From: Caldicellulosiruptor kronotskyensis 2002
GTDB lineage: Bacteria; Bacillota; Thermoanaerobacteria; Caldicellulosiruptorales; Caldicellulosiruptoraceae
Direction: 5' to 3'
NCBI RefSeq assembly: GCF_000166775.1
Contig: NC_014720.1
Span: 645,501-709,500, forward strand
Length of the DNA stretch: 64,000 bases
Program-made: the position numbers and the translations under genes
The notes under the pieces: model-generated
Databases searched by the model: none
What the model saw: the letters and a program-made list of their open reading frames with translations, nothing else
What the model was told of the DNA's origin: nothing
Shown: positions 1 through 64,000 of the stretch, piece after piece
How the letters are laid out: every line of letters starts with the position of its first letter
Position numbering within the stretch: position 1 is the first letter of the stretch

Positions 1-2227
1 AACCCTTGTGGCAACTCTACCTGCGTACTTGAACGCTTTGGAGGGCAAGGGTGTTCATATAGTAACTGTCAATGACTACTTGGCAAAAAGAGACGCTGAG
101 TGGATGGGACCTATTTACAATTTCTTGGGGCTTTCTGTTGGTGTTATAGTCCATGGACTTAGTCATGAAGAGAGGAAAAAAGCATACAACTGTGATATTA
201 CCTATGGTACAAATAACGAGTTTGGGTTTGATTACTTGCGAGACAACATGGCAATTTACAAAGAAGAACTTGTGCAAAGAGAGTTAAACTATGCAATAAT
301 CGATGAGGTTGACTCAATCTTGATTGATGAGGCAAGAACGCCTCTTATCATCTCAGGTCCTGCTGAGAAATCAACAGACCTTTACAAAAGAGCTGACAAT
401 TTTGTAAGAAGACTAAAACCTCTTTATTATAACAGTGATGATGACAAACAAATGCCTGATACAAACGGCTATGACTATATAGTAAACGAGAAAAGACACA
501 CAGTTTCGCTCACAGAAGAGGGTATCAAGAAGGCCGAGAAATATTTTGGTGTTACAAACTTAGCTGACCCAGAAAATGCAACGCTTCATCATCACATTAT
601 CCAGGCATTGAAAGCCCATGCTCTTATGAAAAGAGATAGGGACTATGTTGTAAAAGATGGGCAGGTAATAATTGTTGATGAGTTCACAGGAAGATTGATG
701 TACGGACGAAGGTTTTCGGAGGGGCTTCACCAAGCAATAGAGGCAAAAGAAGGTGTGAGGATAGAAAGAGAGAGCAAAACTTTAGCAACAATAACTTTTC
801 AGAACTATTTCAGGCTTTACAAAAAACTTGCTGGTATGACAGGTACTGCAAAAACTGAAGAGCAGGAGTTCAGAGAGATTTACAAGCTTGATGTTATAGA
901 AATTCCAACTCATAAACCAATGATAAGAATTGACCATCCAGACAAGGTTTACAAGACAGAAAAGGCAAAGTTTGAAGCAATTGTTCAGGAGATTGTTGAG
1001 ACTCATAAGAAAGGCCAGCCTGTTTTGGTTGGTACAGTGTCAATTGAGAAGTCTGAGATGCTGAGCGAGATGCTCAAAAAACATGGTATAAAACATGAAG
1101 TTTTAAATGCGAAACATCATGAAAAAGAGGCAATGATAATTGCAAAGGCTGGTCAAAGAGGTGCTGTAACAATTGCAACCAACATGGCAGGCCGTGGAAC
1201 AGACATTGTTTTGGGCGAGGGTGTTGCTGAGCTTGGTGGACTCAAAGTAATCGGCACAGAAAGACATGAGAGCAGGCGAATAGACAACCAGCTTCGTGGA
1301 AGAGCCGGCCGTCAGGGTGACCCTGGTGAATCAAGGTTCTATGTATCATTGGAAGACGATTTAATGAGACTTTTTGGTTCAGAGAGGATTAAAAATCTTG
1401 TTGAATCGCTGGGCTTGCCTGATGACCAGCCAATTGAACATAAGATCTTGTCTGATGCAATTGAAAAGGCACAAAAGAGGGTTGAGGCACGAAACTTCGA
1501 GATACGAAAACATCTTTTGCAGTTTGACGATGTTTTGAACAAGCAAAGAGAGATAATATACTCACAAAGGCGCAAGGTTTTAGAAGGCGAGAACTTAAGG
1601 GATTCTATCCTTGGCATGATAGATGAGCTTGTGGACTACAAGATAAAAATTTACACAGGCGAAAGTCCTCACCCTGAAGACTGGGATATAAAAGGTCTTT
1701 TGCAGGATTTGAAGTTTATATTCTTGGATAGTGAGCTTTCTGAGCAGGATGCAAAAAATATGACAAAACAGGAGCTGAAAGAAAAGCTCATCTCAATTGC
1801 AAAAGAAAAATATGAGAAGAAAGAACAAGAAATTGGCGAGCTTATGCGTGAGCTTGAAAGGGTTGTGCTTTTGCGAGTTGTTGACATGCACTGGATGGAG
1901 CATATAGATGCTGTTGAGCAGCTGAGAGAAGGTATATCGCTTCGTGCGATTGGTCAAAAAGACCCAATAGTTGAGTTCAGGTTCGAAGCGTTTGAGATGT
2001 TTGATGAGATGATAAAGAGAATTCAGGAGGACACAATAAAGATTATACTTCATGCAAATGTTGAAAATATGCCTCAGAGAGAAAGAGTTGCAAAAGAAAT
2101 GTATGAAAATGCGCCATCAGACACGCCTGTAAGAAAACCTGTTGTAAAAACACAGAAGGTTGGGAGAAACGATCCATGTCCTTGCGGTAGCGGCAAAAAA
2201 TACAAAAAATGCTGTGGCGCAGTTTAA
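1..2227 (+). CDS. secA: SecA preprotein translocase ATPase, 5'-truncated by the window edge
   Basis: SecA is the cytoplasmic ATP-driven motor that pushes unfolded preproteins through SecYEG. The first visible residues, [13 protein letters not shown], follow the Walker A loop in this family, so the P-loop and N-terminus lie before the window. The GTG at base 8 is an internal Val codon, not a start. Visible landmarks are the Walker B segment [16 protein letters not shown] near residue 100 of the fragment, the conserved [10 protein letters not shown] of the second motor domain, and a C-terminal zinc-binding SEC-C tail [13 protein letters not shown] that contacts SecB or ribosomes in other bacteria. 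About 741 residues remain, ending at TAA. prfB follows after 39 bases, the order common in Firmicutes. Confidence 0.98.
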
Positions 2228-2266
2228 TTCATAAATATATCTTATAGGAAGGAGTGGTCTTAAAGT

Positions 2267-3386
2267 ATGCTAATGCTTGAAGAAATTTTGCAAAGACTTG
2301 AAAAGGCAGAAGAAGATTTAAAAGAAATGAGGGTTTCTCTTTGACATTGATGGGCTGGAAAGTGAACTGAAATCCTTAGAGAATGAGACATCAAAACCTG
2401 AGTTCTGGCAAGACATAGAAAATTCCCAAAAAGTTTTGCAGAAGATAAAGAGAATAAAAGATAAAATAGAAAGATTCCAAAAGTTATACTCTCAATGGGA
2501 GGATTTAAAAGTCTTGACAGAGCTCAGTATAGAAGAAGGCAACCACGAGATGTCAGAAGAACTTGAAAAAGAGCTCATTAGCCTCGAAAGAAAAATAGAT
2601 GAATTTAAGATAGAAATTCTTTTAAACGGTCCATATGACAAAAATAATGCAATATTATCAATCCATGCTGGTGCAGGTGGCACAGAAGCTCAGGACTGGG
2701 CAGAGATGTTACTTAGGATGTACACGCGCTGGGCTGCAAAAAAAGGTTACAAGGTTGAAACTTTAGACATTCTGCCCGGTGAAGAGGCAGGTATTAAAAA
2801 TGTCACCATTCGAATAGTTGGTGAAAATGCTTATGGGTATTTAAAAGCTGAGAAAGGAGTTCACAGGCTTGTGAGGATATCACCTTTTGATGCGGCTGGA
2901 AGAAGACATACCTCCTTTGCAGCGGTTGAGGTCCTGCCCGAGGTTGAAGATGATACAGACATTGAGATAAAGGAAGAGGACCTTGAGATAGACACATACA
3001 GATCATCTGGTGCAGGTGGTCAGCATGTTAACAAAACAGAGTCAGCTGTCAGAATAAAGCATATTCCAACAGGTATTGTAGTTACATGCCAGAATGAGAG
3101 ATCTCAACATAAAAATAGAGAGATTGCTCTTAAAATCTTAAAAGCAAAACTTTTAGAACTCAAAGAAAAGGAAAGAAGAGAGAAGATCCAAAAACTTAAA
3201 GGTGAACAAACAGAGATTGGCTGGGGCAACCAAATTAGGTCATATGTATTTTGTCCGTACACTTTGGTAAAAGACCACAGGACAGAAGCAGAAGTAGGGA
3301 ATGTTGAGGCAGTAATGGACGGTGAGATAGATGTCTTCATAAATGCGTACCTCAAGAAATTTAGAAACGAGGAGGATGTTGCGTGA
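2267..3386 (+). CDS. prfB: Peptide chain release factor 2, made by programmed +1 frameshift
   Basis: RF2 reads UGA and UAA stop codons and triggers peptide release. Translation starts at ATG 2267 (GGAAGGAG at 2247-2254; ATG 2273 is an in-frame alternative). It runs 25 codons to CTT and meets TGA at 2342-2344, then continues in the +1 frame from GAC 2343, giving about 372 residues, the usual RF2 length. The stop-recognition tripeptide SPF lies near residue 203 and the catalytic GGQ in GAGGQHVNKTE near residue 250. The gene follows secA and its TGA overlaps the GTG of the cheW-like gene. The in-frame stop is the known RF2 autoregulatory site, not a mutation. Confidence 0.96.
2330..2345 (+). promoter_or_regulatory. 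RF2 autoregulatory frameshift site
   Basis: An internal Shine-Dalgarno-like AGGG (2330-2333) lies five bases before the slippery CTT TGA C (2339-2345). This is the conserved RF2 arrangement: when RF2 is scarce the ribosome pauses at UGA and slips +1 into the main frame. The downstream frame stays open from 2343 to the gene end. Confidence 0.93.
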
Positions 3387-3838
3387 AACAGTATGTAATT
3401 TTCAATGTAGGTGATTACAGCTTTGGGGTTGACATACTTGAGATTGTTGAGATTATAAAGCCAAACAAGATTGTAAAGGTACCAAGTATGCCCCAGTATG
3501 TTGAAGGGATTATTGATGTAAGAGGCACATCTGTTCCGGTTTACAACCTTGCAAAGCGTCTGGAGATTGAGTCGAAAGCAGAGACGCAAAAAATTATTAT
3601 TGTTGAGCTTTCCAAGTTCCAGCTTGGATTTTTGGTTGATGATGTCTCTGAGATACTCAAAATCGAAGATGACAAAATTGAAAAGGCAAATGAGAGCATC
3701 AGGGGAATCAAGCGAAAATTCATTGACTCAATTGCGCGTGTGGGAGATGACATGATTATCATTCTTGACCTTAAAAATGTGCTTACAATTGAAGAGGAAG
3801 AACAAATATCTGATATGCTGACAGATAAAAATCAATAA
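3383..3838 (+). CDS. cheW: CheW-like chemotaxis coupling protein
   Basis: A 151-residue protein that is a single CheW domain. It opens with YVIFNVGDYSFGVDILEIVEI and contains the typical GIIDVRGTSVPVYNL segment and the DDVSEIL stretch. CheW couples chemoreceptors to the kinase CheA at the inner membrane face. The GTG start overlaps the prfB stop (GTGA) and has a strong GAGGAGG site, which suggests translational coupling. No cheA, receptor or flagellar gene is nearby, so its partners must be elsewhere. A strong terminator follows directly. Confidence 0.9.
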   Translation: MKQYVIFNVGDYSFGVDILEIVEIIKPNKIVKVPSMPQYVEGIIDVRGTSVPVYNLAKRLEIESKAETQKIIIVELSKFQLGFLVDDVSEILKIEDDKIEKANESIRGIKRKFIDSIARVGDDMIIILDLKNVLTIEEEEQISDMLTDKNQ

Positions 3839-3854
3839 GATTTTTTTGAATATT

Positions 3855-3899
3855 AGGGGCTTTTTTTAAACATAAATTTTCTTGGAAAGCCCCTTTTTG
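3855..3899 (+). terminator. Intrinsic terminator after cheW
   Basis: AGGGGCTTT (3855-3863) pairs perfectly with AAAGCCCCT (3886-3894) and a T run follows. It ends the secA-prfB-cheW transcript before leuC. Confidence 0.85.
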
Positions 3900-3945
3900 T
3901 TTGCAAAAAACATGATATTTTTTATCAGAATAAAAAAATAAATAA

Positions 3946-3974
3946 TTGAAAACTGTATACAGGTATACTAAAAT
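3946..3974 (+). promoter_or_regulatory. Promoter for leuCDB
   Basis: TTGAAA (3946-3951), a 17-base spacer and TAAAAT (3969-3974) form a sigma-A-like promoter 37 bases before the leuC ATG. The spacer and -10 carry two GTATAC palindromes (3955-3960 and 3963-3968), a plausible operator. Confidence 0.6.
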
Positions 3975-4010
3975 AAATTTCAAAATAAGAGCAAGGGGTG
4001 AAATTTAAAT

Positions 4011-5300
4011 ATGACAAAACCGATGACAATGTCACAAAAGATTTTGGCATACCACGCAGGAAAAGAATATGTTGAACCAGGAGACTTGATTTTTGCAAAT
4101 GTTGACCTTGTTTTGGGGAATGACGTTACAACACCTGTTGCTATAAAGGAGTTTGAAAAGATAGGGATTGACAGGGTTTTTGACAAAGATAAAATTGCAA
4201 TAGTTCCAGACCATTTTACTCCAAACAAAGACATAAAGTCTGCTCAGCAGTGCAAGATGGTTCGCGAGTTTGCTAAAAAGTATGAGATTACAAATTATTT
4301 TGAAGTTGGCGAGATGGGCATTGAACATGCACTCTTGCCAGAAAAAGGACTTGTTGTGCCGGGTGATTTGGTAATTGGTGCAGATTCGCATACTTGCACA
4401 TATGGTGCACTTGGTGCTTTTTCAACAGGAATTGGTTCTACTGACATGGCATGTGCAATGGCAACAGGAAAGTGTTGGTTCAAAGTTCCAGAGGCCATTA
4501 AATTTATTCTCTACGGCAAAAAAACTGGCTGGACATCGGGAAAAGATATCATCCTTCACATTATTGGTATGATAGGTGTTGATGGTGCACTTTACAAGTC
4601 AATGGAATACACGGGAGAAGGTTTAAAATCACTTTCAATGGATGACAGGTTCACCATTGCTAACATGGCAATTGAAGCAGGTGCGAAAAATGGCATATTT
4701 GAGGTTGATGAAAAGACAATAGAGTATGTAAAACAGCACTCTACAAAGCCTTATAAGATATTCAAGGCAGACGAGGATGCAGAGTATTCACAGGTCTTTG
4801 AGATTGATATTTCAAAAATTAGACCCACAGTTGCCTTTCCACATCTTCCAGAGAATACAAAGACGATTGATGAGATAACAGAAAAGATTTATATTGACCA
4901 GGTTGTGATTGGTTCTTGCACAAATGGCAGAATTGAAGACTTGAGGATTGCAGCAAAGATCTTAAAAGGAAGAAAAGTTAAAAAAGGTCTCAGATGTATT
5001 ATATTCCCTACAACACAGAATATATACAAGCAGGCATTAAAAGAGGGACTCATTGAGATATTCATTGACGCTGGATGTGTTGTTTCAACACCAACTTGTG
5101 GTCCATGTCTTGGTGGACACATGGGAATTTTGGCAGATGGTGAGAAAGCTTTGGCAACAACAAATAGGAACTTTGTTGGCAGAATGGGTCATCCAAACAG
5201 TGAAGTGTATCTTTCATCGCCTGCAATTGCAGCTGCATCAGCAGTTTTGGGTTATATTGGTTCACCTGAAGAGCTTGGAATGAAAGGGGATGATGAATAG
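4011..5300 (+). CDS. leuC: 3-isopropylmalate dehydratase large subunit
   Basis: LeuC with LeuD isomerises 2-isopropylmalate to 3-isopropylmalate in leucine synthesis. The 429-residue length is that of the shorter LeuC/homoaconitase-type subunits rather than the roughly 466-residue enterobacterial form. The aconitase-family [4Fe-4S] ligands are visible: Cys in [10 protein letters not shown], in VIGSCTNGR and in TCGPCLGG. The last would-be ligand set is complete, so the enzyme should be active. The ATG has AAGGGGTG upstream. leuD starts right after its stop codon, so the pair is translated together. Confidence 0.96.
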
Positions 5301-5801
5301 ATGATTTTTAAAGGAAAAGCTCATAAATATTATGATAATATTGATACAGACGTAATTATTCCTGCAAGGTATCTTAACACATCTGACCCAAATGAGCTTG
5401 CAAAGCATTGTTTAGAGGATTTGGATAAAGAGTTTGTGAACAAGGTTCAAAAAGGTGACATTTTAGTTGCTGGGAAAAACTTTGGATGTGGATCTTCAAG
5501 GGAACATGCACCAATTGCAATAAAGGCATGTGGAGTTTCTTGTGTCGTTGCAAAGTCATTTGCAAGAATTTTCTATCGAAATGCAATAAATATTGGTCTT
5601 CCAATTGTTGAGTGTGAAGAGGCAGTAGATGGTATAGAAGCTGGAGATGAGGTTGAGGTTGACCTTGTAAATGGAATAATTAAAAATCTAACAAAAGGTA
5701 AAGAGTTTAAAGCAAAACCCTTTCCAGAGTTTATGCAAAATATAATGAAAGCAGGCGGACTTATAGAGTTTGTAAAAGGAGAGTTGAAAAAAGATGCATA
5801 G
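5301..5801 (+). CDS. leuD: 3-isopropylmalate dehydratase small subunit
   Basis: A 166-residue swivel-domain subunit of isopropylmalate isomerase. It shows the family signature [13 protein letters not shown] near residue 57 and an N-terminal [16 protein letters not shown]. It begins at the base after the leuC stop and its last codons overlap the start of leuB by 8 bases, an arrangement that points to translational coupling of leuC, leuD and leuB. Confidence 0.96.
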
Positions 5802-6861
5802 GATAGCTGTAATTCCTGGAGATGGAATAGGTCCTGAAGTAATTGAACAAGCACTAATTGTTCTTGATAAAGTATCTTCAAAGTTTAGTATGAAGTTTGA
5901 ATATATATTCATTGATGCTGGCGGATGTGCAATTGACAAGTATGGTGTGCCAATTAGAGAGGAAGATTTAGAACTTGTTAAAAAATGTGAGGCAACATTA
6001 TTGGGTGCTGTTGGTGGACCAAAATGGGATGGACTTCCCGGAAATTTGAGACCTGAACAGGCGCTTTTGAAGCTCAGAGGAGGACTAAAAGTTTATGCAA
6101 ACCTGAGGCCTGCTGTGCTGTATGATGAGCTAAAGGATTCATCCCCGCTCAAAAAGGAGATTGTAGACAAGGGCATTGATATCCTGGTTGTAAGAGAGCT
6201 AATTGGTGGTATGTACTTTGGTCCAAAGGGAAGAGAAGAAAAAGATGGCGATGAAGTGGCTTATGACACAGAGGTGTATTCAAAAAGTGAAGTTAGAAGA
6301 ATTGCAAAGGTTGCGTTTGAAGCTGCCAGAAAGAGAAAGAAAAAAGTAACCTCTGTTGACAAGGCAAACATATTAGAATCATCAAGGCTCTGGAGAGAAA
6401 CTGTTGAAGAGGTTGCAAAAGATTATCCGGATGTGGAGCTAAATCACATGTATGTTGACAATGCGTCAATGCAGCTTGTAAAAGACCCATCACAGTTTGA
6501 TGTTATACTTACCTCTAATATGTTTGGGGATATTTTGTCAGATGAAGCATCAATGATTGTAGGGTCAATTGGGATGCTTGCTTCTGCATCGCTTGGTGAT
6601 AATAAGGTTGGTCTTTATGAACCAATTCACGGAACTGCTCCGGATATTGCAGGGCAAGATTTGGCAAACCCGATTGCAACAATTTTGTCTGCTGCGATGA
6701 TGCTGCGCTACAGCTTTGACATGGAAGATGCTGCAAAGGCTGTAGAAAATGCAGTAAAGATTGCTCTAAAAGAAGGATACAGAACAAGAGATATCTACAC
6801 AGAAAATTGTAAGCTTGTTGGAACAAAGCAGATGGGAAAAATCATTTGTGAAAATATCTAA
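5794..6861 (+). CDS. leuB: 3-isopropylmalate dehydrogenase
   Basis: LeuB oxidises and decarboxylates 3-isopropylmalate to 2-ketoisocaproate with NAD+. The 355-residue protein opens with [18 protein letters not shown]. It has the substrate-loop arginines in [22 protein letters not shown] (in part), the metal-binding [14 protein letters not shown], and the NAD-binding [10 protein letters not shown]. It overlaps leuD by 8 bases and ends the operon at a strong terminator. leuA and the ilv genes are not in this window. Confidence 0.96.
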
Positions 6862-6892
6862 AAGCTGCAGAAAATTTTCTGCAGCTTTTTTG
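6861..6892 (+). terminator. Intrinsic terminator after leuB
   Basis: A perfect palindrome built around AAAGCTGCAGAAAA (6861-6874) and its complement (6875-6888), followed by T residues. It begins on the last base of the leuB stop codon. Confidence 0.85.
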
Positions 6893-6894
6893 TG

Positions 6895-6923
6895 TTTAAA
6901 TTCTTTTTAAAGTAAGGTAAAAT
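6895..6923 (+). promoter_or_regulatory. Possible promoter for the aldo/keto reductase
   Basis: TTTAAA (6895-6900), 17 bases, then TAAAAT (6918-6923). The -35 is weak, but the spacing is right and the site lies between the leuB terminator and the next gene. Confidence 0.4.
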
Positions 6924-6974
6924 ATAAACATAAAGCATTTTTTAAATAAACCATACACTGGAGGGGTTTTTGAA

Positions 6975-8105
6975 ATGAAGTACAGACCCTTTGGGAAAAC
7001 AGACTTTATGGTGTCTGCTCTTGGATTTGGTGCAATGAGGTTACCAATCTTAGATGGTGACTATTCGAAGATTGACGAAGAAAAAGCAATTGAAATGCTG
7101 CATTTTGCAATCGACAATGGAATCAATTACATTGACACAGCGTATGTATATCATGGTGGTAACAGTGAAGTTTTGGTCGGTAAAGCTTTGAAAGGAGGAT
7201 ATAGAGAAAAGGTTAAGATTGCAACAAAACTTCCTGTCTGGCAGGTAAATAATTTTGATGATGCTGATAGGATTTTGGATGAGCAGCTAAAAAGACTTGA
7301 TACAAGCTACATTGACTTTTATCTTTTGCATGCTCTTAACAAAGACCACTGGAAGAAGTTAAAAGAGATGAATATCTTCAAGTGGATTGAAAAAGTGCTT
7401 CTTGAGGGTAAAATAAAATATATTGGGTTTTCGTTCCATGACGATGTAGCTACATTCAAAGATATTGTTGATAGCTACAACTGGACCTTCTGCCAAATAC
7501 AGTACAATATCCTCAACCGAAACTATCAGGCAGGGGAAGAGGGGCTCAAATACGCAGCTGCAAAAGGAATGGCAGTTGTTATCATGGAACCGCTTTTGGG
7601 TGGGAGACTTGCAAAAGAGCCGCCTCAAGAGATAAAACAGCTTTGGGAAAAAGCACCTATCAAAAGAACACCTGTTGAGTGGGCACTTTCATGGCTCTGG
7701 AACCAAAAAGAGGTGTCAGTTGTGCTAAGCGGTATGAGTACGCTCGATCAGGTAAAAGAAAATATTGAATATGCAAGTAAATATGAAGTGGGAAGTTTAA
7801 CTGACGAGGAACTTGAGCTTGTTGAAAAGGTTGCGCAAAAGTATAATGAGCTGAGAAAAGTCAACTGTACAGAGTGCAAATACTGTATGCCATGCCCACA
7901 GGGAATTGATATTCCTTGGAATTTTAGCATTTACAATCAGGCAAGCATGTATAACATGTTTGAAGAAATGAAGAATGACTATTTAAAAAAGGAAAAAGAG
8001 AGAGCTGAAAACTGTATAGAATGTGGCGTATGTGAAACAAAATGTCCACAAAATCTCCCAATTAGAGATCTTTTAAAAGAGGTTGCAGCTTATTTTTCGA
8101 AATAA
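6975..8105 (+). CDS. Aldo/keto reductase with C-terminal ferredoxin-type 4Fe-4S domain
   Basis: A 376-residue cytoplasmic oxidoreductase. Residues 1-270 form an aldo/keto reductase barrel that opens with RPFGKTDFMVSALGFGAMR; the catalytic Asp and Tyr are seen in YIDTAYVYHGG. Residues 290-370 carry two Cys clusters, CTECKYCMPCPQGID and CIECGVCETKCPQNL, which should bind [4Fe-4S] clusters. This fusion is common in anaerobic Firmicutes and suggests electron exchange with ferredoxin; the substrate is unknown. The ATG has GGAGGGG upstream. It is a single-gene unit between leuB and the rpsF operon. Confidence 0.88.
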   Translation: MKYRPFGKTDFMVSALGFGAMRLPILDGDYSKIDEEKAIEMLHFAIDNGINYIDTAYVYHGGNSEVLVGKALKGGYREKVKIATKLPVWQVNNFDDADRILDEQLKRLDTSYIDFYLLHALNKDHWKKLKEMNIFKWIEKVLLEGKIKYIGFSFHDDVATFKDIVDSYNWTFCQIQYNILNRNYQAGEEGLKYAAAKGMAVVIMEPLLGGRLAKEPPQEIKQLWEKAPIKRTPVEWALSWLWNQKEVSVVLSGMSTLDQVKENIEYASKYEVGSLTDEELELVEKVAQKYNELRKVNCTECKYCMPCPQGIDIPWNFSIYNQASMYNMFEEMKNDYLKKEKERAENCIECGVCETKCPQNLPIRDLLKEVAAYFSK

Positions 8106-8115
8106 AAATAGGTTA

Positions 8116-8145
8116 TTTACTTTGAAATGCATTTTGTGATAAAAT
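8116..8145 (+). promoter_or_regulatory. Promoter for rpsF-ssb-rpsR
   Basis: TTTACT (8116-8121) with an 18-base spacer (or TTACTT with 17) to TAAAAT (8140-8145). Transcription would start near 8152, leaving a leader of about 85 bases before rpsF. Confidence 0.5.
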
Positions 8146-8180
8146 ACTGCATGTTGTGGGAAGATAAAAATTCTTTCTTC

Positions 8181-8228
8181 CCTTGCTCCCAAAAAGAGCG
8201 TTGGGGGCCTTTAAGTCTATAAGGGAGG
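8181..8228 (+). promoter_or_regulatory. Structured rpsF leader, possible S6:S18 autoregulatory RNA
   Basis: GCTCCCAA (8185-8192) pairs with TTGGGGGC (8201-8208), one G-U pair, over an 8-base loop. The next bases CCTTTA can pair with TAAGG just before the ribosome site AAGGGAGGTG, which could hide it. Known S6:S18 leader motifs sit at this place in other bacteria, but I could not confirm the conserved core. Confidence 0.4.
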
Positions 8229-8236
8229 TGAAAGCT

Positions 8237-8527
8237 GTGGTTGAGAGAAAGTATGAAACAGTATTTATAATAAGCCCCACACTGGACGATGAGGCAAGAA
8301 ATAGCCTTATCGAAAAGTTCAAAAACCTTATCTCAAGCAATGGACAGCTTTTAAATGTTGAAGAGTGGGGAAAAAGAAGGCTTGCTTACAAGATTGACAA
8401 GCACGCAGAAGGGTATTATGTGCTGATGCAATTTATAAGCAAGCCTGAGTTCCCACGCGAGCTTGAGAGGGTTTACAGAATTACAGATGGGGTTATCAGG
8501 TTCTTGATTGTAAAGCTTGAAAAATAA
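8237..8527 (+). CDS. rpsF: Ribosomal protein S6
   Basis: A 96-residue S6 protein of the 30S platform that pairs with S18. It reads ERKYETVFIISPTLDDEARN at the start, typical of S6. I place the start at GTG 8237, six bases after AAGGGAGGTG; an upstream ATG in the same frame at 8183 lacks a ribosome site and would run through the leader hairpin. ssb and rpsR follow in the same direction, the classic S6-SSB-S18 operon. Confidence 0.95.
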   Translation: MVERKYETVFIISPTLDDEARNSLIEKFKNLISSNGQLLNVEEWGKRRLAYKIDKHAEGYYVLMQFISKPEFPRELERVYRITDGVIRFLIVKLEK

Positions 8528-8542
8528 GAGGGGGCGGCTTTT

Positions 8543-9031
8543 TTGAATAAGGTTATTTTGATGGGTCGCTTAACTCGCGACCCTGAGTTTAGGCTTACTG
8601 CCAACAATACCCCCGTTGCAAACTTCACGCTTGCTGTCAACAGACGTTTTAAACGCGAAAATGACCAGGATGCAGATTTTATTCCTATTGTTGCATGGAG
8701 CAGGCTTGCCGAGTTTTCAAAAAACTATCTCAAAAAAGGAAGGCAAGTTGTGGTAATAGGAAGACTTCAGCTTCGCACGTGGGATGATGAGGCAAATAGA
8801 CGTCACTATATCACTGAGGTTGTGGCGGAAGAGATTTATTTTGCAGAACCAAAACCTAAGGATGTACCTGTTGACAGCGAAGCAGAGGTAAAAGAAGACA
8901 TTATTTTGCCTGACTTAGATGAAGAGGCAATTGAAAGCGAACTTGAAAACTTTTTTGAAGAGGATGTAAAGATTCCATCAAAAAACAACAATGACGTTGA
9001 TGATGGTATTGAAGACGACCTGCCATTTTAG
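8543..9031 (+). CDS. ssb: Single-stranded DNA-binding protein
   Basis: SSB coats single-stranded DNA in replication and repair. The protein has 162 residues: an N-terminal OB-fold starting NKVILMGRLTRDPEFR, an acidic low-complexity linker, and the C-terminal tip DDLPF that recruits partner proteins. It starts at TTG 8543 with AGAGGGGG upstream. The uncommon start codon is supported because NKVILMGRLTRDPE is the canonical SSB N-terminus. Lies between rpsF and rpsR. Confidence 0.96.
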   Translation: MNKVILMGRLTRDPEFRLTANNTPVANFTLAVNRRFKRENDQDADFIPIVAWSRLAEFSKNYLKKGRQVVVIGRLQLRTWDDEANRRHYITEVVAEEIYFAEPKPKDVPVDSEAEVKEDIILPDLDEEAIESELENFFEEDVKIPSKNNNDVDDGIEDDLPF

Positions 9032-9068
9032 ATAAAGAGGAAATTTAAGAAAAAAGGAGGGAAAAGGT

Positions 9069-9347
9069 TTGAACAACAATCAAAATCTGCAGCAAGCTCA
9101 AGCTACTCAAACAATGGAAAGAGTTAGCTCAAGACAGAAAAAGAAAAAGAGAGTATGTTCATTCTGTGTTGAGAGAATATATGAGATAGATTACAAAGAT
9201 GTAAACAGGCTCAAGAAATTCCTTACAGAAAGAGGCAAAATAATGCCAAGAAGAACAACTGGCAACTGTGCAAGACATCAAAGACAGCTAACACGAGCTA
9301 TCAAGCGCGCAAGAATCTTAGCACTTTTGCCGTTTATAGTTGAATAA
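9069..9347 (+). CDS. rpsR: Ribosomal protein S18
   Basis: A 92-residue S18 protein, partner of S6 on the 30S subunit. The core [20 protein letters not shown] and the C-terminal [20 protein letters not shown] are diagnostic. It starts at TTG 9069 after a GGAGGG site; the first 15 or so residues are a Gln/Asn-rich extension with no recognised function. Last gene of the operon, followed by a strong terminator. Confidence 0.96.
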
Positions 9348-9373
9348 GTTCCTTTTATAAAAAGAATATAAAT

Positions 9374-9418
9374 AAACCTCCTTCTATAGTGATAAAATTA
9401 GAAGGAGGTTTTATTTTT
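9374..9418 (+). terminator. Intrinsic terminator after rpsR
   Basis: A 13-bp perfect stem, AAACCTCCTTCTA (9374-9386) with its complement (9399-9411), followed by TTTATTTTT. Confidence 0.88.
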
Positions 9419-9440
9419 GTGTGGTTTTATTTAATATTTA

Positions 9441-9469
9441 TTGATATTTGAAATGTTTTTGTGTAAAAT
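9441..9469 (+). promoter_or_regulatory. Promoter for the GH106-like gene
   Basis: TTGATA (9441-9446), 17 bases, TAAAAT (9464-9469), 54 bases before the ATG at 9524. Confidence 0.65.
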
Positions 9470-9523
9470 TTTTATTAAATAAAGCCAAAATCAATCTAAT
9501 AAATGTGAAAGGGGAAGCATACA

Positions 9524-12058
9524 ATGAATGAGAGTATAAAATTGAGTTCCCTTTTTGATGAAATCAACAATCCTCCAGCTACTGCCAGTATAATTCATTG
9601 GTGGATTTTTTCTGATGAGATGAACGAGAACAGAATAAATGTTGAGCTTGATTATATTTCAAATCTTGGCTTTAAGCAAGTATTAATTGCAGCAGGACAC
9701 AATGTTTCGCCTAAATATTTATCACATGACTGGTTTGAAATAGTAAAATTTGCGGTTGTTCAAGCTAAAAAAAGAGGAATTAAAGTGTGGATTGCGGATG
9801 AAGGGACATATCCAAGTGGCTTTGCTGGCGAAACTTTTAATAAGAAATATCCTCACAAAAGGATGAAGGCTATTATTGTTGAAAAGGAATTTGTTATTGA
9901 AGATAATTTATGTAGAATTGAACCTCACTCTGGTACAATCGGGATTTTGGCCAAAGACATGAACCAAAATAAATACTTTGCTTTTGAAAAGCTTGAATTT
10001 AGTAGCGGATTTTTATACTTGCCCTATCATTCGACTTGGCAAATAAAAGTAATATCTTCAGCTTACAGGACATCTCCAACAAGATACGTTCACCATCCAA
10101 CAGGTGCTAAAGATACTACATATTCGCTTTGTGATTATCTTGACTATGAAGCTGTCAAACTATTCATAAGTGAGGTATATGAAAAATACAAAGCTTATAT
10201 AGGAGAAGAATTTGGAAAGACAATAATTGGATTTTTCGCTGACGAACCTGATTATTCTATTTCTGGACTACCATATACGGATAATATATTTGATATATTT
10301 TACAATGAAAAAGGATACGACGTTAAAAAGTACATACCGTATTTCTTTAAAGAGCAATTAGATGAAAAAATAAAAAGAGTAGAGGCAGATTACTGGGATG
10401 TATGGAGCAATATTTTTACAAATACTTTCTTTAAGCAGATCTACAAATGGTGTGAGGCAAATGGCCTCAAATTTGTAGTACATCTAAATCATGAAGATAT
10501 GATAGAGCAGCTAATCAAATCTGAAGGACAGTTCTTTTCGCATATGAAGTATGTTCATATTCCAGCAATTGATGTTATTTGGAGACAAATATGGTATGAC
10601 AAAAAAGCAATATTCCCTAAATACGCTTCTTCTGTTTCTCATATTAGAAATATTGCTCAAACCTTTTCAGAGAGTTTTGCAGTATATGGACGAGGTATAT
10701 CAGTTGAGCAAATCAAATGGGTGGTTGATTACCAGTTTGCAATGGACATAAATCTATTTTTAACCTCAATCTTCAAGTATCTTTATGATCATCCGCAAAA
10801 TTATTTTTTTCCGGAGGTAATCAAGTATATTAATACCATTTCATATCTTCTCTATGTAAGCACCCCTTGTACAAAGGTTCTGGTTTACTTTCCTACACCG
10901 GATCTTTGGGCAGGTGAAAATATATCTGCTTCAAAAGCAATTGAGATTGGCAATGCACTTTTAGAGAACCAGATTGATTTTGATTTTTTTGACCATTCTC
11001 TTTTAGAATATCTGGAAATTAAAAACCAGAGGATATATACTAACGATAGAAAAGAATACGACATTGTTATTCTTCCACCTATAAAGTATTTGCCGCAAGA
11101 TCTGTTCAGATTTTTAAAGCTTTTCTCAAGCAAAGGAGGTAAGATTATTTTCTTCGAAAACTATCCTTTGTTTGTTTATAACAAAACCTTTACATCGTTT
11201 TTCCACTTTGTAGATAGAGAAATAGGTGTGGTTGTTGAAAGTATCGAGCAGCTTTCAAAAATGGTTGAAAAAGATATCACTGTTGTAGACAGCAAAGATG
11301 TTAGAGTTCTTCATAAAAGAATAGGTAACAGTCATCTGATTTTTCTCTTCAATGTTTCAGGTACTTCATTTTTGGGTAAGATAATATTAAAATTTTCTAA
11401 GAAAAATGTATATATATGGGATCCAATGCAGAATAAATTTTTAATGGTTTCAAATATCAAAAGCAATGGGAAAAACATACAATTAGAACTCTATATGCAT
11501 CCATATCGGACTTTGGTTTTAATAGCAAGTGATGAGTATATAGATGGAATTCAAAAAATAGATTTGCTTGGAAGCTTACCGAGAACAGTCTCGGAATTAA
11601 ACGATAACTGGGAAATTCATTTTGATAAAGATTTTGTTTTGTTTTCAGATTTAAAAGATTGGCAAAGCTTGGGCTTTGGTGACTATTCTGGCAGTGTAGT
11701 TTATAGAAAAATGTTTTCATTTTCTCATGTTGACTTTATTAAAAATAAACATCTTTTCCTCTATTGCCCCAATGTAAAGTATTTTGCAAAGGTTTGGTTA
11801 AATAAAAGATATCTTGGTGCAAGAGCTTATTCGCCGTTTATGTGGGATATAACAGAGGCATTGAAAATTGGTGAGAATGAACTTGTGATTGAAATTCAAA
11901 ACACCCCTGCAGCAGCTCTACTTGGAACACAAGAAAAATTGGAAAAATTAAGAAAAGAGGCAGAGAAGAACTTTTATCTTTCTATTTCTCTAAAATTTGA
12001 CATGGAAATGGTCCAATCAGGACTTCTACCTCCAGTTGCTATTGTTTCTTTAGAATGA
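9524..12058 (+). CDS. GH106-like glycoside hydrolase (candidate alpha-L-rhamnosidase)
   Basis: An 844-residue protein without a signal peptide, so probably cytoplasmic. It resembles the minus-strand protein at 41751-44870: both open with a barrel segment of the form HDWFE...KVWIADEGTYPSGFAGE (here near residues 70-105) and share an acidic motif, GFFADEPDYS near 240, that is a good candidate for catalytic acids. The C-terminal 150 residues resemble a galactose-binding/GH2-type beta-sandwich (VWLNKRYLGARAYSPFMWD). I assign it to the GH106-like group from overall pattern, without a database search. It stands before an LplBCA-type importer and a YetA-like lyase, fitting release of rhamnose from rhamnogalacturonan fragments. 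No terminator follows; the next genes have their own promoter. Confidence 0.65.
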   Translation: MNESIKLSSLFDEINNPPATASIIHWWIFSDEMNENRINVELDYISNLGFKQVLIAAGHNVSPKYLSHDWFEIVKFAVVQAKKRGIKVWIADEGTYPSGFAGETFNKKYPHKRMKAIIVEKEFVIEDNLCRIEPHSGTIGILAKDMNQNKYFAFEKLEFSSGFLYLPYHSTWQIKVISSAYRTSPTRYVHHPTGAKDTTYSLCDYLDYEAVKLFISEVYEKYKAYIGEEFGKTIIGFFADEPDYSISGLPYTDNIFDIFYNEKGYDVKKYIPYFFKEQLDEKIKRVEADYWDVWSNIFTNTFFKQIYKWCEANGLKFVVHLNHEDMIEQLIKSEGQFFSHMKYVHIPAIDVIWRQIWYDKKAIFPKYASSVSHIRNIAQTFSESFAVYGRGISVEQIKWVVDYQFAMDINLFLTSIFKYLYDHPQNYFFPEVIKYINTISYLLYVSTPCTKVLVYFPTPDLWAGENISASKAIEIGNALLENQIDFDFFDHSLLEYLEIKNQRIYTNDRKEYDIVILPPIKYLPQDLFRFLKLFSSKGGKIIFFENYPLFVYNKTFTSFFHFVDREIGVVVESIEQLSKMVEKDITVVDSKDVRVLHKRIGNSHLIFLFNVSGTSFLGKIILKFSKKNVYIWDPMQNKFLMVSNIKSNGKNIQLELYMHPYRTLVLIASDEYIDGIQKIDLLGSLPRTVSELNDNWEIHFDKDFVLFSDLKDWQSLGFGDYSGSVVYRKMFSFSHVDFIKNKHLFLYCPNVKYFAKVWLNKRYLGARAYSPFMWDITEALKIGENELVIEIQNTPAAALLGTQEKLEKLRKEAEKNFYLSISLKFDMEMVQSGLLPPVAIVSLE

Positions 12059-12213
12059 ATGTTTTAATACTCAATTTTTTATGCGAATCATCCTTTTTGG
12101 AAGAGAGGTGACTGCCTTTGGTTTTGTAAGTCTTTCCTTGTAGCAATATTTAGCTCACTTTAAAAGTTAAAAAATCTTTGTAGCTGTTCAAAAATAAAAT
12201 AAAAAAATAGGTA

Positions 12214-12242
12214 TTGACACAACAAAAACAAAGTATTAAAAT
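12214..12242 (+). promoter_or_regulatory. Promoter for the LplBCA-type importer
   Basis: TTGACA (12214-12219), 17 bases, TAAAAT (12237-12242). It lies inside the otherwise gene-free stretch 12059-12357 and upstream of the chosen permease start, so a start at TTG 12214 is excluded. Nothing else recognisable was seen in the stretch. Confidence 0.75.
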
Positions 12243-12357
12243 AAAATTAAACCAAAAACAAAATTCAAATCTCCATATTAATACCGATAAAAATAATGGA
12301 AATCTGATGAAAAACAATATTATCAATGGACCAAAAAAGAAGGGAGAGAATGATTTA

Positions 12358-13272
12358 ATGACAGCTACCACTTCTATATGGAAAAGACTGAAAAAAGACA
12401 AATGGCTGTATATCTTAGCTCTGCCTGGTATTTTGTACTTCATCATTTTTAGGTACATCCCAATGTTTGGTATAGTAGTCGCCTTTCAAGATTTTAATCC
12501 GTTTTTAGGGTTCTGGAAAAGTCCGTGGGTAGGTTTCGAACATTTTAAAACACTTTTCACCGACCCTGATTTTCCGATGCTGTTTAGAAATACACTATTA
12601 ATTTCATTTTACAATATACTTTTCTATTTCCCTGTGCCAATTATTTTGGCGCTACTGATCAACGAGGTGCGAAATCAGGTTTATAAGAGAATTGTCCAGA
12701 CGTGTGTTTATGTTCCTCACTTTGTATCAATGGTGGTCATAGCAAGTATTACATACGTGCTTCTCTCAAGTGAGACAGGGGTTATAAATAATATTCTGTA
12801 TAGCTTAACAGGCAAAAAAATTGAATTTTTGACAGATCCAAGATGGTTCAGACCTCTTATAATAATTCAGAGCATATGGAAAGAAGCAGGATGGGGAACA
12901 ATAATCTTCTTGGCAGCACTATCAAATGTTGACCCAACATTATATGAGGCTGCTATTGTGGATGGGGCAACGAGGTGGCAGCAGACGTGGCATATTACAA
13001 TACCCTCAATTATGAGTACGGTAATCATACTTTTCATTTTGCGATTGGGACATCTTCTTGATACTGGCTTTGAACAGATATTTTTGATGAAAAATCCTAT
13101 TAACAGGTCGGTAGCAGAAGTGTTTGACACATATGTTTATCAAGTAGGTGTTACCCAAGGAGCGTACAGTTACAGTACAGCGGTTGGTCTTTTTAAGTCT
13201 GTTGTTGGACTGATTTTGATTCAGGTTTCTAACTATCTGTCCAAGAAATTTACTGAAACTTCATTGTTCTAA
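12358..13272 (+). CDS. ABC sugar importer permease, LplB type
   Basis: A 304-residue inner-membrane permease of a CUT1-type carbohydrate importer. Six hydrophobic segments are visible, starting at WLYILALPGILYFIIFRYIP, and the EAA loop that docks the ATPase reads YEAAIVDGATRWQQTWHIT (near residue 200). I start it at ATG 12358 with AAGGGAGAG upstream; the open frame extends 48 codons further up but that part is lysine/asparagine-rich, contains the promoter and is not conserved-looking. Partner genes are the second permease and binding protein downstream. No ATPase gene is present, so a shared MsmK-type ATPase elsewhere is expected. Confidence 0.9.
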   Translation: MTATTSIWKRLKKDKWLYILALPGILYFIIFRYIPMFGIVVAFQDFNPFLGFWKSPWVGFEHFKTLFTDPDFPMLFRNTLLISFYNILFYFPVPIILALLINEVRNQVYKRIVQTCVYVPHFVSMVVIASITYVLLSSETGVINNILYSLTGKKIEFLTDPRWFRPLIIIQSIWKEAGWGTIIFLAALSNVDPTLYEAAIVDGATRWQQTWHITIPSIMSTVIILFILRLGHLLDTGFEQIFLMKNPINRSVAEVFDTYVYQVGVTQGAYSYSTAVGLFKSVVGLILIQVSNYLSKKFTETSLF

Positions 13273-13303
13273 TCTTTATTCAAGAATTTGAGAGGTGTCA
13301 AAA

Positions 13304-14182
13304 ATGAGACAGAATAAGACAGTAGCAAGTACTATTTTTGATGTTTTTAATCATATATTCCTTGGAATATGGGCAATAATAACCGTTTTACCTTTCCTAT
13401 ACGTCTTAGCTGCATCTTTTGCTCCAGATTCAGAAATAAAAACAAGGACATTCTTTATAATTCCTCATAATCCTACTCTTCTCACTTATAAATTTATTTT
13501 TGCTTCAAACTATTTTCTTCGTAGTATGCTCAATAGTGTGATTATCACAGTAGGAGGTACCTTGGTAAATCTGTTTTTCACATTTACAATGGCATATGCT
13601 CTTTCAAAAAAGCATTTTATAGGTAGAAGTATTGTTTTAAATGGTGTAATATTTACAATGCTTTTTGGTGGAGGAATGATTCCTACATATTTACTGGTAA
13701 AAAGTCTTGGCTTATTAAACTCCTACTGGGCACTGTGGTTGCCGGGGGCAATTAGTCCATTTAACTTCTTTGTTGTTAAAAACTTTTTCCAGGAAATGCC
13801 ACAGGATTTAGAAGATGCAGCAAGAATTGACGGTTGTACAGAAGCTCAAGTGTTGTGGAAGATAATACTTCCTCTTTCAAAGCCTATTATTGCGACATTT
13901 GCTTTGTTCTATGGAGTGGGGCATTGGAATTCATGGTTTGGAGCACTTTTGTATATAAACGATGCTGAGAAATGGCCTGTGCAGCTAATTTTAAGGCAAA
14001 TAGTAATGTTGTCAACCACGCTTGCTTCGGACCTAACACAATTTGATCCCAATTTCCAGCCTCCACAGGAGTCGCTAAAGATGGCGATAATTGTTGTGGC
14101 TACTCTGCCAATAATGCTTTTGTATCCATGGCTTCAGAAGTACTTCATAAAAGGTATGTTTATTGGTTCATTGAAGGAGTGA
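13304..14182 (+). CDS. ABC sugar importer permease, LplC/YtcP type
   Basis: A 292-residue second permease of the same importer. It shows about six hydrophobic segments (first: IFLGIWAIITVLPFLYVLAA) and the EAA loop LEDAARIDGCTEAQVLWKI, ending in the family's common KYFIKGMFIGSLKE. The start is ATG 13304, six bases after AGAGGTG; the GTG inside that ribosome site is an unlikely start. It follows the first permease by 31 bases and pairs with it to form the channel. Confidence 0.9.
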   Translation: MRQNKTVASTIFDVFNHIFLGIWAIITVLPFLYVLAASFAPDSEIKTRTFFIIPHNPTLLTYKFIFASNYFLRSMLNSVIITVGGTLVNLFFTFTMAYALSKKHFIGRSIVLNGVIFTMLFGGGMIPTYLLVKSLGLLNSYWALWLPGAISPFNFFVVKNFFQEMPQDLEDAARIDGCTEAQVLWKIILPLSKPIIATFALFYGVGHWNSWFGALLYINDAEKWPVQLILRQIVMLSTTLASDLTQFDPNFQPPQESLKMAIIVVATLPIMLLYPWLQKYFIKGMFIGSLKE

Positions 14183-14274
14183 TGTGAAGATGTAAAATGA
14201 AATGTTATAAACAAGAATATAAATCAAAATTCAAAAATTTTTTTCAAAAACAAAAAGCGGGAGGGAGTTAGTTT

Positions 14275-15843
14275 ATGAGGAAAGTTAAGAAGATTTTGAG
14301 GTTATTTCTAGTTAGTATCTGTATTGCAGGTCTGTTGTTAACATCAATAGGAGTATTGGGTGCATCAAAATCAAAGTATTCGTTTAAACTCACAATTATG
14401 GCTCAGTATTTTGGGACAGAACCTGCGCCATCAAATAGTCCAGTAATTTTAAAAGCAGAAGAATATTTGAAAACAGATCTTGAGTTTACATGGGTACCTG
14501 CCGATGGTTACAATGACAAATTAAACATTATGTTAGCAAGTGGAAATCTTCCAATGGTAGTTTATGTACCAGGAAAAACTGCTTCTATAATTGGTGCATG
14601 TAAAGCAGGAGCATTCTGGGAACTTGGACCGTATATAAAGCAATATAAGAATTTAAAAGCAATCCCGGATATAGTTCTGTGGAACTCTTCCATTGATGGT
14701 AAAATATATGGTATTCCACGTTCAAGGACCTTGGGAAGAAATGGTATTGTTTATAGAAAAGACTGGGCTAAAAATGTTGGTATCACTAAGCTTGAAACTA
14801 TCGATGATTTGTACAACATGTTAAAGAAGTTTACTTACAATGATCCAGATAAAAATGGAAAAAATGACACATATGGAATGATTGTTTGCAACTACAATGG
14901 ACCATTCTATATTACTCTCACATGGTTTGGTGGTCCGAATGGATGGGGATTGAACAAAAACGGACAGTTGGTGCCAACTTTCTTGACAAATGCATATATA
15001 GAAAATTTGAAATTCTGGCGAAAGATGTATCAGGAAAAGCTGTTTAACCATGACTTCCCGAGTGTTCCAGGTGCAAGATGGGAGGATTATTACTCACAGG
15101 GTAAAGGTGGAGTAAAAATTGACGTTATAGACTCTGCAAACAGAATTTACAATGGCCTCAAGAACAACGGTATCATTCCAAAAGATGCAAAGGATACAGA
15201 TATAATGGACATTGTTGTGTCTGTAAAAGGTAAATATGGTCTAAGAAATATGCCCACTTCTGGTTATTCGGGGTATCTGATGGTTTCAAAGACAAGTGTA
15301 AAAGATATGAATACATTCAAGAAAGTAATGTCGATATTAGATAAGTTTGGCGACAGAACAATGCAGGATCTGTTTGGTTATGGACTACCGAACAGACATT
15401 ACAAACTTGTAGATGGTAAAATAGATCCTATTCCGAACTTGCCAGCAGATTTGTCAAGAGAAATAAGCGGACTTAACCAGGTTCTACATTTTTATCCTGC
15501 AAACGGTGGAACACCAAGATATATGACTCCACTTTTGCAGCTGCAGGCAGATATGCAAGCTTTGAATGAAAAGCTCAATATTCTTGTGCCAAATCCGACA
15601 GAAGCATTGATAGGTATGTCAGATACTTATATCAAACGCGGTGTCACACTTGATAATATGATAGAGGATGCGCGCGTTAAATATATTACTGGTCAGCTCA
15701 ATGACCAGGGCTTTAAGAAAGTTCTTGATAACTGGAGAAGGCAGGGAGGAGACCAGATTATAAAAGAAGTAAATGCATTATATCGTAAATATAAAAAGAA
15801 TATTCCTTACAAAGAAGACATATATAAGATTCTCAATCCTTAA
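14275..15843 (+). CDS. Sugar-binding protein of the importer, LplA type
   Basis: A 522-residue extracellular solute-binding protein (family 1). Residues 1-30 are a Sec signal peptide with a hydrophobic core (CIAGLLLTSIGVLGAS); there is no lipobox Cys at the cleavage site, which is unusual for a binding protein of a Gram-positive cell. The mature part has the LplA-like features: an early ADGYNDKLNIMLASG segment and DKNGKNDTYGM, a calcium-loop-like stretch seen in many members. ATG preceded by GGGAGGG. Next to two permeases and a YetA-like lyase, in line with uptake of rhamnogalacturonan oligosaccharides. A terminator follows. Confidence 0.88.
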   Translation: MRKVKKILRLFLVSICIAGLLLTSIGVLGASKSKYSFKLTIMAQYFGTEPAPSNSPVILKAEEYLKTDLEFTWVPADGYNDKLNIMLASGNLPMVVYVPGKTASIIGACKAGAFWELGPYIKQYKNLKAIPDIVLWNSSIDGKIYGIPRSRTLGRNGIVYRKDWAKNVGITKLETIDDLYNMLKKFTYNDPDKNGKNDTYGMIVCNYNGPFYITLTWFGGPNGWGLNKNGQLVPTFLTNAYIENLKFWRKMYQEKLFNHDFPSVPGARWEDYYSQGKGGVKIDVIDSANRIYNGLKNNGIIPKDAKDTDIMDIVVSVKGKYGLRNMPTSGYSGYLMVSKTSVKDMNTFKKVMSILDKFGDRTMQDLFGYGLPNRHYKLVDGKIDPIPNLPADLSREISGLNQVLHFYPANGGTPRYMTPLLQLQADMQALNEKLNILVPNPTEALIGMSDTYIKRGVTLDNMIEDARVKYITGQLNDQGFKKVLDNWRRQGGDQIIKEVNALYRKYKKNIPYKEDIYKILNP

Positions 15844-15876
15844 GGACCTGTGGCTTAACAATTTTATTAAAAATAG

Positions 15877-15920
15877 AATCTCGTGCGAAATACTAGAATA
15901 TTTCGCACGAGATTTTTTTT
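15877..15920 (+). terminator. Intrinsic terminator after the LplA-type gene
   Basis: A 16-bp perfect stem (15877-15892 with 15899-15914, 6-base loop) followed by eight T. It may also work as an attenuator, because the YetA-like gene begins only 32 bases later with no clear promoter between. Confidence 0.88.
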
Positions 15921-15951
15921 AAAACACTTATTGAATTTGGAGGCTTAAAAA

Positions 15952-18549
15952 ATGCAAGAAATAAAGCTAAAATGGCTTGTCAAACCGCAGGTAGGCAATA
16001 TTGGTGCAACGTTTTGTATTCCATGGAAAAAAGCTCAGCTCTGGAATACAGAAAATGTTATTGTCAGAAACAAGGATGGAAGTATTATTCCTACTCAAAA
16101 CTGGGCACTTTCATACTGGGGTGATGGGTCGGTAAAGGTGAGTAGCCACGCTGCTTTCTTTGGCACCAATTTACCTGATGAGCTCTTTGCATGTATTGAA
16201 GAATCTACCGTAACAAAATTCGAAACAATGGTTGAAGTTTATGAAGGCAAAGATCATATTAGCGTTACAACAGGCAAGCTTGAGTGCAAAATTAGCAAGA
16301 CCGGAGATAAAATTATTGAATATTTAAAAGTAGGACAAAAGATTATTTGCTCTAATCTCACGCAGATTCTTATTACAGAAAGAATTTCTAATTTTACAGG
16401 ATATAAGACTAAAGTTGAAGAAGAATACATTCCTCAAATATTAGGTGCAAAAGTAGAGTCTCACGGACCTTTGAGATGTGTTATAAGGGTGTGGGGAAGA
16501 CACTTGCGGAATACCAAGATGACATTTGATGGCTCTTTACTCAAACAAGGGTGGCTACCTTTTGAGCTGAGATTATATTTCTATGCAAATTCAGATAAAA
16601 TTAAGATTGTTCATACATTTATTTACAACGGAAATCCTCATCAAGATTTTATAAAAGGATTGGGCTTAAAATTTGATCTTCCTTTGCACTCTCCTCTGTA
16701 CAATAGATTTGTTAGATTTGGAGGGGACAGTGGACTTTTTTGTGAGTCACCAAAAAATTTGATAGATGTATACAGAAAAGAGAGATACAAAATAATGTTT
16801 CAAAATCAGGTTAATGGACAACCAGTAGATTTTGATATTGACGAGGACCACCATTATATTAGAGAAATTAACAATACTCCAGAGTGGGATGAATTTGTTC
16901 TTTTTCAAGATTCCTCAGAGCACTATGTTATTAAAAAACGTACATCTTGTCAGTGCAGTTTTGTAAAAGCAACAGAAGGCAGAAGATCTATGGGGTTTGC
17001 ATATATTGGTGATGAGAATGGTGGGCTTGGAGTAGCTTTAAAGGATTTTTGGCAAAAATATCCTTCAGGATTTGAGGCAAAAGCTTTAACTTCTTCAGAG
17101 GCAAATTTAATAGTTTGGCTTTGGCCCCCTTATGCTGAAGTTATGGATTTGAGACACTATGATTTTGGTACATACACATCTTCTTCATATGAAGGGTTTG
17201 ATGAGTATAGAAGTACTCCCTATGGTATAGCTAATACAAATGAGCTGTGGCTGTACTGTTTTGATTATGCTCCAACAAGTGAACAGCTTTTGGAATGTGC
17301 AAAAATGCAAGGATTTTCTCCTCTTCTTGTATGTAGCCCTGAAAGGTATAAAGAGACAGAGATATTTGGAGGATTAAATTTACCGGATAATAGCAACTCC
17401 AAGAAAGAAAAGATTGAAAGAATACTGACAGCTATTGTTGATTTTTATCTAAAGGAAGTTGAAAGAAGAAAGTGGTACGGTTTTTGGGACTATGGTGATT
17501 TTATGCATAGCTATGATATGGTAAGACACATGTGGAAATATGATATTGGTGGATATGCTTGGCAGAACACAGAGCTTGTGCCAAACATTTGGCTTTGGCT
17601 TATGTTTTTAAGAACAGGACGTTTTGATATATTTAAAATGGCTGAGGCAATGACAAGACATACATCAGAAGTAGATGTGTATCATCTTGGGGAATACAAG
17701 GGACTGGGTTCAAGGCACAATGTTGTTCATTGGGGATGTGGTTGCAAAGAAGTGAGAATTAGCATGGCATACCTTCACAGGTATTACTATTATCTTACTG
17801 CCGATGAAAGAATAGGGCAGCTTATGGATGATGTAAAAGATATTGACAAACAAATTATGCACATGGACCCTATGCGTGCGTATTTTACGAATGATCCTGA
17901 AAATAGAGTACACATAAGGGTTGGACCGGATGTTATGACCTTTTGCGCCAATTGGTTTGTAAGATGGGAAAGGCACCAGGAAGAAATTTACAAACAAAAG
18001 ATAATAAAGATACTGGACTTTTTGAAGAAAAATCCAGCAGCATTTATTTCGGGTGGGGTATTTGACTATGATCCTGAAAAAACCCAGTTAAAACCTGTTG
18101 AATACACTGGTGGTTCAAATTTTGTATTTTGTTTTGGGAACACACTGGTTTGGCTTGAGATAGCCAAGAATTTTGAAGATAAAGAATTTGAAGAGTTGTG
18201 TGCTCAGCAGGGCCTTTTTTATACTGAATTTAAAGAAAACAAAGATGAGATTTTAAAAAGCTGGGGCGTTCCAAGCTTTGGATTTAAGTTGAACATGCTC
18301 AATATTGGGATGGCTGCCTTTGCTGCAATGAAAAAGAATATTCCTGAATTGAAAAAAGAAATATGGCAGATGTTTTTAGACCATAACAAAAATCCATGGC
18401 TAAAATTTATTTGTGATGGAGGTATAAATTTACAATTGGCAACTGTACCTGCGCCTGTTGTTGAGATTCCTTTTATTTCAACGAATATAGCTTCTCAATG
18501 GTCATTGAACGCATTGCTTGCGCTTGAATTTATTGGAGATGAGCTATGA
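15952..18549 (+). CDS. YetA/PL26-like protein, candidate exo-rhamnogalacturonan lyase
   Basis: An 865-residue protein with no signal peptide, so likely cytoplasmic. The N-terminus (KWLVKPQVGNIGATFCIPW) and the long aromatic-rich body resemble Bacillus YetA and the fungal exo-rhamnogalacturonan lyase PcRGLX (PL26). Landmarks are a beta-rich N-terminal half and an alpha/alpha-barrel-like C-terminal half with GFWDYGDFMHSYD near residue 508 and SRHNVVHWGCGC near 585. In B. subtilis yetA also stands beside lplABC, and the same association here supports action on imported rhamnogalacturonan oligosaccharides. ATG after TTGGAGG. The GH2 gene follows after 39 bases, probably in one operon. The assignment is by pattern memory; activity is inferred. 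Confidence 0.7.
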   Translation: MQEIKLKWLVKPQVGNIGATFCIPWKKAQLWNTENVIVRNKDGSIIPTQNWALSYWGDGSVKVSSHAAFFGTNLPDELFACIEESTVTKFETMVEVYEGKDHISVTTGKLECKISKTGDKIIEYLKVGQKIICSNLTQILITERISNFTGYKTKVEEEYIPQILGAKVESHGPLRCVIRVWGRHLRNTKMTFDGSLLKQGWLPFELRLYFYANSDKIKIVHTFIYNGNPHQDFIKGLGLKFDLPLHSPLYNRFVRFGGDSGLFCESPKNLIDVYRKERYKIMFQNQVNGQPVDFDIDEDHHYIREINNTPEWDEFVLFQDSSEHYVIKKRTSCQCSFVKATEGRRSMGFAYIGDENGGLGVALKDFWQKYPSGFEAKALTSSEANLIVWLWPPYAEVMDLRHYDFGTYTSSSYEGFDEYRSTPYGIANTNELWLYCFDYAPTSEQLLECAKMQGFSPLLVCSPERYKETEIFGGLNLPDNSNSKKEKIERILTAIVDFYLKEVERRKWYGFWDYGDFMHSYDMVRHMWKYDIGGYAWQNTELVPNIWLWLMFLRTGRFDIFKMAEAMTRHTSEVDVYHLGEYKGLGSRHNVVHWGCGCKEVRISMAYLHRYYYYLTADERIGQLMDDVKDIDKQIMHMDPMRAYFTNDPENRVHIRVGPDVMTFCANWFVRWERHQEEIYKQKIIKILDFLKKNPAAFISGGVFDYDPEKTQLKPVEYTGGSNFVFCFGNTLVWLEIAKNFEDKEFEELCAQQGLFYTEFKENKDEILKSWGVPSFGFKLNMLNIGMAAFAAMKKNIPELKKEIWQMFLDHNKNPWLKFICDGGINLQLATVPAPVVEIPFISTNIASQWSLNALLALEFIGDEL

Positions 18550-19516
18550 TAGAAGTAAAAAATACATAATAAGGAGGTTTTGTAAGCTATGCTTTATCCA
18601 CGTGAGACAAGAACAAGAGAGATAAAAGACTTAAGCGGCATATGGAGGTTTAAAGTTGACAGGGAGAACAAAGGGTATGAACAGAGGTGGTTTGAAAAAC
18701 CCCTTGAAGATGCTATTTTGATGCCTGTGCCGTCAAGCTACAATGACATAACCCAGGATGAGAGCATAAGAGATCACATAGGTGATGTGTGGTATGAAAG
18801 GACATTTTACATACCTGAAGGTTGGAAGGACAAAAGAATAGTTTTGAGAGTTGGAAGTGCTACTCATCACGCAAGAGTATTTTTAAATGGAGAGGAGATA
18901 GCCCAGAACAAAGGTGGATTTTTGCCTTTTGAAGTTGAGATTAATAAATTTGCCCAAATTGGCTGTGAGAATAGACTTACAATTGTTGTAAATAACATCT
19001 TGGACTGGAGCTGTCTTCCACCAGGGTTTATAAGGGAATACAATGACCCAATGCATCCAGAAGGGTATAAAACTCAGGAATATCTTTTTGACTTTTTCAA
19101 CTATTCAGGTATTCACAGACCAGTTTTGCTCTACACCACTTCCAAAACATATATTGAGGATATTAAGATTGAAACCCAGATTGAGGGTCAAAAGGGTATA
19201 GTTTGTTTTAAGGTGGCTGTAAGTGGCGAAAAAAAGGATGAATGTCAGATAGCAGTAGCTTTGTATGACAAAGAGGGGAAGCAAATAGCAGAAATCGAAG
19301 GGCCAGAGGGTATGATAGAGGTTGAAGATGCGATATTTTGGGAGCCTTCAAATCCATATCTTTACAAACTAAATGTAACTTTAATACAGGATGGAAAGGC
19401 TATAGATGAATATTATCTTCCTGTGGGAATAAGGACTGTTGAGGTAAAAGGCAAAAGACTTTACCTAAATGGTAAGCCAGTGTATCTTAAAGGTTTGGCA
19501 AAGCATGAAGACAGTG

Positions 19517-19523
19517 ATATAAG
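19517..19523. repeat. Target-site duplication of the IS21 element, left copy
   Basis: ATATAAG at 19517-19523 is repeated directly after the element at 21672-21678. Seven base pairs is within the IS21 range. Confidence 0.9.
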
Positions 19524-19583
19524 TGTAAATGTCAATATCAAAATGAACAAAAAATCGAAAATAAAAATGTACAAAAAATAAAC

Positions 19584-20348
19584 TTAACTTTGCTGGTTTG
19601 TATTGCTAAAATATGCTGTTTTTGACTGTAACCTGTATGAAGGACCTTTTATAAAAATCACGTAAGAATGATGCAGTAGCCTATCTAAAATTGCATTTGC
19701 TATTGTCGCTCCACCAAATATCTCTCCCCATTCTGAGAATACAACATTAGTTGTTATTATTGTACTGCTCTTCTCATATCTGCTCGATATCAGCTGGAAA
19801 AATAAATTTGCTCCATCATTGTCTATTGGCAAATAACCTATCTCATCTATTATTAAAACTTTATATTTTGAAAAATGTTTAAGCCTGTATTCTAATCTGT
19901 TCTCTATCAGTGCTTTTTTTAGCTGAGCTATTAACTCTTGAAAATGTATAAAATACGTTGAATACCTTCGTTTTGCACACTCTATACCTATTGCTGTGGC
20001 TAGATGCGTTTTCCCTACCCCTGGTGTTCCGACAAATAGTATATTTTCATTACCTTCTAAAAATCTCAAACTCATTAAGTCCATTATCTGTTGCTTGTTT
20101 ATACTTGGCTGAAATGAAAAATCAAAATCTTCTATACCTTTTATAAATGGGAAATTTGCCACCCTCACACATCCTAATATCGCCCTTTCTTCTTTGGCTT
20201 TTATCTCTAAATTACTAAGTTCATATAATGCATCTGTCATACTTTTTTCTCCGCTTGCCACTAAATCTAAGTATTTGTCAAGGTTATTCTTTATGTTGTG
20301 AAGACCTAACTCTTCTAAGTTGTTAAGTAGTTTCACATAGTTGCTCAT
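19584..20348 (-). CDS. istB: IstB-type transposition ATPase
   Basis: A 254-residue AAA+ ATPase that helps IstA choose the target in IS21 transposition. Walker A is GTPGVGKTHLA near residue 105 and Walker B VLIIDEIGYL near residue 165. It lies 20 bases downstream of istA on the same strand, as in other IS21 elements. The C-terminal residues (about 240 on) run close to the left end of the element. It looks intact. Confidence 0.93.
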   Translation of the reverse strand: MSNYVKLLNNLEELGLHNIKNNLDKYLDLVASGEKSMTDALYELSNLEIKAKEERAILGCVRVANFPFIKGIEDFDFSFQPSINKQQIMDLMSLRFLEGNENILFVGTPGVGKTHLATAIGIECAKRRYSTYFIHFQELIAQLKKALIENRLEYRLKHFSKYKVLIIDEIGYLPIDNDGANLFFQLISSRYEKSSTIITTNVVFSEWGEIFGGATIANAILDRLLHHSYVIFIKGPSYRLQSKTAYFSNTNQQS

Positions 20349-20368
20349 TTTTAGATTTTCTCCTTTCT

Positions 20369-22564
<2,196 letters not shown>

Positions 22565-22633
22565 TAACAATAATTCATTGTGCTTAAAATTTTATTAAAT
22601 CCACAACAAACAAAATAAAAACAAAAGAACAGA

Positions 22634-22662
22634 TTGACTTTATCAAAAAGAAGTGATATAAT
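22634..22662 (+). promoter_or_regulatory. Strong promoter for the four-gene redox operon
   Basis: TTGACT (22634-22639), 17 bases, TATAAT (22657-22662). Close to consensus; transcription would start near 22669. Confidence 0.8.
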
Positions 22663-22697
22663 CGTATTAAACACAAATAAATTTATATCCAAAATAA

Positions 22698-22725
22698 AAG
22701 GAGTGGTTTTTCCACTCCTTACTTT
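22698..22725 (+). terminator. Hairpin in the leader of the redox operon, possible attenuator
   Basis: AAGGAGTGG (22698-22706) pairs with CCACTCCTT (22712-22720) over a T-rich loop. It lies between the promoter and the ATG at 22759. The T run after it is poor (ACTTTATT), so it may be a weak terminator/attenuator or an mRNA stabiliser. Confidence 0.45.
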
Positions 22726-22758
22726 ATTAAAGTCAAGTAGAGGAGGTACTTTACAAAA

Positions 22759-23904
22759 ATGCCAAACCTATCAACGACGTATGCAAAACTTAATTTAAGA
22801 ACACCTGTAATTGTTGCATCTGCTGGCATTACTGGAACTGTGGAGAGGCTTCAAAGATGCGAAGAAAACGGTGCTGGGGCTGTTGTGACAAAAAGTCTTT
22901 TTCAAAAGGAAATATGCAGAATTGCACCCACTCCACGGTTTAAAATAGTCAAGCATGAAAACACGTTTACGCTTTACTCATATGAACAGGCAAGCGAATT
23001 TAACCCTCAAGAGTATGCTGAATTTATATTCAAAGCAAAACAAAAGCTAAGCATTCCAGTTATTGCGAGTATAAACTGCTACACAGATGATGCATGGCTT
23101 GAGTATAGCAAGCTTATGGAGCAGGCAGGGGCTGATGCGATAGAGCTAAACCTTTCATGTCCTCACGGTGTGCATATAATGTCTGGTATGGATGTAATTG
23201 AAGAGATGGTCCACACAACAAAACTTGTCAAAAGCAATGTCAAAATACCCGTAATACCAAAAATGACTCCTCAATCTACAAATCCGGGATTTGATGCCTT
23301 AAGACTCGACAGTGCAGGTGCAGATGGACTTGTCATGTTTAATAGATTTACAGGGCTTGACATTGACATAGAAAAAGAAGCTCCCATTTTGCACGGTGGT
23401 TATGCAGGGCATGGTGGTCCGTGGGCAATTATGTATGGTTTGAGGTGGATAAGCGCTGTATCGCCAAAAGTAAAATGTAGTATCAGTGCGAGCGGCGGTG
23501 CCATGAATGGTGAAGATGTTGTCAAATACATATTGGCAGGTGCGTCGACTGTTCAAGTTTGCACAACTGTTATTTTGAATGGCTATGGGGTTATAAAAAA
23601 GATAAACAAGTATTTAGAAGAGTACATGGAGAGAAAAGGTTACAACACAATTGATGATTTTAAAGGAAAGGTGTGCAGTAGAATTCTTGACATGGATTCT
23701 GTTGACAGAACACACTGGGCTGTTGCAAGGATTGACAAAGAAAAATGCACATCTTGTGGCAAGTGCTTCACAGTTTGCATATATGATGCAATTGAAAAGG
23801 ATGATGGAAAGTTTAAAGTAAATCAAAACTGCGATGGCTGCGGACTTTGTGCAGAACTGTGCCCAACCAAGGCAATTTCAATGGTAAGGAGAGGAGAAGA
23901 ATAA
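22759..23904 (+). CDS. Dihydroorotate-dehydrogenase-like (PreA-like) Fe-S flavoprotein
   Basis: A 381-residue protein with an FMN-barrel of the dihydroorotate/dihydropyrimidine dehydrogenase superfamily (residues 1-310). Seen are TPVIVASAGITGTVERL at the start and the substrate-side ELNLSCPHG near residue 133, where PreA-type enzymes carry their active-site Cys. Residues 325-375 hold two ferredoxin motifs, CTSCGKCFTVC and CDGCGLCAELC, for two [4Fe-4S] clusters. It should pass electrons between FMN and another protein, probably the flavoprotein encoded 3 bases downstream. Pyrimidine genes are absent nearby, and the dehydrogenase and Gfo genes that follow suggest a sugar-derived or other ring substrate. 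Start ATG with GAGGAGG. Confidence 0.8.
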   Translation: MPNLSTTYAKLNLRTPVIVASAGITGTVERLQRCEENGAGAVVTKSLFQKEICRIAPTPRFKIVKHENTFTLYSYEQASEFNPQEYAEFIFKAKQKLSIPVIASINCYTDDAWLEYSKLMEQAGADAIELNLSCPHGVHIMSGMDVIEEMVHTTKLVKSNVKIPVIPKMTPQSTNPGFDALRLDSAGADGLVMFNRFTGLDIDIEKEAPILHGGYAGHGGPWAIMYGLRWISAVSPKVKCSISASGGAMNGEDVVKYILAGASTVQVCTTVILNGYGVIKKINKYLEEYMERKGYNTIDDFKGKVCSRILDMDSVDRTHWAVARIDKEKCTSCGKCFTVCIYDAIEKDDGKFKVNQNCDGCGLCAELCPTKAISMVRRGEE

Positions 23905-23907
23905 AGG

Positions 23908-25695
23908 ATGATTTACAAAACTGATATTTTAGTTGTGGGCGGCGGTGGGGCAGGTTTAAGAGCAGCTATTGCTGCATGTGAAAAAGCTTATGAAAATAAA
24001 AAAAGTGTGAAAGTGATACTTGCAGTAAAAGGAAGGTTGGGAAGCTGTGGCACAACAGCATTAGCATATTCTGATAGAATGGCATTTCACGTGACGTTAC
24101 CTACTACAGAGCCCCCTGGGGAAGATAACTGGAAATATCATGCAAAAGATATCTATGAGATTGGCGGACTTGTATCTGATTATGACTTGGCTGAGATTTT
24201 AGCAAAAAACTCAGCAGATGCTTATTTTTACTTAGATAGTCTCGGTGTTCCGTTTGTAAAAGAAAATGGCGTACCCGTTCAATTTGTGACAGACGGCTCT
24301 ATATATGCGCGTGCATGTTTTACAGGACCTGATACTGCTGTTCAAATAGAAAAGGCTTTGATTCGAAAGCTTGGTGAGATGAAGGATATTGAAGTTTTAG
24401 AAGATGTGATGATAAGTGATTTGATTGTTGTGAATAACAAAGTTTGCGGAGCAATTGGATTTAAAGAGAATCAAAATATCATAATACTTGCAAAAGCAGT
24501 TGTTTTAGCAACAGGTGGTGCAGGAAGTATTTATAAAAGCAATGTGTTTCCGCCGCGTATGACAGGTGATGGGTATGCAATGGCACTTCGTGCAGGAGCA
24601 CAGCTTGTAAACATGGAGTTTATCCAGATAGGTCTTTCATCTCCCAAAACAAAACTTGCATGTTCGGGAAGTATAATGAGATGTGTTCCCAGGTTTGTAA
24701 ATGAAAAAGGAGAAGAATTTTTGTTAAATTATCCTATCACATACAATGATGTATTTGAAAAAGGTGCAACTTGGCCGATAAGCTATGAGCATAAGACATG
24801 CCTAATAGACATTGCAGTATTCAGAGAAATTGCACGTGGTGGAAAGGTGTTTTTGGACTTTACTCAAAATCCCAAAGGATTTGAGTTTGAACATTTAAGA
24901 GAGGATTTAAAACAAAGGTATTATAAAGAGATTAAAAATCAGATTGGGAGCAGAAAAACTCCATATGAAAGACTCTGTGAAATAAATCCACAGACAGTTG
25001 AGTGGTTTTTGAAAAGGGGAATTGACCTTAGGAACCAAATGTTAGAAATTGCACCATCAATTCAGCATTTCCAGGGTGGTGTAAAAATTAGAGAAAAAGC
25101 AAATACAGCAATTAGTGGCTTGTATGCCTGTGGCGAATGTGCAGGCGGACAGCATGGAGCAAACAGACCAGGCGGAAATGCACTTTTGGATACTCAGGTT
25201 TTTGGGAAAATAGCAGGGGAGAGTAGCTTTGAATTTGCTTTGAATACTTCAATCGATGAAGAATCTATAGTTTGCCAAGCAAACCGCTTGTTTGAAAGCT
25301 ATAAAAGCTATGTAGCTGAAGATGGCATTGATTTAGAAAAAGCCATCTCAGAATTAAATAGTGTTATGGACTTGTATGCAAGTGTTGTACGATATCAAGC
25401 TGGACTTCAAAAAGCACTTATGAAAATTGAGGAGTTGAAAACAAGAAAAGTCAAGCCTGTTGAGTATGAATATCTTTTAGAGCTAAAAAACATGCTTCTG
25501 TGTGCAGAAGCAATGGTAAAGAGCTGTATTTTAAGAGATGAAAGCAGAGGACCGCACTTGATGTTTGAAAATTACAGCGATTTATGGCCAAAGCCAAGAG
25601 ATGAAAGATACAATGTATATCATGTATGCAGACTAAATAAAGAAACCAATCAAATTGAAGTCTTTCCAATGCAACCAGTAAAACCAAAAGCGTAG
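23908..25695 (+). CDS. Fumarate-reductase/aspartate-oxidase-like FAD protein
   Basis: A 595-residue FAD-dependent oxidoreductase of the succinate dehydrogenase/fumarate reductase flavoprotein group. The dinucleotide fold ILVVGGGGAGLRAAIAA is at residue 5, and the second FAD-contact region GLYACGECAGGQHGANRPGG is near 410, followed by a helical C-terminal domain. No signal peptide or membrane anchor is seen, so it is likely soluble. The 3-base gap after the PreA-like gene implies coupled translation and a two-subunit complex: FAD chemistry here, Fe-S/FMN electron transfer there. Substrate unknown. Related flavoproteins reduce C=C bonds or oxidise amines and hydroxy acids. Confidence 0.8.
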   Translation: MIYKTDILVVGGGGAGLRAAIAACEKAYENKKSVKVILAVKGRLGSCGTTALAYSDRMAFHVTLPTTEPPGEDNWKYHAKDIYEIGGLVSDYDLAEILAKNSADAYFYLDSLGVPFVKENGVPVQFVTDGSIYARACFTGPDTAVQIEKALIRKLGEMKDIEVLEDVMISDLIVVNNKVCGAIGFKENQNIIILAKAVVLATGGAGSIYKSNVFPPRMTGDGYAMALRAGAQLVNMEFIQIGLSSPKTKLACSGSIMRCVPRFVNEKGEEFLLNYPITYNDVFEKGATWPISYEHKTCLIDIAVFREIARGGKVFLDFTQNPKGFEFEHLREDLKQRYYKEIKNQIGSRKTPYERLCEINPQTVEWFLKRGIDLRNQMLEIAPSIQHFQGGVKIREKANTAISGLYACGECAGGQHGANRPGGNALLDTQVFGKIAGESSFEFALNTSIDEESIVCQANRLFESYKSYVAEDGIDLEKAISELNSVMDLYASVVRYQAGLQKALMKIEELKTRKVKPVEYEYLLELKNMLLCAEAMVKSCILRDESRGPHLMFENYSDLWPKPRDERYNVYHVCRLNKETNQIEVFPMQPVKPKA

Positions 25696-25708
25696 GGGGA
25701 AAACAAGA

Positions 25709-26797
25709 ATGAAAGCTTATGCAATGGTTTTAGAAGAGTTCAACAAACCTTTGAAGATGAAAGAGTTTGAATTAGTGTCTCCAACTGACGGTAAGCTTTT
25801 GGTAAAGATAGAAGCAGCAGGTGTTTGTGGTTCTGATGTGCATATGTTCAAAGGGAATGACCCGCGCACAAAACTTCCAATGATTTTAGGGCATGAAGGT
25901 GTTGGACGTGTATATGCTATTTCAGGTCAGTGGCGTGATATAAATGGCGAAAAGATTCAAGAGGGGGATTTGATAATTTGGGACAGGGGTGTTGTGTGTG
26001 GCAAGTGCTACTTTTGTGCTGTCAAAAAAGAAAGCTATCTGTGTCCGCACAGATGGACATATGGGATAAGTGTTAGCTGCGAAGAGCCCCCGTATTTGAG
26101 AGGCTGCTATTCGGAGTACATTTATCTTCACAAAGACACAAAGATTTTAAAGATAAAAGAAGGCATTGAGCCAGAAGTTCTGGTTTCTGCCTCATGTTCT
26201 GGTGCAACGTGTGCTCATGCTTTTGACATTGTTTCGCCTGATTTTGGTGACAGTGTCCTAATTCAAGGGCCAGGTCCTATAGGGCTTTATGCAATCATTT
26301 TTGCAAAACTAAAAGGGGCGCGAAATATAATTGTGATTGGTGGTACAAAAGAAAGACTTAAGATGTGCAAAGAATTTGGGGCAACGCATGTACTTGATAG
26401 AAATTCAACTACACCTCAGCAAAGACAGGAAATAATAATGGATATCACAAATGGGCGTGGAGTCGATTTGGCAATTGAAGCTGTGGGACATCCATCAGCA
26501 GTAAGTGAGGGAATAAAACTTGTTCGAAATGGTGGAAGCTATCTTTCCCTTGGTTTTGGTGACCCAAACGGCAGCGTTACACTCGATTGTTACTATGATA
26601 TTGTGAGAAAAAATTTAAGATATCAAGGGGTATGGGTCAGCGATACAAAACATTTGTATATGGCAGTAAATGTTGTGCTGCAGAACAGGGAACTTTTCAA
26701 AAAGATGATTACAAATGTTTATAAGCTAACTGATGCGACAAAAGCTCTTGAGGATATGGAAAACAAAAATACAATAAAATCTGTTCTAAAGCCTTGA
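25709..26797 (+). CDS. Zinc-dependent alcohol dehydrogenase (MDR family)
   Basis: A 362-residue medium-chain dehydrogenase. Catalytic zinc ligands are the Cys in GVCGSDVHMFKG and the His-Glu of GHEGVGRV. The structural zinc site lies in GVVCGKCYFCAVKKESYLC. The NAD(P) fold is VLIQGPGPIGLYAIIFAK near residue 190. It follows the flavoprotein by 13 bases and its stop overlaps an upstream codon of the Gfo gene's frame, so the four genes form one operon. Likely oxidises a polyol, sugar or sugar-acid hydroxyl. Confidence 0.88.
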   Translation: MKAYAMVLEEFNKPLKMKEFELVSPTDGKLLVKIEAAGVCGSDVHMFKGNDPRTKLPMILGHEGVGRVYAISGQWRDINGEKIQEGDLIIWDRGVVCGKCYFCAVKKESYLCPHRWTYGISVSCEEPPYLRGCYSEYIYLHKDTKILKIKEGIEPEVLVSASCSGATCAHAFDIVSPDFGDSVLIQGPGPIGLYAIIFAKLKGARNIIVIGGTKERLKMCKEFGATHVLDRNSTTPQQRQEIIMDITNGRGVDLAIEAVGHPSAVSEGIKLVRNGGSYLSLGFGDPNGSVTLDCYYDIVRKNLRYQGVWVSDTKHLYMAVNVVLQNRELFKKMITNVYKLTDATKALEDMENKNTIKSVLKP

Positions 26798-26823
26798 TTA
26801 TAAATCAAAAGGGGTGGACAGTC

Positions 26824-28035
26824 TTGAATATTGCAAAGATTGGTCTTATTGGAATTAGTGGCTTTGGGAGTATACACTTGCGGTCAATAGAACAGCTCCA
26901 AAGAAAGATGGTTGACTTGAGAGCAATTGTTGCAACAAGCTACGAAAAAAATAAAGAAGTGATAGATAGATTGACTTCTCAAGGTGTTAAGTATTATCAG
27001 GATTATAGATTAATGCTTGAAAATCATAAAGACTTAGATTTTGTTGCCATCTCAACGCCCATTCATTTACATGCTCCAATGGCAATTGATGCAATGGAAA
27101 GAGGTTTTAATGTCCTGCTTGAAAAGCCGCCTGCTGTGACAATTCAAGATATTGACACTATAATTGAGACTAAAAAGAGGACAGGAAAAATATGTGGAGT
27201 AAACTTTCAGAATACGTCAGGTAAAGCATTTAGAAAACTTCTTGAGTATATAAAAGAAGGCCGGCTTGGCAGGATAAAATCAATTATTGGTGTTGGACGT
27301 TGGAAAAGGGATGAAAGCTATTATCAAAGAAATGCGTGGGCTGGGAAGCTAATTGTTGATGGCAACTATGTCTTGGATGGAACAATAAACAATCCTCTTG
27401 CACATCTTTTGAACAATGAATTGATTATTGCTGAGACCTCAGAAGAAAATGGAGGTGTACCTCAGAAAGTTACTGCAGAACTTTATCACGGTCATAAAAT
27501 TGAAGGGGAAGATACAGCGTGTGTAAGAATTATAACAAAAACGGGAATCGAGGTTTATTTTTATTCAACACTATGCAACAGAGAAGAAGAGCCACCCTAC
27601 ATCATGATAGAAGCTGAAAAAGCAAAGGCCTATTGGACATTTGCAAATAGGTTTAAAATAGAATACATTGATGGCTCTACAGAAGAATTTGATGGTGGGC
27701 ATGAAGATTTGTTTGTAAATATGTACATTAATATGGTAGAGCATCTATTTGAAGGCAAACAACTTTACTGTCCTCTGGAAGTAACTCGCAATTTTGTTTT
27801 GGCATCCAACGGGGCTTTTGAATCATCGGGGTGTGTTTATGGTATTCCAGATGAATATTTAGAGATTAGCAATGAAAATGGTAAGATATATACCTATATC
27901 AAAAATATAAAAGAAATCATAGATGAGGCAGCTATAAGTAAAAAACTATTTTCTGAAATAGGAGTACTGTGGGCAAAACAAACAGAAGAGTTTGATTTGG
28001 TTGATTACTGTTGTTTTAGTATGTTTAAAAGGTAA
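26824..28035 (+). CDS. Gfo/Idh/MocA-family oxidoreductase
   Basis: A 403-residue NAD(P)-dependent sugar oxidoreductase. The N-terminal Rossmann fold reads KIGLIGISGFGSIHLRSI; the family's EKPP motif (LLEKPPAVT) is near residue 100, where the Lys is catalytic. I choose TTG 26824 as start, six bases after AAGGGGTGG; the frame continues upstream to 26794, but that part overlaps the previous stop. It closes the redox operon and a terminator follows. Members oxidise sugars at C1, C3 or other hydroxyls; substrate unknown. Confidence 0.85.
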   Translation: MNIAKIGLIGISGFGSIHLRSIEQLQRKMVDLRAIVATSYEKNKEVIDRLTSQGVKYYQDYRLMLENHKDLDFVAISTPIHLHAPMAIDAMERGFNVLLEKPPAVTIQDIDTIIETKKRTGKICGVNFQNTSGKAFRKLLEYIKEGRLGRIKSIIGVGRWKRDESYYQRNAWAGKLIVDGNYVLDGTINNPLAHLLNNELIIAETSEENGGVPQKVTAELYHGHKIEGEDTACVRIITKTGIEVYFYSTLCNREEEPPYIMIEAEKAKAYWTFANRFKIEYIDGSTEEFDGGHEDLFVNMYINMVEHLFEGKQLYCPLEVTRNFVLASNGAFESSGCVYGIPDEYLEISNENGKIYTYIKNIKEIIDEAAISKKLFSEIGVLWAKQTEEFDLVDYCCFSMFKR

Positions 28036-28083
28036 AATCTAATATTTTTAAACTGAATAGGCTTAATTTATTTTAAAAAGTAC

Positions 28084-28123
28084 AGAGCTATCTTGAGTTT
28101 TATTTTGATAGCTCTTTTATTTT
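28084..28123 (+). terminator. Intrinsic terminator after the redox operon
   Basis: AGAGCTATC (28084-28092) pairs with GATAGCTCT (28107-28115), followed by TTTATTTTTT. Confidence 0.85.
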
Positions 28124-28139
28124 TTAGTGTAATAAAATA

Positions 28140-28168
28140 TTGACAAAATAAAATAGCAGATATAAAAT
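28140..28168 (+). promoter_or_regulatory. Promoter for the SLH-anchored PL11 lyase
   Basis: TTGACA (28140-28145), 17 bases, TAAAAT (28163-28168). The leader to the GTG at 28315 is about 140 bases. Confidence 0.75.
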
Positions 28169-28314
28169 AAACATAGAAATAAAATCAATTAATCATGCAT
28201 AAACAAAAAACTATACTTAGAATACTTTATTTGCTCAAAACATACACAGGTAATAATTGTTTTAAACAAAATATCCTAAAAATAATAAATCAAAATAAAA
28301 AGGAGGGAATTTGG

Positions 28315-31300
28315 GTGAGAAAGATATATGCTTTTGTTGTTTTAATTTCGTTTTTGCTTTTTAACATCTTTGGAAATGGATTTGTTGCAAAGGGAAACAA
28401 TATTTTTGACCCTTCGAACTACGTTTTATTTGACGGAACTAACTTTGAAGATGGTTCAACTTGGGGATTTACTCCAGGTGGAGGAGCAAGTGCAACAGTT
28501 GTTACTGATGTTTATGGTAACAAGTATTTAGAAGCAAAAGGTTCTGGTTCAGGTACACGTTCTATTGTTAAGACGTTTTCAACTTCAACTACTAAAGACA
28601 AAGTTTTGATTTTATTTGATTGGCAGCCTATGGATGTATCAACTGCAGCAAATAATAGTGAAGTTTTGATCAGTGACGAAAATAACAATCCGCTTTTCAG
28701 ATTAGTTAAAAAAGGTGGAACAAATGGTGCTATAGGTTATAGTGTTGGAACAACAGGGTTAGACCTTTCTAAGGTTACTTACATTAATACTATAGATACA
28801 TCTCAAAAATGGTTAACTGTTCGTATTTTATTTGATTTTGTTGCTGAAACAGTTTCCTTCGAAATTTTCAACAAAGATGACCCATCAAAATATTTTTCAG
28901 CTTATGGCCTTGACTTAAAGAATATTGTGTATTTAAACAAGATTAAAAAAATATCTATTATTGGCAACAGAGCAAGCGGTAATACTTTGAACTTTACAAC
29001 AAATGTGGATAACGTTTATATTTATACTTCTACAACCGATGCACCTATACAAGGTTCAAAAAACATAGTAGAAATAGTAAGTAGCTATACTTACAATTAT
29101 GATTTTCCTTTGGGCACATCTATAAACGATATTATTTCTTTTTTTCCTACAGCATTAAATGTGAAATTGGAGAATAATGTTATTGTTAACAATGTTCCAG
29201 TTAGCTGGAGCTGTTACAATTATAATCCCGGCCAAGAAGGCAATTATTTGTTTGTTGGTAATCTTATTATAGATGGAATAACGGGAGTAAAGAACGATTA
29301 CAACATAACAGCTCAAATAAATGTAAGACTATTAAATCTTTCATTTGTACCACCTCAAATTCCAGGTTATGAAATTGTTTATGCTACAGATTTTGGTGAT
29401 ACAATTACAGTTGTACCAAAATATTGGGGGTTTACTACACAGAATGCTACTCTTAATATCAATACTTATGATATAAAAGGAAATTCAACTCCTAAACTTG
29501 AATTTACTCAGGTGAACCAAACAGGTGGAAGGGTTGCGACAAAGACTTTTGGAGAAACTATAAAAGGTGACGCAATACTTGTAAAAATGAATTGGTATCC
29601 TGGACTTTTAAACGACAAAGGATCAAATCCATATGAAAATGGCGGTGAGTTAAGACTTATAGATTCTTCTGGTAATGTTTTCTGGAAATTAAACAATACA
29701 AGAAATTCCCCTTTACAGCTTATATTAGGTAACTCAGTTGTATTCAACACTTATTTTACTGAGCCTGAAAAGTGGTATGATATTGAGATTAATTGTGATG
29801 TTCTGAATAAAGTAATTTCAACTAAAATTACTGATACAGAAACATCAACAGTGATAGAATTTACTTATTCTTCAGATAATGTTGCTTTTGATGGAACACT
29901 CAAATCAATAAGCCTTGTTGGAATAAGAACATCAGGAAATAATATAACTTGGACTACTTACTTAGATAATGTATGGATTTATAACAAACCTATTCCACCA
30001 AACAGAATAATTAATGTAGATAAGTTGCCTTATAAGACTATATATGTGAATACTGCGCAGGATATATCTCAAATAGGCCTCCCAACAAGAGTCACAGTAA
30101 CTCTTGCAAATGGTACGAAAAAGGAAGTTGAGATTGCAAAATGGGAGATATTATCAGGTCAATGGTCAGCAGATAAGCCTGGAATTTATACTTTCAAAGG
30201 GGTTTTAAAAGAAGATAGTTCAGTTGACAATACTTATGGGAAATATGCAATTTGTTATGTATATAACAGATTACAACCATCAAAGGCTGTAAGACAAATG
30301 GAGTGGCTCAACAGAGGATTGATAGCTTTAAAGGCTGAAAATGGAATATTTATAAACTGGAGATTGTTAGCTGATGAGTATAAAAAGGACGTAAAATTCA
30401 ATATATATAGGAATGGACAGAAACTAAATACAGCTCCTCTTTCTGTAACAAACTATTTGGATGTGAACGGAAATCCAGGCGATGAATATAAAGTAGAGAC
30501 ACTGGTAAATGGCATAAAGATTGAAGAGACAAAAGTAAAAGCGCTTGACAAGGATTATATTTCAATACCTCTTCAAAAACCTGAAGACGGAGTAAATGAA
30601 GCAGGAGAAACTTACACATATGAAGCAAATGATTGTAGCGTTGGTGATTTGGATGGGGATGGAGAATATGAAATAATTGTTAAATGGTTACCGTCTAATG
30701 CAATTGACAGTTCACAAACAGGTTTGACTGGTCCAACAATATTTGATGCATATAAGCTTGATGGCACATTGCTCTGGAGAATTAATATGGGTCTTAATCT
30801 TACTTCAGGTGCGCATTATAATCAGTTCTTGGTGTATGACTTTGATGGAGATGGAAAATCTGAGTTTGTTGTTAAGACAGCCGATGGAACAACAGTTTAT
30901 GGTGCAACATATGGTAGGGTTGATTATAATAAAGTGATAAGTGTAATTGGAGATCCAGCTAAAAATGGTGCATACAGATATGGGCCAAATGGACCATTTC
31001 CTGGTAAAGTATGGGGAGGGCCAGAATACATTTCAATCTTTGATGGTGAAACAGGGGCAGTTTTGGATAGCATAGAATATAGATATTCAATTGAAAAGAC
31101 TGGTGTTGCGTCTTGGGGTGACACATGGTTCAATAGATCCGACAGATTTTTGGCAGCAGTTGCATATCTTAATGGTACAACACCTTCAATAGTTTTCGGA
31201 AGAGGTTATTATGCGAGAACTACATTTGTTGCATATGATTTTGTTAATGGCAAGCTTCAAGAAAGATGGCATTTTGATACACAGGAAATTGGCGGCAAAG

Positions 31301-33684
31301 GAGAAGGTATGGGTAATCATAATCTATCTGTTGCTGATGTAGATAATGATGGATGTGACGAGATAATTGCTGGTTCGTTGACACTGGACCATGATGGCAA
31401 AATATTATACGTAATGGATGGAGAAATGGGAAGAGAATTAGGATCACATGGTGATGCTTTGCATGTAGGCGCGTTTTTCCCAGATCGTGAAGGAATTCAA
31501 GTATTTGGTGTTCATGAAGTACCTGCTGTAGCTTCGCTTGAGCTTCATGATGGTGCAACTGGTGAAACTTTACAAGCTTACTTTGCTTATAAAGATACAG
31601 GACGTGGAGTTTGTGCGAATATTGCTTCAGAACCAGGTTATGAATTTTGGGGAGCTGGTGATTTTTATGATGTAAACAAAGGTGCAGGTATATATAATGT
31701 ATATGGCAAGATAATTAGCAATGATTGTCGGGCAGCAGGACTTCCTATGAATTTTGCGTTGTACTGGGATGGGGACCTAATGCAAGAGCTTCTCGATGAT
31801 GTAAGCATCTTCAAATATGATGAAACAAGAGATAAGACTGATATTATAAGAACTTTTGAAGATGTAAAAAGTATTAATGGAACTAAAGCAAATCCATGCT
31901 TGCAAGCCGACATTTTAGGGGATTGGCGAGAAGAAGTTATATATCCAACATTTGATAATACTGAGCTGCGAATTTATAGCACTACTATACCAACTCAATA
32001 TAGAATCTATACTCTAATGCATGACCCTGTATATAGACTTGGGATAGCATGGCAGAATGTTGCTTACAATCAGCCACCACATACAAGCTTTTATCTTGGT
32101 GAGGATATAAGAGATGTTGTTCTTTCTAACAATTTGCCAGTCAAGGATATATTCTATCCAAACAAACCAAGAAAGGCTGATGAACCTGAAGAAAAACTAT
32201 TCTATAAATCATCTTCTGAGAGCAAGGTGGATTTGTATTTTGAAAATAACAAAGTCAAAATTACAATTGAGAATGATGAAGAAATTGTTGGCGGTAAGAT
32301 TTCTGTAAGACGTCTTAGCACTCTGAATGGTATCCAGCTGCCTTCTGGTTTAGATACTACAAACAACTATATGGAAATTATCAAGAGCGAAAATATTAGA
32401 AACATGCTTATGAAAGTAGAATTTACATTTTCTCCTAACAATTTAAATGGTTGTGATATTAACTCATTAAAGCTTTACAGGTACAATAGCACAACAGCAA
32501 AATGGGAGTTTGTAAATGGTCAGGTAGTTGATACTATGAAGAATATTATTTCTTTCGTAGATACTGAGGGTGGTATATACGGAGTTTTTGGAACAAAACC
32601 TGCTACATCTTCTGGTGTAGTAACTACAATTATTTTAAATCCTCAGTCACAAACAACTTCATCAACAACTGGTACATCTTCAAAGGGACAAGAAAAGACC
32701 CAGCAAGGGATAACACAAGTAACACAGGGTGAGACACAGCAACCCAAACCTCAAATTCAAACATCTGAAAAGAATATTGTAACTGCCAAGATAGATACAA
32801 ACACTGTAACAAACGTTCAACTGAATTCTCAGGTAAAGATTTCTGTTCCACCACAAGCTGTTGAAGGGAACAATCCTGTTATAAAGGTTGAAACACTGGG
32901 CAGTTACACTGAAAAGGTAAAAGTAGGTACTACAGTTATAGAGCCTATAAATATAAGTATTGAAAATGGAAAGATTCAAAAATCAATAGTAGTTGAGGTT
33001 AAAATAGCTCCTGAGACTATTAAAAATGATAAAGTTGTTATAGGTTTCATATTTGATTCTATGAGCAAAAAATGGGTTCCTGTATTGACTAAGAAAAACA
33101 TAAATACAGTTCAGCTAGAACTAAATAAAGCAGGAACTGTTCAGGTGGTTGCGGCTAAATTGAGTGAAATTTACAGCGACATAAAAGAAAATAATTGGGC
33201 TTACAACATATTTAATCAAGCTATTACAAAAGGGATAATTACAGGTTATGCTGATCTAACGTTGAAACCTGAGAAACAAATAACATACTACGAGGCAGCA
33301 GTTATTTTAGACAGAGCATTTAATTTAGAAAAATCTAGTAACTCAAATTTATCTGAGGTTCCACAGTGGGCTAAGGATGCAATTATGAAAATGGTATCTA
33401 ACGAAATATTTGATGAGACAAATGCTTCTAATGGTATAGTAAGCAGGATTGAAGCTGTAAAATTTATGGTTAAGATATTAGAAAAGAAAGGTCTTCAAAT
33501 TGAACCTGAAGATGTTAAGTTCAAAGATATCAATAATGCAGAGTATACTGAAATTGTTTCAAAAGCATATAAATTAGGTATTGTGAAAGGTTATCCAGAT
33601 GGGAGTTTTAAGCCTGACAAACCTGTAACAAGATCTGAATTCGTAGCAATGTTAATAAGAGCAATTGAAAATATAAATAAGTAA
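28315..33684 (+). CDS. Cell-surface rhamnogalacturonan lyase, PL11 with three SLH domains
   Basis: A 1789-residue secreted enzyme. I start it at GTG 28315, seven bases after AAGGAGGG; a longer frame from 28195 lacks a ribosome site and would bury the signal peptide (KIYAFVVLISFLLFNIFGNG). Order: two similar lectin-like modules, each followed by an Ig-like bacterial repeat (about residues 30-350 and 355-640); the PL11 catalytic propeller at about 655-1280; a beta-sandwich region; a Thr/Gln-rich linker near 1440-1480; another beta module; and three SLH domains from about 1615 to the end. The PL11 part shows repeated calcium-loop motifs DLDGDGEYEI, DFDGDGKSEF and DVDNDGCDEI. It should cut the Rha-GalA backbone by beta-elimination while held on the S-layer. 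Flanked by its own promoter and terminator. Confidence 0.93.
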   Translation: MRKIYAFVVLISFLLFNIFGNGFVAKGNNIFDPSNYVLFDGTNFEDGSTWGFTPGGGASATVVTDVYGNKYLEAKGSGSGTRSIVKTFSTSTTKDKVLILFDWQPMDVSTAANNSEVLISDENNNPLFRLVKKGGTNGAIGYSVGTTGLDLSKVTYINTIDTSQKWLTVRILFDFVAETVSFEIFNKDDPSKYFSAYGLDLKNIVYLNKIKKISIIGNRASGNTLNFTTNVDNVYIYTSTTDAPIQGSKNIVEIVSSYTYNYDFPLGTSINDIISFFPTALNVKLENNVIVNNVPVSWSCYNYNPGQEGNYLFVGNLIIDGITGVKNDYNITAQINVRLLNLSFVPPQIPGYEIVYATDFGDTITVVPKYWGFTTQNATLNINTYDIKGNSTPKLEFTQVNQTGGRVATKTFGETIKGDAILVKMNWYPGLLNDKGSNPYENGGELRLIDSSGNVFWKLNNTRNSPLQLILGNSVVFNTYFTEPEKWYDIEINCDVLNKVISTKITDTETSTVIEFTYSSDNVAFDGTLKSISLVGIRTSGNNITWTTYLDNVWIYNKPIPPNRIINVDKLPYKTIYVNTAQDISQIGLPTRVTVTLANGTKKEVEIAKWEILSGQWSADKPGIYTFKGVLKEDSSVDNTYGKYAICYVYNRLQPSKAVRQMEWLNRGLIALKAENGIFINWRLLADEYKKDVKFNIYRNGQKLNTAPLSVTNYLDVNGNPGDEYKVETLVNGIKIEETKVKALDKDYISIPLQKPEDGVNEAGETYTYEANDCSVGDLDGDGEYEIIVKWLPSNAIDSSQTGLTGPTIFDAYKLDGTLLWRINMGLNLTSGAHYNQFLVYDFDGDGKSEFVVKTADGTTVYGATYGRVDYNKVISVIGDPAKNGAYRYGPNGPFPGKVWGGPEYISIFDGETGAVLDSIEYRYSIEKTGVASWGDTWFNRSDRFLAAVAYLNGTTPSIVFGRGYYARTTFVAYDFVNGKLQERWHFDTQEIGGKGEGMGNHNLSVADVDNDGCDEIIAGSLTLDHDGKILYVMDGEMGRELGSHGDALHVGAFFPDREGIQVFGVHEVPAVASLELHDGATGETLQAYFAYKDTGRGVCANIASEPGYEFWGAGDFYDVNKGAGIYNVYGKIISNDCRAAGLPMNFALYWDGDLMQELLDDVSIFKYDETRDKTDIIRTFEDVKSINGTKANPCLQADILGDWREEVIYPTFDNTELRIYSTTIPTQYRIYTLMHDPVYRLGIAWQNVAYNQPPHTSFYLGEDIRDVVLSNNLPVKDIFYPNKPRKADEPEEKLFYKSSSESKVDLYFENNKVKITIENDEEIVGGKISVRRLSTLNGIQLPSGLDTTNNYMEIIKSENIRNMLMKVEFTFSPNNLNGCDINSLKLYRYNSTTAKWEFVNGQVVDTMKNIISFVDTEGGIYGVFGTKPATSSGVVTTIILNPQSQTTSSTTGTSSKGQEKTQQGITQVTQGETQQPKPQIQTSEKNIVTAKIDTNTVTNVQLNSQVKISVPPQAVEGNNPVIKVETLGSYTEKVKVGTTVIEPINISIENGKIQKSIVVEVKIAPETIKNDKVVIGFIFDSMSKKWVPVLTKKNINTVQLELNKAGTVQVVAAKLSEIYSDIKENNWAYNIFNQAITKGIITGYADLTLKPEKQITYYEAAVILDRAFNLEKSSNSNLSEVPQWAKDAIMKMVSNEIFDETNASNGIVSRIEAVKFMVKILEKKGLQIEPEDVKFKDINNAEYTEIVSKAYKLGIVKGYPDGSFKPDKPVTRSEFVAMLIRAIENINK

Positions 33685-33695
33685 TCTGAAAGTTA

Positions 33696-33733
33696 AAGAG
33701 GTTATCCCTGCTGCAGGGATAACCTCTTATTTT
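33696..33733 (+). terminator. Intrinsic terminator after the PL11-SLH gene
   Basis: A 15-bp perfect stem, 33696-33710 with 33714-33728, three-base loop, followed by ATTTTATATT. Confidence 0.82.
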
Positions 33734-33784
33734 ATATTATGGTTATTTTTTGCATCAGCCTACAGTGAAATTAATTTATTTCTA

Positions 33785-33918
33785 TCAGCTGCTTGTCTGG
33801 CGAGCAGTGAAATATAAGTTGTATGTATAAAAGCTATCTTCAATGCTTACAATGCATCTGTTTTTACCTCTTATTTCATTAATAAAGTCCAAAAAGACAG
33901 CTGGTATAATAACAGAGG
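33785..33918 (-). pseudogene. C-terminal remnant of a Gfo/Idh/MocA oxidoreductase
   Basis: Read on the minus strand this encodes PAVFLDFINEIRGKNRC and then IVSIEDSFYTYNL before a TGA. It matches the C-terminus of the intact oxidoreductase at 39967-40956 (PIVFLDFLNEVRGTDKC, then LVSSEDSFYVTL). Only about 45 codons survive and no start exists. The copy is diverged at many positions, so it is an old duplication or relic, cut off next to a hairpin at 33916. Confidence 0.75.
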
Positions 33919-33958
33919 GTTGGTTAGCAATTTTATCTAACCAACCCTCCTGTTTTTT
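33916..33958 (+). terminator. Terminator-like hairpin between the two PL11 genes
   Basis: AGGGTTGGTTAG (33916-33927) pairs perfectly with CTAACCAACCCT (33937-33948); CCTG and seven T follow on the plus strand. No plus-strand gene now ends here, so it is either a leftover or a back-up for the PL11-SLH transcript. Confidence 0.65.
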
Positions 33959-34037
33959 TACTCCATAGCTTAGTATTTACGATTGAAACTATCATCTGCT
34001 TAATTTCAGTTATTGAAAATTATTCTGAAATTAATTT

Positions 34038-35896
34038 TTACGGCACTAAGTAAATATTAGGCGTTGGTGGAGTACTCATTCCATTACCTATGAAGAAACT
34101 TGTGTGGGGTGGTTGGTTGTATCCTACATTTTGCCATGCAATGGATATTCTATATTGGGGGTCATGCATAAGAGTATAAATTTTTGTGTTAGACTGATAT
34201 GTTGTAGTGTAGATACGCAGAGCTGTATCATCAGATGTTCTCCAGATAACTTCTTCTCTCCAATCACCAAAGACATCTGCTGTCAAGCAGGGTGTTGCTT
34301 TTGTTCCATTGTTAGAAGCACAACCCGATGCGGTTAGTAAGGTGGTAGTAGAGTTGGAGCTTGGATTCCATTTGTAGATATAGATATTATCAAGCAATTC
34401 TCTCAATAAGTCTCCATCCCACCATACAGCGAAGTTTATTGGTGGTGTAGTACTTGAAATTTTTGTGCCGTTTGAACTGTATAGTCCTACTGTTGAAGCA
34501 GCCCATACTTCCATGCCAGGATAATTAGCATCGATATCTGCTGCTAAGGCACGACCACAGTCTGATGAAGTGGTAACTCTCAATAAAATTGTTCCAGTTC
34601 TTGCATCTCTTAAACTTGCTCCTGCGCCCGTCGAAGTATTTTCGTGACATTGCCATACTTCTAAACCACTACGACTTGGTATTATATCAGCAAGATGCAT
34701 AGCATCTCCATGACCTAATCCTGTTGTATACATTGGTGAACCATCATCATTTACTGCCATGGCACCATAAATTATTTCATCTTTTCCATCTCCATCAACA
34801 TCTCCTACACTTAAATTGTGGTTGCCTTGGCCTTCATAATTATCTCTATAACCATCGTTCATTTCACCTGTATCAAATTGCCATACTTTTGTTAATGATC
34901 CATTTCGGTAGTTCCAAGCAACTATATAGGTTTTTGTATAATATCCTCTACACATAATCAAAGTAGGTCTCTGCCCATCAATATATGCTACCCCACCTAA
35001 GAATCTGTCAACACGGTTTCCATAGGAATCGCCCCATGAAGAAACAGTGCCCCGTGGCGGAATATAATTTGTTGTTACTAATGCTTTACCATCAGTTCCT
35101 CGGAAAATTGTCAGATATTCTGGACCATCTAATATTCTTCCAGATGAATTTCTCCAATCTTTTGAGCCGTCACCGATTATAGCCCCCGTACCATCCTTTG
35201 TACCGTCTGCAGTTTTACATGCAATTTCTGCTTTACCATCTCCATCAAAATCGTAAACAATAAACTGGGTATAATGAGCGCCTGCTCTAATATTTATTCC
35301 CAAATCAATCCTCCACTTTCTTGTGCCATTCAACTCATAACCATCCAGGTAAACATTGCTTGTGTACCCATCTTGAGAAGGATCTTTAGCATCACTTGGT
35401 TCCACTTGACAACAATTTCATATTCTTTATCACCATCAAGATCAGCAATACTACAATCATTGGCGGAATAAGTAGCGCCTAACGGTGAAGTAGAAGGCCT
35501 TTGTAAAGGAACTGTCAGGTAATTAGTTGTCCATACTCCTACTGTTTCTGAGGCTGTTCCTTCTGTTCCATTAATGACTGGCTTAACGTAATATGTGCAG
35601 GATGAATTTCCGCCTGTATCTAAAAAGTTTGTTCTATTTGTAACTACATTTGTATTTATCCTTGTTCCATTTCGGTAAATATTGAAGCCTATATCTGAGG
35701 GGTCAGTTCCCAACATACGCCAGCTGAGATATACTCCATCACTGCGTTGAATTGCAATTAAACCTCGGTTTAAGTTTTCCATTTGACGAGCGGCCATTGC
35801 AGGGGTGACGGTTATAGAATAAGTTATCACAACACTAAGCACAACAATAAGTGAAAGTAAAAACTTCTTCCAATTATTGTGTTTTCTTTTTAACAT
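34038..35896 (-). pseudogene. Secreted PL11 rhamnogalacturonan lyase with a one-base frameshift
   Basis: The 5' part (35896 down to about 35404) encodes a signal peptide (FLLSLIVVLSVVITYSITV, then PAMA) and the PL11 start ARQMENLNRGLIAIQRSDG. The frame breaks after EYEIVVKW near 35402. The rest (35405 down to 34038) continues in another frame with EPSDAKDPSQDGY, DFDGDGKAEI and DVDGDGKDEI to YNQPPHTSFFIGNG. One missing G in the TGG-GAA stretch would restore about 619 residues, a normal single-domain PL11. There is no SLH or linker, so this form would be released from the cell. A minus-strand GGAGGG precedes the ATG. Either a recent mutation or a sequencing error. Confidence 0.88.
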
Positions 35897-36019
35897 TTTT
35901 CAACCCTCCTTTTTTGATTTTAAAACTTAAAATACTACTTGTCTTTTGCAACTTTGTTATATTTAGCTTTTGTTATAGTGTAAGTTTTTTAAAGATCACA
36001 TTATTTTTTTTGATTTTTG

Positions 36020-36060
36020 GTCAAGTCCAAATTTTTGTGTAAAATTCCCCTCTGGCTAGA
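36020..36060. repeat. Possible IS256-type end remnant
   Basis: AGTCCAAATTTTTGTGTAAAA (from 36024; last base omitted here in some counts) resembles the known inward-reading end of IS256 elements. A second end-like stretch containing TATTTGTGTAAAAAGG lies at 36338-36355. Together with the transposase scrap between them they look like scars. Weak evidence. Confidence 0.3.
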
Positions 36061-36199
36061 ATATAAGCTTTTTAGTATATTTTAATCGTTCGAATAAAAT
36101 TCCATATGGCTTTTTGTAAATTATAATTTACCAGTTATTACCTGAAAGCCTTAAAAATATCTTCTACGCCCATTTACAAACTAACAGCCTTAAAAAAGC

Positions 36200-36334
36200 T
36201 CATTTCATCAAAACAATTTCTTTTCTAACACCTTCCTTCACCTTTTCCTGCCACTCAAAATACTCTCTCATCTCTAAGTACTTCCTCGTAGATAGCCATC
36301 TTTCATCCTGTTCCATTAATAAAGCAGGTTGACT
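36200..36334 (-). pseudogene. C-terminal remnant of a mutator (IS256-like) transposase
   Basis: On the minus strand the stretch reads ALLMEQDERWLSTRKYLEM, then REYFEWQEKVKEGVRKEI, and ends in TGA at 36200-36202. The form of a Glu/Asp-rich DERW segment followed by RKYL is like the C-terminus of mutator-family transposases. An in-frame stop lies just upstream, so only about 43 codons remain. The family call is from memory of the pattern. Confidence 0.5.
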
Positions 36335-36490
36335 CTATATATTTGTGTAAAAAGGATTGAGCTAACCCTCTCCTTTTTCAATATACTTTTGATTTTTTAA
36401 AAATATTTTGTGATTTCCTTAAGATTAATTATTTAATAAACAATTTTATTTTTATTTTGGTCAATTTTATAATTAAATATGCAATAATTC

Positions 36491-36519
36491 TTGACAATTT
36501 CAAAATAATTAGATATATT
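36491..36519 (+). promoter_or_regulatory. Promoter for the second sugar importer
   Basis: TTGACA (36491-36496), 17 bases, TATATT (36514-36519). The leader to the ATG at 36697 is about 170 bases. The rest of the gene-free stretch 35897-36696 holds only the scars listed above. Confidence 0.75.
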
Positions 36520-36696
36520 AAATACAGAATAAAATTTAAATCCATAAAACAGCAAATAAAACAGATTCAATTTAAAACAAATAGAAAATAAAAGCAGAAA
36601 GTAAGGAATATTATCTTTTATCCTTGCAACAAGTGAAGGAGGGTATAAATGCTCAATAGAGCATTTAATTTTAAAAAAAGGAAGGAGGAAATTTAT

Positions 36697-38001
36697 ATGA
36701 AAAGAATATTGTGCATTGGAACTATTATAATATTTTTATTCTCACTCCTTTTATTTCCTTTTGGTAAACCTTCTGAAAAGGCTTTTGGTTCTTCTCAGTC
36801 AATCAAACTCAGAGTTGCGTGGTGGGGAAGCCAAACGCGTCATGACAGAACTCAAAAGGTGCTTGAACTATACCGAGCAAAGGTTAATCGAAAAGTAAGT
36901 TTTGTAACAGAATTTGGAAGCTGGTCGGGATATTGGGATAAACTTACAACTCAAGCAGCTGCAAAGAATTTGCCTGACATTATTCAAATGGACTATATGT
37001 ATTTAGCTCAATATGTTCAAAAAGGATTGTTGGCAGATTTAACACCTTACACAAAAAATGGAATATTGAATCTGAAAGATGTAAGTGAAGCAAGTATAAA
37101 AAGTGGATCAGTTGGTGGAAGGATTTATGCCATAAGTTTAGGGACTAACGCTTTAGCAATAATTTATGACCCTGCTGTGGCTCAAAAAGCAGGTGTTAAG
37201 ATACCTGAAGATGGCAACTGGACCTGGAATGACTACAAAGAGATTATCAAAAAAGTTTATCAAAAAACCAAAATCAGAGCAGACTTGGCATTAACAGCTG
37301 ACCCAAAATTCTTACTTGAATACTATGTAAGGCAGCAAGGCAAAAGCTTATATAAACACGATGGAACGGGTTTGGGATTTACTCAAGAAAAATTTGTTAT
37401 TGATGTATTTAATATCAATTTAGAGTTATTGAAAGGCGGATATACAGCAAAACCTGATGAAGTTTCAGCAACCTCCACAATTGAAGACAGCTTATTTGTG
37501 AAAGGCAAGACATGGATAGGATGGACATGGAGCAACATGTTTGTTGCAACAGCAAATGCTGCAAAACGCCCACTGGCATTAGCTCTTCCACCCAAGGGGG
37601 GTATAAGACCAGGGTTGTATTTAAAACCTTCTCAGTTCTTCTCTATTGCTGCAACCTCCAAATATAAAACTGAAGCAGCTAAAGTTATAAACTTCTTTAC
37701 AAATAGCATAGAGGCGAATAATATTTTGCTTGCTGAAAGAGGTGTGCCTATTTCAGCAAAAGTAAGAGAAGGTATCAAGAATGCAGTCGAACCTGCAGTG
37801 AGACAGACATTTGATTATATAGCTCTCGCTGAAAAGAATTGTTCACCTATTGATCCACCAGATCCACCAGGCGGGACTGAAGTAGGGCAGACGTTTAAAG
37901 ATCTTTACGACCAAGTCTTGTATGGTCAGATAAAACCTGAAACAGCGGCAAAGATGTTTATGCAAAAAGCAAATCAAATACTTGCCAAAAACAAGAAATA
38001 A
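36697..38001 (+). CDS. Sugar-binding protein of the second ABC importer
   Basis: A 434-residue family-1 extracellular solute-binding protein. It has a Sec signal (CIGTIIIFLFSLLLFPFG) without a lipobox Cys, then LRVAWWGSQTRHDRTQKVLE, the usual opening of CUT1 binding proteins, and DIIQMDYMYLAQYVQKGLL. I take ATG 36697 with AAGGAGGA upstream; a frame-extending ATG at 36649 lacks a proper ribosome site. Two permeases follow after a hairpin. The position between PL11 lyases and the GH106/esterase cluster suggests a pectin-derived sugar as ligand. Confidence 0.9.
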   Translation: MKRILCIGTIIIFLFSLLLFPFGKPSEKAFGSSQSIKLRVAWWGSQTRHDRTQKVLELYRAKVNRKVSFVTEFGSWSGYWDKLTTQAAAKNLPDIIQMDYMYLAQYVQKGLLADLTPYTKNGILNLKDVSEASIKSGSVGGRIYAISLGTNALAIIYDPAVAQKAGVKIPEDGNWTWNDYKEIIKKVYQKTKIRADLALTADPKFLLEYYVRQQGKSLYKHDGTGLGFTQEKFVIDVFNINLELLKGGYTAKPDEVSATSTIEDSLFVKGKTWIGWTWSNMFVATANAAKRPLALALPPKGGIRPGLYLKPSQFFSIAATSKYKTEAAKVINFFTNSIEANNILLAERGVPISAKVREGIKNAVEPAVRQTFDYIALAEKNCSPIDPPDPPGGTEVGQTFKDLYDQVLYGQIKPETAAKMFMQKANQILAKNKK

Positions 38002-38031
38002 ACTTTGAGTATAGTACTTTTCTTTTGCAAG

Positions 38032-38066
38032 ACAAGCCAGCTGAAAAATATTATCAGCTGGCTTGT
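38032..38066 (+). terminator. Hairpin between binding-protein and permease genes
   Basis: ACAAGCCAGCTGA (38032-38044) pairs perfectly with its complement (38054-38066). The T run is short. Such hairpins often protect the binding-protein mRNA or reduce read-through, so more binding protein than permease is made. Confidence 0.65.
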
Positions 38067-38093
38067 TTAACTTGAATTAAAGGAGGAAAAAAC

Positions 38094-39020
38094 ATGTCGA
38101 ATATTAATCGAAAAAAGTCTTTCAGAGAACTTTTGATGAGTTCAGAAAATGTTGCTGGTTATGTTTTTATATCTCCATGGCTTATTGGCTTTTTTGTGTT
38201 CACTTTGATTCCTATTGCAGCAACCTTTTATTTGTCTTTTACTCAATATGATTTATTGTCATCTCCTAAATTTGTAGGATTACAAAATTATGTACAAATG
38301 TTTAAAGAAGATCCATTATTTTGGAAATCAATGTCAGTAACTTTTTTCTATGTATTTGTAACTGTGCCATTAAAGCTGGCTTTTGCATTGCTTCTTGCCC
38401 TTTGGCTATCTTACAAAAGTAGACTAACACCATTTTACAGGGCTGTATACTATGTTCCTTCTATGATGGGTGGCAGTGTGGCTGTGGCAGTGCTTTGGCA
38501 AAGACTTTTTACAAGTGATGGTGTTATAAATTCAATATTGAAACTATTTGGAATTCAAAGTGAGACCTCATGGATAGGAAATCCAAGAACTGCTATATGG
38601 ACGTTGATATTACTTGCGGTTTGGCAATTTGGTTCGCCAATGTTGATATTTTTAGCAGGTTTAAAGCAAATACCAGAAAGCTATTATGAAGCAGCTATTA
38701 TTGATGGAGCAAATAGCTGGCAAAAGTTTGTTAAAATAACCTTGCCGATGCTCACACCAATAATATTTTTCAACTTGATTATGCAGATGATAGGAAGCTT
38801 TATGACTTTTACTCAAGGATTCATTATTACAAATGGCGGCCCTGTGAACAGCACACTCTTTTACGCTATTTACCTCTACAGAAGAGCATTCCAATTTTAT
38901 GACATGGGCTACAGTTGTGCTATGTCGTGGGTAATGCTTATTATCATTGGAATACTCACGGCTTTTATATTCAAATCATCTACATTCTGGGTATATTATG
39001 AGTCCAAGGAAGGTGAATAA
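38094..39020 (+). CDS. ABC sugar importer permease, UgpA/MalF type
   Basis: A 308-residue membrane protein with about six hydrophobic segments, beginning YVFISPWLIGFFVFTLIPIA, and the EAA loop YYEAAIIDGANSWQKFVKIT near residue 205. It forms the channel with the next gene product. ATG after AAAGGAGG. No ATPase gene lies in this cluster. Confidence 0.9.
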   Translation: MSNINRKKSFRELLMSSENVAGYVFISPWLIGFFVFTLIPIAATFYLSFTQYDLLSSPKFVGLQNYVQMFKEDPLFWKSMSVTFFYVFVTVPLKLAFALLLALWLSYKSRLTPFYRAVYYVPSMMGGSVAVAVLWQRLFTSDGVINSILKLFGIQSETSWIGNPRTAIWTLILLAVWQFGSPMLIFLAGLKQIPESYYEAAIIDGANSWQKFVKITLPMLTPIIFFNLIMQMIGSFMTFTQGFIITNGGPVNSTLFYAIYLYRRAFQFYDMGYSCAMSWVMLIIIGILTAFIFKSSTFWVYYESKEGE

Positions 39021-39023
39021 AAA

Positions 39024-39866
39024 GTGAGAAAGGCAAAGACAATAAAGGCATTTTTATTTCATCTACTGACAATTCTATTTGGTTACATAATGCTGTATCC
39101 ACTTCTTTGGATGTTTTTCAGTTCCTTCAAAGAAAATAGTGAAATTTTTCTAAATGCGCACGAATTGCTACCCAAAAAGTGGCTTTTCAAAAATTATATT
39201 GATGGATGGAGAGGTTTTGCGGGATACCCATTTTCAGTTTTTTTTAAAAATTCATTTATTGTAACTATTATTGGTACTGTTGGTGCTGTCATTTCCTCAG
39301 CTATTGTAGCTTATGGTTTTGCAAGATGTAAGTTCAAAGGCAAAGGATTTTGGTTTGGTTGTATGATTATAACTATGCTTTTACCATATCAGGTTGTTAT
39401 GATTCCGCAATACATCATGTTTCAAAAGATGGGATGGGTAAATACGTTCAAGCCTTTACTTGTTCCAGCTTTTTTGGGTCAGCCATTTTTTATCTTTTTA
39501 ATGATTCAATTTATAAGAGGAATTCCAAACGAATTAGATGAAGCGGCTAAAATTGATGGTTGTAGTAAATATTCAATTTTTACAAGAATTATTTTGCCAT
39601 TAATTTCTCCGGCTTTAATTACATCAGCAATCTTTTCATTTTTGTGGCGTTGGGATGACTTTTTAGGGCCTCTTTTGTATCTCAGCAAACCTGAGCTGTA
39701 TACAGTATCTTTAGGGTTGAGAATGTTCTCTGACCCGACAGCAGTTTCTAACTGGGGAGCTGCCTTTGCTATGGCAACATTATCGCTCGTTCCCTCATTT
39801 ATAATATTTATATTCTTCCAACGCTATCTAGTGGAAGGAATTGTTACTACAGGTTTAAAGGGTTAA
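39024..39866 (+). CDS. ABC sugar importer permease, UgpE/MalG type
   Basis: A 280-residue partner permease. Hydrophobic segments start at LTILFGYIMLYPLLWMFF and the EAA loop is LDEAAKIDGCSKYSIFTRI near residue 175, ending in the typical RYLVEGIVTTGLKG. GTG start only 3 bases after the previous stop, with GGAAGGTG upstream, so translation is coupled. A hairpin terminator follows. Confidence 0.9.
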   Translation: MRKAKTIKAFLFHLLTILFGYIMLYPLLWMFFSSFKENSEIFLNAHELLPKKWLFKNYIDGWRGFAGYPFSVFFKNSFIVTIIGTVGAVISSAIVAYGFARCKFKGKGFWFGCMIITMLLPYQVVMIPQYIMFQKMGWVNTFKPLLVPAFLGQPFFIFLMIQFIRGIPNELDEAAKIDGCSKYSIFTRIILPLISPALITSAIFSFLWRWDDFLGPLLYLSKPELYTVSLGLRMFSDPTAVSNWGAAFAMATLSLVPSFIIFIFFQRYLVEGIVTTGLKG

Positions 39867-39887
39867 ATATATAAGAGCATAATATTA

Positions 39888-39930
39888 AAGGGTTGCATTC
39901 CCTTATTGGTGGGGAGCAACCCTTGTAATT
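39888..39930 (+). terminator. Terminator after the second importer
   Basis: AAGGGTTGC (39888-39896) pairs with GCAACCCTT (39916-39924), followed by GTAATTTTT. It may also end the minus-strand operon that finishes at 39967. Confidence 0.65.
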
Positions 39931-39966
39931 TTTATAAATATTAGGAAATAATTAAGACATTATAGT

Positions 39967-40956
39967 TTAAAATTCAATCACTTTTCCATCATCAGCAGAC
40001 TCTCTCGCTAAAAGCGAAGCCAAGGTTACATAAAAGCTATCCTCACTACTAACTAAGCACTTATCTGTACCTCTTACCTCATTTAAGAAATCTAAAAACA
40101 CAATAGGTGGTTTTTCTAAAGAGACTTCTGAGACCTCTTTAGTGGTATCATTTAGTAAGTAAACTTTTCCGTTTAAAACTTCAAGAATTCCTCTTGTTCC
40201 CACAATTCTAACTCTATCATCATCATGAGTAGGGGCAGTAGCAGGACGCAAATAGTCAATGTTCACCGTGGCTAAAATTTCATCTTCCATTACAAAGCTA
40301 CAAAAAGCAGTAGTTTCAAGCTCACCGTGATCATTATTATAAAGTCTTGAATGTCTTGCAAAGACCGATTTGAATTTCTTACCACTCAACCAATAAATCC
40401 AATCAATAGCGTGAATTCCAACCCAGGGAATTGTTCCACCATATGTTTTTCTATGTTTGTAAAAGTCAGGTCGAGTTCCAAGTTTATAAGATTTTTGAGC
40501 ATGTATCAGTCTTATTCTACCTATCTTGTTTTCATTTATAAGTTTATAAGCAGTCCAAAAATGGGGTGTATAGCGCAATCCCAGCATTGACGAAAGTTTT
40601 ACTTTTGTTTGCCTCCACACACTCTTTAGTTCTTCAAGTTTTTCTATTGATAGTGCAACAGGCTTTTCCATATATACGTGGATTCCTCTTTTCATAGCCT
40701 CAATTGCAAGCTCAGAATTTTTATAAAAAAATGTATTAATCACAGCAATGTCAGGTTTGAGATCTTCAAACATCCTTATAGGATTGCTATAAACCACAGA
40801 TGCAAATCCCATTTCATTTACTTGAGAATATAACCTTTCAATATTCTCTCCTTCACATCCAGGAGAGATTCCCACAATTTGAGCATGAGGGTCTTCTTTT
40901 ATTCCTCTTAAAGCATATACATAGTGTCCACTACTGCCGACTATGCAAATTTTCAT
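39967..40956 (-). CDS. Gfo/Idh/MocA-family oxidoreductase
   Basis: A 329-residue NAD(P)-dependent oxidoreductase. The Rossmann start is KICIVGSSGHYVYALRGI, and the EKP motif (VYMEKPVALS) is near residue 97. It is the last gene of a minus-strand trio behind a GH106-like glycosidase and an SGNH esterase, so it probably acts on the sugar they release. ATG with GAAAGGTGTGAG upstream. A diverged relic of the same family lies at 33785-33918. Confidence 0.88.
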   Translation of the reverse strand: MKICIVGSSGHYVYALRGIKEDPHAQIVGISPGCEGENIERLYSQVNEMGFASVVYSNPIRMFEDLKPDIAVINTFFYKNSELAIEAMKRGIHVYMEKPVALSIEKLEELKSVWRQTKVKLSSMLGLRYTPHFWTAYKLINENKIGRIRLIHAQKSYKLGTRPDFYKHRKTYGGTIPWVGIHAIDWIYWLSGKKFKSVFARHSRLYNNDHGELETTAFCSFVMEDEILATVNIDYLRPATAPTHDDDRVRIVGTRGILEVLNGKVYLLNDTTKEVSEVSLEKPPIVFLDFLNEVRGTDKCLVSSEDSFYVTLASLLARESADDGKVIEF

Positions 40957-40990
40957 TTAAAATCTCACACCTTTCATTCAAATTTTTCTT

Positions 40991-41716
40991 TTAAAACATA
41001 ATTGTTTCAAACAATGACCATGCAAAGAGCTTATGCATCGGGCGATTGGGGTGATTTATAAAATTTGAAAGAAGATTTGTTGTGTCAACACCACTATGAT
41101 AAAGCTTTTTCCATTTTTCATAACAATCACAAACTACAACCTTTTCCTTTTTGCAAAGCTCCTTAGCTGAGTCTATGTAAAGGTCTAATGTTCCATTGAT
41201 TTGACTTTCCATATTTAATTTTGCCATCTCAATTAACGGCAAGCTCTTTATAGCTAGTGAAATATAAGTATTTTTCATGTTGGGAGTTAAAAAAATTACT
41301 TCAATATCATGTTTTTTAAGTTCTATAAATATCCCTGCTAAACCATCTAAATATTCATTCAAATACTCTTTTCCTTTGTTACTATCATTTAATCCATAAC
41401 AAACTACCACAAGGTCTGGGTTAAATCTTAAAACATCTCTTTCAAGTCTTTGTAAGCCACCCTGTGCTGTATCACCGCTTATGCCTGCATTGACAATATT
41501 AATCGGAGCAAATGGAAACACCATTGATAATATTTTCTTAAATTGATTATGATACACTGCTTCAAAATCACAGACAACTTCTAATGTTCTTTTTGTTCCT
41601 TCAATAACCTCAAAACAACCGTGGGTTACACTGTCACCCAGAAAGACAATTGTAGGTATTGGACCGGAGTGATAATTTTCGTTTTTTTGTCTAATTTTTT
41701 CTATAATTCGCATCAT
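40991..41716 (-). CDS. SGNH/GDSL-family esterase (candidate rhamnogalacturonan acetylesterase)
   Basis: A 241-residue hydrolase without a signal peptide, probably cytoplasmic. SGNH blocks: catalytic Ser in VFLGDSVTHG near residue 28, the Gly in NAGISGDTAQGG near 75, Asn in VCYGLNDS near 108, and the His region FINHPNRPMH near 222. The usual Asp three residues before the His is not seen. It lies between a GH106-like glycosidase and a sugar oxidoreductase, which suggests removal of acetyl groups from imported pectin oligosaccharides. The substrate is inferred from context. Confidence 0.8.
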   Translation of the reverse strand: MMRIIEKIRQKNENYHSGPIPTIVFLGDSVTHGCFEVIEGTKRTLEVVCDFEAVYHNQFKKILSMVFPFAPINIVNAGISGDTAQGGLQRLERDVLRFNPDLVVVCYGLNDSNKGKEYLNEYLDGLAGIFIELKKHDIEVIFLTPNMKNTYISLAIKSLPLIEMAKLNMESQINGTLDLYIDSAKELCKKEKVVVCDCYEKWKKLYHSGVDTTNLLSNFINHPNRPMHKLFAWSLFETIMF

Positions 41717-41750
41717 CTAAATCCACCCCTAATTTTTATATTGATGAGTT

Positions 41751-44700
41751 TTATATTGTCTTAATTTTATGTGTTATTGGCTCAATAATTTCACCTTCGA
41801 ACAGTTGCAGGCTCGAAGTTGATACTTCAAGTGTGAGCTTTACCTTCTTTGAAGAAAGTAAATCAGAATCTACCTTCCATCTGTAAGGTTGCCAACATCT
41901 TGTGCCAATAAGTTCATTATTTATATAAAGGCTAACACACTGATCTACGTTATCTTCGATAAAGAATTCCACAATACCACTTTCCAAAGATGGCATTTGA
42001 AGTTCTTTTTCGTACTTTACAAAACCAGCATAAAAAGGAATGCCATTTTCAAGGTCTTTACCAAAATAGCCTTGAGTTGGAAGCTTGCCCATATGCCAGC
42101 TGTCATCAACTTTGAATACACCTGCCGTGCTGAAAATATAAATGGGTGTAAGAAGTCCGTCAAATGATCTGCTAATCTTTACACATACACAAAGCTGATT
42201 TTCCCCTAGTTTAATTAAGTTGCTAATATCATATGCCAAATTAGTATGAGAATAAAATCTTTTAAGTATAAAATCTCTTGGTAAAATAGTATGATTGTTC
42301 AAAAGCACAACCCATTCACCTTTTATACCTTCATCTTCAATTACAAGCCAGAATTTTTGGCTTGCTGCATCTACAAAAAATGAAGTAGTGTATATTGCCT
42401 CAAAGCTTGGCAACGTTATTTCTTTTGGACATCCAAAGAAACTTTTTGTTTTTAGTGGTATTGCAATTTTTGCCTCTTCTATTTGGTCAATTATCGGTTT
42501 TGGTGTAACTGGAATTTTTGAAGATGCTAAGTATTGTTCATTTTCATTGTTGAAATTCAATTTTAAATTCCATCTGCCGAGCCTTAAAGGATTTAAACTC
42601 TCAATTGAAAATTCCCAAACAGTTGCAAGAGGGATTTTGTACTGAGAAACTCTCTTTTCAATATTCTTTTTGTTGTGATTCTTCTTAGAAGAACTTTTTT
42701 CTAATTTGATTAAATACGATTGAAAAGGTTCAAAATTCATGGAAAAAGCCATTTGTTTTTTTTCTAAAGAATTTTCAAAATTTATTTCCTCTTCGGAATC
42801 TTGCAATGTTAATGGAACCGAATAAATTCTGATTATTTCACCAGCCTTGTAACCCACGTGTATCTTACAACTCTTTTTCTCCTTAGTTGGGTTTATTATG
42901 AATAAAAGATCATGATCTACATCCTCAAAGTAAGCACAGAGAATACCGTGGTCGTTAAAAGATTCATATGATATAACTACAGACTTTTCATATATCTCAT
43001 CAATTTTTGTAGCTAAATCTTCTATATTACCAATGAAGATGCAACTGTTAAGAAAAACTGTATTGTTCAATTTAGAACCTGCTGTATATGCCTTTGCAAT
43101 GTCCATAGGATTTACTCCAAGAAAATTGCTAATATCTTTGGCAACATCAAAATCTTCGATATTTTGAAATGGCAAACAACCAATAAATATTATCTTGCAC
43201 CCATTTAGTATCAGCTCTTTTATCTTCGTATAGGCTTCTTTTTCTAAATTGGTCACAGGTGGAATAATCAATAGTTCAAATTTTTCATTCTCGTAATAAA
43301 TCTTTTGATTGATGCATTTCAAGTTTTTAACTAATGACTGATCAATCACATAATAGTCTACATTTTCTTCTAAAAGAATTTGCTGAATTCTACAGAAATC
43401 CTTTGAAATCTTCTCTTTTATCTCTCTCTCATTAAAACAGGTCCACTGGCTTGTAATTGGGTCTACTAAAAGTACATCAACTTTTCTTTTGCAATTTTTA
43501 AGCATTTTAGTTACATTTTCTACATACTCAGACAATATTTTTTGATGTTTCCACCATGGCATCTGGAAAAAGGCTGAAGGTGGGGCATCGTGTTTTTTGA
43601 GTCCATCTGCACTATAATAAAAAGCATGAGGAACAAACATGTCTATTCCCTGCAATATTAGCCAGTCAAATATCCATTTCATATCTTGCATTGTCATGCT
43701 CCAGCCGATGCTGTGAAAGCATTCACACAAAGCCCTTTCCTTTTTATAAAAGTGAGCGGCAGATGATGCTATCTTTGGATTTGCTCTGTAGTTTTCAGAT
43801 ACAATCTGTGGAATGTCACCAGCCTTTTGGTGCCCTGCATCTATTCCGGGAATGTCCATAAATGCTAATTGTGAGCTTCTCAAAATTGGCTTTTCACCTA
43901 CATACAAAAGATTATTCTGGTGGCACCATTCAAGGATTTGTTTGTCATAGCTCTCAATAAATGTGTCCACAACAAGCTTCCAAAACTGATACTTAATTTT
44001 TGAACAAGCTGTATCAAATATGTCTGTGCAAATAATTTGAGGTAATTTTTCAATAAGATTTTCCCCATATGTTTGCTCAAAAAGCTTAGGAAGCACTTTT
44101 GACCAAGGAAGTTTGCCGGCAACTGGAGCTGTTTCATCCGTAAAAATTCCCTTTATTGTTTTTCCAAACTCATGACCTAAGTATTTTTTATATTTTTCAT
44201 GAGTGGTTTGAATGAACAGTCTTACAGCATCTTTGTTTAGAGGGTCGATAAATGTTCCGAAATATTTAAAATTTTTTAATGGATACTGATAAAACAAAAA
44301 TATCTTCCACTCTCCTTTTGGTACTTTCCATTTAAGAGCTTTTGCTCCATCTCCAACAAAGTATCTTTTCCTATTGTAAAACGTAAGTCCACTTTCTTGG
44401 TAGATATGTTCTTTGTAGATTACACCAATATTGTCCATCAGTTCTACATACTCATTCCACAGTATGGAACAATTACCAATTTTATAAGCTCTCGCTAATA
44501 GAATTTCGGACATAGGAAGCTCAATGTATATGTCTTCATTTTCTTTTGCTTCAAACACTTTGTAATCTAATATAAATGCTTGAAATTCCGGATGCTGGGC
44601 AATAACCTCACCAGCTGAGATCCCACTTGGGTAAGGATATTCATCATAAAGCCACACTTCCATGTTATATTTTTTTGCACATTCAATTGCAACAGAAACC

Positions 44701-44870
44701 TTTTCAAACCACTCATGAGAAAGGTAGGGTATTTCAAGACCTTGCCGTGGATGAATGAAGAACCCGCCAATTCCTTTTTCGTGCATCTCTTTTATTTGCT
44801 CTGCTATTTCATCATTTTCCATTTTCCCATTCCAAAACCAAAATGGTTTTATTTTGAAATTAATGTCCAT
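41751..44870 (-). CDS. Large GH106-like glycoside hydrolase
   Basis: A 1039-residue protein, probably cytoplasmic. The start at ATG 44870 has AGGAGTGAGG eight to sixteen bases upstream; a 17-codon longer frame reading MNSFLLLLAKYRSEENR lacks one. The N-terminal barrel opens with KPFWFWNGKMENDEIAEQI, then GGFFIHPRQGLEIPYLSHEW and EVWLYDEYPYPSGISAGE. The acidic motif GIFTDETAPVAG near residue 220 matches that of the 844-residue paralogue at 9524. The C-terminal 250 residues form GH2-like/galactose-binding sandwiches. It heads a three-gene operon divergent from a LacI regulator. alpha-L-Rhamnosidase activity is the best guess. Confidence 0.68.
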   Translation of the reverse strand: MDINFKIKPFWFWNGKMENDEIAEQIKEMHEKGIGGFFIHPRQGLEIPYLSHEWFEKVSVAIECAKKYNMEVWLYDEYPYPSGISAGEVIAQHPEFQAFILDYKVFEAKENEDIYIELPMSEILLARAYKIGNCSILWNEYVELMDNIGVIYKEHIYQESGLTFYNRKRYFVGDGAKALKWKVPKGEWKIFLFYQYPLKNFKYFGTFIDPLNKDAVRLFIQTTHEKYKKYLGHEFGKTIKGIFTDETAPVAGKLPWSKVLPKLFEQTYGENLIEKLPQIICTDIFDTACSKIKYQFWKLVVDTFIESYDKQILEWCHQNNLLYVGEKPILRSSQLAFMDIPGIDAGHQKAGDIPQIVSENYRANPKIASSAAHFYKKERALCECFHSIGWSMTMQDMKWIFDWLILQGIDMFVPHAFYYSADGLKKHDAPPSAFFQMPWWKHQKILSEYVENVTKMLKNCKRKVDVLLVDPITSQWTCFNEREIKEKISKDFCRIQQILLEENVDYYVIDQSLVKNLKCINQKIYYENEKFELLIIPPVTNLEKEAYTKIKELILNGCKIIFIGCLPFQNIEDFDVAKDISNFLGVNPMDIAKAYTAGSKLNNTVFLNSCIFIGNIEDLATKIDEIYEKSVVISYESFNDHGILCAYFEDVDHDLLFIINPTKEKKSCKIHVGYKAGEIIRIYSVPLTLQDSEEEINFENSLEKKQMAFSMNFEPFQSYLIKLEKSSSKKNHNKKNIEKRVSQYKIPLATVWEFSIESLNPLRLGRWNLKLNFNNENEQYLASSKIPVTPKPIIDQIEEAKIAIPLKTKSFFGCPKEITLPSFEAIYTTSFFVDAASQKFWLVIEDEGIKGEWVVLLNNHTILPRDFILKRFYSHTNLAYDISNLIKLGENQLCVCVKISRSFDGLLTPIYIFSTAGVFKVDDSWHMGKLPTQGYFGKDLENGIPFYAGFVKYEKELQMPSLESGIVEFFIEDNVDQCVSLYINNELIGTRCWQPYRWKVDSDLLSSKKVKLTLEVSTSSLQLFEGEIIEPITHKIKTI

Positions 44871-44954
44871 TCTGTTTTCCTCACTCCTATATTTAGCTAA
44901 TAGTAATAAAAAACTGTTCAAATTTGTTTTGGTTTTTTTATATTTACATCCCTA

Positions 44955-44983
44955 ATTATACTATATAACTCAAATACAATCAA
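44955..44983 (-). promoter_or_regulatory. Promoter for the minus-strand GH106-esterase-oxidoreductase operon
   Basis: On the minus strand TTGATT (44983-44978), 17 bases, TATAAT (44960-44955). Confidence 0.75.
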
Positions 44984-44990
44984 CACAAAA

Positions 44991-45020
44991 TTGAAAGAAT
45001 CAAAAACAATGTGTTATAAT
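44991..45020 (+). promoter_or_regulatory. Promoter for the LacI-type regulator
   Basis: TTGAAA (44991-44996), 18 bases, TATAAT (45015-45020). It is back to back with the minus-strand promoter (8 bases between -35 boxes), so one bound regulator could affect both. Confidence 0.7.
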
Positions 45021-45116
45021 GTTTCATAAAGTACAACTTGCTTTATTATTGAAAAGAATAAAGACAAGATGGTAAAATAAACAATAAAGAATATTGCCAA
45101 AATTCAGTACGAGAGG

Positions 45117-46130
45117 GTGGTTAAGATTCCAGCTACAATAAAAGATATAGCAAAGTATACAGGACTTTCAATAGCAACTATATCAAAGTATCTCAATGGT
45201 GGTAATGTGTTAGAAAAAAATAGGATTCTTATAGAAGAGGCAATAAAGGCGCTAGATTTTGAAGTGAATGAGATTGCAAGAGGGCTCAGAACTAATAAGA
45301 CAATGACAATTGGAGTTTTGATTCCTGTTTTTGAAGTTTTCTTTAATACAATTGTATCTTCGTTAGAAAATGTATTGCTTGAAACTGGTTATAGTATTGT
45401 TGTATGTGATTACAGAGATGATGAAAAGTTAGAAAAGGAAAGGTTGGATTTTCTTTATAAAAAAAGAGTTGATGCATTAGTGGTTGTTCCCACATACTTG
45501 AAAGGAAGCGATATCAAAAAGATTATAAAAAGAGACATTCCAATTGTAGCAGTGGACAGACCAATTGATGACTTTGAATGTGATACAATCCTTGTGAACA
45601 ATTTCGAGGTTTCATATCAAGCAGTTGAAAAGTTAATTTTAATGGGGCACAAAAAAATTGGAATAATATGTGGGCCACAGAATATCTATACTGCTCAAGA
45701 AAGGTTGAATGGCTATGTTCAAGCTCATACCGATTTTAACATACCTCTAAATGAAGAATACATAAAGTTTGGAGAATTTCATAATATGGAATCAGGTTAT
45801 AAAAAAATGATTGAATTACTTGAAATCCAAAATCCTCCTTCTGCTGTTTTTGTTACAAATTATGAGATGACTCTTGGTGCTATTATTGCTATAAATGAAA
45901 AAGACATAAAAGTCCCTGATGAGCTGTCAGTTATAGGCTTTGATAATTTAGAAATGGCAAGGATAGTAAAGCCATCATTATCTCTTGTGGTCCAGCCAAT
46001 GGAAGAGATAGGAGAGTCTGTTGCAAGATTGCTATTGAAGAGATTAAAAGGGGATAAAAGTGATTTTCCTTTGCAAAAAAAGTTGAGCGCACAAGTTTTG
46101 ATAAAGAATTCAATCAAAAGAGTAGACTGA
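45117..46130 (+). CDS. LacI-family transcriptional regulator
   Basis: A 337-residue repressor. The N-terminal helix-turn-helix reads TIKDIAKYTGLS, then IATISKYLNGGNV, and the hinge and periplasmic-binding-like sensor follow (TMTIGVLIPVFEVFFNTI near residue 60). It should bind a palindrome with a central CG; two AAACGTTT sites lie in front of the gatY-like operon just downstream. The GTG start at 45117 touches its only ribosome site (GAGAGGGTGG), so the true start may be a rare codon a few bases later. Ligand unknown, likely a sugar of the neighbouring operons. Confidence 0.88.
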   Translation: MVKIPATIKDIAKYTGLSIATISKYLNGGNVLEKNRILIEEAIKALDFEVNEIARGLRTNKTMTIGVLIPVFEVFFNTIVSSLENVLLETGYSIVVCDYRDDEKLEKERLDFLYKKRVDALVVVPTYLKGSDIKKIIKRDIPIVAVDRPIDDFECDTILVNNFEVSYQAVEKLILMGHKKIGIICGPQNIYTAQERLNGYVQAHTDFNIPLNEEYIKFGEFHNMESGYKKMIELLEIQNPPSAVFVTNYEMTLGAIIAINEKDIKVPDELSVIGFDNLEMARIVKPSLSLVVQPMEEIGESVARLLLKRLKGDKSDFPLQKKLSAQVLIKNSIKRVD

Positions 46131-46185
46131 GAGTTTAGGATGTTGGATTTTAGATAAGTATAGTTTTAAAAAATCTTTTTGGGTA

Positions 46186-46215
46186 TTGACAGATGGATTT
46201 GTTTAATGTTATTCT
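46186..46215 (+). promoter_or_regulatory. Promoter for the gatY-gatZ operon
   Basis: TTGACA (46186-46191), 18 bases, TATTCT (46210-46215), ending 10 bases before the first operator. Confidence 0.65.
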
Positions 46216-46225
46216 ATTATAAAGC

Positions 46226-46271
46226 TAAACGTTTAATTTCTTATTTATTTTTATTAAAAGTAAAACGTTTA
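46226..46271. promoter_or_regulatory. Twin LacI-type operators
   Basis: TAAACGTTTA (46226-46235) and AAAACGTTTA (46262-46271) share the palindrome AAACGTTT; the centres are 36 bases apart, just downstream of the -10. A CG-centred palindrome is typical for LacI-family repressors, and the gene for one ends 96 bases upstream. Confidence 0.75.
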
Positions 46272-46308
46272 GTTATAGATTGTTCATTAAAAAAGGAAGT
46301 GAAAACAA

Positions 46309-47145
46309 GTGGCTATTATCTCTTTGAAAGAAGTTTTTGATTATAGTTTTGTGAAAAGCGCAATTTGTTCTTTTAATTTTGTGAACCTCGAACAATTATA
46401 TGGAATTGTAGCTGCTGCTGATGAGCTTCAAACTCCTGTTGTTTTAATGATTTCACAAAAAACTGCTTTAAAATATGGACTTGAGGTAATGTTCAACTTA
46501 GCAAAATCAAAAGTTGAAAAGCTACATACTCCATTTGTCATTCATTTAGACCATGCAAAGAATATTGAGCTTGTTGAAAAAGCAATTGATTTAGGGTTTT
46601 CTTCAGTAATGTTTGATGGTTCATCACTGTCTTTTGATGAAAATATTAAGAAAACTTACGAAGTTGTAAAAAAAGCTCACAGATATGGGATTGCAGTTGA
46701 GGGCGAAATAAATGCTATATATGGGAAGGAAGAAGATGGCACCCCAAGTGCTATTGTATACACAAAAGTAAAAGATGCCAAGAAGTTTTCAGAAGAAACT
46801 GAGGTTGATTTTTTAGCGGTTAGTGTTGGAACAAAGCATGGACTTTATGAGGGAACGCCTTCTTTGAGGTATGATCTTATCAATGAAATTTCCAATTCAA
46901 TTAAGTCAAAACTTGTTATGCATGGTTGCAGCGGGCTTACAGCTGAACAGTTAAGGAAGTCTATTCAAAGTGGAATTAAAAAGTTGAATTTTGGCACAGA
47001 GGTAATGCTAACACAGATAAACGCAATAAAAAAATCATTAGACAATTTATCTAAACCAGATATAAGGCCAATTATGGACAGTTCAATTGAAGAGATAAAG
47101 GCATATGTAAAGAACACAATTAATAGTATTTGTATTTCACAATAA
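46309..47145 (+). CDS. gatY: Class II aldolase, tagatose/fructose-bisphosphate type (GatY-like)
   Basis: A 278-residue zinc-dependent aldolase. It shows HLDHAKNIELVEKAI near residue 80 (zinc His and the catalytic Asp) and the phosphate-loop region LVMHGCSGLTAEQLR near 205; the second zinc His is in SVGTKHGLYEG. The gene is first in an operon that also contains the gatZ-like gene. Tagatose-1,6-bisphosphate is the usual substrate of the pair. With an FGGY kinase in the operon a ketose 1-phosphate is also possible. GTG start with AAAAGGAAGTG upstream. Confidence 0.85.
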   Translation: MAIISLKEVFDYSFVKSAICSFNFVNLEQLYGIVAAADELQTPVVLMISQKTALKYGLEVMFNLAKSKVEKLHTPFVIHLDHAKNIELVEKAIDLGFSSVMFDGSSLSFDENIKKTYEVVKKAHRYGIAVEGEINAIYGKEEDGTPSAIVYTKVKDAKKFSEETEVDFLAVSVGTKHGLYEGTPSLRYDLINEISNSIKSKLVMHGCSGLTAEQLRKSIQSGIKKLNFGTEVMLTQINAIKKSLDNLSKPDIRPIMDSSIEEIKAYVKNTINSICISQ

Positions 47146-47187
47146 AATTTATGAAAAAGTCAACAAAAAGGAGCGAATGTTTTAAAG

Positions 47188-48231
47188 ATGAAAGCGGCAG
47201 TTTTACACGCAAAAGGTGATATCAGATATGAAGAGGTTGAAGATCCTAAAATAACTGAGGATGAGGTTCTTGTAAAAGTGAGGGCAAGTGGCATATGTGG
47301 GTCTGACATTCCAAGAGTATTGGGTGATGCGGCACATTTTTATCCTATCATATTAGGACACGAATTTTCTGGTGAAATTGTGGAGGTTGGCAAAAACGTT
47401 AAAAACCTTAAAATTGGCGACAGAGTGGTGGGTGCTCCGTTATTGCCATGTTTTAAGTGCAGTGATTGTCAAAAGGGTTGGTATTCGCAATGCAAAAACT
47501 ACAGTTTTATTGGGTCAAGAAGGCAAGGGAGCTTTGCCGAATACATAGCGATTCCTGCAAGAAATGCAATAAAATTTGATGAAAGTATCCCTTTTGAACA
47601 GGCTGTCTTTTTTGAACCATCCACTGTAGCTTTACATGGACTTAGGTGTGTTGATTTTAAAGGTGGCGAAGATGTTTTAGTTTTGGGTGCAGGAACAATT
47701 GGGATTTTTACGTTACAGTGGGCAAGAATAATGGGCGCAAGATGCATCTGTGTTGTTGATATCAAAGATGAGAGACTAAAACTTGCAAAAGAGTTTGGAG
47801 CAGATTTTGTTGTTAATGCAACTGAAGAAAAGTTTACAGAAAAGATAAGTGAACTCACAAAAGGCAGAGGTTTTGGATATGTATTTGAAACAGCAGGTAG
47901 TACTGAGACAATAAAGTTCTCTTTCGAATTTGTTTCAAACAAAGGCTGTGTTTGCCTTATAGGTACACCTACAAAGGATATTGCTTTCTCGCCTCATCTA
48001 TTTGAAAAAATCAATAGGAAAGAGTTTCATCTTACAGGTTCTTGGATGTCATATAGTGCCCCTTTTCCAGGCATTGAATGGGAGTTGACCTCCCAATATT
48101 TTTCAGATAAACGCTTAAAGTTCAGCAATAAGTTGATATACAAAACCTTTCATCTAAAAGATATTAAAGAAGCATTTGAGTTATTTAAAAGTCCGGAGAA
48201 TGTGAAAGGGAAAGTAATCATTTTAAGTTAA
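47188..48231 (+). CDS. Zinc polyol dehydrogenase, GatD-like
   Basis: A 347-residue medium-chain dehydrogenase that strongly recalls E. coli galactitol-1-phosphate dehydrogenase GatD: CGSDIPRVLGDAAHFYPIIL, LGHEFSGEIVEVG and YSQCKNYSFIGSRRQG. Catalytic zinc ligands are the Cys of GICGSD and His-Glu of GHEF; the structural zinc site is PCFKCSDCQKGWYSQC. NAD fold VLVLGAGTIGIF near residue 170. As no PTS is present, the substrate may be an unphosphorylated polyol. ATG start; the GGAG site is rather far (14 bases). Confidence 0.85.
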   Translation: MKAAVLHAKGDIRYEEVEDPKITEDEVLVKVRASGICGSDIPRVLGDAAHFYPIILGHEFSGEIVEVGKNVKNLKIGDRVVGAPLLPCFKCSDCQKGWYSQCKNYSFIGSRRQGSFAEYIAIPARNAIKFDESIPFEQAVFFEPSTVALHGLRCVDFKGGEDVLVLGAGTIGIFTLQWARIMGARCICVVDIKDERLKLAKEFGADFVVNATEEKFTEKISELTKGRGFGYVFETAGSTETIKFSFEFVSNKGCVCLIGTPTKDIAFSPHLFEKINRKEFHLTGSWMSYSAPFPGIEWELTSQYFSDKRLKFSNKLIYKTFHLKDIKEAFELFKSPENVKGKVIILS

Positions 48232-48265
48232 TATATTCAAAAAATTATATAAGGAGGAATATAAA

Positions 48266-49435
48266 ATGGTCAAAAGCTTTAATTACTATCAGCCCACCAG
48301 AATAATATTTGGAGTGGGCAGACGAAAAGAACTTGGCATTTGGGCGAAACGTTTTGGGAAAAAGGTTTTAGTTGTTGTTGACCCGAATGTAGAAAAGTTT
48401 TTGTCTCAGCAGTATCAAGAGATGTTAGATAGCCTTCATTCCGAAGGTATTGAAACCATTGTATTTGATCATGTTATTCCAAATCCCACACTTGACTCAA
48501 TCCAAGAAGGTGCAGAGGTAGCAAAAAGAGAGAAAGTTGATTTTGTAATAGGCATTGGTGGGGGAAGTTCAATTGACACAGCAAAAGCAATAGCAGTTGC
48601 AGCAACCCATGAAGGAAGTGCATGGGATTATCTTTATTTTAAAAAAGAACCTACAGAAAAAACACTGCCTATAATTGGAGTTCCAACAACAGCAGGAACA
48701 GGTACGCAAACATCAAGAGTCTCTGTATTGACAAACACAGAAGAAAAGTGCAAATCAGCAATTGCAAGTGACAATATAATATGCAAGGTTGCAATCGTAG
48801 ATCCAGAGCTTACTTTAACTGTTCCTCCTGCTGTCACTGCATCAACAGGGTTTGATGTGTTTACACATTGCTTTGAGTCATACATAAATGTAAATAATCA
48901 GCCATATGTAGATATGTTGGCACTTGAGGCAATTGGAATTGTGATTAAATATTTGAGAAAAGCTTATGACAATCCAGGTGACCTTGGGGCAAGAACAAAG
49001 ATGGCCTGGGCAGATACTTTAGCAGGATGTTGTTTAGCAAATGTTGGGACGACAATTCCACATGCTTTAGGTCAGGCAATTGGCGGTCATTTCCCGCATG
49101 TAAGTCATGGTCAGAGCTTGGCAGTGGTTTACCCTGCGTTTTTAGATTATACAGTGGACTGGGCTATAGAAAGGTTTGCAAAAGTGGCAAGAATGTTTAA
49201 TCCTGAGCTTGAGAAAGTATCTGACAAAGAAGCAGCCTATGCTTTGAAACAGGAAATTGTTTCATTTTTAAAATCAATCAACCTGTATTACACAATGGAG
49301 GATTTTGGAATAAAGAAAGAGGATGTTAAGGATTTGGTAAAACATGCGATAGAATTTCCTGATAACAGGGTAAATCCAAGAGTTCCTGACGAAAAGGATC
49401 TTGAAGAGCTTTATTTAAAATCGTTTAGAGACTAA
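48266..49435 (+). CDS. Iron-containing alcohol dehydrogenase
   Basis: A 389-residue type III alcohol dehydrogenase. It has the NAD-binding GIGGGSSIDTAKAIA near residue 93, and iron-site His in FDVFTHCFESY and HALGQAIGGHFPHVSHG (residues about 200-275). Relatives include FucO (lactaldehyde reductase) and butanol dehydrogenases. In this operon it could reduce the aldehyde released by the aldolase. ATG after AAGGAGGAA. Confidence 0.88.
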   Translation: MVKSFNYYQPTRIIFGVGRRKELGIWAKRFGKKVLVVVDPNVEKFLSQQYQEMLDSLHSEGIETIVFDHVIPNPTLDSIQEGAEVAKREKVDFVIGIGGGSSIDTAKAIAVAATHEGSAWDYLYFKKEPTEKTLPIIGVPTTAGTGTQTSRVSVLTNTEEKCKSAIASDNIICKVAIVDPELTLTVPPAVTASTGFDVFTHCFESYINVNNQPYVDMLALEAIGIVIKYLRKAYDNPGDLGARTKMAWADTLAGCCLANVGTTIPHALGQAIGGHFPHVSHGQSLAVVYPAFLDYTVDWAIERFAKVARMFNPELEKVSDKEAAYALKQEIVSFLKSINLYYTMEDFGIKKEDVKDLVKHAIEFPDNRVNPRVPDEKDLEELYLKSFRD

Positions 49436-49451
49436 AAAGGAGTAAGCGGGT

Positions 49452-50957
49452 ATGAGAGAATTGCTTTTGGGTATAGATATCGGAACCTCTGCCTGTAAAC
49501 TAAGCGTATTTGATAGAGAAGGGAATGTCATTTTTGATACTTCAAAACCATATAATATTTACTTTCCTCAAGAAGGCTTTGTAGAACAGGATCCTAATGA
49601 ATGGTGGGATGCTGTTGTCAACGCAATTAATGAGATGTTTGCAAAAAATAATATCAGACCAGATGAAATAAAATCAATAGGAATTGCAGGACAAAGTTGG
49701 TCCTGCATTCCTGTTGACAAAAATGGGAATGTCTTATCTAATACACCAATTTGGATGGACACTCGCTCATCTTCTATTTTAGAAAATATCTGTGATAGAA
49801 TTGATGAGAAATATATTTTTGAGGTAAGCAAAAATCCTCTCAATCCCACATATTCAACACTCAAGATTTTATGGTTCAAAGAAAACAAACCTGATGTTTA
49901 TAAAAATACCTATAAGTTTTTACAGAGCAACAGCTTTATTGTTTTTAAACTCACAAATTCTTTTTCACAGGACTTATCGCAAGGGTATGGATATCATTTC
50001 TTCAATATGGAAAAAGGCTGCTATGATGAAAAAGCTGCTGATATGTTTAAAATTGAACTTGAACTTTTGCCACAAATCTATCCATGTCACGAAGTAGTAG
50101 GGTATGTATCAAAAAAAGCTGCAAGTATAACAGGGTTGAAGGAAGGTACACCTGTTGTTGCAGGGGGATTAGATGCAGCTTGTTGCACCTTAGGTGCTGG
50201 TGTTATTGAAGTGGGGCAAACGCAAGAACAAGGTGGGCAAGCAGGTGGCATGAGTATATGCCTTGACAGACCAGTTTCAAATCCAAAGCTTATCTTATCA
50301 TACCATGTTGTACCGGGAAGATGGCTTTTCCAAGGTGGAACTGTTGGTGGTGGAAGCTTAAGATGGTTTTATGAGCAGTTTGGCTATGAAGAAGCAGAAA
50401 CTGCAAAAAGAGAAGGTAAAAGTCCATTTACTATCATGGATGAAAAAGCAGAACGAATTCCTTGTGGTTCAGAAGGACTTATATTCTTGCCATATATGGC
50501 AGGGGAGAGGTCTCCTATTTGGGACAGAAACGCAAAGGGCATTTTCTATGGTGTGAGTTATAAAAAAACAAAGGCTCATTTTATAAGGTCCATTATGGAA
50601 GGATGTGCATATGCGCTGAGACATAATTTAGAAGTTGCAGAAAAGAATGGTGTTAAAATTGATAGACTTTATGCTGTTGGAGGAGCAGCAAATAGCAAAC
50701 TATGGTGTCAGATAAAATCTGATGTAACAGGCAAAATCATTGAGGTGCCAGTCTCGGATAATGCAACAACCCTTGGTGCAGCAATATTAGCAGGATATGG
50801 CGTAGGGATGTTTAAAGATATCTCTAATACTATAAAAGAAATAGTAAAATCGAAGGCAATTTATTTACCATCTTTTGATAATTACAAGCTTTATTCAAGG
50901 TATTATGAACAGTATTTAGAGATCTATGAAAGATTAAAGGAAATAATGAGTAGATGA
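49452..50957 (+). CDS. FGGY-family sugar kinase
   Basis: A 501-residue kinase with the xylulokinase-like layout: ATP-binding LLGIDIGTSACKLSVFD at the start, sugar-site IGIAGQSWSCIPVDKNG near residue 80, and the second-domain motif VAGGLDAACCTLGAGV near 237; the C-terminal YAVGGAANSKLWCQIKSD is the FGGY signature region. It phosphorylates a ketose or polyol before aldol cleavage; which one is open. ATG after AAAGGAG, 16 bases behind the previous gene. Confidence 0.88.
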   Translation: MRELLLGIDIGTSACKLSVFDREGNVIFDTSKPYNIYFPQEGFVEQDPNEWWDAVVNAINEMFAKNNIRPDEIKSIGIAGQSWSCIPVDKNGNVLSNTPIWMDTRSSSILENICDRIDEKYIFEVSKNPLNPTYSTLKILWFKENKPDVYKNTYKFLQSNSFIVFKLTNSFSQDLSQGYGYHFFNMEKGCYDEKAADMFKIELELLPQIYPCHEVVGYVSKKAASITGLKEGTPVVAGGLDAACCTLGAGVIEVGQTQEQGGQAGGMSICLDRPVSNPKLILSYHVVPGRWLFQGGTVGGGSLRWFYEQFGYEEAETAKREGKSPFTIMDEKAERIPCGSEGLIFLPYMAGERSPIWDRNAKGIFYGVSYKKTKAHFIRSIMEGCAYALRHNLEVAEKNGVKIDRLYAVGGAANSKLWCQIKSDVTGKIIEVPVSDNATTLGAAILAGYGVGMFKDISNTIKEIVKSKAIYLPSFDNYKLYSRYYEQYLEIYERLKEIMSR

Positions 50958-50976
50958 AAAAAGAGGCGAATTTCAA

Positions 50977-52266
50977 ATGAGTCCTCAAAATCCATTGATT
51001 GGTTTATTTAAGAATAGAGAAAAAGAGTTTAAGGGTATTATTTCAGTTTGTTCTTCAAATGAAATAGTCTTAGAAGCAGTTTTAAAAAGAATGAAAGATA
51101 CAAACCTACCAATTATTATTGAAGCCACAGCGAACCAGGTAAATCAATTTGGCGGGTATTCTGGGTTGACACCGTCTCAGTTCAAAGAACGAGTTATAAA
51201 AATTGCTCAAAAAGTTGATTTTCCACTTGAGAGAATAATTCTTGGTGGGGACCATCTTGGACCATTTGTGTGGCGTGACCAGGAACCAGAAATTGCTATG
51301 GAGTATGCTAAGCAAATGATAAAAGAATACATAAAAGCAGGTTTTACCAAAATTCACATCGACACGAGTATGCCTTTAAAAGGGGAGAACAGCATAGATG
51401 ATGAAATAATTGCTAAAAGAACTGCTGTGCTCTGCAGGATTGCGGAGGAGTGTTTTGAGAAGATTTCTATAAACAATCCCTATATTACAAGGCCAGTTTA
51501 TGTGATAGGAGCTGATGTGCCACCTCCCGGCGGAGAGTCTTCTATTTGTCAAACAATTACTACTAAAGATGAATTAGAAAGAAGTTTAGAATATTTCAAA
51601 GAAGCATTTAAAAAGGAAGGAATTGAGCATGTATTCGATTATGTAGTTGCTGTTGTTGCAAATTTTGGAGTTGAATTTGGGAGCGATGAAATTGTTGATT
51701 TTGATATGGAAAAAGTAAAGCCGCTAAAAGAACTTTTGGCAAAGTACAATATAGTATTTGAAGGCCATTCTACAGATTATCAAACAAAAGAAAACTTAAA
51801 AAGAATGGTCGAATGTGGTATTGCAATTTTAAAGGTTGGTCCTGCTCTAACATTTACATTGCGCGAAGCGTTAGTAGCACTTAGTCATATTGAAGAAGAA
51901 ATTTATAGCAATGAAAAGGAGAAACTGTCAAGATTTAGAGAAGTTTTATTGAATACTATGCTAACATGCAAAGATCACTGGAGTAAATATTTTGATGAGA
52001 ATGATAAGTTAATTAAGTCAAAGCTCCTATATAGCTATCTTGACAGATGGAGATACTATTTTGAAAACGAGAGTGTGAAAAGTGCTGTTTATTCTCTTAT
52101 TGGAAATTTAGAGAATGTTAAAATTCCACCTTGGCTTGTAAGTCAGTATTTTCCTTCTCAGTACCAAAAGATGAGAAAAAAAGATTTAAAAAACGGTGCT
52201 GCCGACCTAATATTGGATAAAATAGGGGAAGTCATTGACCATTATGTTTATGCGGTAAAAGAATAA
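50977..52266 (+). CDS. gatZ: Tagatose-bisphosphate aldolase accessory subunit (GatZ/KbaZ-like)
   Basis: A 429-residue protein of the GatZ/KbaZ family, needed for full activity and stability of GatY/KbaY aldolases. Typical stretches are IIEATANQVNQFGGYSGLTP near residue 45, IILGGDHLGPFVW near 85 and KIHIDTSMPLKGE near 122. It ends the five-gene operon; no terminator is seen in the following 80 bases. Together with gatY it makes the tagatose-type aldolase the most likely function. Confidence 0.9.
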   Translation: MSPQNPLIGLFKNREKEFKGIISVCSSNEIVLEAVLKRMKDTNLPIIIEATANQVNQFGGYSGLTPSQFKERVIKIAQKVDFPLERIILGGDHLGPFVWRDQEPEIAMEYAKQMIKEYIKAGFTKIHIDTSMPLKGENSIDDEIIAKRTAVLCRIAEECFEKISINNPYITRPVYVIGADVPPPGGESSICQTITTKDELERSLEYFKEAFKKEGIEHVFDYVVAVVANFGVEFGSDEIVDFDMEKVKPLKELLAKYNIVFEGHSTDYQTKENLKRMVECGIAILKVGPALTFTLREALVALSHIEEEIYSNEKEKLSRFREVLLNTMLTCKDHWSKYFDENDKLIKSKLLYSYLDRWRYYFENESVKSAVYSLIGNLENVKIPPWLVSQYFPSQYQKMRKKDLKNGAADLILDKIGEVIDHYVYAVKE

Positions 52267-52346
52267 AAAGGGTGTGTATTTTATAATTCAAACAATAATA
52301 AACATCGATAGATTTCACGCTTTTAGGTAATTCCACAGAGTAAGTG

Positions 52347-52375
52347 TTGATTATTCATATAAATAGCGTTATAAT
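52347..52375 (+). promoter_or_regulatory. Strong promoter cut off from its gene by the IS30 insertion
   Basis: TTGATT (52347-52352), 17 bases, TATAAT (52370-52375). The transposon boundary follows 33 bases later, so the promoter now fires into the IS30 copy. Confidence 0.7.
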
Positions 52376-52394
52376 AGAATTGCAAATAGAATTT

Positions 52395-52408
52395 TTTCAT
52401 AACAAATT
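52395..52408. repeat. 14-bp direct repeat, left border of the composite element
   Basis: TTTCATAACAAATT at 52395-52408 recurs exactly at 58459-58472, directly outside the two IS30 copies. Confidence 0.75.
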
Positions 52409-52412
52409 GGTT

Positions 52413-53627
<1,215 letters not shown>

Positions 53628-53655
53628 TAAGTTGTAAAAAATTTTTCAAGATAGA

Positions 53656-53684
53656 TTGACAGATTGTAAATAGAAGAATATAAT
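53656..53684 (+). promoter_or_regulatory. Consensus promoter for the M-box/mgtA transcript
   Basis: TTGACA (53656-53661), 17 bases, TATAAT (53679-53684): both boxes match the sigma-A consensus exactly. Confidence 0.88.
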
Positions 53685-53706
53685 GTAGAAGGACACAAGT
53701 TAATAC

Positions 53707-53861
53707 AATCGTTAGGTGAGGCTCCTATACAGATATACGCTGCTGCTCGGAAACATCGAGAGATGCTAACGGGTCAACAAGTATTATCGAATTAAGGTTT
53801 TACTTAATGCAGCTGGAGGATGCTCCAAAGCTGTATAGTGCCAAAGCTCAACAAAGTGAAA
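53707..53861 (+). ncRNA. M-box (ykoK) magnesium riboswitch
   Basis: The M-box core is recognisable throughout: ATCGTTAGGTGAGGCTCCTA (53708-53727), ACGCTGCTGC (53737-53746), GGGTCAACA (53771-53779), AATGCAGCTGGAGGATG (53806-53822) and AGTGCCAAAGCTC (53837-53849). M-boxes bind several Mg2+ ions and end transcription when Mg2+ is plentiful. A terminator follows at once and an MgtA-type transporter lies downstream, so function and context agree. Confidence 0.95.
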
Positions 53862-53866
53862 TGTTT

Positions 53867-53898
53867 AAAAACCTCTTTCATTCGTTGAGAGGTTTTTT
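53867..53898 (+). terminator. Expression-platform terminator of the M-box
   Basis: AAAACCTCT (53868-53876) pairs with AGAGGTTTT (53888-53896) and the T run is six long. It should form in the Mg2+-bound state. Confidence 0.9.
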
Positions 53899-53926
53899 AA
53901 CTTGCGAAAAAACGGAGGTGAGAAGA

Positions 53927-54058
53927 ATGGACGGTGGAGGTAGTAGTAAAAGCTATAAAGGTATATGTAATATGACATTGAAGAAGGATGGGCATAGTTT
54001 GAGGCCACGTCCATTCTTCTCACACGTGGCCTTTTCAATAAATTTTGCTATTTCTTAA
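53927..54058 (+). CDS. 43-residue ORF in the mgtA leader (candidate leader peptide)
   Basis: ATG 53927 lies six bases after a very good GGAGGTG. The product begins MDGGGSSKSYKGIC and has LRPRPFFSH in the middle; I recognise no family. The codons for the two prolines (54005-54007 and 54011-54013) overlap the left arm and loop of a GC-rich hairpin, and the whole ORF lies inside a larger inverted repeat. A translating ribosome would open these structures, so it may be a regulatory leader peptide between the M-box terminator and mgtA. A true small protein or a chance ORF is not excluded. A longer frame from 53807 would run through the riboswitch and is unlikely. Confidence 0.6.
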   Translation: MDGGGSSKSYKGICNMTLKKDGHSLRPRPFFSHVAFSINFAIS

Positions 54059-54101
54059 AATGCCTATTTATCCCTTCTTTTAATGTCCTATTACATATAC
54101 C
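53960..54101 (+). promoter_or_regulatory. Nested stem-loops between M-box and mgtA
   Basis: Outer arms: GGTATATGTAATA (53960-53972) pairs with TATTACATATACC (54089-54101), continued by GACATT/AATGTC and AGAAGG/CCTTCT with mismatches, about 30 pairs in all. Inner hairpin: GGCCACGT (54003-54010) with ACGTGGCC (54024-54031), then TTTT, which can act as a second terminator. The remaining stretch 54105-54232 shows nothing recognisable except the mgtA ribosome site. Confidence 0.65.
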
Positions 54102-54232
54102 TCCAAAACAATTCCTTTTAATTCCATCGTCTAAGTGCGAAAGTTTTTCACAAAAAAACAAATACTGTAACTGTAAGATTGCAAAAGACTCAGCAGCCTT
54201 AGCCTATTATTGTGTTTTGGAGGTGTATGGAA

Positions 54233-56920
54233 ATGATCAAAATCGCAAAGAAAAATGGATTCACAGATACGATACTTACCCAATTAATTGAGTTTGCGAA
54301 AAAAGATGTAGATGAAGTTTTGGCACAATTAGGCACAGACAGAGAAGGTTTGACTTCTGAGGAAGCAGAAGATAGACTTGAAATGTATGGGTTAAATGAA
54401 GTAGCCCATGAAAAACCAGCTCCTTGGTATATTCAATTGATTAAAGCTTTTATCAATCCCTTCATAGGTATATTGGTATTTTTGGTAATTATGTCATATA
54501 TAACTGATGTACTTTTTACTGCACCTCAAGACAGAGATTGGAGCACCATAATTATTATCTCTATAATGGTAACGGTTAGTGGACTGCTTCGCTTTGTTCA
54601 AGAGTACCGCTCCAATATAGAAGCGGAAAAATTGAAAGCCCTTGTTCACATGACTGCTGCAGTTATTCGCAAAGATACAGGTGAGAGAGAAATAAAAATG
54701 GAAGAAATAGTACCTGGTGATATAATACATTTGACAGCAGGAGATATGGTACCTGCGGATGTTAGGGTTATTACTTCTAAGGACTTATTTATAGACCAAG
54801 CAACTTTGACTGGAGAATCCGAACCTGTGGAGAAATATCCAGATTTAAAAGAAGAAAAAAGAAAAGCTAAGGATTTAAATCTCTCAGATTTAGAAAATAT
54901 ATGCTTTATGGGTACCAATGTAGTGAGCGGCTCTGCTATCGCCGTGGTCCTTTCAACAGGTGACCGTACTTATTTTGGTTCAATGGCAAAGTCCCTTGTA
55001 GGGCATAGGGCAATGACAAGTTTTGAAAAGGGTATTAACAATGTCAGCAAAGTGCTTATCAAGTTTATGGCAGTTATGTTTCCAATTGTTTTTGTGATAA
55101 ATGGCCTTACAAAGGGTAATTGGTTGGATGCATTGCTTTTTGCCTTGGCTGTAGCTGTAGGGCTTACTCCTGAAATGCTTCCAATGATAGTCACTACAAA
55201 CCTTGCTAAAGGTGCTGTGACAATGGCAAAACATAAGACAATTGTCAAGAGATTAGATGCTATTCAAAATTTCGGAGCAATGGATATACTTTGTACTGAT
55301 AAGACTGGCACTTTGACATTAAACAAAATAGTTGTAGAAAAACATCTTGATATACATGGAAATGAAGATGACAGAGTTTTAAGACATGCATATCTTAACA
55401 GTTATTATCAAACAGGTCTGAGGAACTTGATGGATGTAGCCATTTTAGAGTATGGAGCTGAAAAAGGCTTTAATGGTTTAGATAAAATATACAAAAAAGT
55501 TGATGAGATACCCTTTGATTTTGTAAGACGAAGAATGTCTGTAGTTTTAGAGAGCGAAGGTGGGAAAAGGCAGCTTGTAACGAAAGGCGCCGTTGAAGAA
55601 GTGCTTTCCATCTGCGAATACGCTGAGTACAAAGGTGAAGTAGTTACTTTGACAGATGAAATACGCCAAGAAGTAAGAGAAATGGTAAGAAAATTAAATG
55701 AAGACGGAATGAGGGTGCTTGCCGTAGCTCAAAAAAATGATGTTCCACCAGAGGGAGTTTTCAGTGTAGCGGATGAAAGTAAGATGGTTCTCATGGGTTT
55801 TATAGGTTTTCTAGACCCGCCAAAAGAATCTGCACCTTATGCGATAAAAGCCTTAAAAGAACATGGAGTAGATGTAAAAATTCTCACTGGTGACAATGAA
55901 ATAGTGACAAAGAAAATCTGTAAAGAAGTGGGGATTGCTGTAGAGAATATTCTATTAGGAAATGAAATAGAGAATATGACAGATGAAGAATTAGCAGAAG
56001 TAGCAGAAAAGACGACAATTTTTGCAAAACTTTCTCCTATGCAAAAATCGAGAATAATAAAGGCCTTACAAAGCAAAGGCCACATTGTTGGATATATGGG
56101 GGACGGAATTAATGATGCGTCTGCATTAAGAGAAGCCGATGTTGGAATTTCTGTTGACTCTGCAGTAGATATTGCAAAAGAATCAGCAGATATAATACTT
56201 TTAGAAAAAAGTCTTACGGTATTAGAAGAGGGAGTTGTAGAAGGACGCAGAATTTTTGGAAATATTATGAAATACATTGCAATTACATCGAGTTCTAATT
56301 TTGGTAATGTATTTTCAGTTTTAGTAGCAAGTGCATTTTTGCCTTTTTTGCCAATGCAGCCATTGCAACTTCTTTTCCTTAATTTAACTTATGATTTGTC
56401 AATGACATCAGTGCCTTGGGATACAATGGATAAAGAGTATATACAAAAGCCAAGAAAATGGGATGCTGCAAATATAGGCAATTTCATGGTATGGTTTGGA
56501 CCTACTAGTTCAATTTTTGATATAACCACTTATGCTTTGATGTTTTTTGTAATTGGTCCGTTGGTTATAGGTGGCTCTTACTTCTTGTTGCCTGAAGCAC
56601 TTAAACTCCAATTTGTTTCACTTTTCCAAACAGGCTGGTTTGTGGAAAGTTTATGGACACAAACAATGGTAGTTCACATGCTTAGGACCGAAAAGATTCC
56701 TTTTATACAAAGCATTGCTTCATGGCCATTATTACTTTTTACCTCAGCAGCTGTTTCAGTAGGAACGATTGTGCCATTTACTTCTTTTGGAGCTAAACTT
56801 GGGATGACGCCTCTACCAGCAATATACTTCTTGTTCTTGGCAGCTACGCTTCTTGCATACTTGACTTTGGCGCAATACGTTAAAACGAGATTTGTAAAAA
56901 AATTTGGAAGTTTGCTGTAA
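54233..56920 (+). CDS. mgtA: Magnesium-importing P-type ATPase (MgtA type)
   Basis: An 895-residue P3B-type ATPase of the cytoplasmic membrane that takes up Mg2+ at the cost of ATP. Actuator motif TLTGESEPVEK near residue 185; phosphorylation site CTDKTGTLTLN near 355; hinge GYMGDGINDASAL near 623; about ten membrane helices, the last six after residue 680. ATG 54233 lies nine bases after TTGGAGGTG; the ATG at 54227 is too close. An M-box riboswitch controls it, matching the substrate call. It lies between two IS30 copies and has a GNRA-loop terminator, so the unit probably arrived by transfer. Confidence 0.93.
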   Translation: MIKIAKKNGFTDTILTQLIEFAKKDVDEVLAQLGTDREGLTSEEAEDRLEMYGLNEVAHEKPAPWYIQLIKAFINPFIGILVFLVIMSYITDVLFTAPQDRDWSTIIIISIMVTVSGLLRFVQEYRSNIEAEKLKALVHMTAAVIRKDTGEREIKMEEIVPGDIIHLTAGDMVPADVRVITSKDLFIDQATLTGESEPVEKYPDLKEEKRKAKDLNLSDLENICFMGTNVVSGSAIAVVLSTGDRTYFGSMAKSLVGHRAMTSFEKGINNVSKVLIKFMAVMFPIVFVINGLTKGNWLDALLFALAVAVGLTPEMLPMIVTTNLAKGAVTMAKHKTIVKRLDAIQNFGAMDILCTDKTGTLTLNKIVVEKHLDIHGNEDDRVLRHAYLNSYYQTGLRNLMDVAILEYGAEKGFNGLDKIYKKVDEIPFDFVRRRMSVVLESEGGKRQLVTKGAVEEVLSICEYAEYKGEVVTLTDEIRQEVREMVRKLNEDGMRVLAVAQKNDVPPEGVFSVADESKMVLMGFIGFLDPPKESAPYAIKALKEHGVDVKILTGDNEIVTKKICKEVGIAVENILLGNEIENMTDEELAEVAEKTTIFAKLSPMQKSRIIKALQSKGHIVGYMGDGINDASALREADVGISVDSAVDIAKESADIILLEKSLTVLEEGVVEGRRIFGNIMKYIAITSSSNFGNVFSVLVASAFLPFLPMQPLQLLFLNLTYDLSMTSVPWDTMDKEYIQKPRKWDAANIGNFMVWFGPTSSIFDITTYALMFFVIGPLVIGGSYFLLPEALKLQFVSLFQTGWFVESLWTQTMVVHMLRTEKIPFIQSIASWPLLLFTSAAVSVGTIVPFTSFGAKLGMTPLPAIYFLFLAATLLAYLTLAQYVKTRFVKKFGSLL

Positions 56921-56966
56921 CATTTTTGGACAATGGATACAGACAAGTAAAAATATATTAAAACAT

Positions 56967-56991
56967 GAGCAGGAGAAATCCTGCTCTTTTT
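56967..56991 (+). terminator. Terminator after mgtA
   Basis: GAGCAGGA (56967-56974) pairs with TCCTGCTC (56979-56986) around a GAAA tetraloop, followed by five T. Confidence 0.88.
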
Positions 56992-57106
56992 AATACAACA
57001 CATTATAAGATTGAAATATTACAACAATGTTACAAAATATAAAATTTTGGTAAACAAAGGAGGAATTTATATTAATATGTAGAAGTAGTAAAATAGGAGG
57101 GATAAT

Positions 57107-57267
57107 ATGGGGGAGGTCATAAGATTTGAGACACATAAAGACTTTTTGAACAATCTTGGGGGAGATGTTTAAAAAGGGGATTAATGCCAGATAAAAGGTT
57201 AATGGTGTTGAATAATGTAAAAATTGCTGAAGATAGCGAAAAAGATTCACTAATTAAAGCTTTTCAC

Positions 57268-57285
<18 letters not shown>
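57107..57285 (+). pseudogene. Small disrupted ORF cut by IS30 copy 2
   Basis: ATG 57107 has AGGAGGG just upstream and reads MGEVIRFETHKDFLNNLGGD before a stop at 57172. Another frame (57184 on) continues with MPDKRLMVLNNVKIAEDSEK, then DSLIKAFHK, and runs into the IS30 sequence. Possibly one gene with a frameshift and a lost 3' end. No family recognised. Nothing else is seen in 56992-57106. Confidence 0.35.
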
Positions 57286-58454
<1,169 letters not shown>

Positions 58455-58458
58455 TAAG

Positions 58459-58472
58459 TTTCATAACAAATT
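58459..58472. repeat. 14-bp direct repeat, right border of the composite element
   Basis: TTTCATAACAAATT, identical to 52395-52408. Confidence 0.75.
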
Positions 58473-58483
58473 ATAAATTATGC

Positions 58484-58512
58484 TTGACTTTTAGAAGATG
58501 ATGAATTATAAT
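58484..58512 (+). promoter_or_regulatory. Promoter of the fucI remnant/third importer locus
   Basis: TTGACT (58484-58489), 17 bases, TATAAT (58507-58512). Confidence 0.78.
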
Positions 58513-58550
58513 TTTAGCAAAGAGAAAAATAGTATGTGTATGCTAAATAT

Positions 58551-58560
58551 AAAACGTTTC
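58551..58560. promoter_or_regulatory. AAACGTTT operator-like site
   Basis: AAACGTTT at 58552-58559, 39 bases after the -10, is the same palindrome as the twin sites before gatY. The LacI regulator at 45117 may control both. Confidence 0.5.
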
Positions 58561-58704
58561 ATGAGTGTGACATACATCTCGGGCAGTTAGAAAGAATGAG
58601 ATTTAAAAAAAGTGAGTCTAAAAAGATTTTTCATGCAGTTCCTCAGCAGCTCAAGCAAACATGACATCAAATTTCTAAAAATACCTTATGAAAGGGTTTT
58701 AAAT

Positions 58705-58836
58705 ATGCAAAATAAAAGGGATGAATACACAATTAACTTTGGCGAAAAACGTTTCGTTGAAGACTATCCCAAGGTTGGAGTTAGATCTACTATAGATGGT
58801 AGATATGGTGGTGTAAGAGAATCATTAGAGGAATAA
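58705..58836 (+). pseudogene. 5' remnant of L-fucose isomerase
   Basis: ATG 58705 encodes 43 residues ending VGVRSTIDGRYGGVRESLEE and then TAA TAA. The block PK(V/I)G(V/I)R.TIDGR..GVRESLE is the N-terminal signature of L-fucose/D-arabinose isomerase (FucI, about 590 residues). The rest of the gene is gone and the importer permease starts 124 bases later. The stretch 58560-58680 before it has a short open frame (ending FHAVPQQLKQT) that I cannot assign. Confidence 0.75.
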
Positions 58837-58959
58837 TAAGGAGAACAAAAAATGATTGTTATTTGCAAAATAGTACAAAGGTATTGAACAAAAATAAAAT
58901 GTTTTATTGAGAAGTTAAATAATAAACCAACTATATTGCAAATGAAAGGAGATATAATT

Positions 58960-59910
58960 ATGGAATCTTCAATCAATAATAATAAGGGAATTAATTGGAA
59001 GAATATATGGGCTCAACGTTATATTATGATATTAGTATTACCTGTAGTCTTATGGATGATAATTTTTAATTATTTACCAATGCTAGGTTTAATTATAGCT
59101 TTTAAAGAATATGATCCTTTTTTAGGTCCTTTGAAAGGATTTTTAGAAAGTAGATGGGTAGGAATAGATAATTTTAAAGAAATGTTTATGGACAAATATT
59201 TTTGGCAGGCGTTCTGGAATACAATTTATTATAGTGTATTGAATTTAATTGTTGGTTTCCCGTTTGCAATTTTATTTGCTATTTTACTAAATGAAATACA
59301 AAGTATGTGGTATAAAAGATTTGTCCAGACAGTTAGTTATTTGCCGTACTTCATTTCTTGGGTTTTTGTGATTGGTTATATTTATATTATCTTGGCTGAT
59401 AATGGCATTGTAAATGATATATTGCTTAAACTTCATATAATTGACAAGCCGATACCATTTCTTGTAACACCTGACTTTGTTCCACCTATAGTAGTGTTGA
59501 GTAATTTATGGAAGTCATTTGGTTGGAATGCAATAATATTTATTGCAGCTATTACAAATATAGATCCAACATTGTTTGAAGCTGCAATAGTTGATGGAGC
59601 GGGCCGATTTGCAAGAATAAGGTATGTTACTTTACCATCAATAAAACCTACTATCATTATATTACTGATATTCAACATTGCAGGAATAATGACTAATTAT
59701 GGAATGTTTGAACAAATGTATCTTTTGTCAAATGGAGCAATTCAAGATGCTACTGAGATTATTGATACTTATACATTTAAGATAGGTATTGTTTTATCTA
59801 GATTTTCATATGCTACAGCAGTAGGGTTATTTAGATCAGTGGCTGCAGTTGTTTTGTTAGTTTGTGCTAATTCAATATCAAAAAAGCTTACGGGCGAAAG
59901 TTTGTATTAA
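58960..59910 (+). CDS. ABC sugar importer permease, LplB type (third importer)
   Basis: A 316-residue permease. Hydrophobic segments begin at YIMILVLPVVLWMIIFNYLP; the EAA loop is FEAAIVDGAGRFARIRYVT near residue 215. It is closely similar in plan to the 12358 permease. I take ATG 58960 with AAAGGAGAT seven bases upstream instead of the earlier in-frame ATG at 58942 or 58936. Partners are the next two genes; no ATPase gene is present. Confidence 0.9.
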   Translation: MESSINNNKGINWKNIWAQRYIMILVLPVVLWMIIFNYLPMLGLIIAFKEYDPFLGPLKGFLESRWVGIDNFKEMFMDKYFWQAFWNTIYYSVLNLIVGFPFAILFAILLNEIQSMWYKRFVQTVSYLPYFISWVFVIGYIYIILADNGIVNDILLKLHIIDKPIPFLVTPDFVPPIVVLSNLWKSFGWNAIIFIAAITNIDPTLFEAAIVDGAGRFARIRYVTLPSIKPTIIILLIFNIAGIMTNYGMFEQMYLLSNGAIQDATEIIDTYTFKIGIVLSRFSYATAVGLFRSVAAVVLLVCANSISKKLTGESLY

Positions 59911-59934
59911 TAGATGCAGTAAGGAGGAGTAAAG

Positions 59935-60816
59935 GTGAGAATTAGAAGAAGAAGTACTGGCGATATTGTTTTCGACATTTTAAACAATTTGTTTATGCTT
60001 ATAATAGTAATAATTACATTATATCCATTTTATTACATTATAATTTCTTCTTTTAACGATCCTATAGATTTATTAAAAGGTCCTGTATATTTATGGCCTA
60101 GAAAATTTTCAGTGGTCAATTACATATATATTTTTCAAGAGAAGGCTATTTTAAATGCGACGTTTATAACAGTTGCAAGAACAGTAATAGGAAGTGCAAC
60201 AGCTGTATTATTTACTGCTGCATTTGCATATGGTATTTCAAGGAAATGGTTAATAGGAAGAAAGTTATTTATAAAAATGGCGATAGTCACTATGTACTTC
60301 AGTGGAGGATTAATTCCTACATATTTACTTATAACACGTTTTTTAAATTTAGCAGGTAACTTTCTTGTTTTTATTATTCCTAATTTGTTCAATGCTTATA
60401 ATGCGTTTATTATGTATTCATTTTTCAAAGGGATACCTGTCGAAATAGAAGAATCTGCCAAGATAGATGGGGCAAATGATATTATAATCTTTTTTAAATT
60501 GATTCTTCCTCTAAGTTTACCCATACTTGCTACAATTGCTTTGTTTAATGGTGTATGGCATTGGAATTCTTGGTTTGATGCGTTGTTATACGGAGAAGGA
60601 AAATTAGAAACATTACCATTATATTTAGTTAGGGCTATTCAGTCAGCTACTGCAAGTGCAGCAGAAGCTGGGAGATTTGTTTCGACAACAGGTATAACAT
60701 CCACATCTATAAGACTGACTACTATGGTAGTTACTACATTTCCTATAACAATAGTTTATCCATTTCTTCAGAAGTATTTTGTCAAAGGTATAATGATAGG
60801 TGCTTTGAAGGATTAA
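59935..60816 (+). CDS. ABC sugar importer permease, LplC/YtcP type (third importer)
   Basis: A 293-residue second permease. First hydrophobic stretch NLFMLIIVIITLYPFYYIII; EAA loop IEESAKIDGANDIIIFFKL near residue 178; C-terminal KYFVKGIMIGALKD. GTG start after AAGGAGGAG, 24 bases behind the first permease. Confidence 0.9.
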   Translation: MRIRRRSTGDIVFDILNNLFMLIIVIITLYPFYYIIISSFNDPIDLLKGPVYLWPRKFSVVNYIYIFQEKAILNATFITVARTVIGSATAVLFTAAFAYGISRKWLIGRKLFIKMAIVTMYFSGGLIPTYLLITRFLNLAGNFLVFIIPNLFNAYNAFIMYSFFKGIPVEIEESAKIDGANDIIIFFKLILPLSLPILATIALFNGVWHWNSWFDALLYGEGKLETLPLYLVRAIQSATASAAEAGRFVSTTGITSTSIRLTTMVVTTFPITIVYPFLQKYFVKGIMIGALKD

Positions 60817-60868
60817 ATTTTGGTTTATTTGTAGTTTGTTAATTCTGATTAAGGAGGTGATTATAAAT

Positions 60869-60892
60869 ATGTGGCTAAACGATTCATCTTGA
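60869..60892 (+). other. Seven-codon ORF with a perfect ribosome site
   Basis: AAGGAGGTG (60851-60859) followed by ATG 60869 and only MWLNDSS before TGA. It lies in the 185-base gap between the permease and binding-protein genes. It may be a leader peptide, or the start of a lost gene. Confidence 0.35.
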
Positions 60893-61001
60893 TTCGAAGG
60901 TTTATTAATTAAAGGTTTAATGTTTGTTTCAGTATTTGGGAAAAGGCTAAATGATAAAATTTAAAAATTAACAATTTCAGAGAAAAAAGGAGGATGAAAA
61001 A

Positions 61002-62684
61002 ATGAAAAATAAGTATTGCAAATTGATATCAATAATTCTGGTTTTCGCTTTAATAGTTTCTTTAGTCTCCATTGGATATGTTTATAAATATGAGGTTAAA
61101 GCTGCTTCATCTAATAAAACAACAAAGAATATAAAGGTAAAATATTCTTGGCAAAAAGATACCTCGCCTTTTAAATTTGATTTGTATTTTTTTGGTGCAT
61201 GGGGTTCGTTTTATCGTTGGAATGGAACGTTAGTAGAAAAATGGATCACAGAAGCAACTGGTGTTACACCAAATATAATTGTTCCAACGGGTGATGAAAA
61301 ACAGTATCTTAATGTTATGATCGCTTCTAATAATTTGCCTGATGCTATGGTTCTTGAATGGTATGCTCCAGAAACAAAAAGACTGATTAAGGCAGGAAAA
61401 ATTTATTCGGTAAACGAATTATGTCAAAAATATGCACCAGAATTTTGGGATATGATACCAAAAGAAGTAAAAGAATATCACAAATTTGATGATGGTAAGC
61501 TTTATTATATTCCATCGTTCTTCACTACCAAAGAAGAGTATGAACAAGGTTTAGAAAAGCATAACGCAAGACCATTGTTTATTCAAAGAGGAATATATAA
61601 AGCTTTAGGAAATCCAAAAATTAATTCAACAGATGATTTTCTTAATTTACTGAGAACAATAAAGAAAAAGTATCCCAATTTAAAACCATTTGCAATAGAA
61701 CCACCAGTTGATGTTAATCAGTGGGGACTTACAGGAAGCTTAACTTTAGCATTTTTTGCAGGTATTTTTGCTCCAGAAACATATGGTAGAGACATCTATC
61801 TAGATTCAAAAGGAAATATAAAATTTATTTTTGAAAATCAGAATTTTGTTGAGGCTGTAAGATTCTTGAATAAGATTTATAGAGAAGGGTTAATAACATC
61901 ATACGAATTGATGATGAAGCATGAAAATTATCAAGATTTAGTAGAATCAGCTCAATACGCTGTTATAGCTCGATTCCCAATTGATATTTGGAAGCAGCAC
62001 AATCCCAAAATTTTGAAACTTACCAAAGATGAAGGTAGGACATATATGCCATTGCCGTATTTTAAATATAAGGGTAAGAATCCTCAGTTTGCAGGTGGTA
62101 GAGGAGCAGGTTGGGTTGGTTCTATGGTTACAAAAAATGCTAAAAATCCGGGAAGGATAATACGATATTTTGAATATAGTTGGAGCGATGAAGGACAATT
62201 GACAAATCTGTTTGGTAAAAAAGATGTGACATATTATATCGATAAAAATGGAATGCCGAGATACAAACCAGAAGTATTAAAAGAATTACAGGAAAAACCA
62301 GAAACTTTAGATACTAAATATGGATTTGAGAGAAGATTGCTAATGTGGAGATCAAAATGGGCAGGATGGCAAAGAATAGCAATGGCACCCAAGGAATATG
62401 AAGATTACTTAAGATCAGTTGCACGTTATGGTGTAGATATTTGGAATCTAGGTCTTGATAATCTTGACCCGGATCCAACTACTAAAGAAGGAGTTTTTTA
62501 TGCGAAAATCAAAAACATATGGAACAAATATCTTGTACAGATGGTATTAGCTAAAGATGATAATACTTTTAAGAAGGCTTATGAAAGTGCATTGAAAGAA
62601 ATGAAGAATGCAGGCTTAGAGCAGGTAAGAAAAGTTATGTACCAAAACCATTTAAAAGATTTGGCTAAGAAAAAAGGTATGTAA
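61002..62684 (+). CDS. Sugar-binding protein of the third importer, LplA type
   Basis: A 560-residue extracellular solute-binding protein. Residues 1-35 form a Sec signal (LISIILVFALIVSLVSIGYV) with no lipobox Cys. The mature part includes FYRWNGTLVEKWITEATGV and NVMIASNNLPDAMVLEW near residues 70-125, as in LplA-type proteins. ATG after AAAGGAGGA. It follows the two permeases and precedes a GH31 glycosidase, so an alpha-linked oligosaccharide is a likely ligand. Confidence 0.88.
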   Translation: MKNKYCKLISIILVFALIVSLVSIGYVYKYEVKAASSNKTTKNIKVKYSWQKDTSPFKFDLYFFGAWGSFYRWNGTLVEKWITEATGVTPNIIVPTGDEKQYLNVMIASNNLPDAMVLEWYAPETKRLIKAGKIYSVNELCQKYAPEFWDMIPKEVKEYHKFDDGKLYYIPSFFTTKEEYEQGLEKHNARPLFIQRGIYKALGNPKINSTDDFLNLLRTIKKKYPNLKPFAIEPPVDVNQWGLTGSLTLAFFAGIFAPETYGRDIYLDSKGNIKFIFENQNFVEAVRFLNKIYREGLITSYELMMKHENYQDLVESAQYAVIARFPIDIWKQHNPKILKLTKDEGRTYMPLPYFKYKGKNPQFAGGRGAGWVGSMVTKNAKNPGRIIRYFEYSWSDEGQLTNLFGKKDVTYYIDKNGMPRYKPEVLKELQEKPETLDTKYGFERRLLMWRSKWAGWQRIAMAPKEYEDYLRSVARYGVDIWNLGLDNLDPDPTTKEGVFYAKIKNIWNKYLVQMVLAKDDNTFKKAYESALKEMKNAGLEQVRKVMYQNHLKDLAKKKGM

Positions 62685-62690
62685 TTTGTA

Positions 62691-62725
62691 ATTAAGCAGG
62701 GGTTTAAAGCCCCTGCTTAATTTTA
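62691..62725 (+). terminator. Hairpin after the third binding-protein gene
   Basis: ATTAAGCAGGGG (62691-62702) pairs perfectly with CCCCTGCTTAAT (62710-62721), followed by TTTT. It may lower read-through into the GH31 gene 30 bases later. Confidence 0.75.
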
Positions 62726-62751
62726 AAAAATATCGAGGAGGCGTAGAAGAG

Positions 62752-64000
62752 GTGAAACAAAAAAATTCTTTTAAGTATGACATGTTAGATTTTGATTTAC
62801 CTGAAGCCAAAAATGATATTTTATGGATTGCTGAAATGGCTGAAGAAGTATATGAGCAAAGTGATGGTTCTGTGATTATAAAAATACCTTTTCAAGCTCA
62901 AAAGAAAGAAGTGTTTGTTCCAGACAATAGTAAAGAAAAGAAATATTATTATATGGAAGTAAAAGCATATGATGATGCAATTGTAAGGTGTTCTATTTCT
63001 TTTGGTGGAAAGTTTATGGAAGACAATAATAATCCTATGATAGAATGGGCCCCATCGTTAAAGCAAGAAAAACTTTATGTAATAAAAAATAAGAATGGAT
63101 GGGATATAGTAGATGATAATAAAGTTGTAAGAATGAAAGTAAATAATATTAAGAAACCAGTAAGAAAATGGAGTAATTTACATCCTGAACCACAATATTT
63201 TTTTAATGCAAAAATATTTCCTGACGGAATAATAGCTGTATCTTTTTTGGCTAACGATACATTTACGCCAGGTATTGTTGAATCTGTGAGTTTAGGATAT
63301 GTAGAACATGATGGAAAAGCAGATAGGTGTGTTTTTGCGCTTCACTCAGAATATAATGAAAAATTTGCTGGAACAGGGGAGCGATTTGCTCCTATGAATC
63401 TTGCAGGAAAAACAATAATTTTAGAAAATAATGATGCTTTAGGAGTTAATAATCGGAGAGCATATAAAAATGTTCCGTTTTATATATCGAGTAAAGGTTA
63501 TGGGTTACTTATAATGACCTCTGCTCATGTAAGACTTTCATTAGCTGATATATCAACAAGAGCAGTACAAGCCTTAATAGAGGATGATGTATTGGATTTA
63601 TTTTTTATAGGTGGAGGGGAACCAGAAAGAATTATTTACAATTATAGAAGAATTACTGGTTTTCCTCGAAAGGTTCCTGCTTGGTCTTATGGAATATGGA
63701 TGAGTAGAATGTCTTATTTTTCTGCTGAAGAGACTTTAGATGTTGCGAAAAAATTGAGAGAAAATGGATTTCCTTGTGATGTGATTCATTTAGATACTGG
63801 ATGGTTTAAGAAAGATTGGCAGTGTGATTGGGAATTTGATGAAGAGAGGTTTCCAAATCCTCAGGAGTATATTAAGAACATGCATAAAATGGGTTTCAAA
63901 ATTTCTGTTTGGCAGCTTCCTCAAGTTGCGGCTGAAACAAAACATTATAATGTAGCAATAGAAAATAAGTTTATTTCTCGAATAACAAAAATGTCTGAAG
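62752..64000 (+). CDS. GH31 alpha-glycosidase (YicI-like), 3'-truncated by the window edge
   Basis: About 416 residues are visible from GTG 62752 (GAGGAGG ten bases upstream). The N-terminal beta-sandwich contains FAGTGERFAPMNLAGK near residue 205, and the barrel begins with RKVPAWSYGIWMSRMSYFSA near 306. The stretch PCDVIHLDTGWFKKDWQCDW, then EFDEERFPNP, is the typical GH31 substrate-binding segment seen in YicI-type alpha-xylosidases. The catalytic Asp residues lie beyond the window. No signal peptide, so it is an intracellular enzyme acting on sugars from the third importer. Exact specificity is open. Confidence 0.88.
   Translation, partial: MKQKNSFKYDMLDFDLPEAKNDILWIAEMAEEVYEQSDGSVIIKIPFQAQKKEVFVPDNSKEKKYYYMEVKAYDDAIVRCSISFGGKFMEDNNNPMIEWAPSLKQEKLYVIKNKNGWDIVDDNKVVRMKVNNIKKPVRKWSNLHPEPQYFFNAKIFPDGIIAVSFLANDTFTPGIVESVSLGYVEHDGKADRCVFALHSEYNEKFAGTGERFAPMNLAGKTIILENNDALGVNNRRAYKNVPFYISSKGYGLLIMTSAHVRLSLADISTRAVQALIEDDVLDLFFIGGGEPERIIYNYRRITGFPRKVPAWSYGIWMSRMSYFSAEETLDVAKKLRENGFPCDVIHLDTGWFKKDWQCDWEFDEERFPNPQEYIKNMHKMGFKISVWQLPQVAAETKHYNVAIENKFISRITKMSE

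What the first reader, a model, noticed from the sequence alone, without database searches (positions are those of the whole stretch)
46186..52266. PTS-free GatY/GatZ operon with FGGY kinase and two dehydrogenases
gatY-like and gatZ-like aldolase subunits normally serve PTS-dependent galactitol or N-acetylgalactosamine pathways. Here they bracket a GatD-like dehydrogenase, a FucO-like iron dehydrogenase and an FGGY kinase, with no PTS or phosphofructokinase. Two routes fit: polyol to ketose to ketose 1-phosphate to DHAP plus an aldehyde that the iron enzyme reduces; or tagatose 6-phosphate finished by a host phosphofructokinase.
Basis: partly seen in the sequence, partly recalled or inferred. 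Interest (0 to 1): 0.6.

Follow-up and report, generated by a model that had tools for sequence, protein, structure and literature searches.

The report
Tagatose operon fed by plant-wall sugar
A heat-loving bacterium (probably Caldicellulosiruptor) carries a real sugar-degrading operon that most likely turns an unusual plant-wall sugar, probably L-galactose, via galactitol and tagatose into ordinary fructose 6-phosphate; it is one form of a pathway shared by many Clostridia whose substrate has not been tested.

Summary
Window 46186-52266 has a sigma-70-like promoter, two LacI-type operators and five same-strand genes 16-42 bp apart: class II aldolase (GatY-like), GatD-like Zn dehydrogenase, Fe dehydrogenase, FGGY kinase and GatZ. 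A LacI gene precedes them; no PTS or PFK gene lies among them.

The interpretation needs changing. GatZ is itself a tagatose-6-phosphate 4-epimerase (published for E. coli), and its active-site residues are kept here. In 80 named relatives found through the FGGY kinase, 77 keep the Zn dehydrogenase; 18 carry GatZ without GatY, 50 GatY without GatZ, one both. PfkB-type kinase occurs in 42 of 51 GatY loci and in none of 19 GatZ loci. GatZ and GatY+PfkB therefore look like alternative exits from one intermediate, D-tagatose 6-phosphate. The Caldicellulosiruptor LacI keeps the operator of the Clostridial GatZ-type loci. Those loci also encode an aldose reductase and a mutarotase; downstream here lie an ABC transporter, GH31, GH39, GH95 and GH127.

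Best reading: L-galactose to galactitol to D-tagatose to tagatose 6-phosphate to fructose 6-phosphate, with an aldolase side exit. The core is well supported by comparative genomics. The starting sugar, and the roles of the divergent aldolase and Fe dehydrogenase, are inferred.

The parts
45117..46130 (+). LacI-family repressor (local regulator)
   Evidence: Pfam LacI + Peripla_BP_3; 50-60% identical to the LacI gene next to FGGY in many Clostridial loci
46186..46215 (+). promoter-like site TTGACA-18-TATTCT
   Evidence: consensus match only, but just upstream of two operators and conserved in G001/G004
46221..46240 (+). LacI operator 1, AAAGCTAAACGTTTAATTTC
   Evidence: score 22.0 with a matrix built only from Clostridial sites; about 0.7 chance sites of 9.5 or more per 64 kb
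46257..46276 (+). LacI operator 2, AAAGTAAAACGTTTAGTTAT
   Evidence: score 19.7; conserved in G001 and, weaker, G004
46309..47145 (+). divergent class II ketose-bisphosphate aldolase (GatY-like, not GatY proper)
47188..48231 (+). Zn alcohol dehydrogenase, GatD-like; predicted galactitol to D-tagatose
   Evidence: galactitol-1-P 5-dehydrogenase model 2.3e-100 but below its cut-off; nearest solved structure 4a2c; next to FGGY in 77 of 80 loci
48266..49435 (+). group III Fe-dependent alcohol dehydrogenase; role inferred (aldose or aldehyde reductase)
   Evidence: only one relative outside the genus at E<=1e-110 in the 398-genome draw, 48% identical
49452..50957 (+). FGGY sugar kinase; predicted D-tagatose 6-kinase
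   Evidence: XylB-type FGGY, 358 against cut-off 380; core of the Clostridial cluster family
50977..52266 (+). GatZ/KbaZ-family protein; predicted D-tagatose-6-phosphate 4-epimerase
   Evidence: PF08013 7.8e-150; C20, E44, D87, H88, H257, K279 kept and E171 replaced by D
52436..58472 (.). insertion between GatZ and the transporter: two IS30-like copies (52436-53643 and 57265-58472, 99.4% identical) flanking a P-type ATPase gene; not part of the pathway
   Evidence: the same gap is about 630 bp in G001
58936..60816 (+). two ABC-transporter permeases, directly after GatZ in G001
60871..60890 (+). possible further LacI operator before the solute-binding protein gene
   Evidence: score 10.6 (G001 13.0), weak
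61002..62684 (+). 560-aa protein with no Pfam match, placed as the solute-binding protein of the ABC transporter
   Evidence: no Pfam hit; position after the permeases; 95% identical in G001
62752..64000 (+). GH31 glycosidase (runs beyond the window), followed in the genome by GH39, GH95, GH95, GH127, GH51-like and GH4 genes

Best explanation
The operon is the Caldicellulosiruptor form of a LacI-controlled pathway widespread in Clostridia. Its core runs: galactitol oxidised by the Zn dehydrogenase to D-tagatose; D-tagatose phosphorylated by the FGGY kinase to D-tagatose 6-phosphate; GatZ epimerises that at C4 to fructose 6-phosphate, which enters glycolysis. A second exit, used alone in species without GatZ, is a host or cluster kinase plus a class II aldolase via tagatose 1,6-bisphosphate. 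Galactitol is most likely made inside the cell by reducing an aldose, and the best candidate aldose is L-galactose cut from complex xylan or xyloglucan side chains by GH95 after uptake by the ABC transporter. Galactitol is meso, so reduction followed by oxidation moves an L-sugar into the D-series. Shown: gene content, conservation, alternative exits, conserved operator, GatZ active-site residues. From the literature: GatZ epimerase activity. Inferred: kinase product, the aldose, Fe-ADH as aldose reductase, and the divergent aldolase cleaving tagatose 1,6-bisphosphate made by host PFK.
For: E. coli GatZ and KbaZ convert fructose 6-P to tagatose 6-P while GatY, KbaY and FbaA do not (PMC11907403); the residues named there are kept here. 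80 loci: Zn-ADH 77; GatZ only 18, GatY only 50, both 1 (Fisher p 1.5e-9, not corrected for shared ancestry); PfkB 42/51 with GatY, 0/19 with GatZ. At least 5 switches between exits on the FGGY tree. Same operator: 16 of the 19 loci with the closest kinases have it, 0.78 expected; a matrix from those loci finds the two window sites as its best hits. AKR in 63 loci, nearest solved structures aldehyde and aldose reductases; FucU or aldose-1-epimerase in 32. GH95 lies in the downstream gene run of G000/G001 and upstream of LacI in G004; its second-best PDB relative is the L-galactosidase 4UFC, which releases L-Gal from corn xylan in a locus that also has GH31 (PMC4491172). G004 lost most of gatZ while the other genes stay under purifying selection.
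Against: No activity was measured. Cluster-type AKR is absent from the genus and FucU from this genome, so the aldose-entry genes seen elsewhere are missing and Fe-ADH is only a guess for the reductase. GH95 enzymes can be fucosidases, and the Thr once thought to mark L-galactosidase is also found in a fucose-specific enzyme (PMC8245568). G004 has L-fucose isomerase and GH29 nearby, with a weak operator (score 11.0) upstream, which also fits L-fucose. The divergent aldolase groups with neither cluster GatY nor E. coli GatY/KbaY.
Confidence: 0.55

Rival explanations
1. L-fucose pathway with a substituted aldolase: L-fucose isomerase (encoded elsewhere) makes L-fuculose, the FGGY kinase makes L-fuculose 1-phosphate, the divergent aldolase gives DHAP plus L-lactaldehyde, and Fe-ADH reduces that to 1,2-propanediol.
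For: Fe-ADH resembles lactaldehyde reductase (3.8e-71 but 240 against cut-off 523; nearest structures are methanol and other alcohol dehydrogenases, FucO lower). GH95 in the locus; GH29 and L-fucose isomerase near the operon in G004 with a weak operator upstream. PMC8579813 says lactaldehyde reductase is missing from Caldicellulosiruptor genomes.
Against: Leaves Zn-ADH and GatZ unexplained. The kinase scores 128 against cut-off 471 for fuculokinase and is XylB-like. Orthologous clusters carry PfkB and GatY, and a 6-deoxy ketose cannot be phosphorylated at C6. FucA/RhaD-family genes exist in all 12 genus members, and C. bescii is reported to grow on fucose with a separate FucR regulon.
Confidence: 0.17
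2. Import of galactitol (or D-galactose reduced to galactitol) rather than L-galactose; the same downstream chemistry.
For: Same core enzymes; the published Agrobacterium galactitol and D-altritol routes use PF00107 and PF08013 enzymes (from memory, Wichelecki 2015, not held). Fusobacterial and Lacrimispora clusters carry an aldose 1-epimerase, and two clusters carry PTS genes.
Against: Mutarotases and an aldose reductase in the clusters point to an aldose, not a polyol. C. bescii has separate galactose genes (PMC8579813). FucU and GH95/GH29 point to L-fuco/L-galacto sugars.
Confidence: 0.2
3. One reading: FGGY makes a ketose 1-phosphate, the divergent aldolase cleaves it to DHAP plus glyceraldehyde or a similar aldehyde, and Fe-ADH removes the aldehyde; GatZ acts only as a chaperone of the aldolase.
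For: Aldolase and Fe-ADH occur together in all three species; the aldolase stays under purifying selection in G004 without GatZ.
Against: G004 also shows the aldolase does not need GatZ as partner. The arginine of the DPR motif of bisphosphate aldolases is kept as DIR. GatZ occurs without GatY in 18 of 80 loci.
Confidence: 0.13
4. Sulfosugar pathway (sulfo-EMP2-like): GH31, SqiA-like aldolase and Fe-ADH as sulfolactaldehyde reductase.
For: SqiA is PF01116 (PMC9594981); weak resemblance of Fe-ADH to sulfoacetaldehyde reductase SarD (252.9 against cut-off 700).
Against: GH31 is far closer to 5f7c and the alpha-xylosidase YicI than to YihQ. SqiK is PF00365, not FGGY. No isomerase of that route in the operon.
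Confidence: 0.02

Closest known systems
E. coli gat and aga/kba operons
   Same: A GatD-type dehydrogenase, a class II aldolase and GatZ/KbaZ around tagatose 6-phosphate
   Different: E. coli uses PTS import and kinase PfkB; here an ABC transporter follows and an FGGY kinase replaces PTS phosphorylation; the aldolase is divergent
Agrobacterium galactitol/D-altritol pathway (PF00107, PF00294, PF08013; recalled, paper not held)
   Same: Polyol to D-tagatose to tagatose 6-P to fructose 6-P by a GatZ-family epimerase
   Different: FGGY kinase instead of PfkB-family tagatose kinase; extra aldolase and Fe-ADH; LacI-controlled, linked to xylan side-chain hydrolases
Clostridial LacI-FGGY-ZnADH-GatZ-FucU-AKR clusters (e.g. 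Ruminiclostridium papyrosolvens L117, Anaerobacterium chartisolvens L116)
   Same: Orthologous LacI, FGGY, Zn-ADH and GatZ; same operator
   Different: Caldicellulosiruptor lacks FucU and cluster AKR; has the divergent aldolase and Fe-ADH instead
B. ovatus PUL-XylL (GH31, GH95 and others for corn xylan, PMC4491172)
   Same: GH31 and GH95 combination for complex xylan side chains
   Different: Bacteroidetes polysaccharide locus; no link to a tagatose pathway shown in the passages read

Membership tests
GatZ/KbaZ family (PF08013), T6P 4-epimerase | Match above the Pfam gathering score over full length | tested here: met
   499.6 bits against 26.7, positions 7-419 of 420
GatZ/KbaZ family (PF08013), T6P 4-epimerase | Active-site residues C20, E44, D87, H88, E171, H257, K279 (E. 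coli GatZ numbering) | tested here: met
   Six identical, E171 replaced by D, as also in L024
GatZ/KbaZ family (PF08013), T6P 4-epimerase | Epimerase activity | not testable with these tools
   Needs an enzyme assay
GatY/KbaY tagatose-bisphosphate aldolase | Score above NCBIfam tagatose-bisphosphate aldolase cut-offs | tested here: not met
   TIGR01858 194 against 443; PRK12737 209 against 383
GatY/KbaY tagatose-bisphosphate aldolase | Groups with characterised GatY/KbaY in a tree | tested here: not met
   Separate long branch
Class II ketose-bisphosphate aldolase family (TIGR00167) | Score above subfamily cut-off | tested here: met
   217.7 against 215.6
L-fuculokinase (FGGY) | Score above TIGR02628 cut-off | tested here: not met
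   127.7 against 470.9
Xylulokinase XylB | Score above TIGR01312 cut-off | tested here: not met
   358.2 against 380.25, near miss; the genome has another FGGY, 35% identical
Galactitol-1-phosphate 5-dehydrogenase (GatD) | Score above NF007642 cut-off | tested here: not met
   336.2 against 550
Lactaldehyde reductase FucO | Score above TIGR02638 cut-off | tested here: not met
   239.9 against 523.15
Clostridial LacI-FGGY-ZnADH pathway family | Orthologous LacI, FGGY and Zn-ADH with the TAAACGTTTA operator | tested here: met
Clostridial LacI-FGGY-ZnADH pathway family | Aldose reductase (AKR) present | tested here: not met
   No cluster-type AKR in the 12 genomes of the genus at E<=1e-20

The most novel reading that the evidence does not exclude
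A previously undescribed oxidoreductive L-galactose pathway in Clostridia: L-galactose is reduced to meso galactitol and re-oxidised to D-tagatose, crossing from the L- to the D-series without an isomerase, and tagatose 6-phosphate then leaves by one of two interchangeable exits, GatZ epimerase or PfkB plus GatY. Caldicellulosiruptor has swapped the aldose-entry enzymes and carries both an aldolase and GatZ.
Probability: 0.38. Interest if true: 0.7.

Novelty: new variant of a known kind. Interest (0 to 1): 0.5.

Why it matters
If right, it gives a function to a large family of FGGY kinase clusters in Clostridia, supports GatZ as a stand-alone epimerase rather than an aldolase chaperone (18 of 80 loci have GatZ and no GatY), and would be a route for L-galactose, a sugar of corn-fibre xylan, in biomass-degrading and gut bacteria. 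Thermostable tagatose-6-phosphate epimerase and kinase would also be useful for making tagatose.

Tried and rejected
A first genome-contig scan with single GatZ found nothing, so it was repeated with an alignment of FGGY kinases. The 550-aa ORF in GatZ's place in G004 looked like an alternative epimerase; it is a carboxylesterase ORF whose start is a gatZ remnant, so the idea of a substituted epimerase was dropped. Sulfosugar reading rejected on GH31 and kinase family. The GH95 Thr/His marker was considered as proof of L-galactosidase and set aside after reading PMC8245568. A classical LacI operator (TGTAANCGNTTACA) gave only chance matches; the real motif came from inspecting the LacI-aldolase gap. 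The short core motif searched alone in the window is not above chance; only the 20-bp matrix is. The Agrobacterium paper and the class II SF-1-P aldolase paper are not held. The paper searches turned up no description of an oxidoreductive L-galactose route. Structure prediction was not used: it would not settle substrates.
Full report
OBSERVATION. The array is real. Downstream of a LacI gene (45117-46130) lie five genes on the + strand with gaps of 42, 34, 16 and 19 bp: class II aldolase, Zn-ADH, Fe-ADH, FGGY kinase, GatZ (families). The window lies in a 2.84-Mb single-contig genome. I take the genus to be Caldicellulosiruptor from gene content and size; no tool named it. The operon is present in 3 of 12 species of the genus: G000 (this genome), G001 (94-98% identical) and G004 (85-95%, GatZ lost). 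dN/dS among them is 0.04-0.18.

THE OPERON IS LONGER THAN GIVEN. In G001 two ABC permeases, a 561-aa protein (placed as the solute-binding protein) and a GH31 follow GatZ after about 630 bp. In the window the same genes (58936 onward) are pushed away by about 6 kb: two IS30-like copies 99.4% identical flank a P-type ATPase gene. Beyond the window come GH31, GH39, GH95, a second GH95 (this genome only), GH127, a GH51-like arabinofuranosidase and GH4. GH31 and GH95 are also in the B. ovatus locus for corn xylan, whose GH95 releases L-galactose (PMC4491172). Corn-fibre xylan carries alpha-L-galactose (PMC5708106). In G004 a GH95 sits just upstream of LacI, and L-fucose isomerase and GH29 are nearby.

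GATZ IS AN ENZYME. E. [quoted passage not shown] Of the seven residues singled out there, six are identical in the window protein and the seventh is a conservative E to D. A PFK is therefore not required, although the host has two PFK and three PfkB matches.

ALTERNATIVE EXITS. The FGGY kinase leads to a family of clusters. A scan of named genomes with an alignment of these kinases gave 80 loci, almost all Clostridia. Within 7 kb of the kinase, 77 have the Zn-ADH, 63 an aldo-keto reductase and 32 a mutarotase (FucU or aldose 1-epimerase). GatZ alone: 18; GatY alone: 50; both: 1; neither: 11 (several on short contigs). PfkB accompanies 42 of 51 GatY loci and none of 19 GatZ loci. The p-values ignore shared ancestry, so the kinase tree matters more: at least five switches between the two exits. 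GatZ and PfkB+GatY have one substrate in common, tagatose 6-phosphate, and that is why I assign it as the kinase product. GatZ without GatY in 18 loci also argues against GatZ being only a GatY partner.

SAME REGULON. The gap between LacI and the aldolase holds two copies of a palindrome (46221 and 46257). Of the 19 loci with the most similar kinases, 16 carry the core motif within 2.5 kb upstream of the kinase gene, against 0.78 expected. A matrix trained only on those loci finds the two window sites as its best hits, 22.0 and 19.7. The Caldicellulosiruptor LacI is 50-60% identical to the cluster LacI proteins. A shared repressor, operator, kinase, dehydrogenase and GatZ make a shared inducer likely.

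WHICH SUGAR. Mutarotase and aldose reductase in the clusters mean that an aldose enters. FucU is an L-fucose-type mutarotase. GH95 or GH29 genes lie in or beside some clusters (L111, L127, L158) and beside the Caldicellulosiruptor operon, and L158 also carries close relatives of this genome's GH31 and GH39 (73 and 77%). L-fucose itself does not fit: it lacks the C6 hydroxyl needed for the bisphosphate exit. L-galactose differs from L-fucose only in having that hydroxyl; its reduction gives meso galactitol, which a GatD-like enzyme can oxidise to D-tagatose. This is inference from established chemistry. The Thr in GH95 once proposed to mark L-galactosidase is present but not diagnostic (PMC8245568).

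WHAT REMAINS UNSOLVED. The genus has no cluster-type AKR and this genome no FucU. In their place are the divergent aldolase and Fe-ADH. I assign Fe-ADH as aldose reductase and the aldolase as tagatose-1,6-bisphosphate aldolase fed by host PFK, both with low confidence. G004 lost most of gatZ (13 N-terminal residues plus 186-216 remain, fused to a carboxylesterase ORF) while the aldolase, Zn-ADH, Fe-ADH, kinase and LacI stay under purifying selection, so the aldolase does not depend on GatZ there. The L-fucose reading explains aldolase plus Fe-ADH but not Zn-ADH, GatZ or the orthologous clusters.

VERDICT. Observation confirmed; interpretation partly supported and revised. A new variant of a known kind (tagatose 6-phosphate pathways), with a more novel reading, an oxidoreductive L-galactose route, at about 0.38.

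Noticed in passing
window 52436-58472: Composite-transposon-like insertion: two IS30-like copies (99.4% identical over 1.2 kb) flank a P-type ATPase gene (54212-56920) and separate GatZ from the ABC transporter; absent from G001.
   Followed up: partly
L029 8248-9900 (- strand), species G004: gatZ decayed by deletion: its start and residues 186-216 are fused in frame to a carboxylesterase ORF.
   Followed up: yes
window 39967-44921 (- strand): Divergent block GH106, GDSL esterase, Gfo/Idh oxidoreductase; the same three-gene block also lies near the operon in G004 (L193 3916-8821), judged by gene order and near-identical sizes.
   Followed up: no
window 28195-35402: Two family 11 rhamnogalacturonan lyases, one with S-layer domains, and a SBP/permease ABC system at 36649-39866: a pectin side-chain region next to the operon.
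   Followed up: no
L030 (CP102408.1), Fusobacteria bacterium ZRK30 plasmid, 10001-18827: Plasmid-borne version of the cluster: FGGY, AKR, GatD-like, GatY, PfkB, FucU, aldose epimerase and PTS EIIC.
   Followed up: partly
L029 3950-3969: Weak LacI-type operator (score 11.0) upstream of L-fucose isomerase and GH29 in G004, hinting at a wider regulon.
   Followed up: partly
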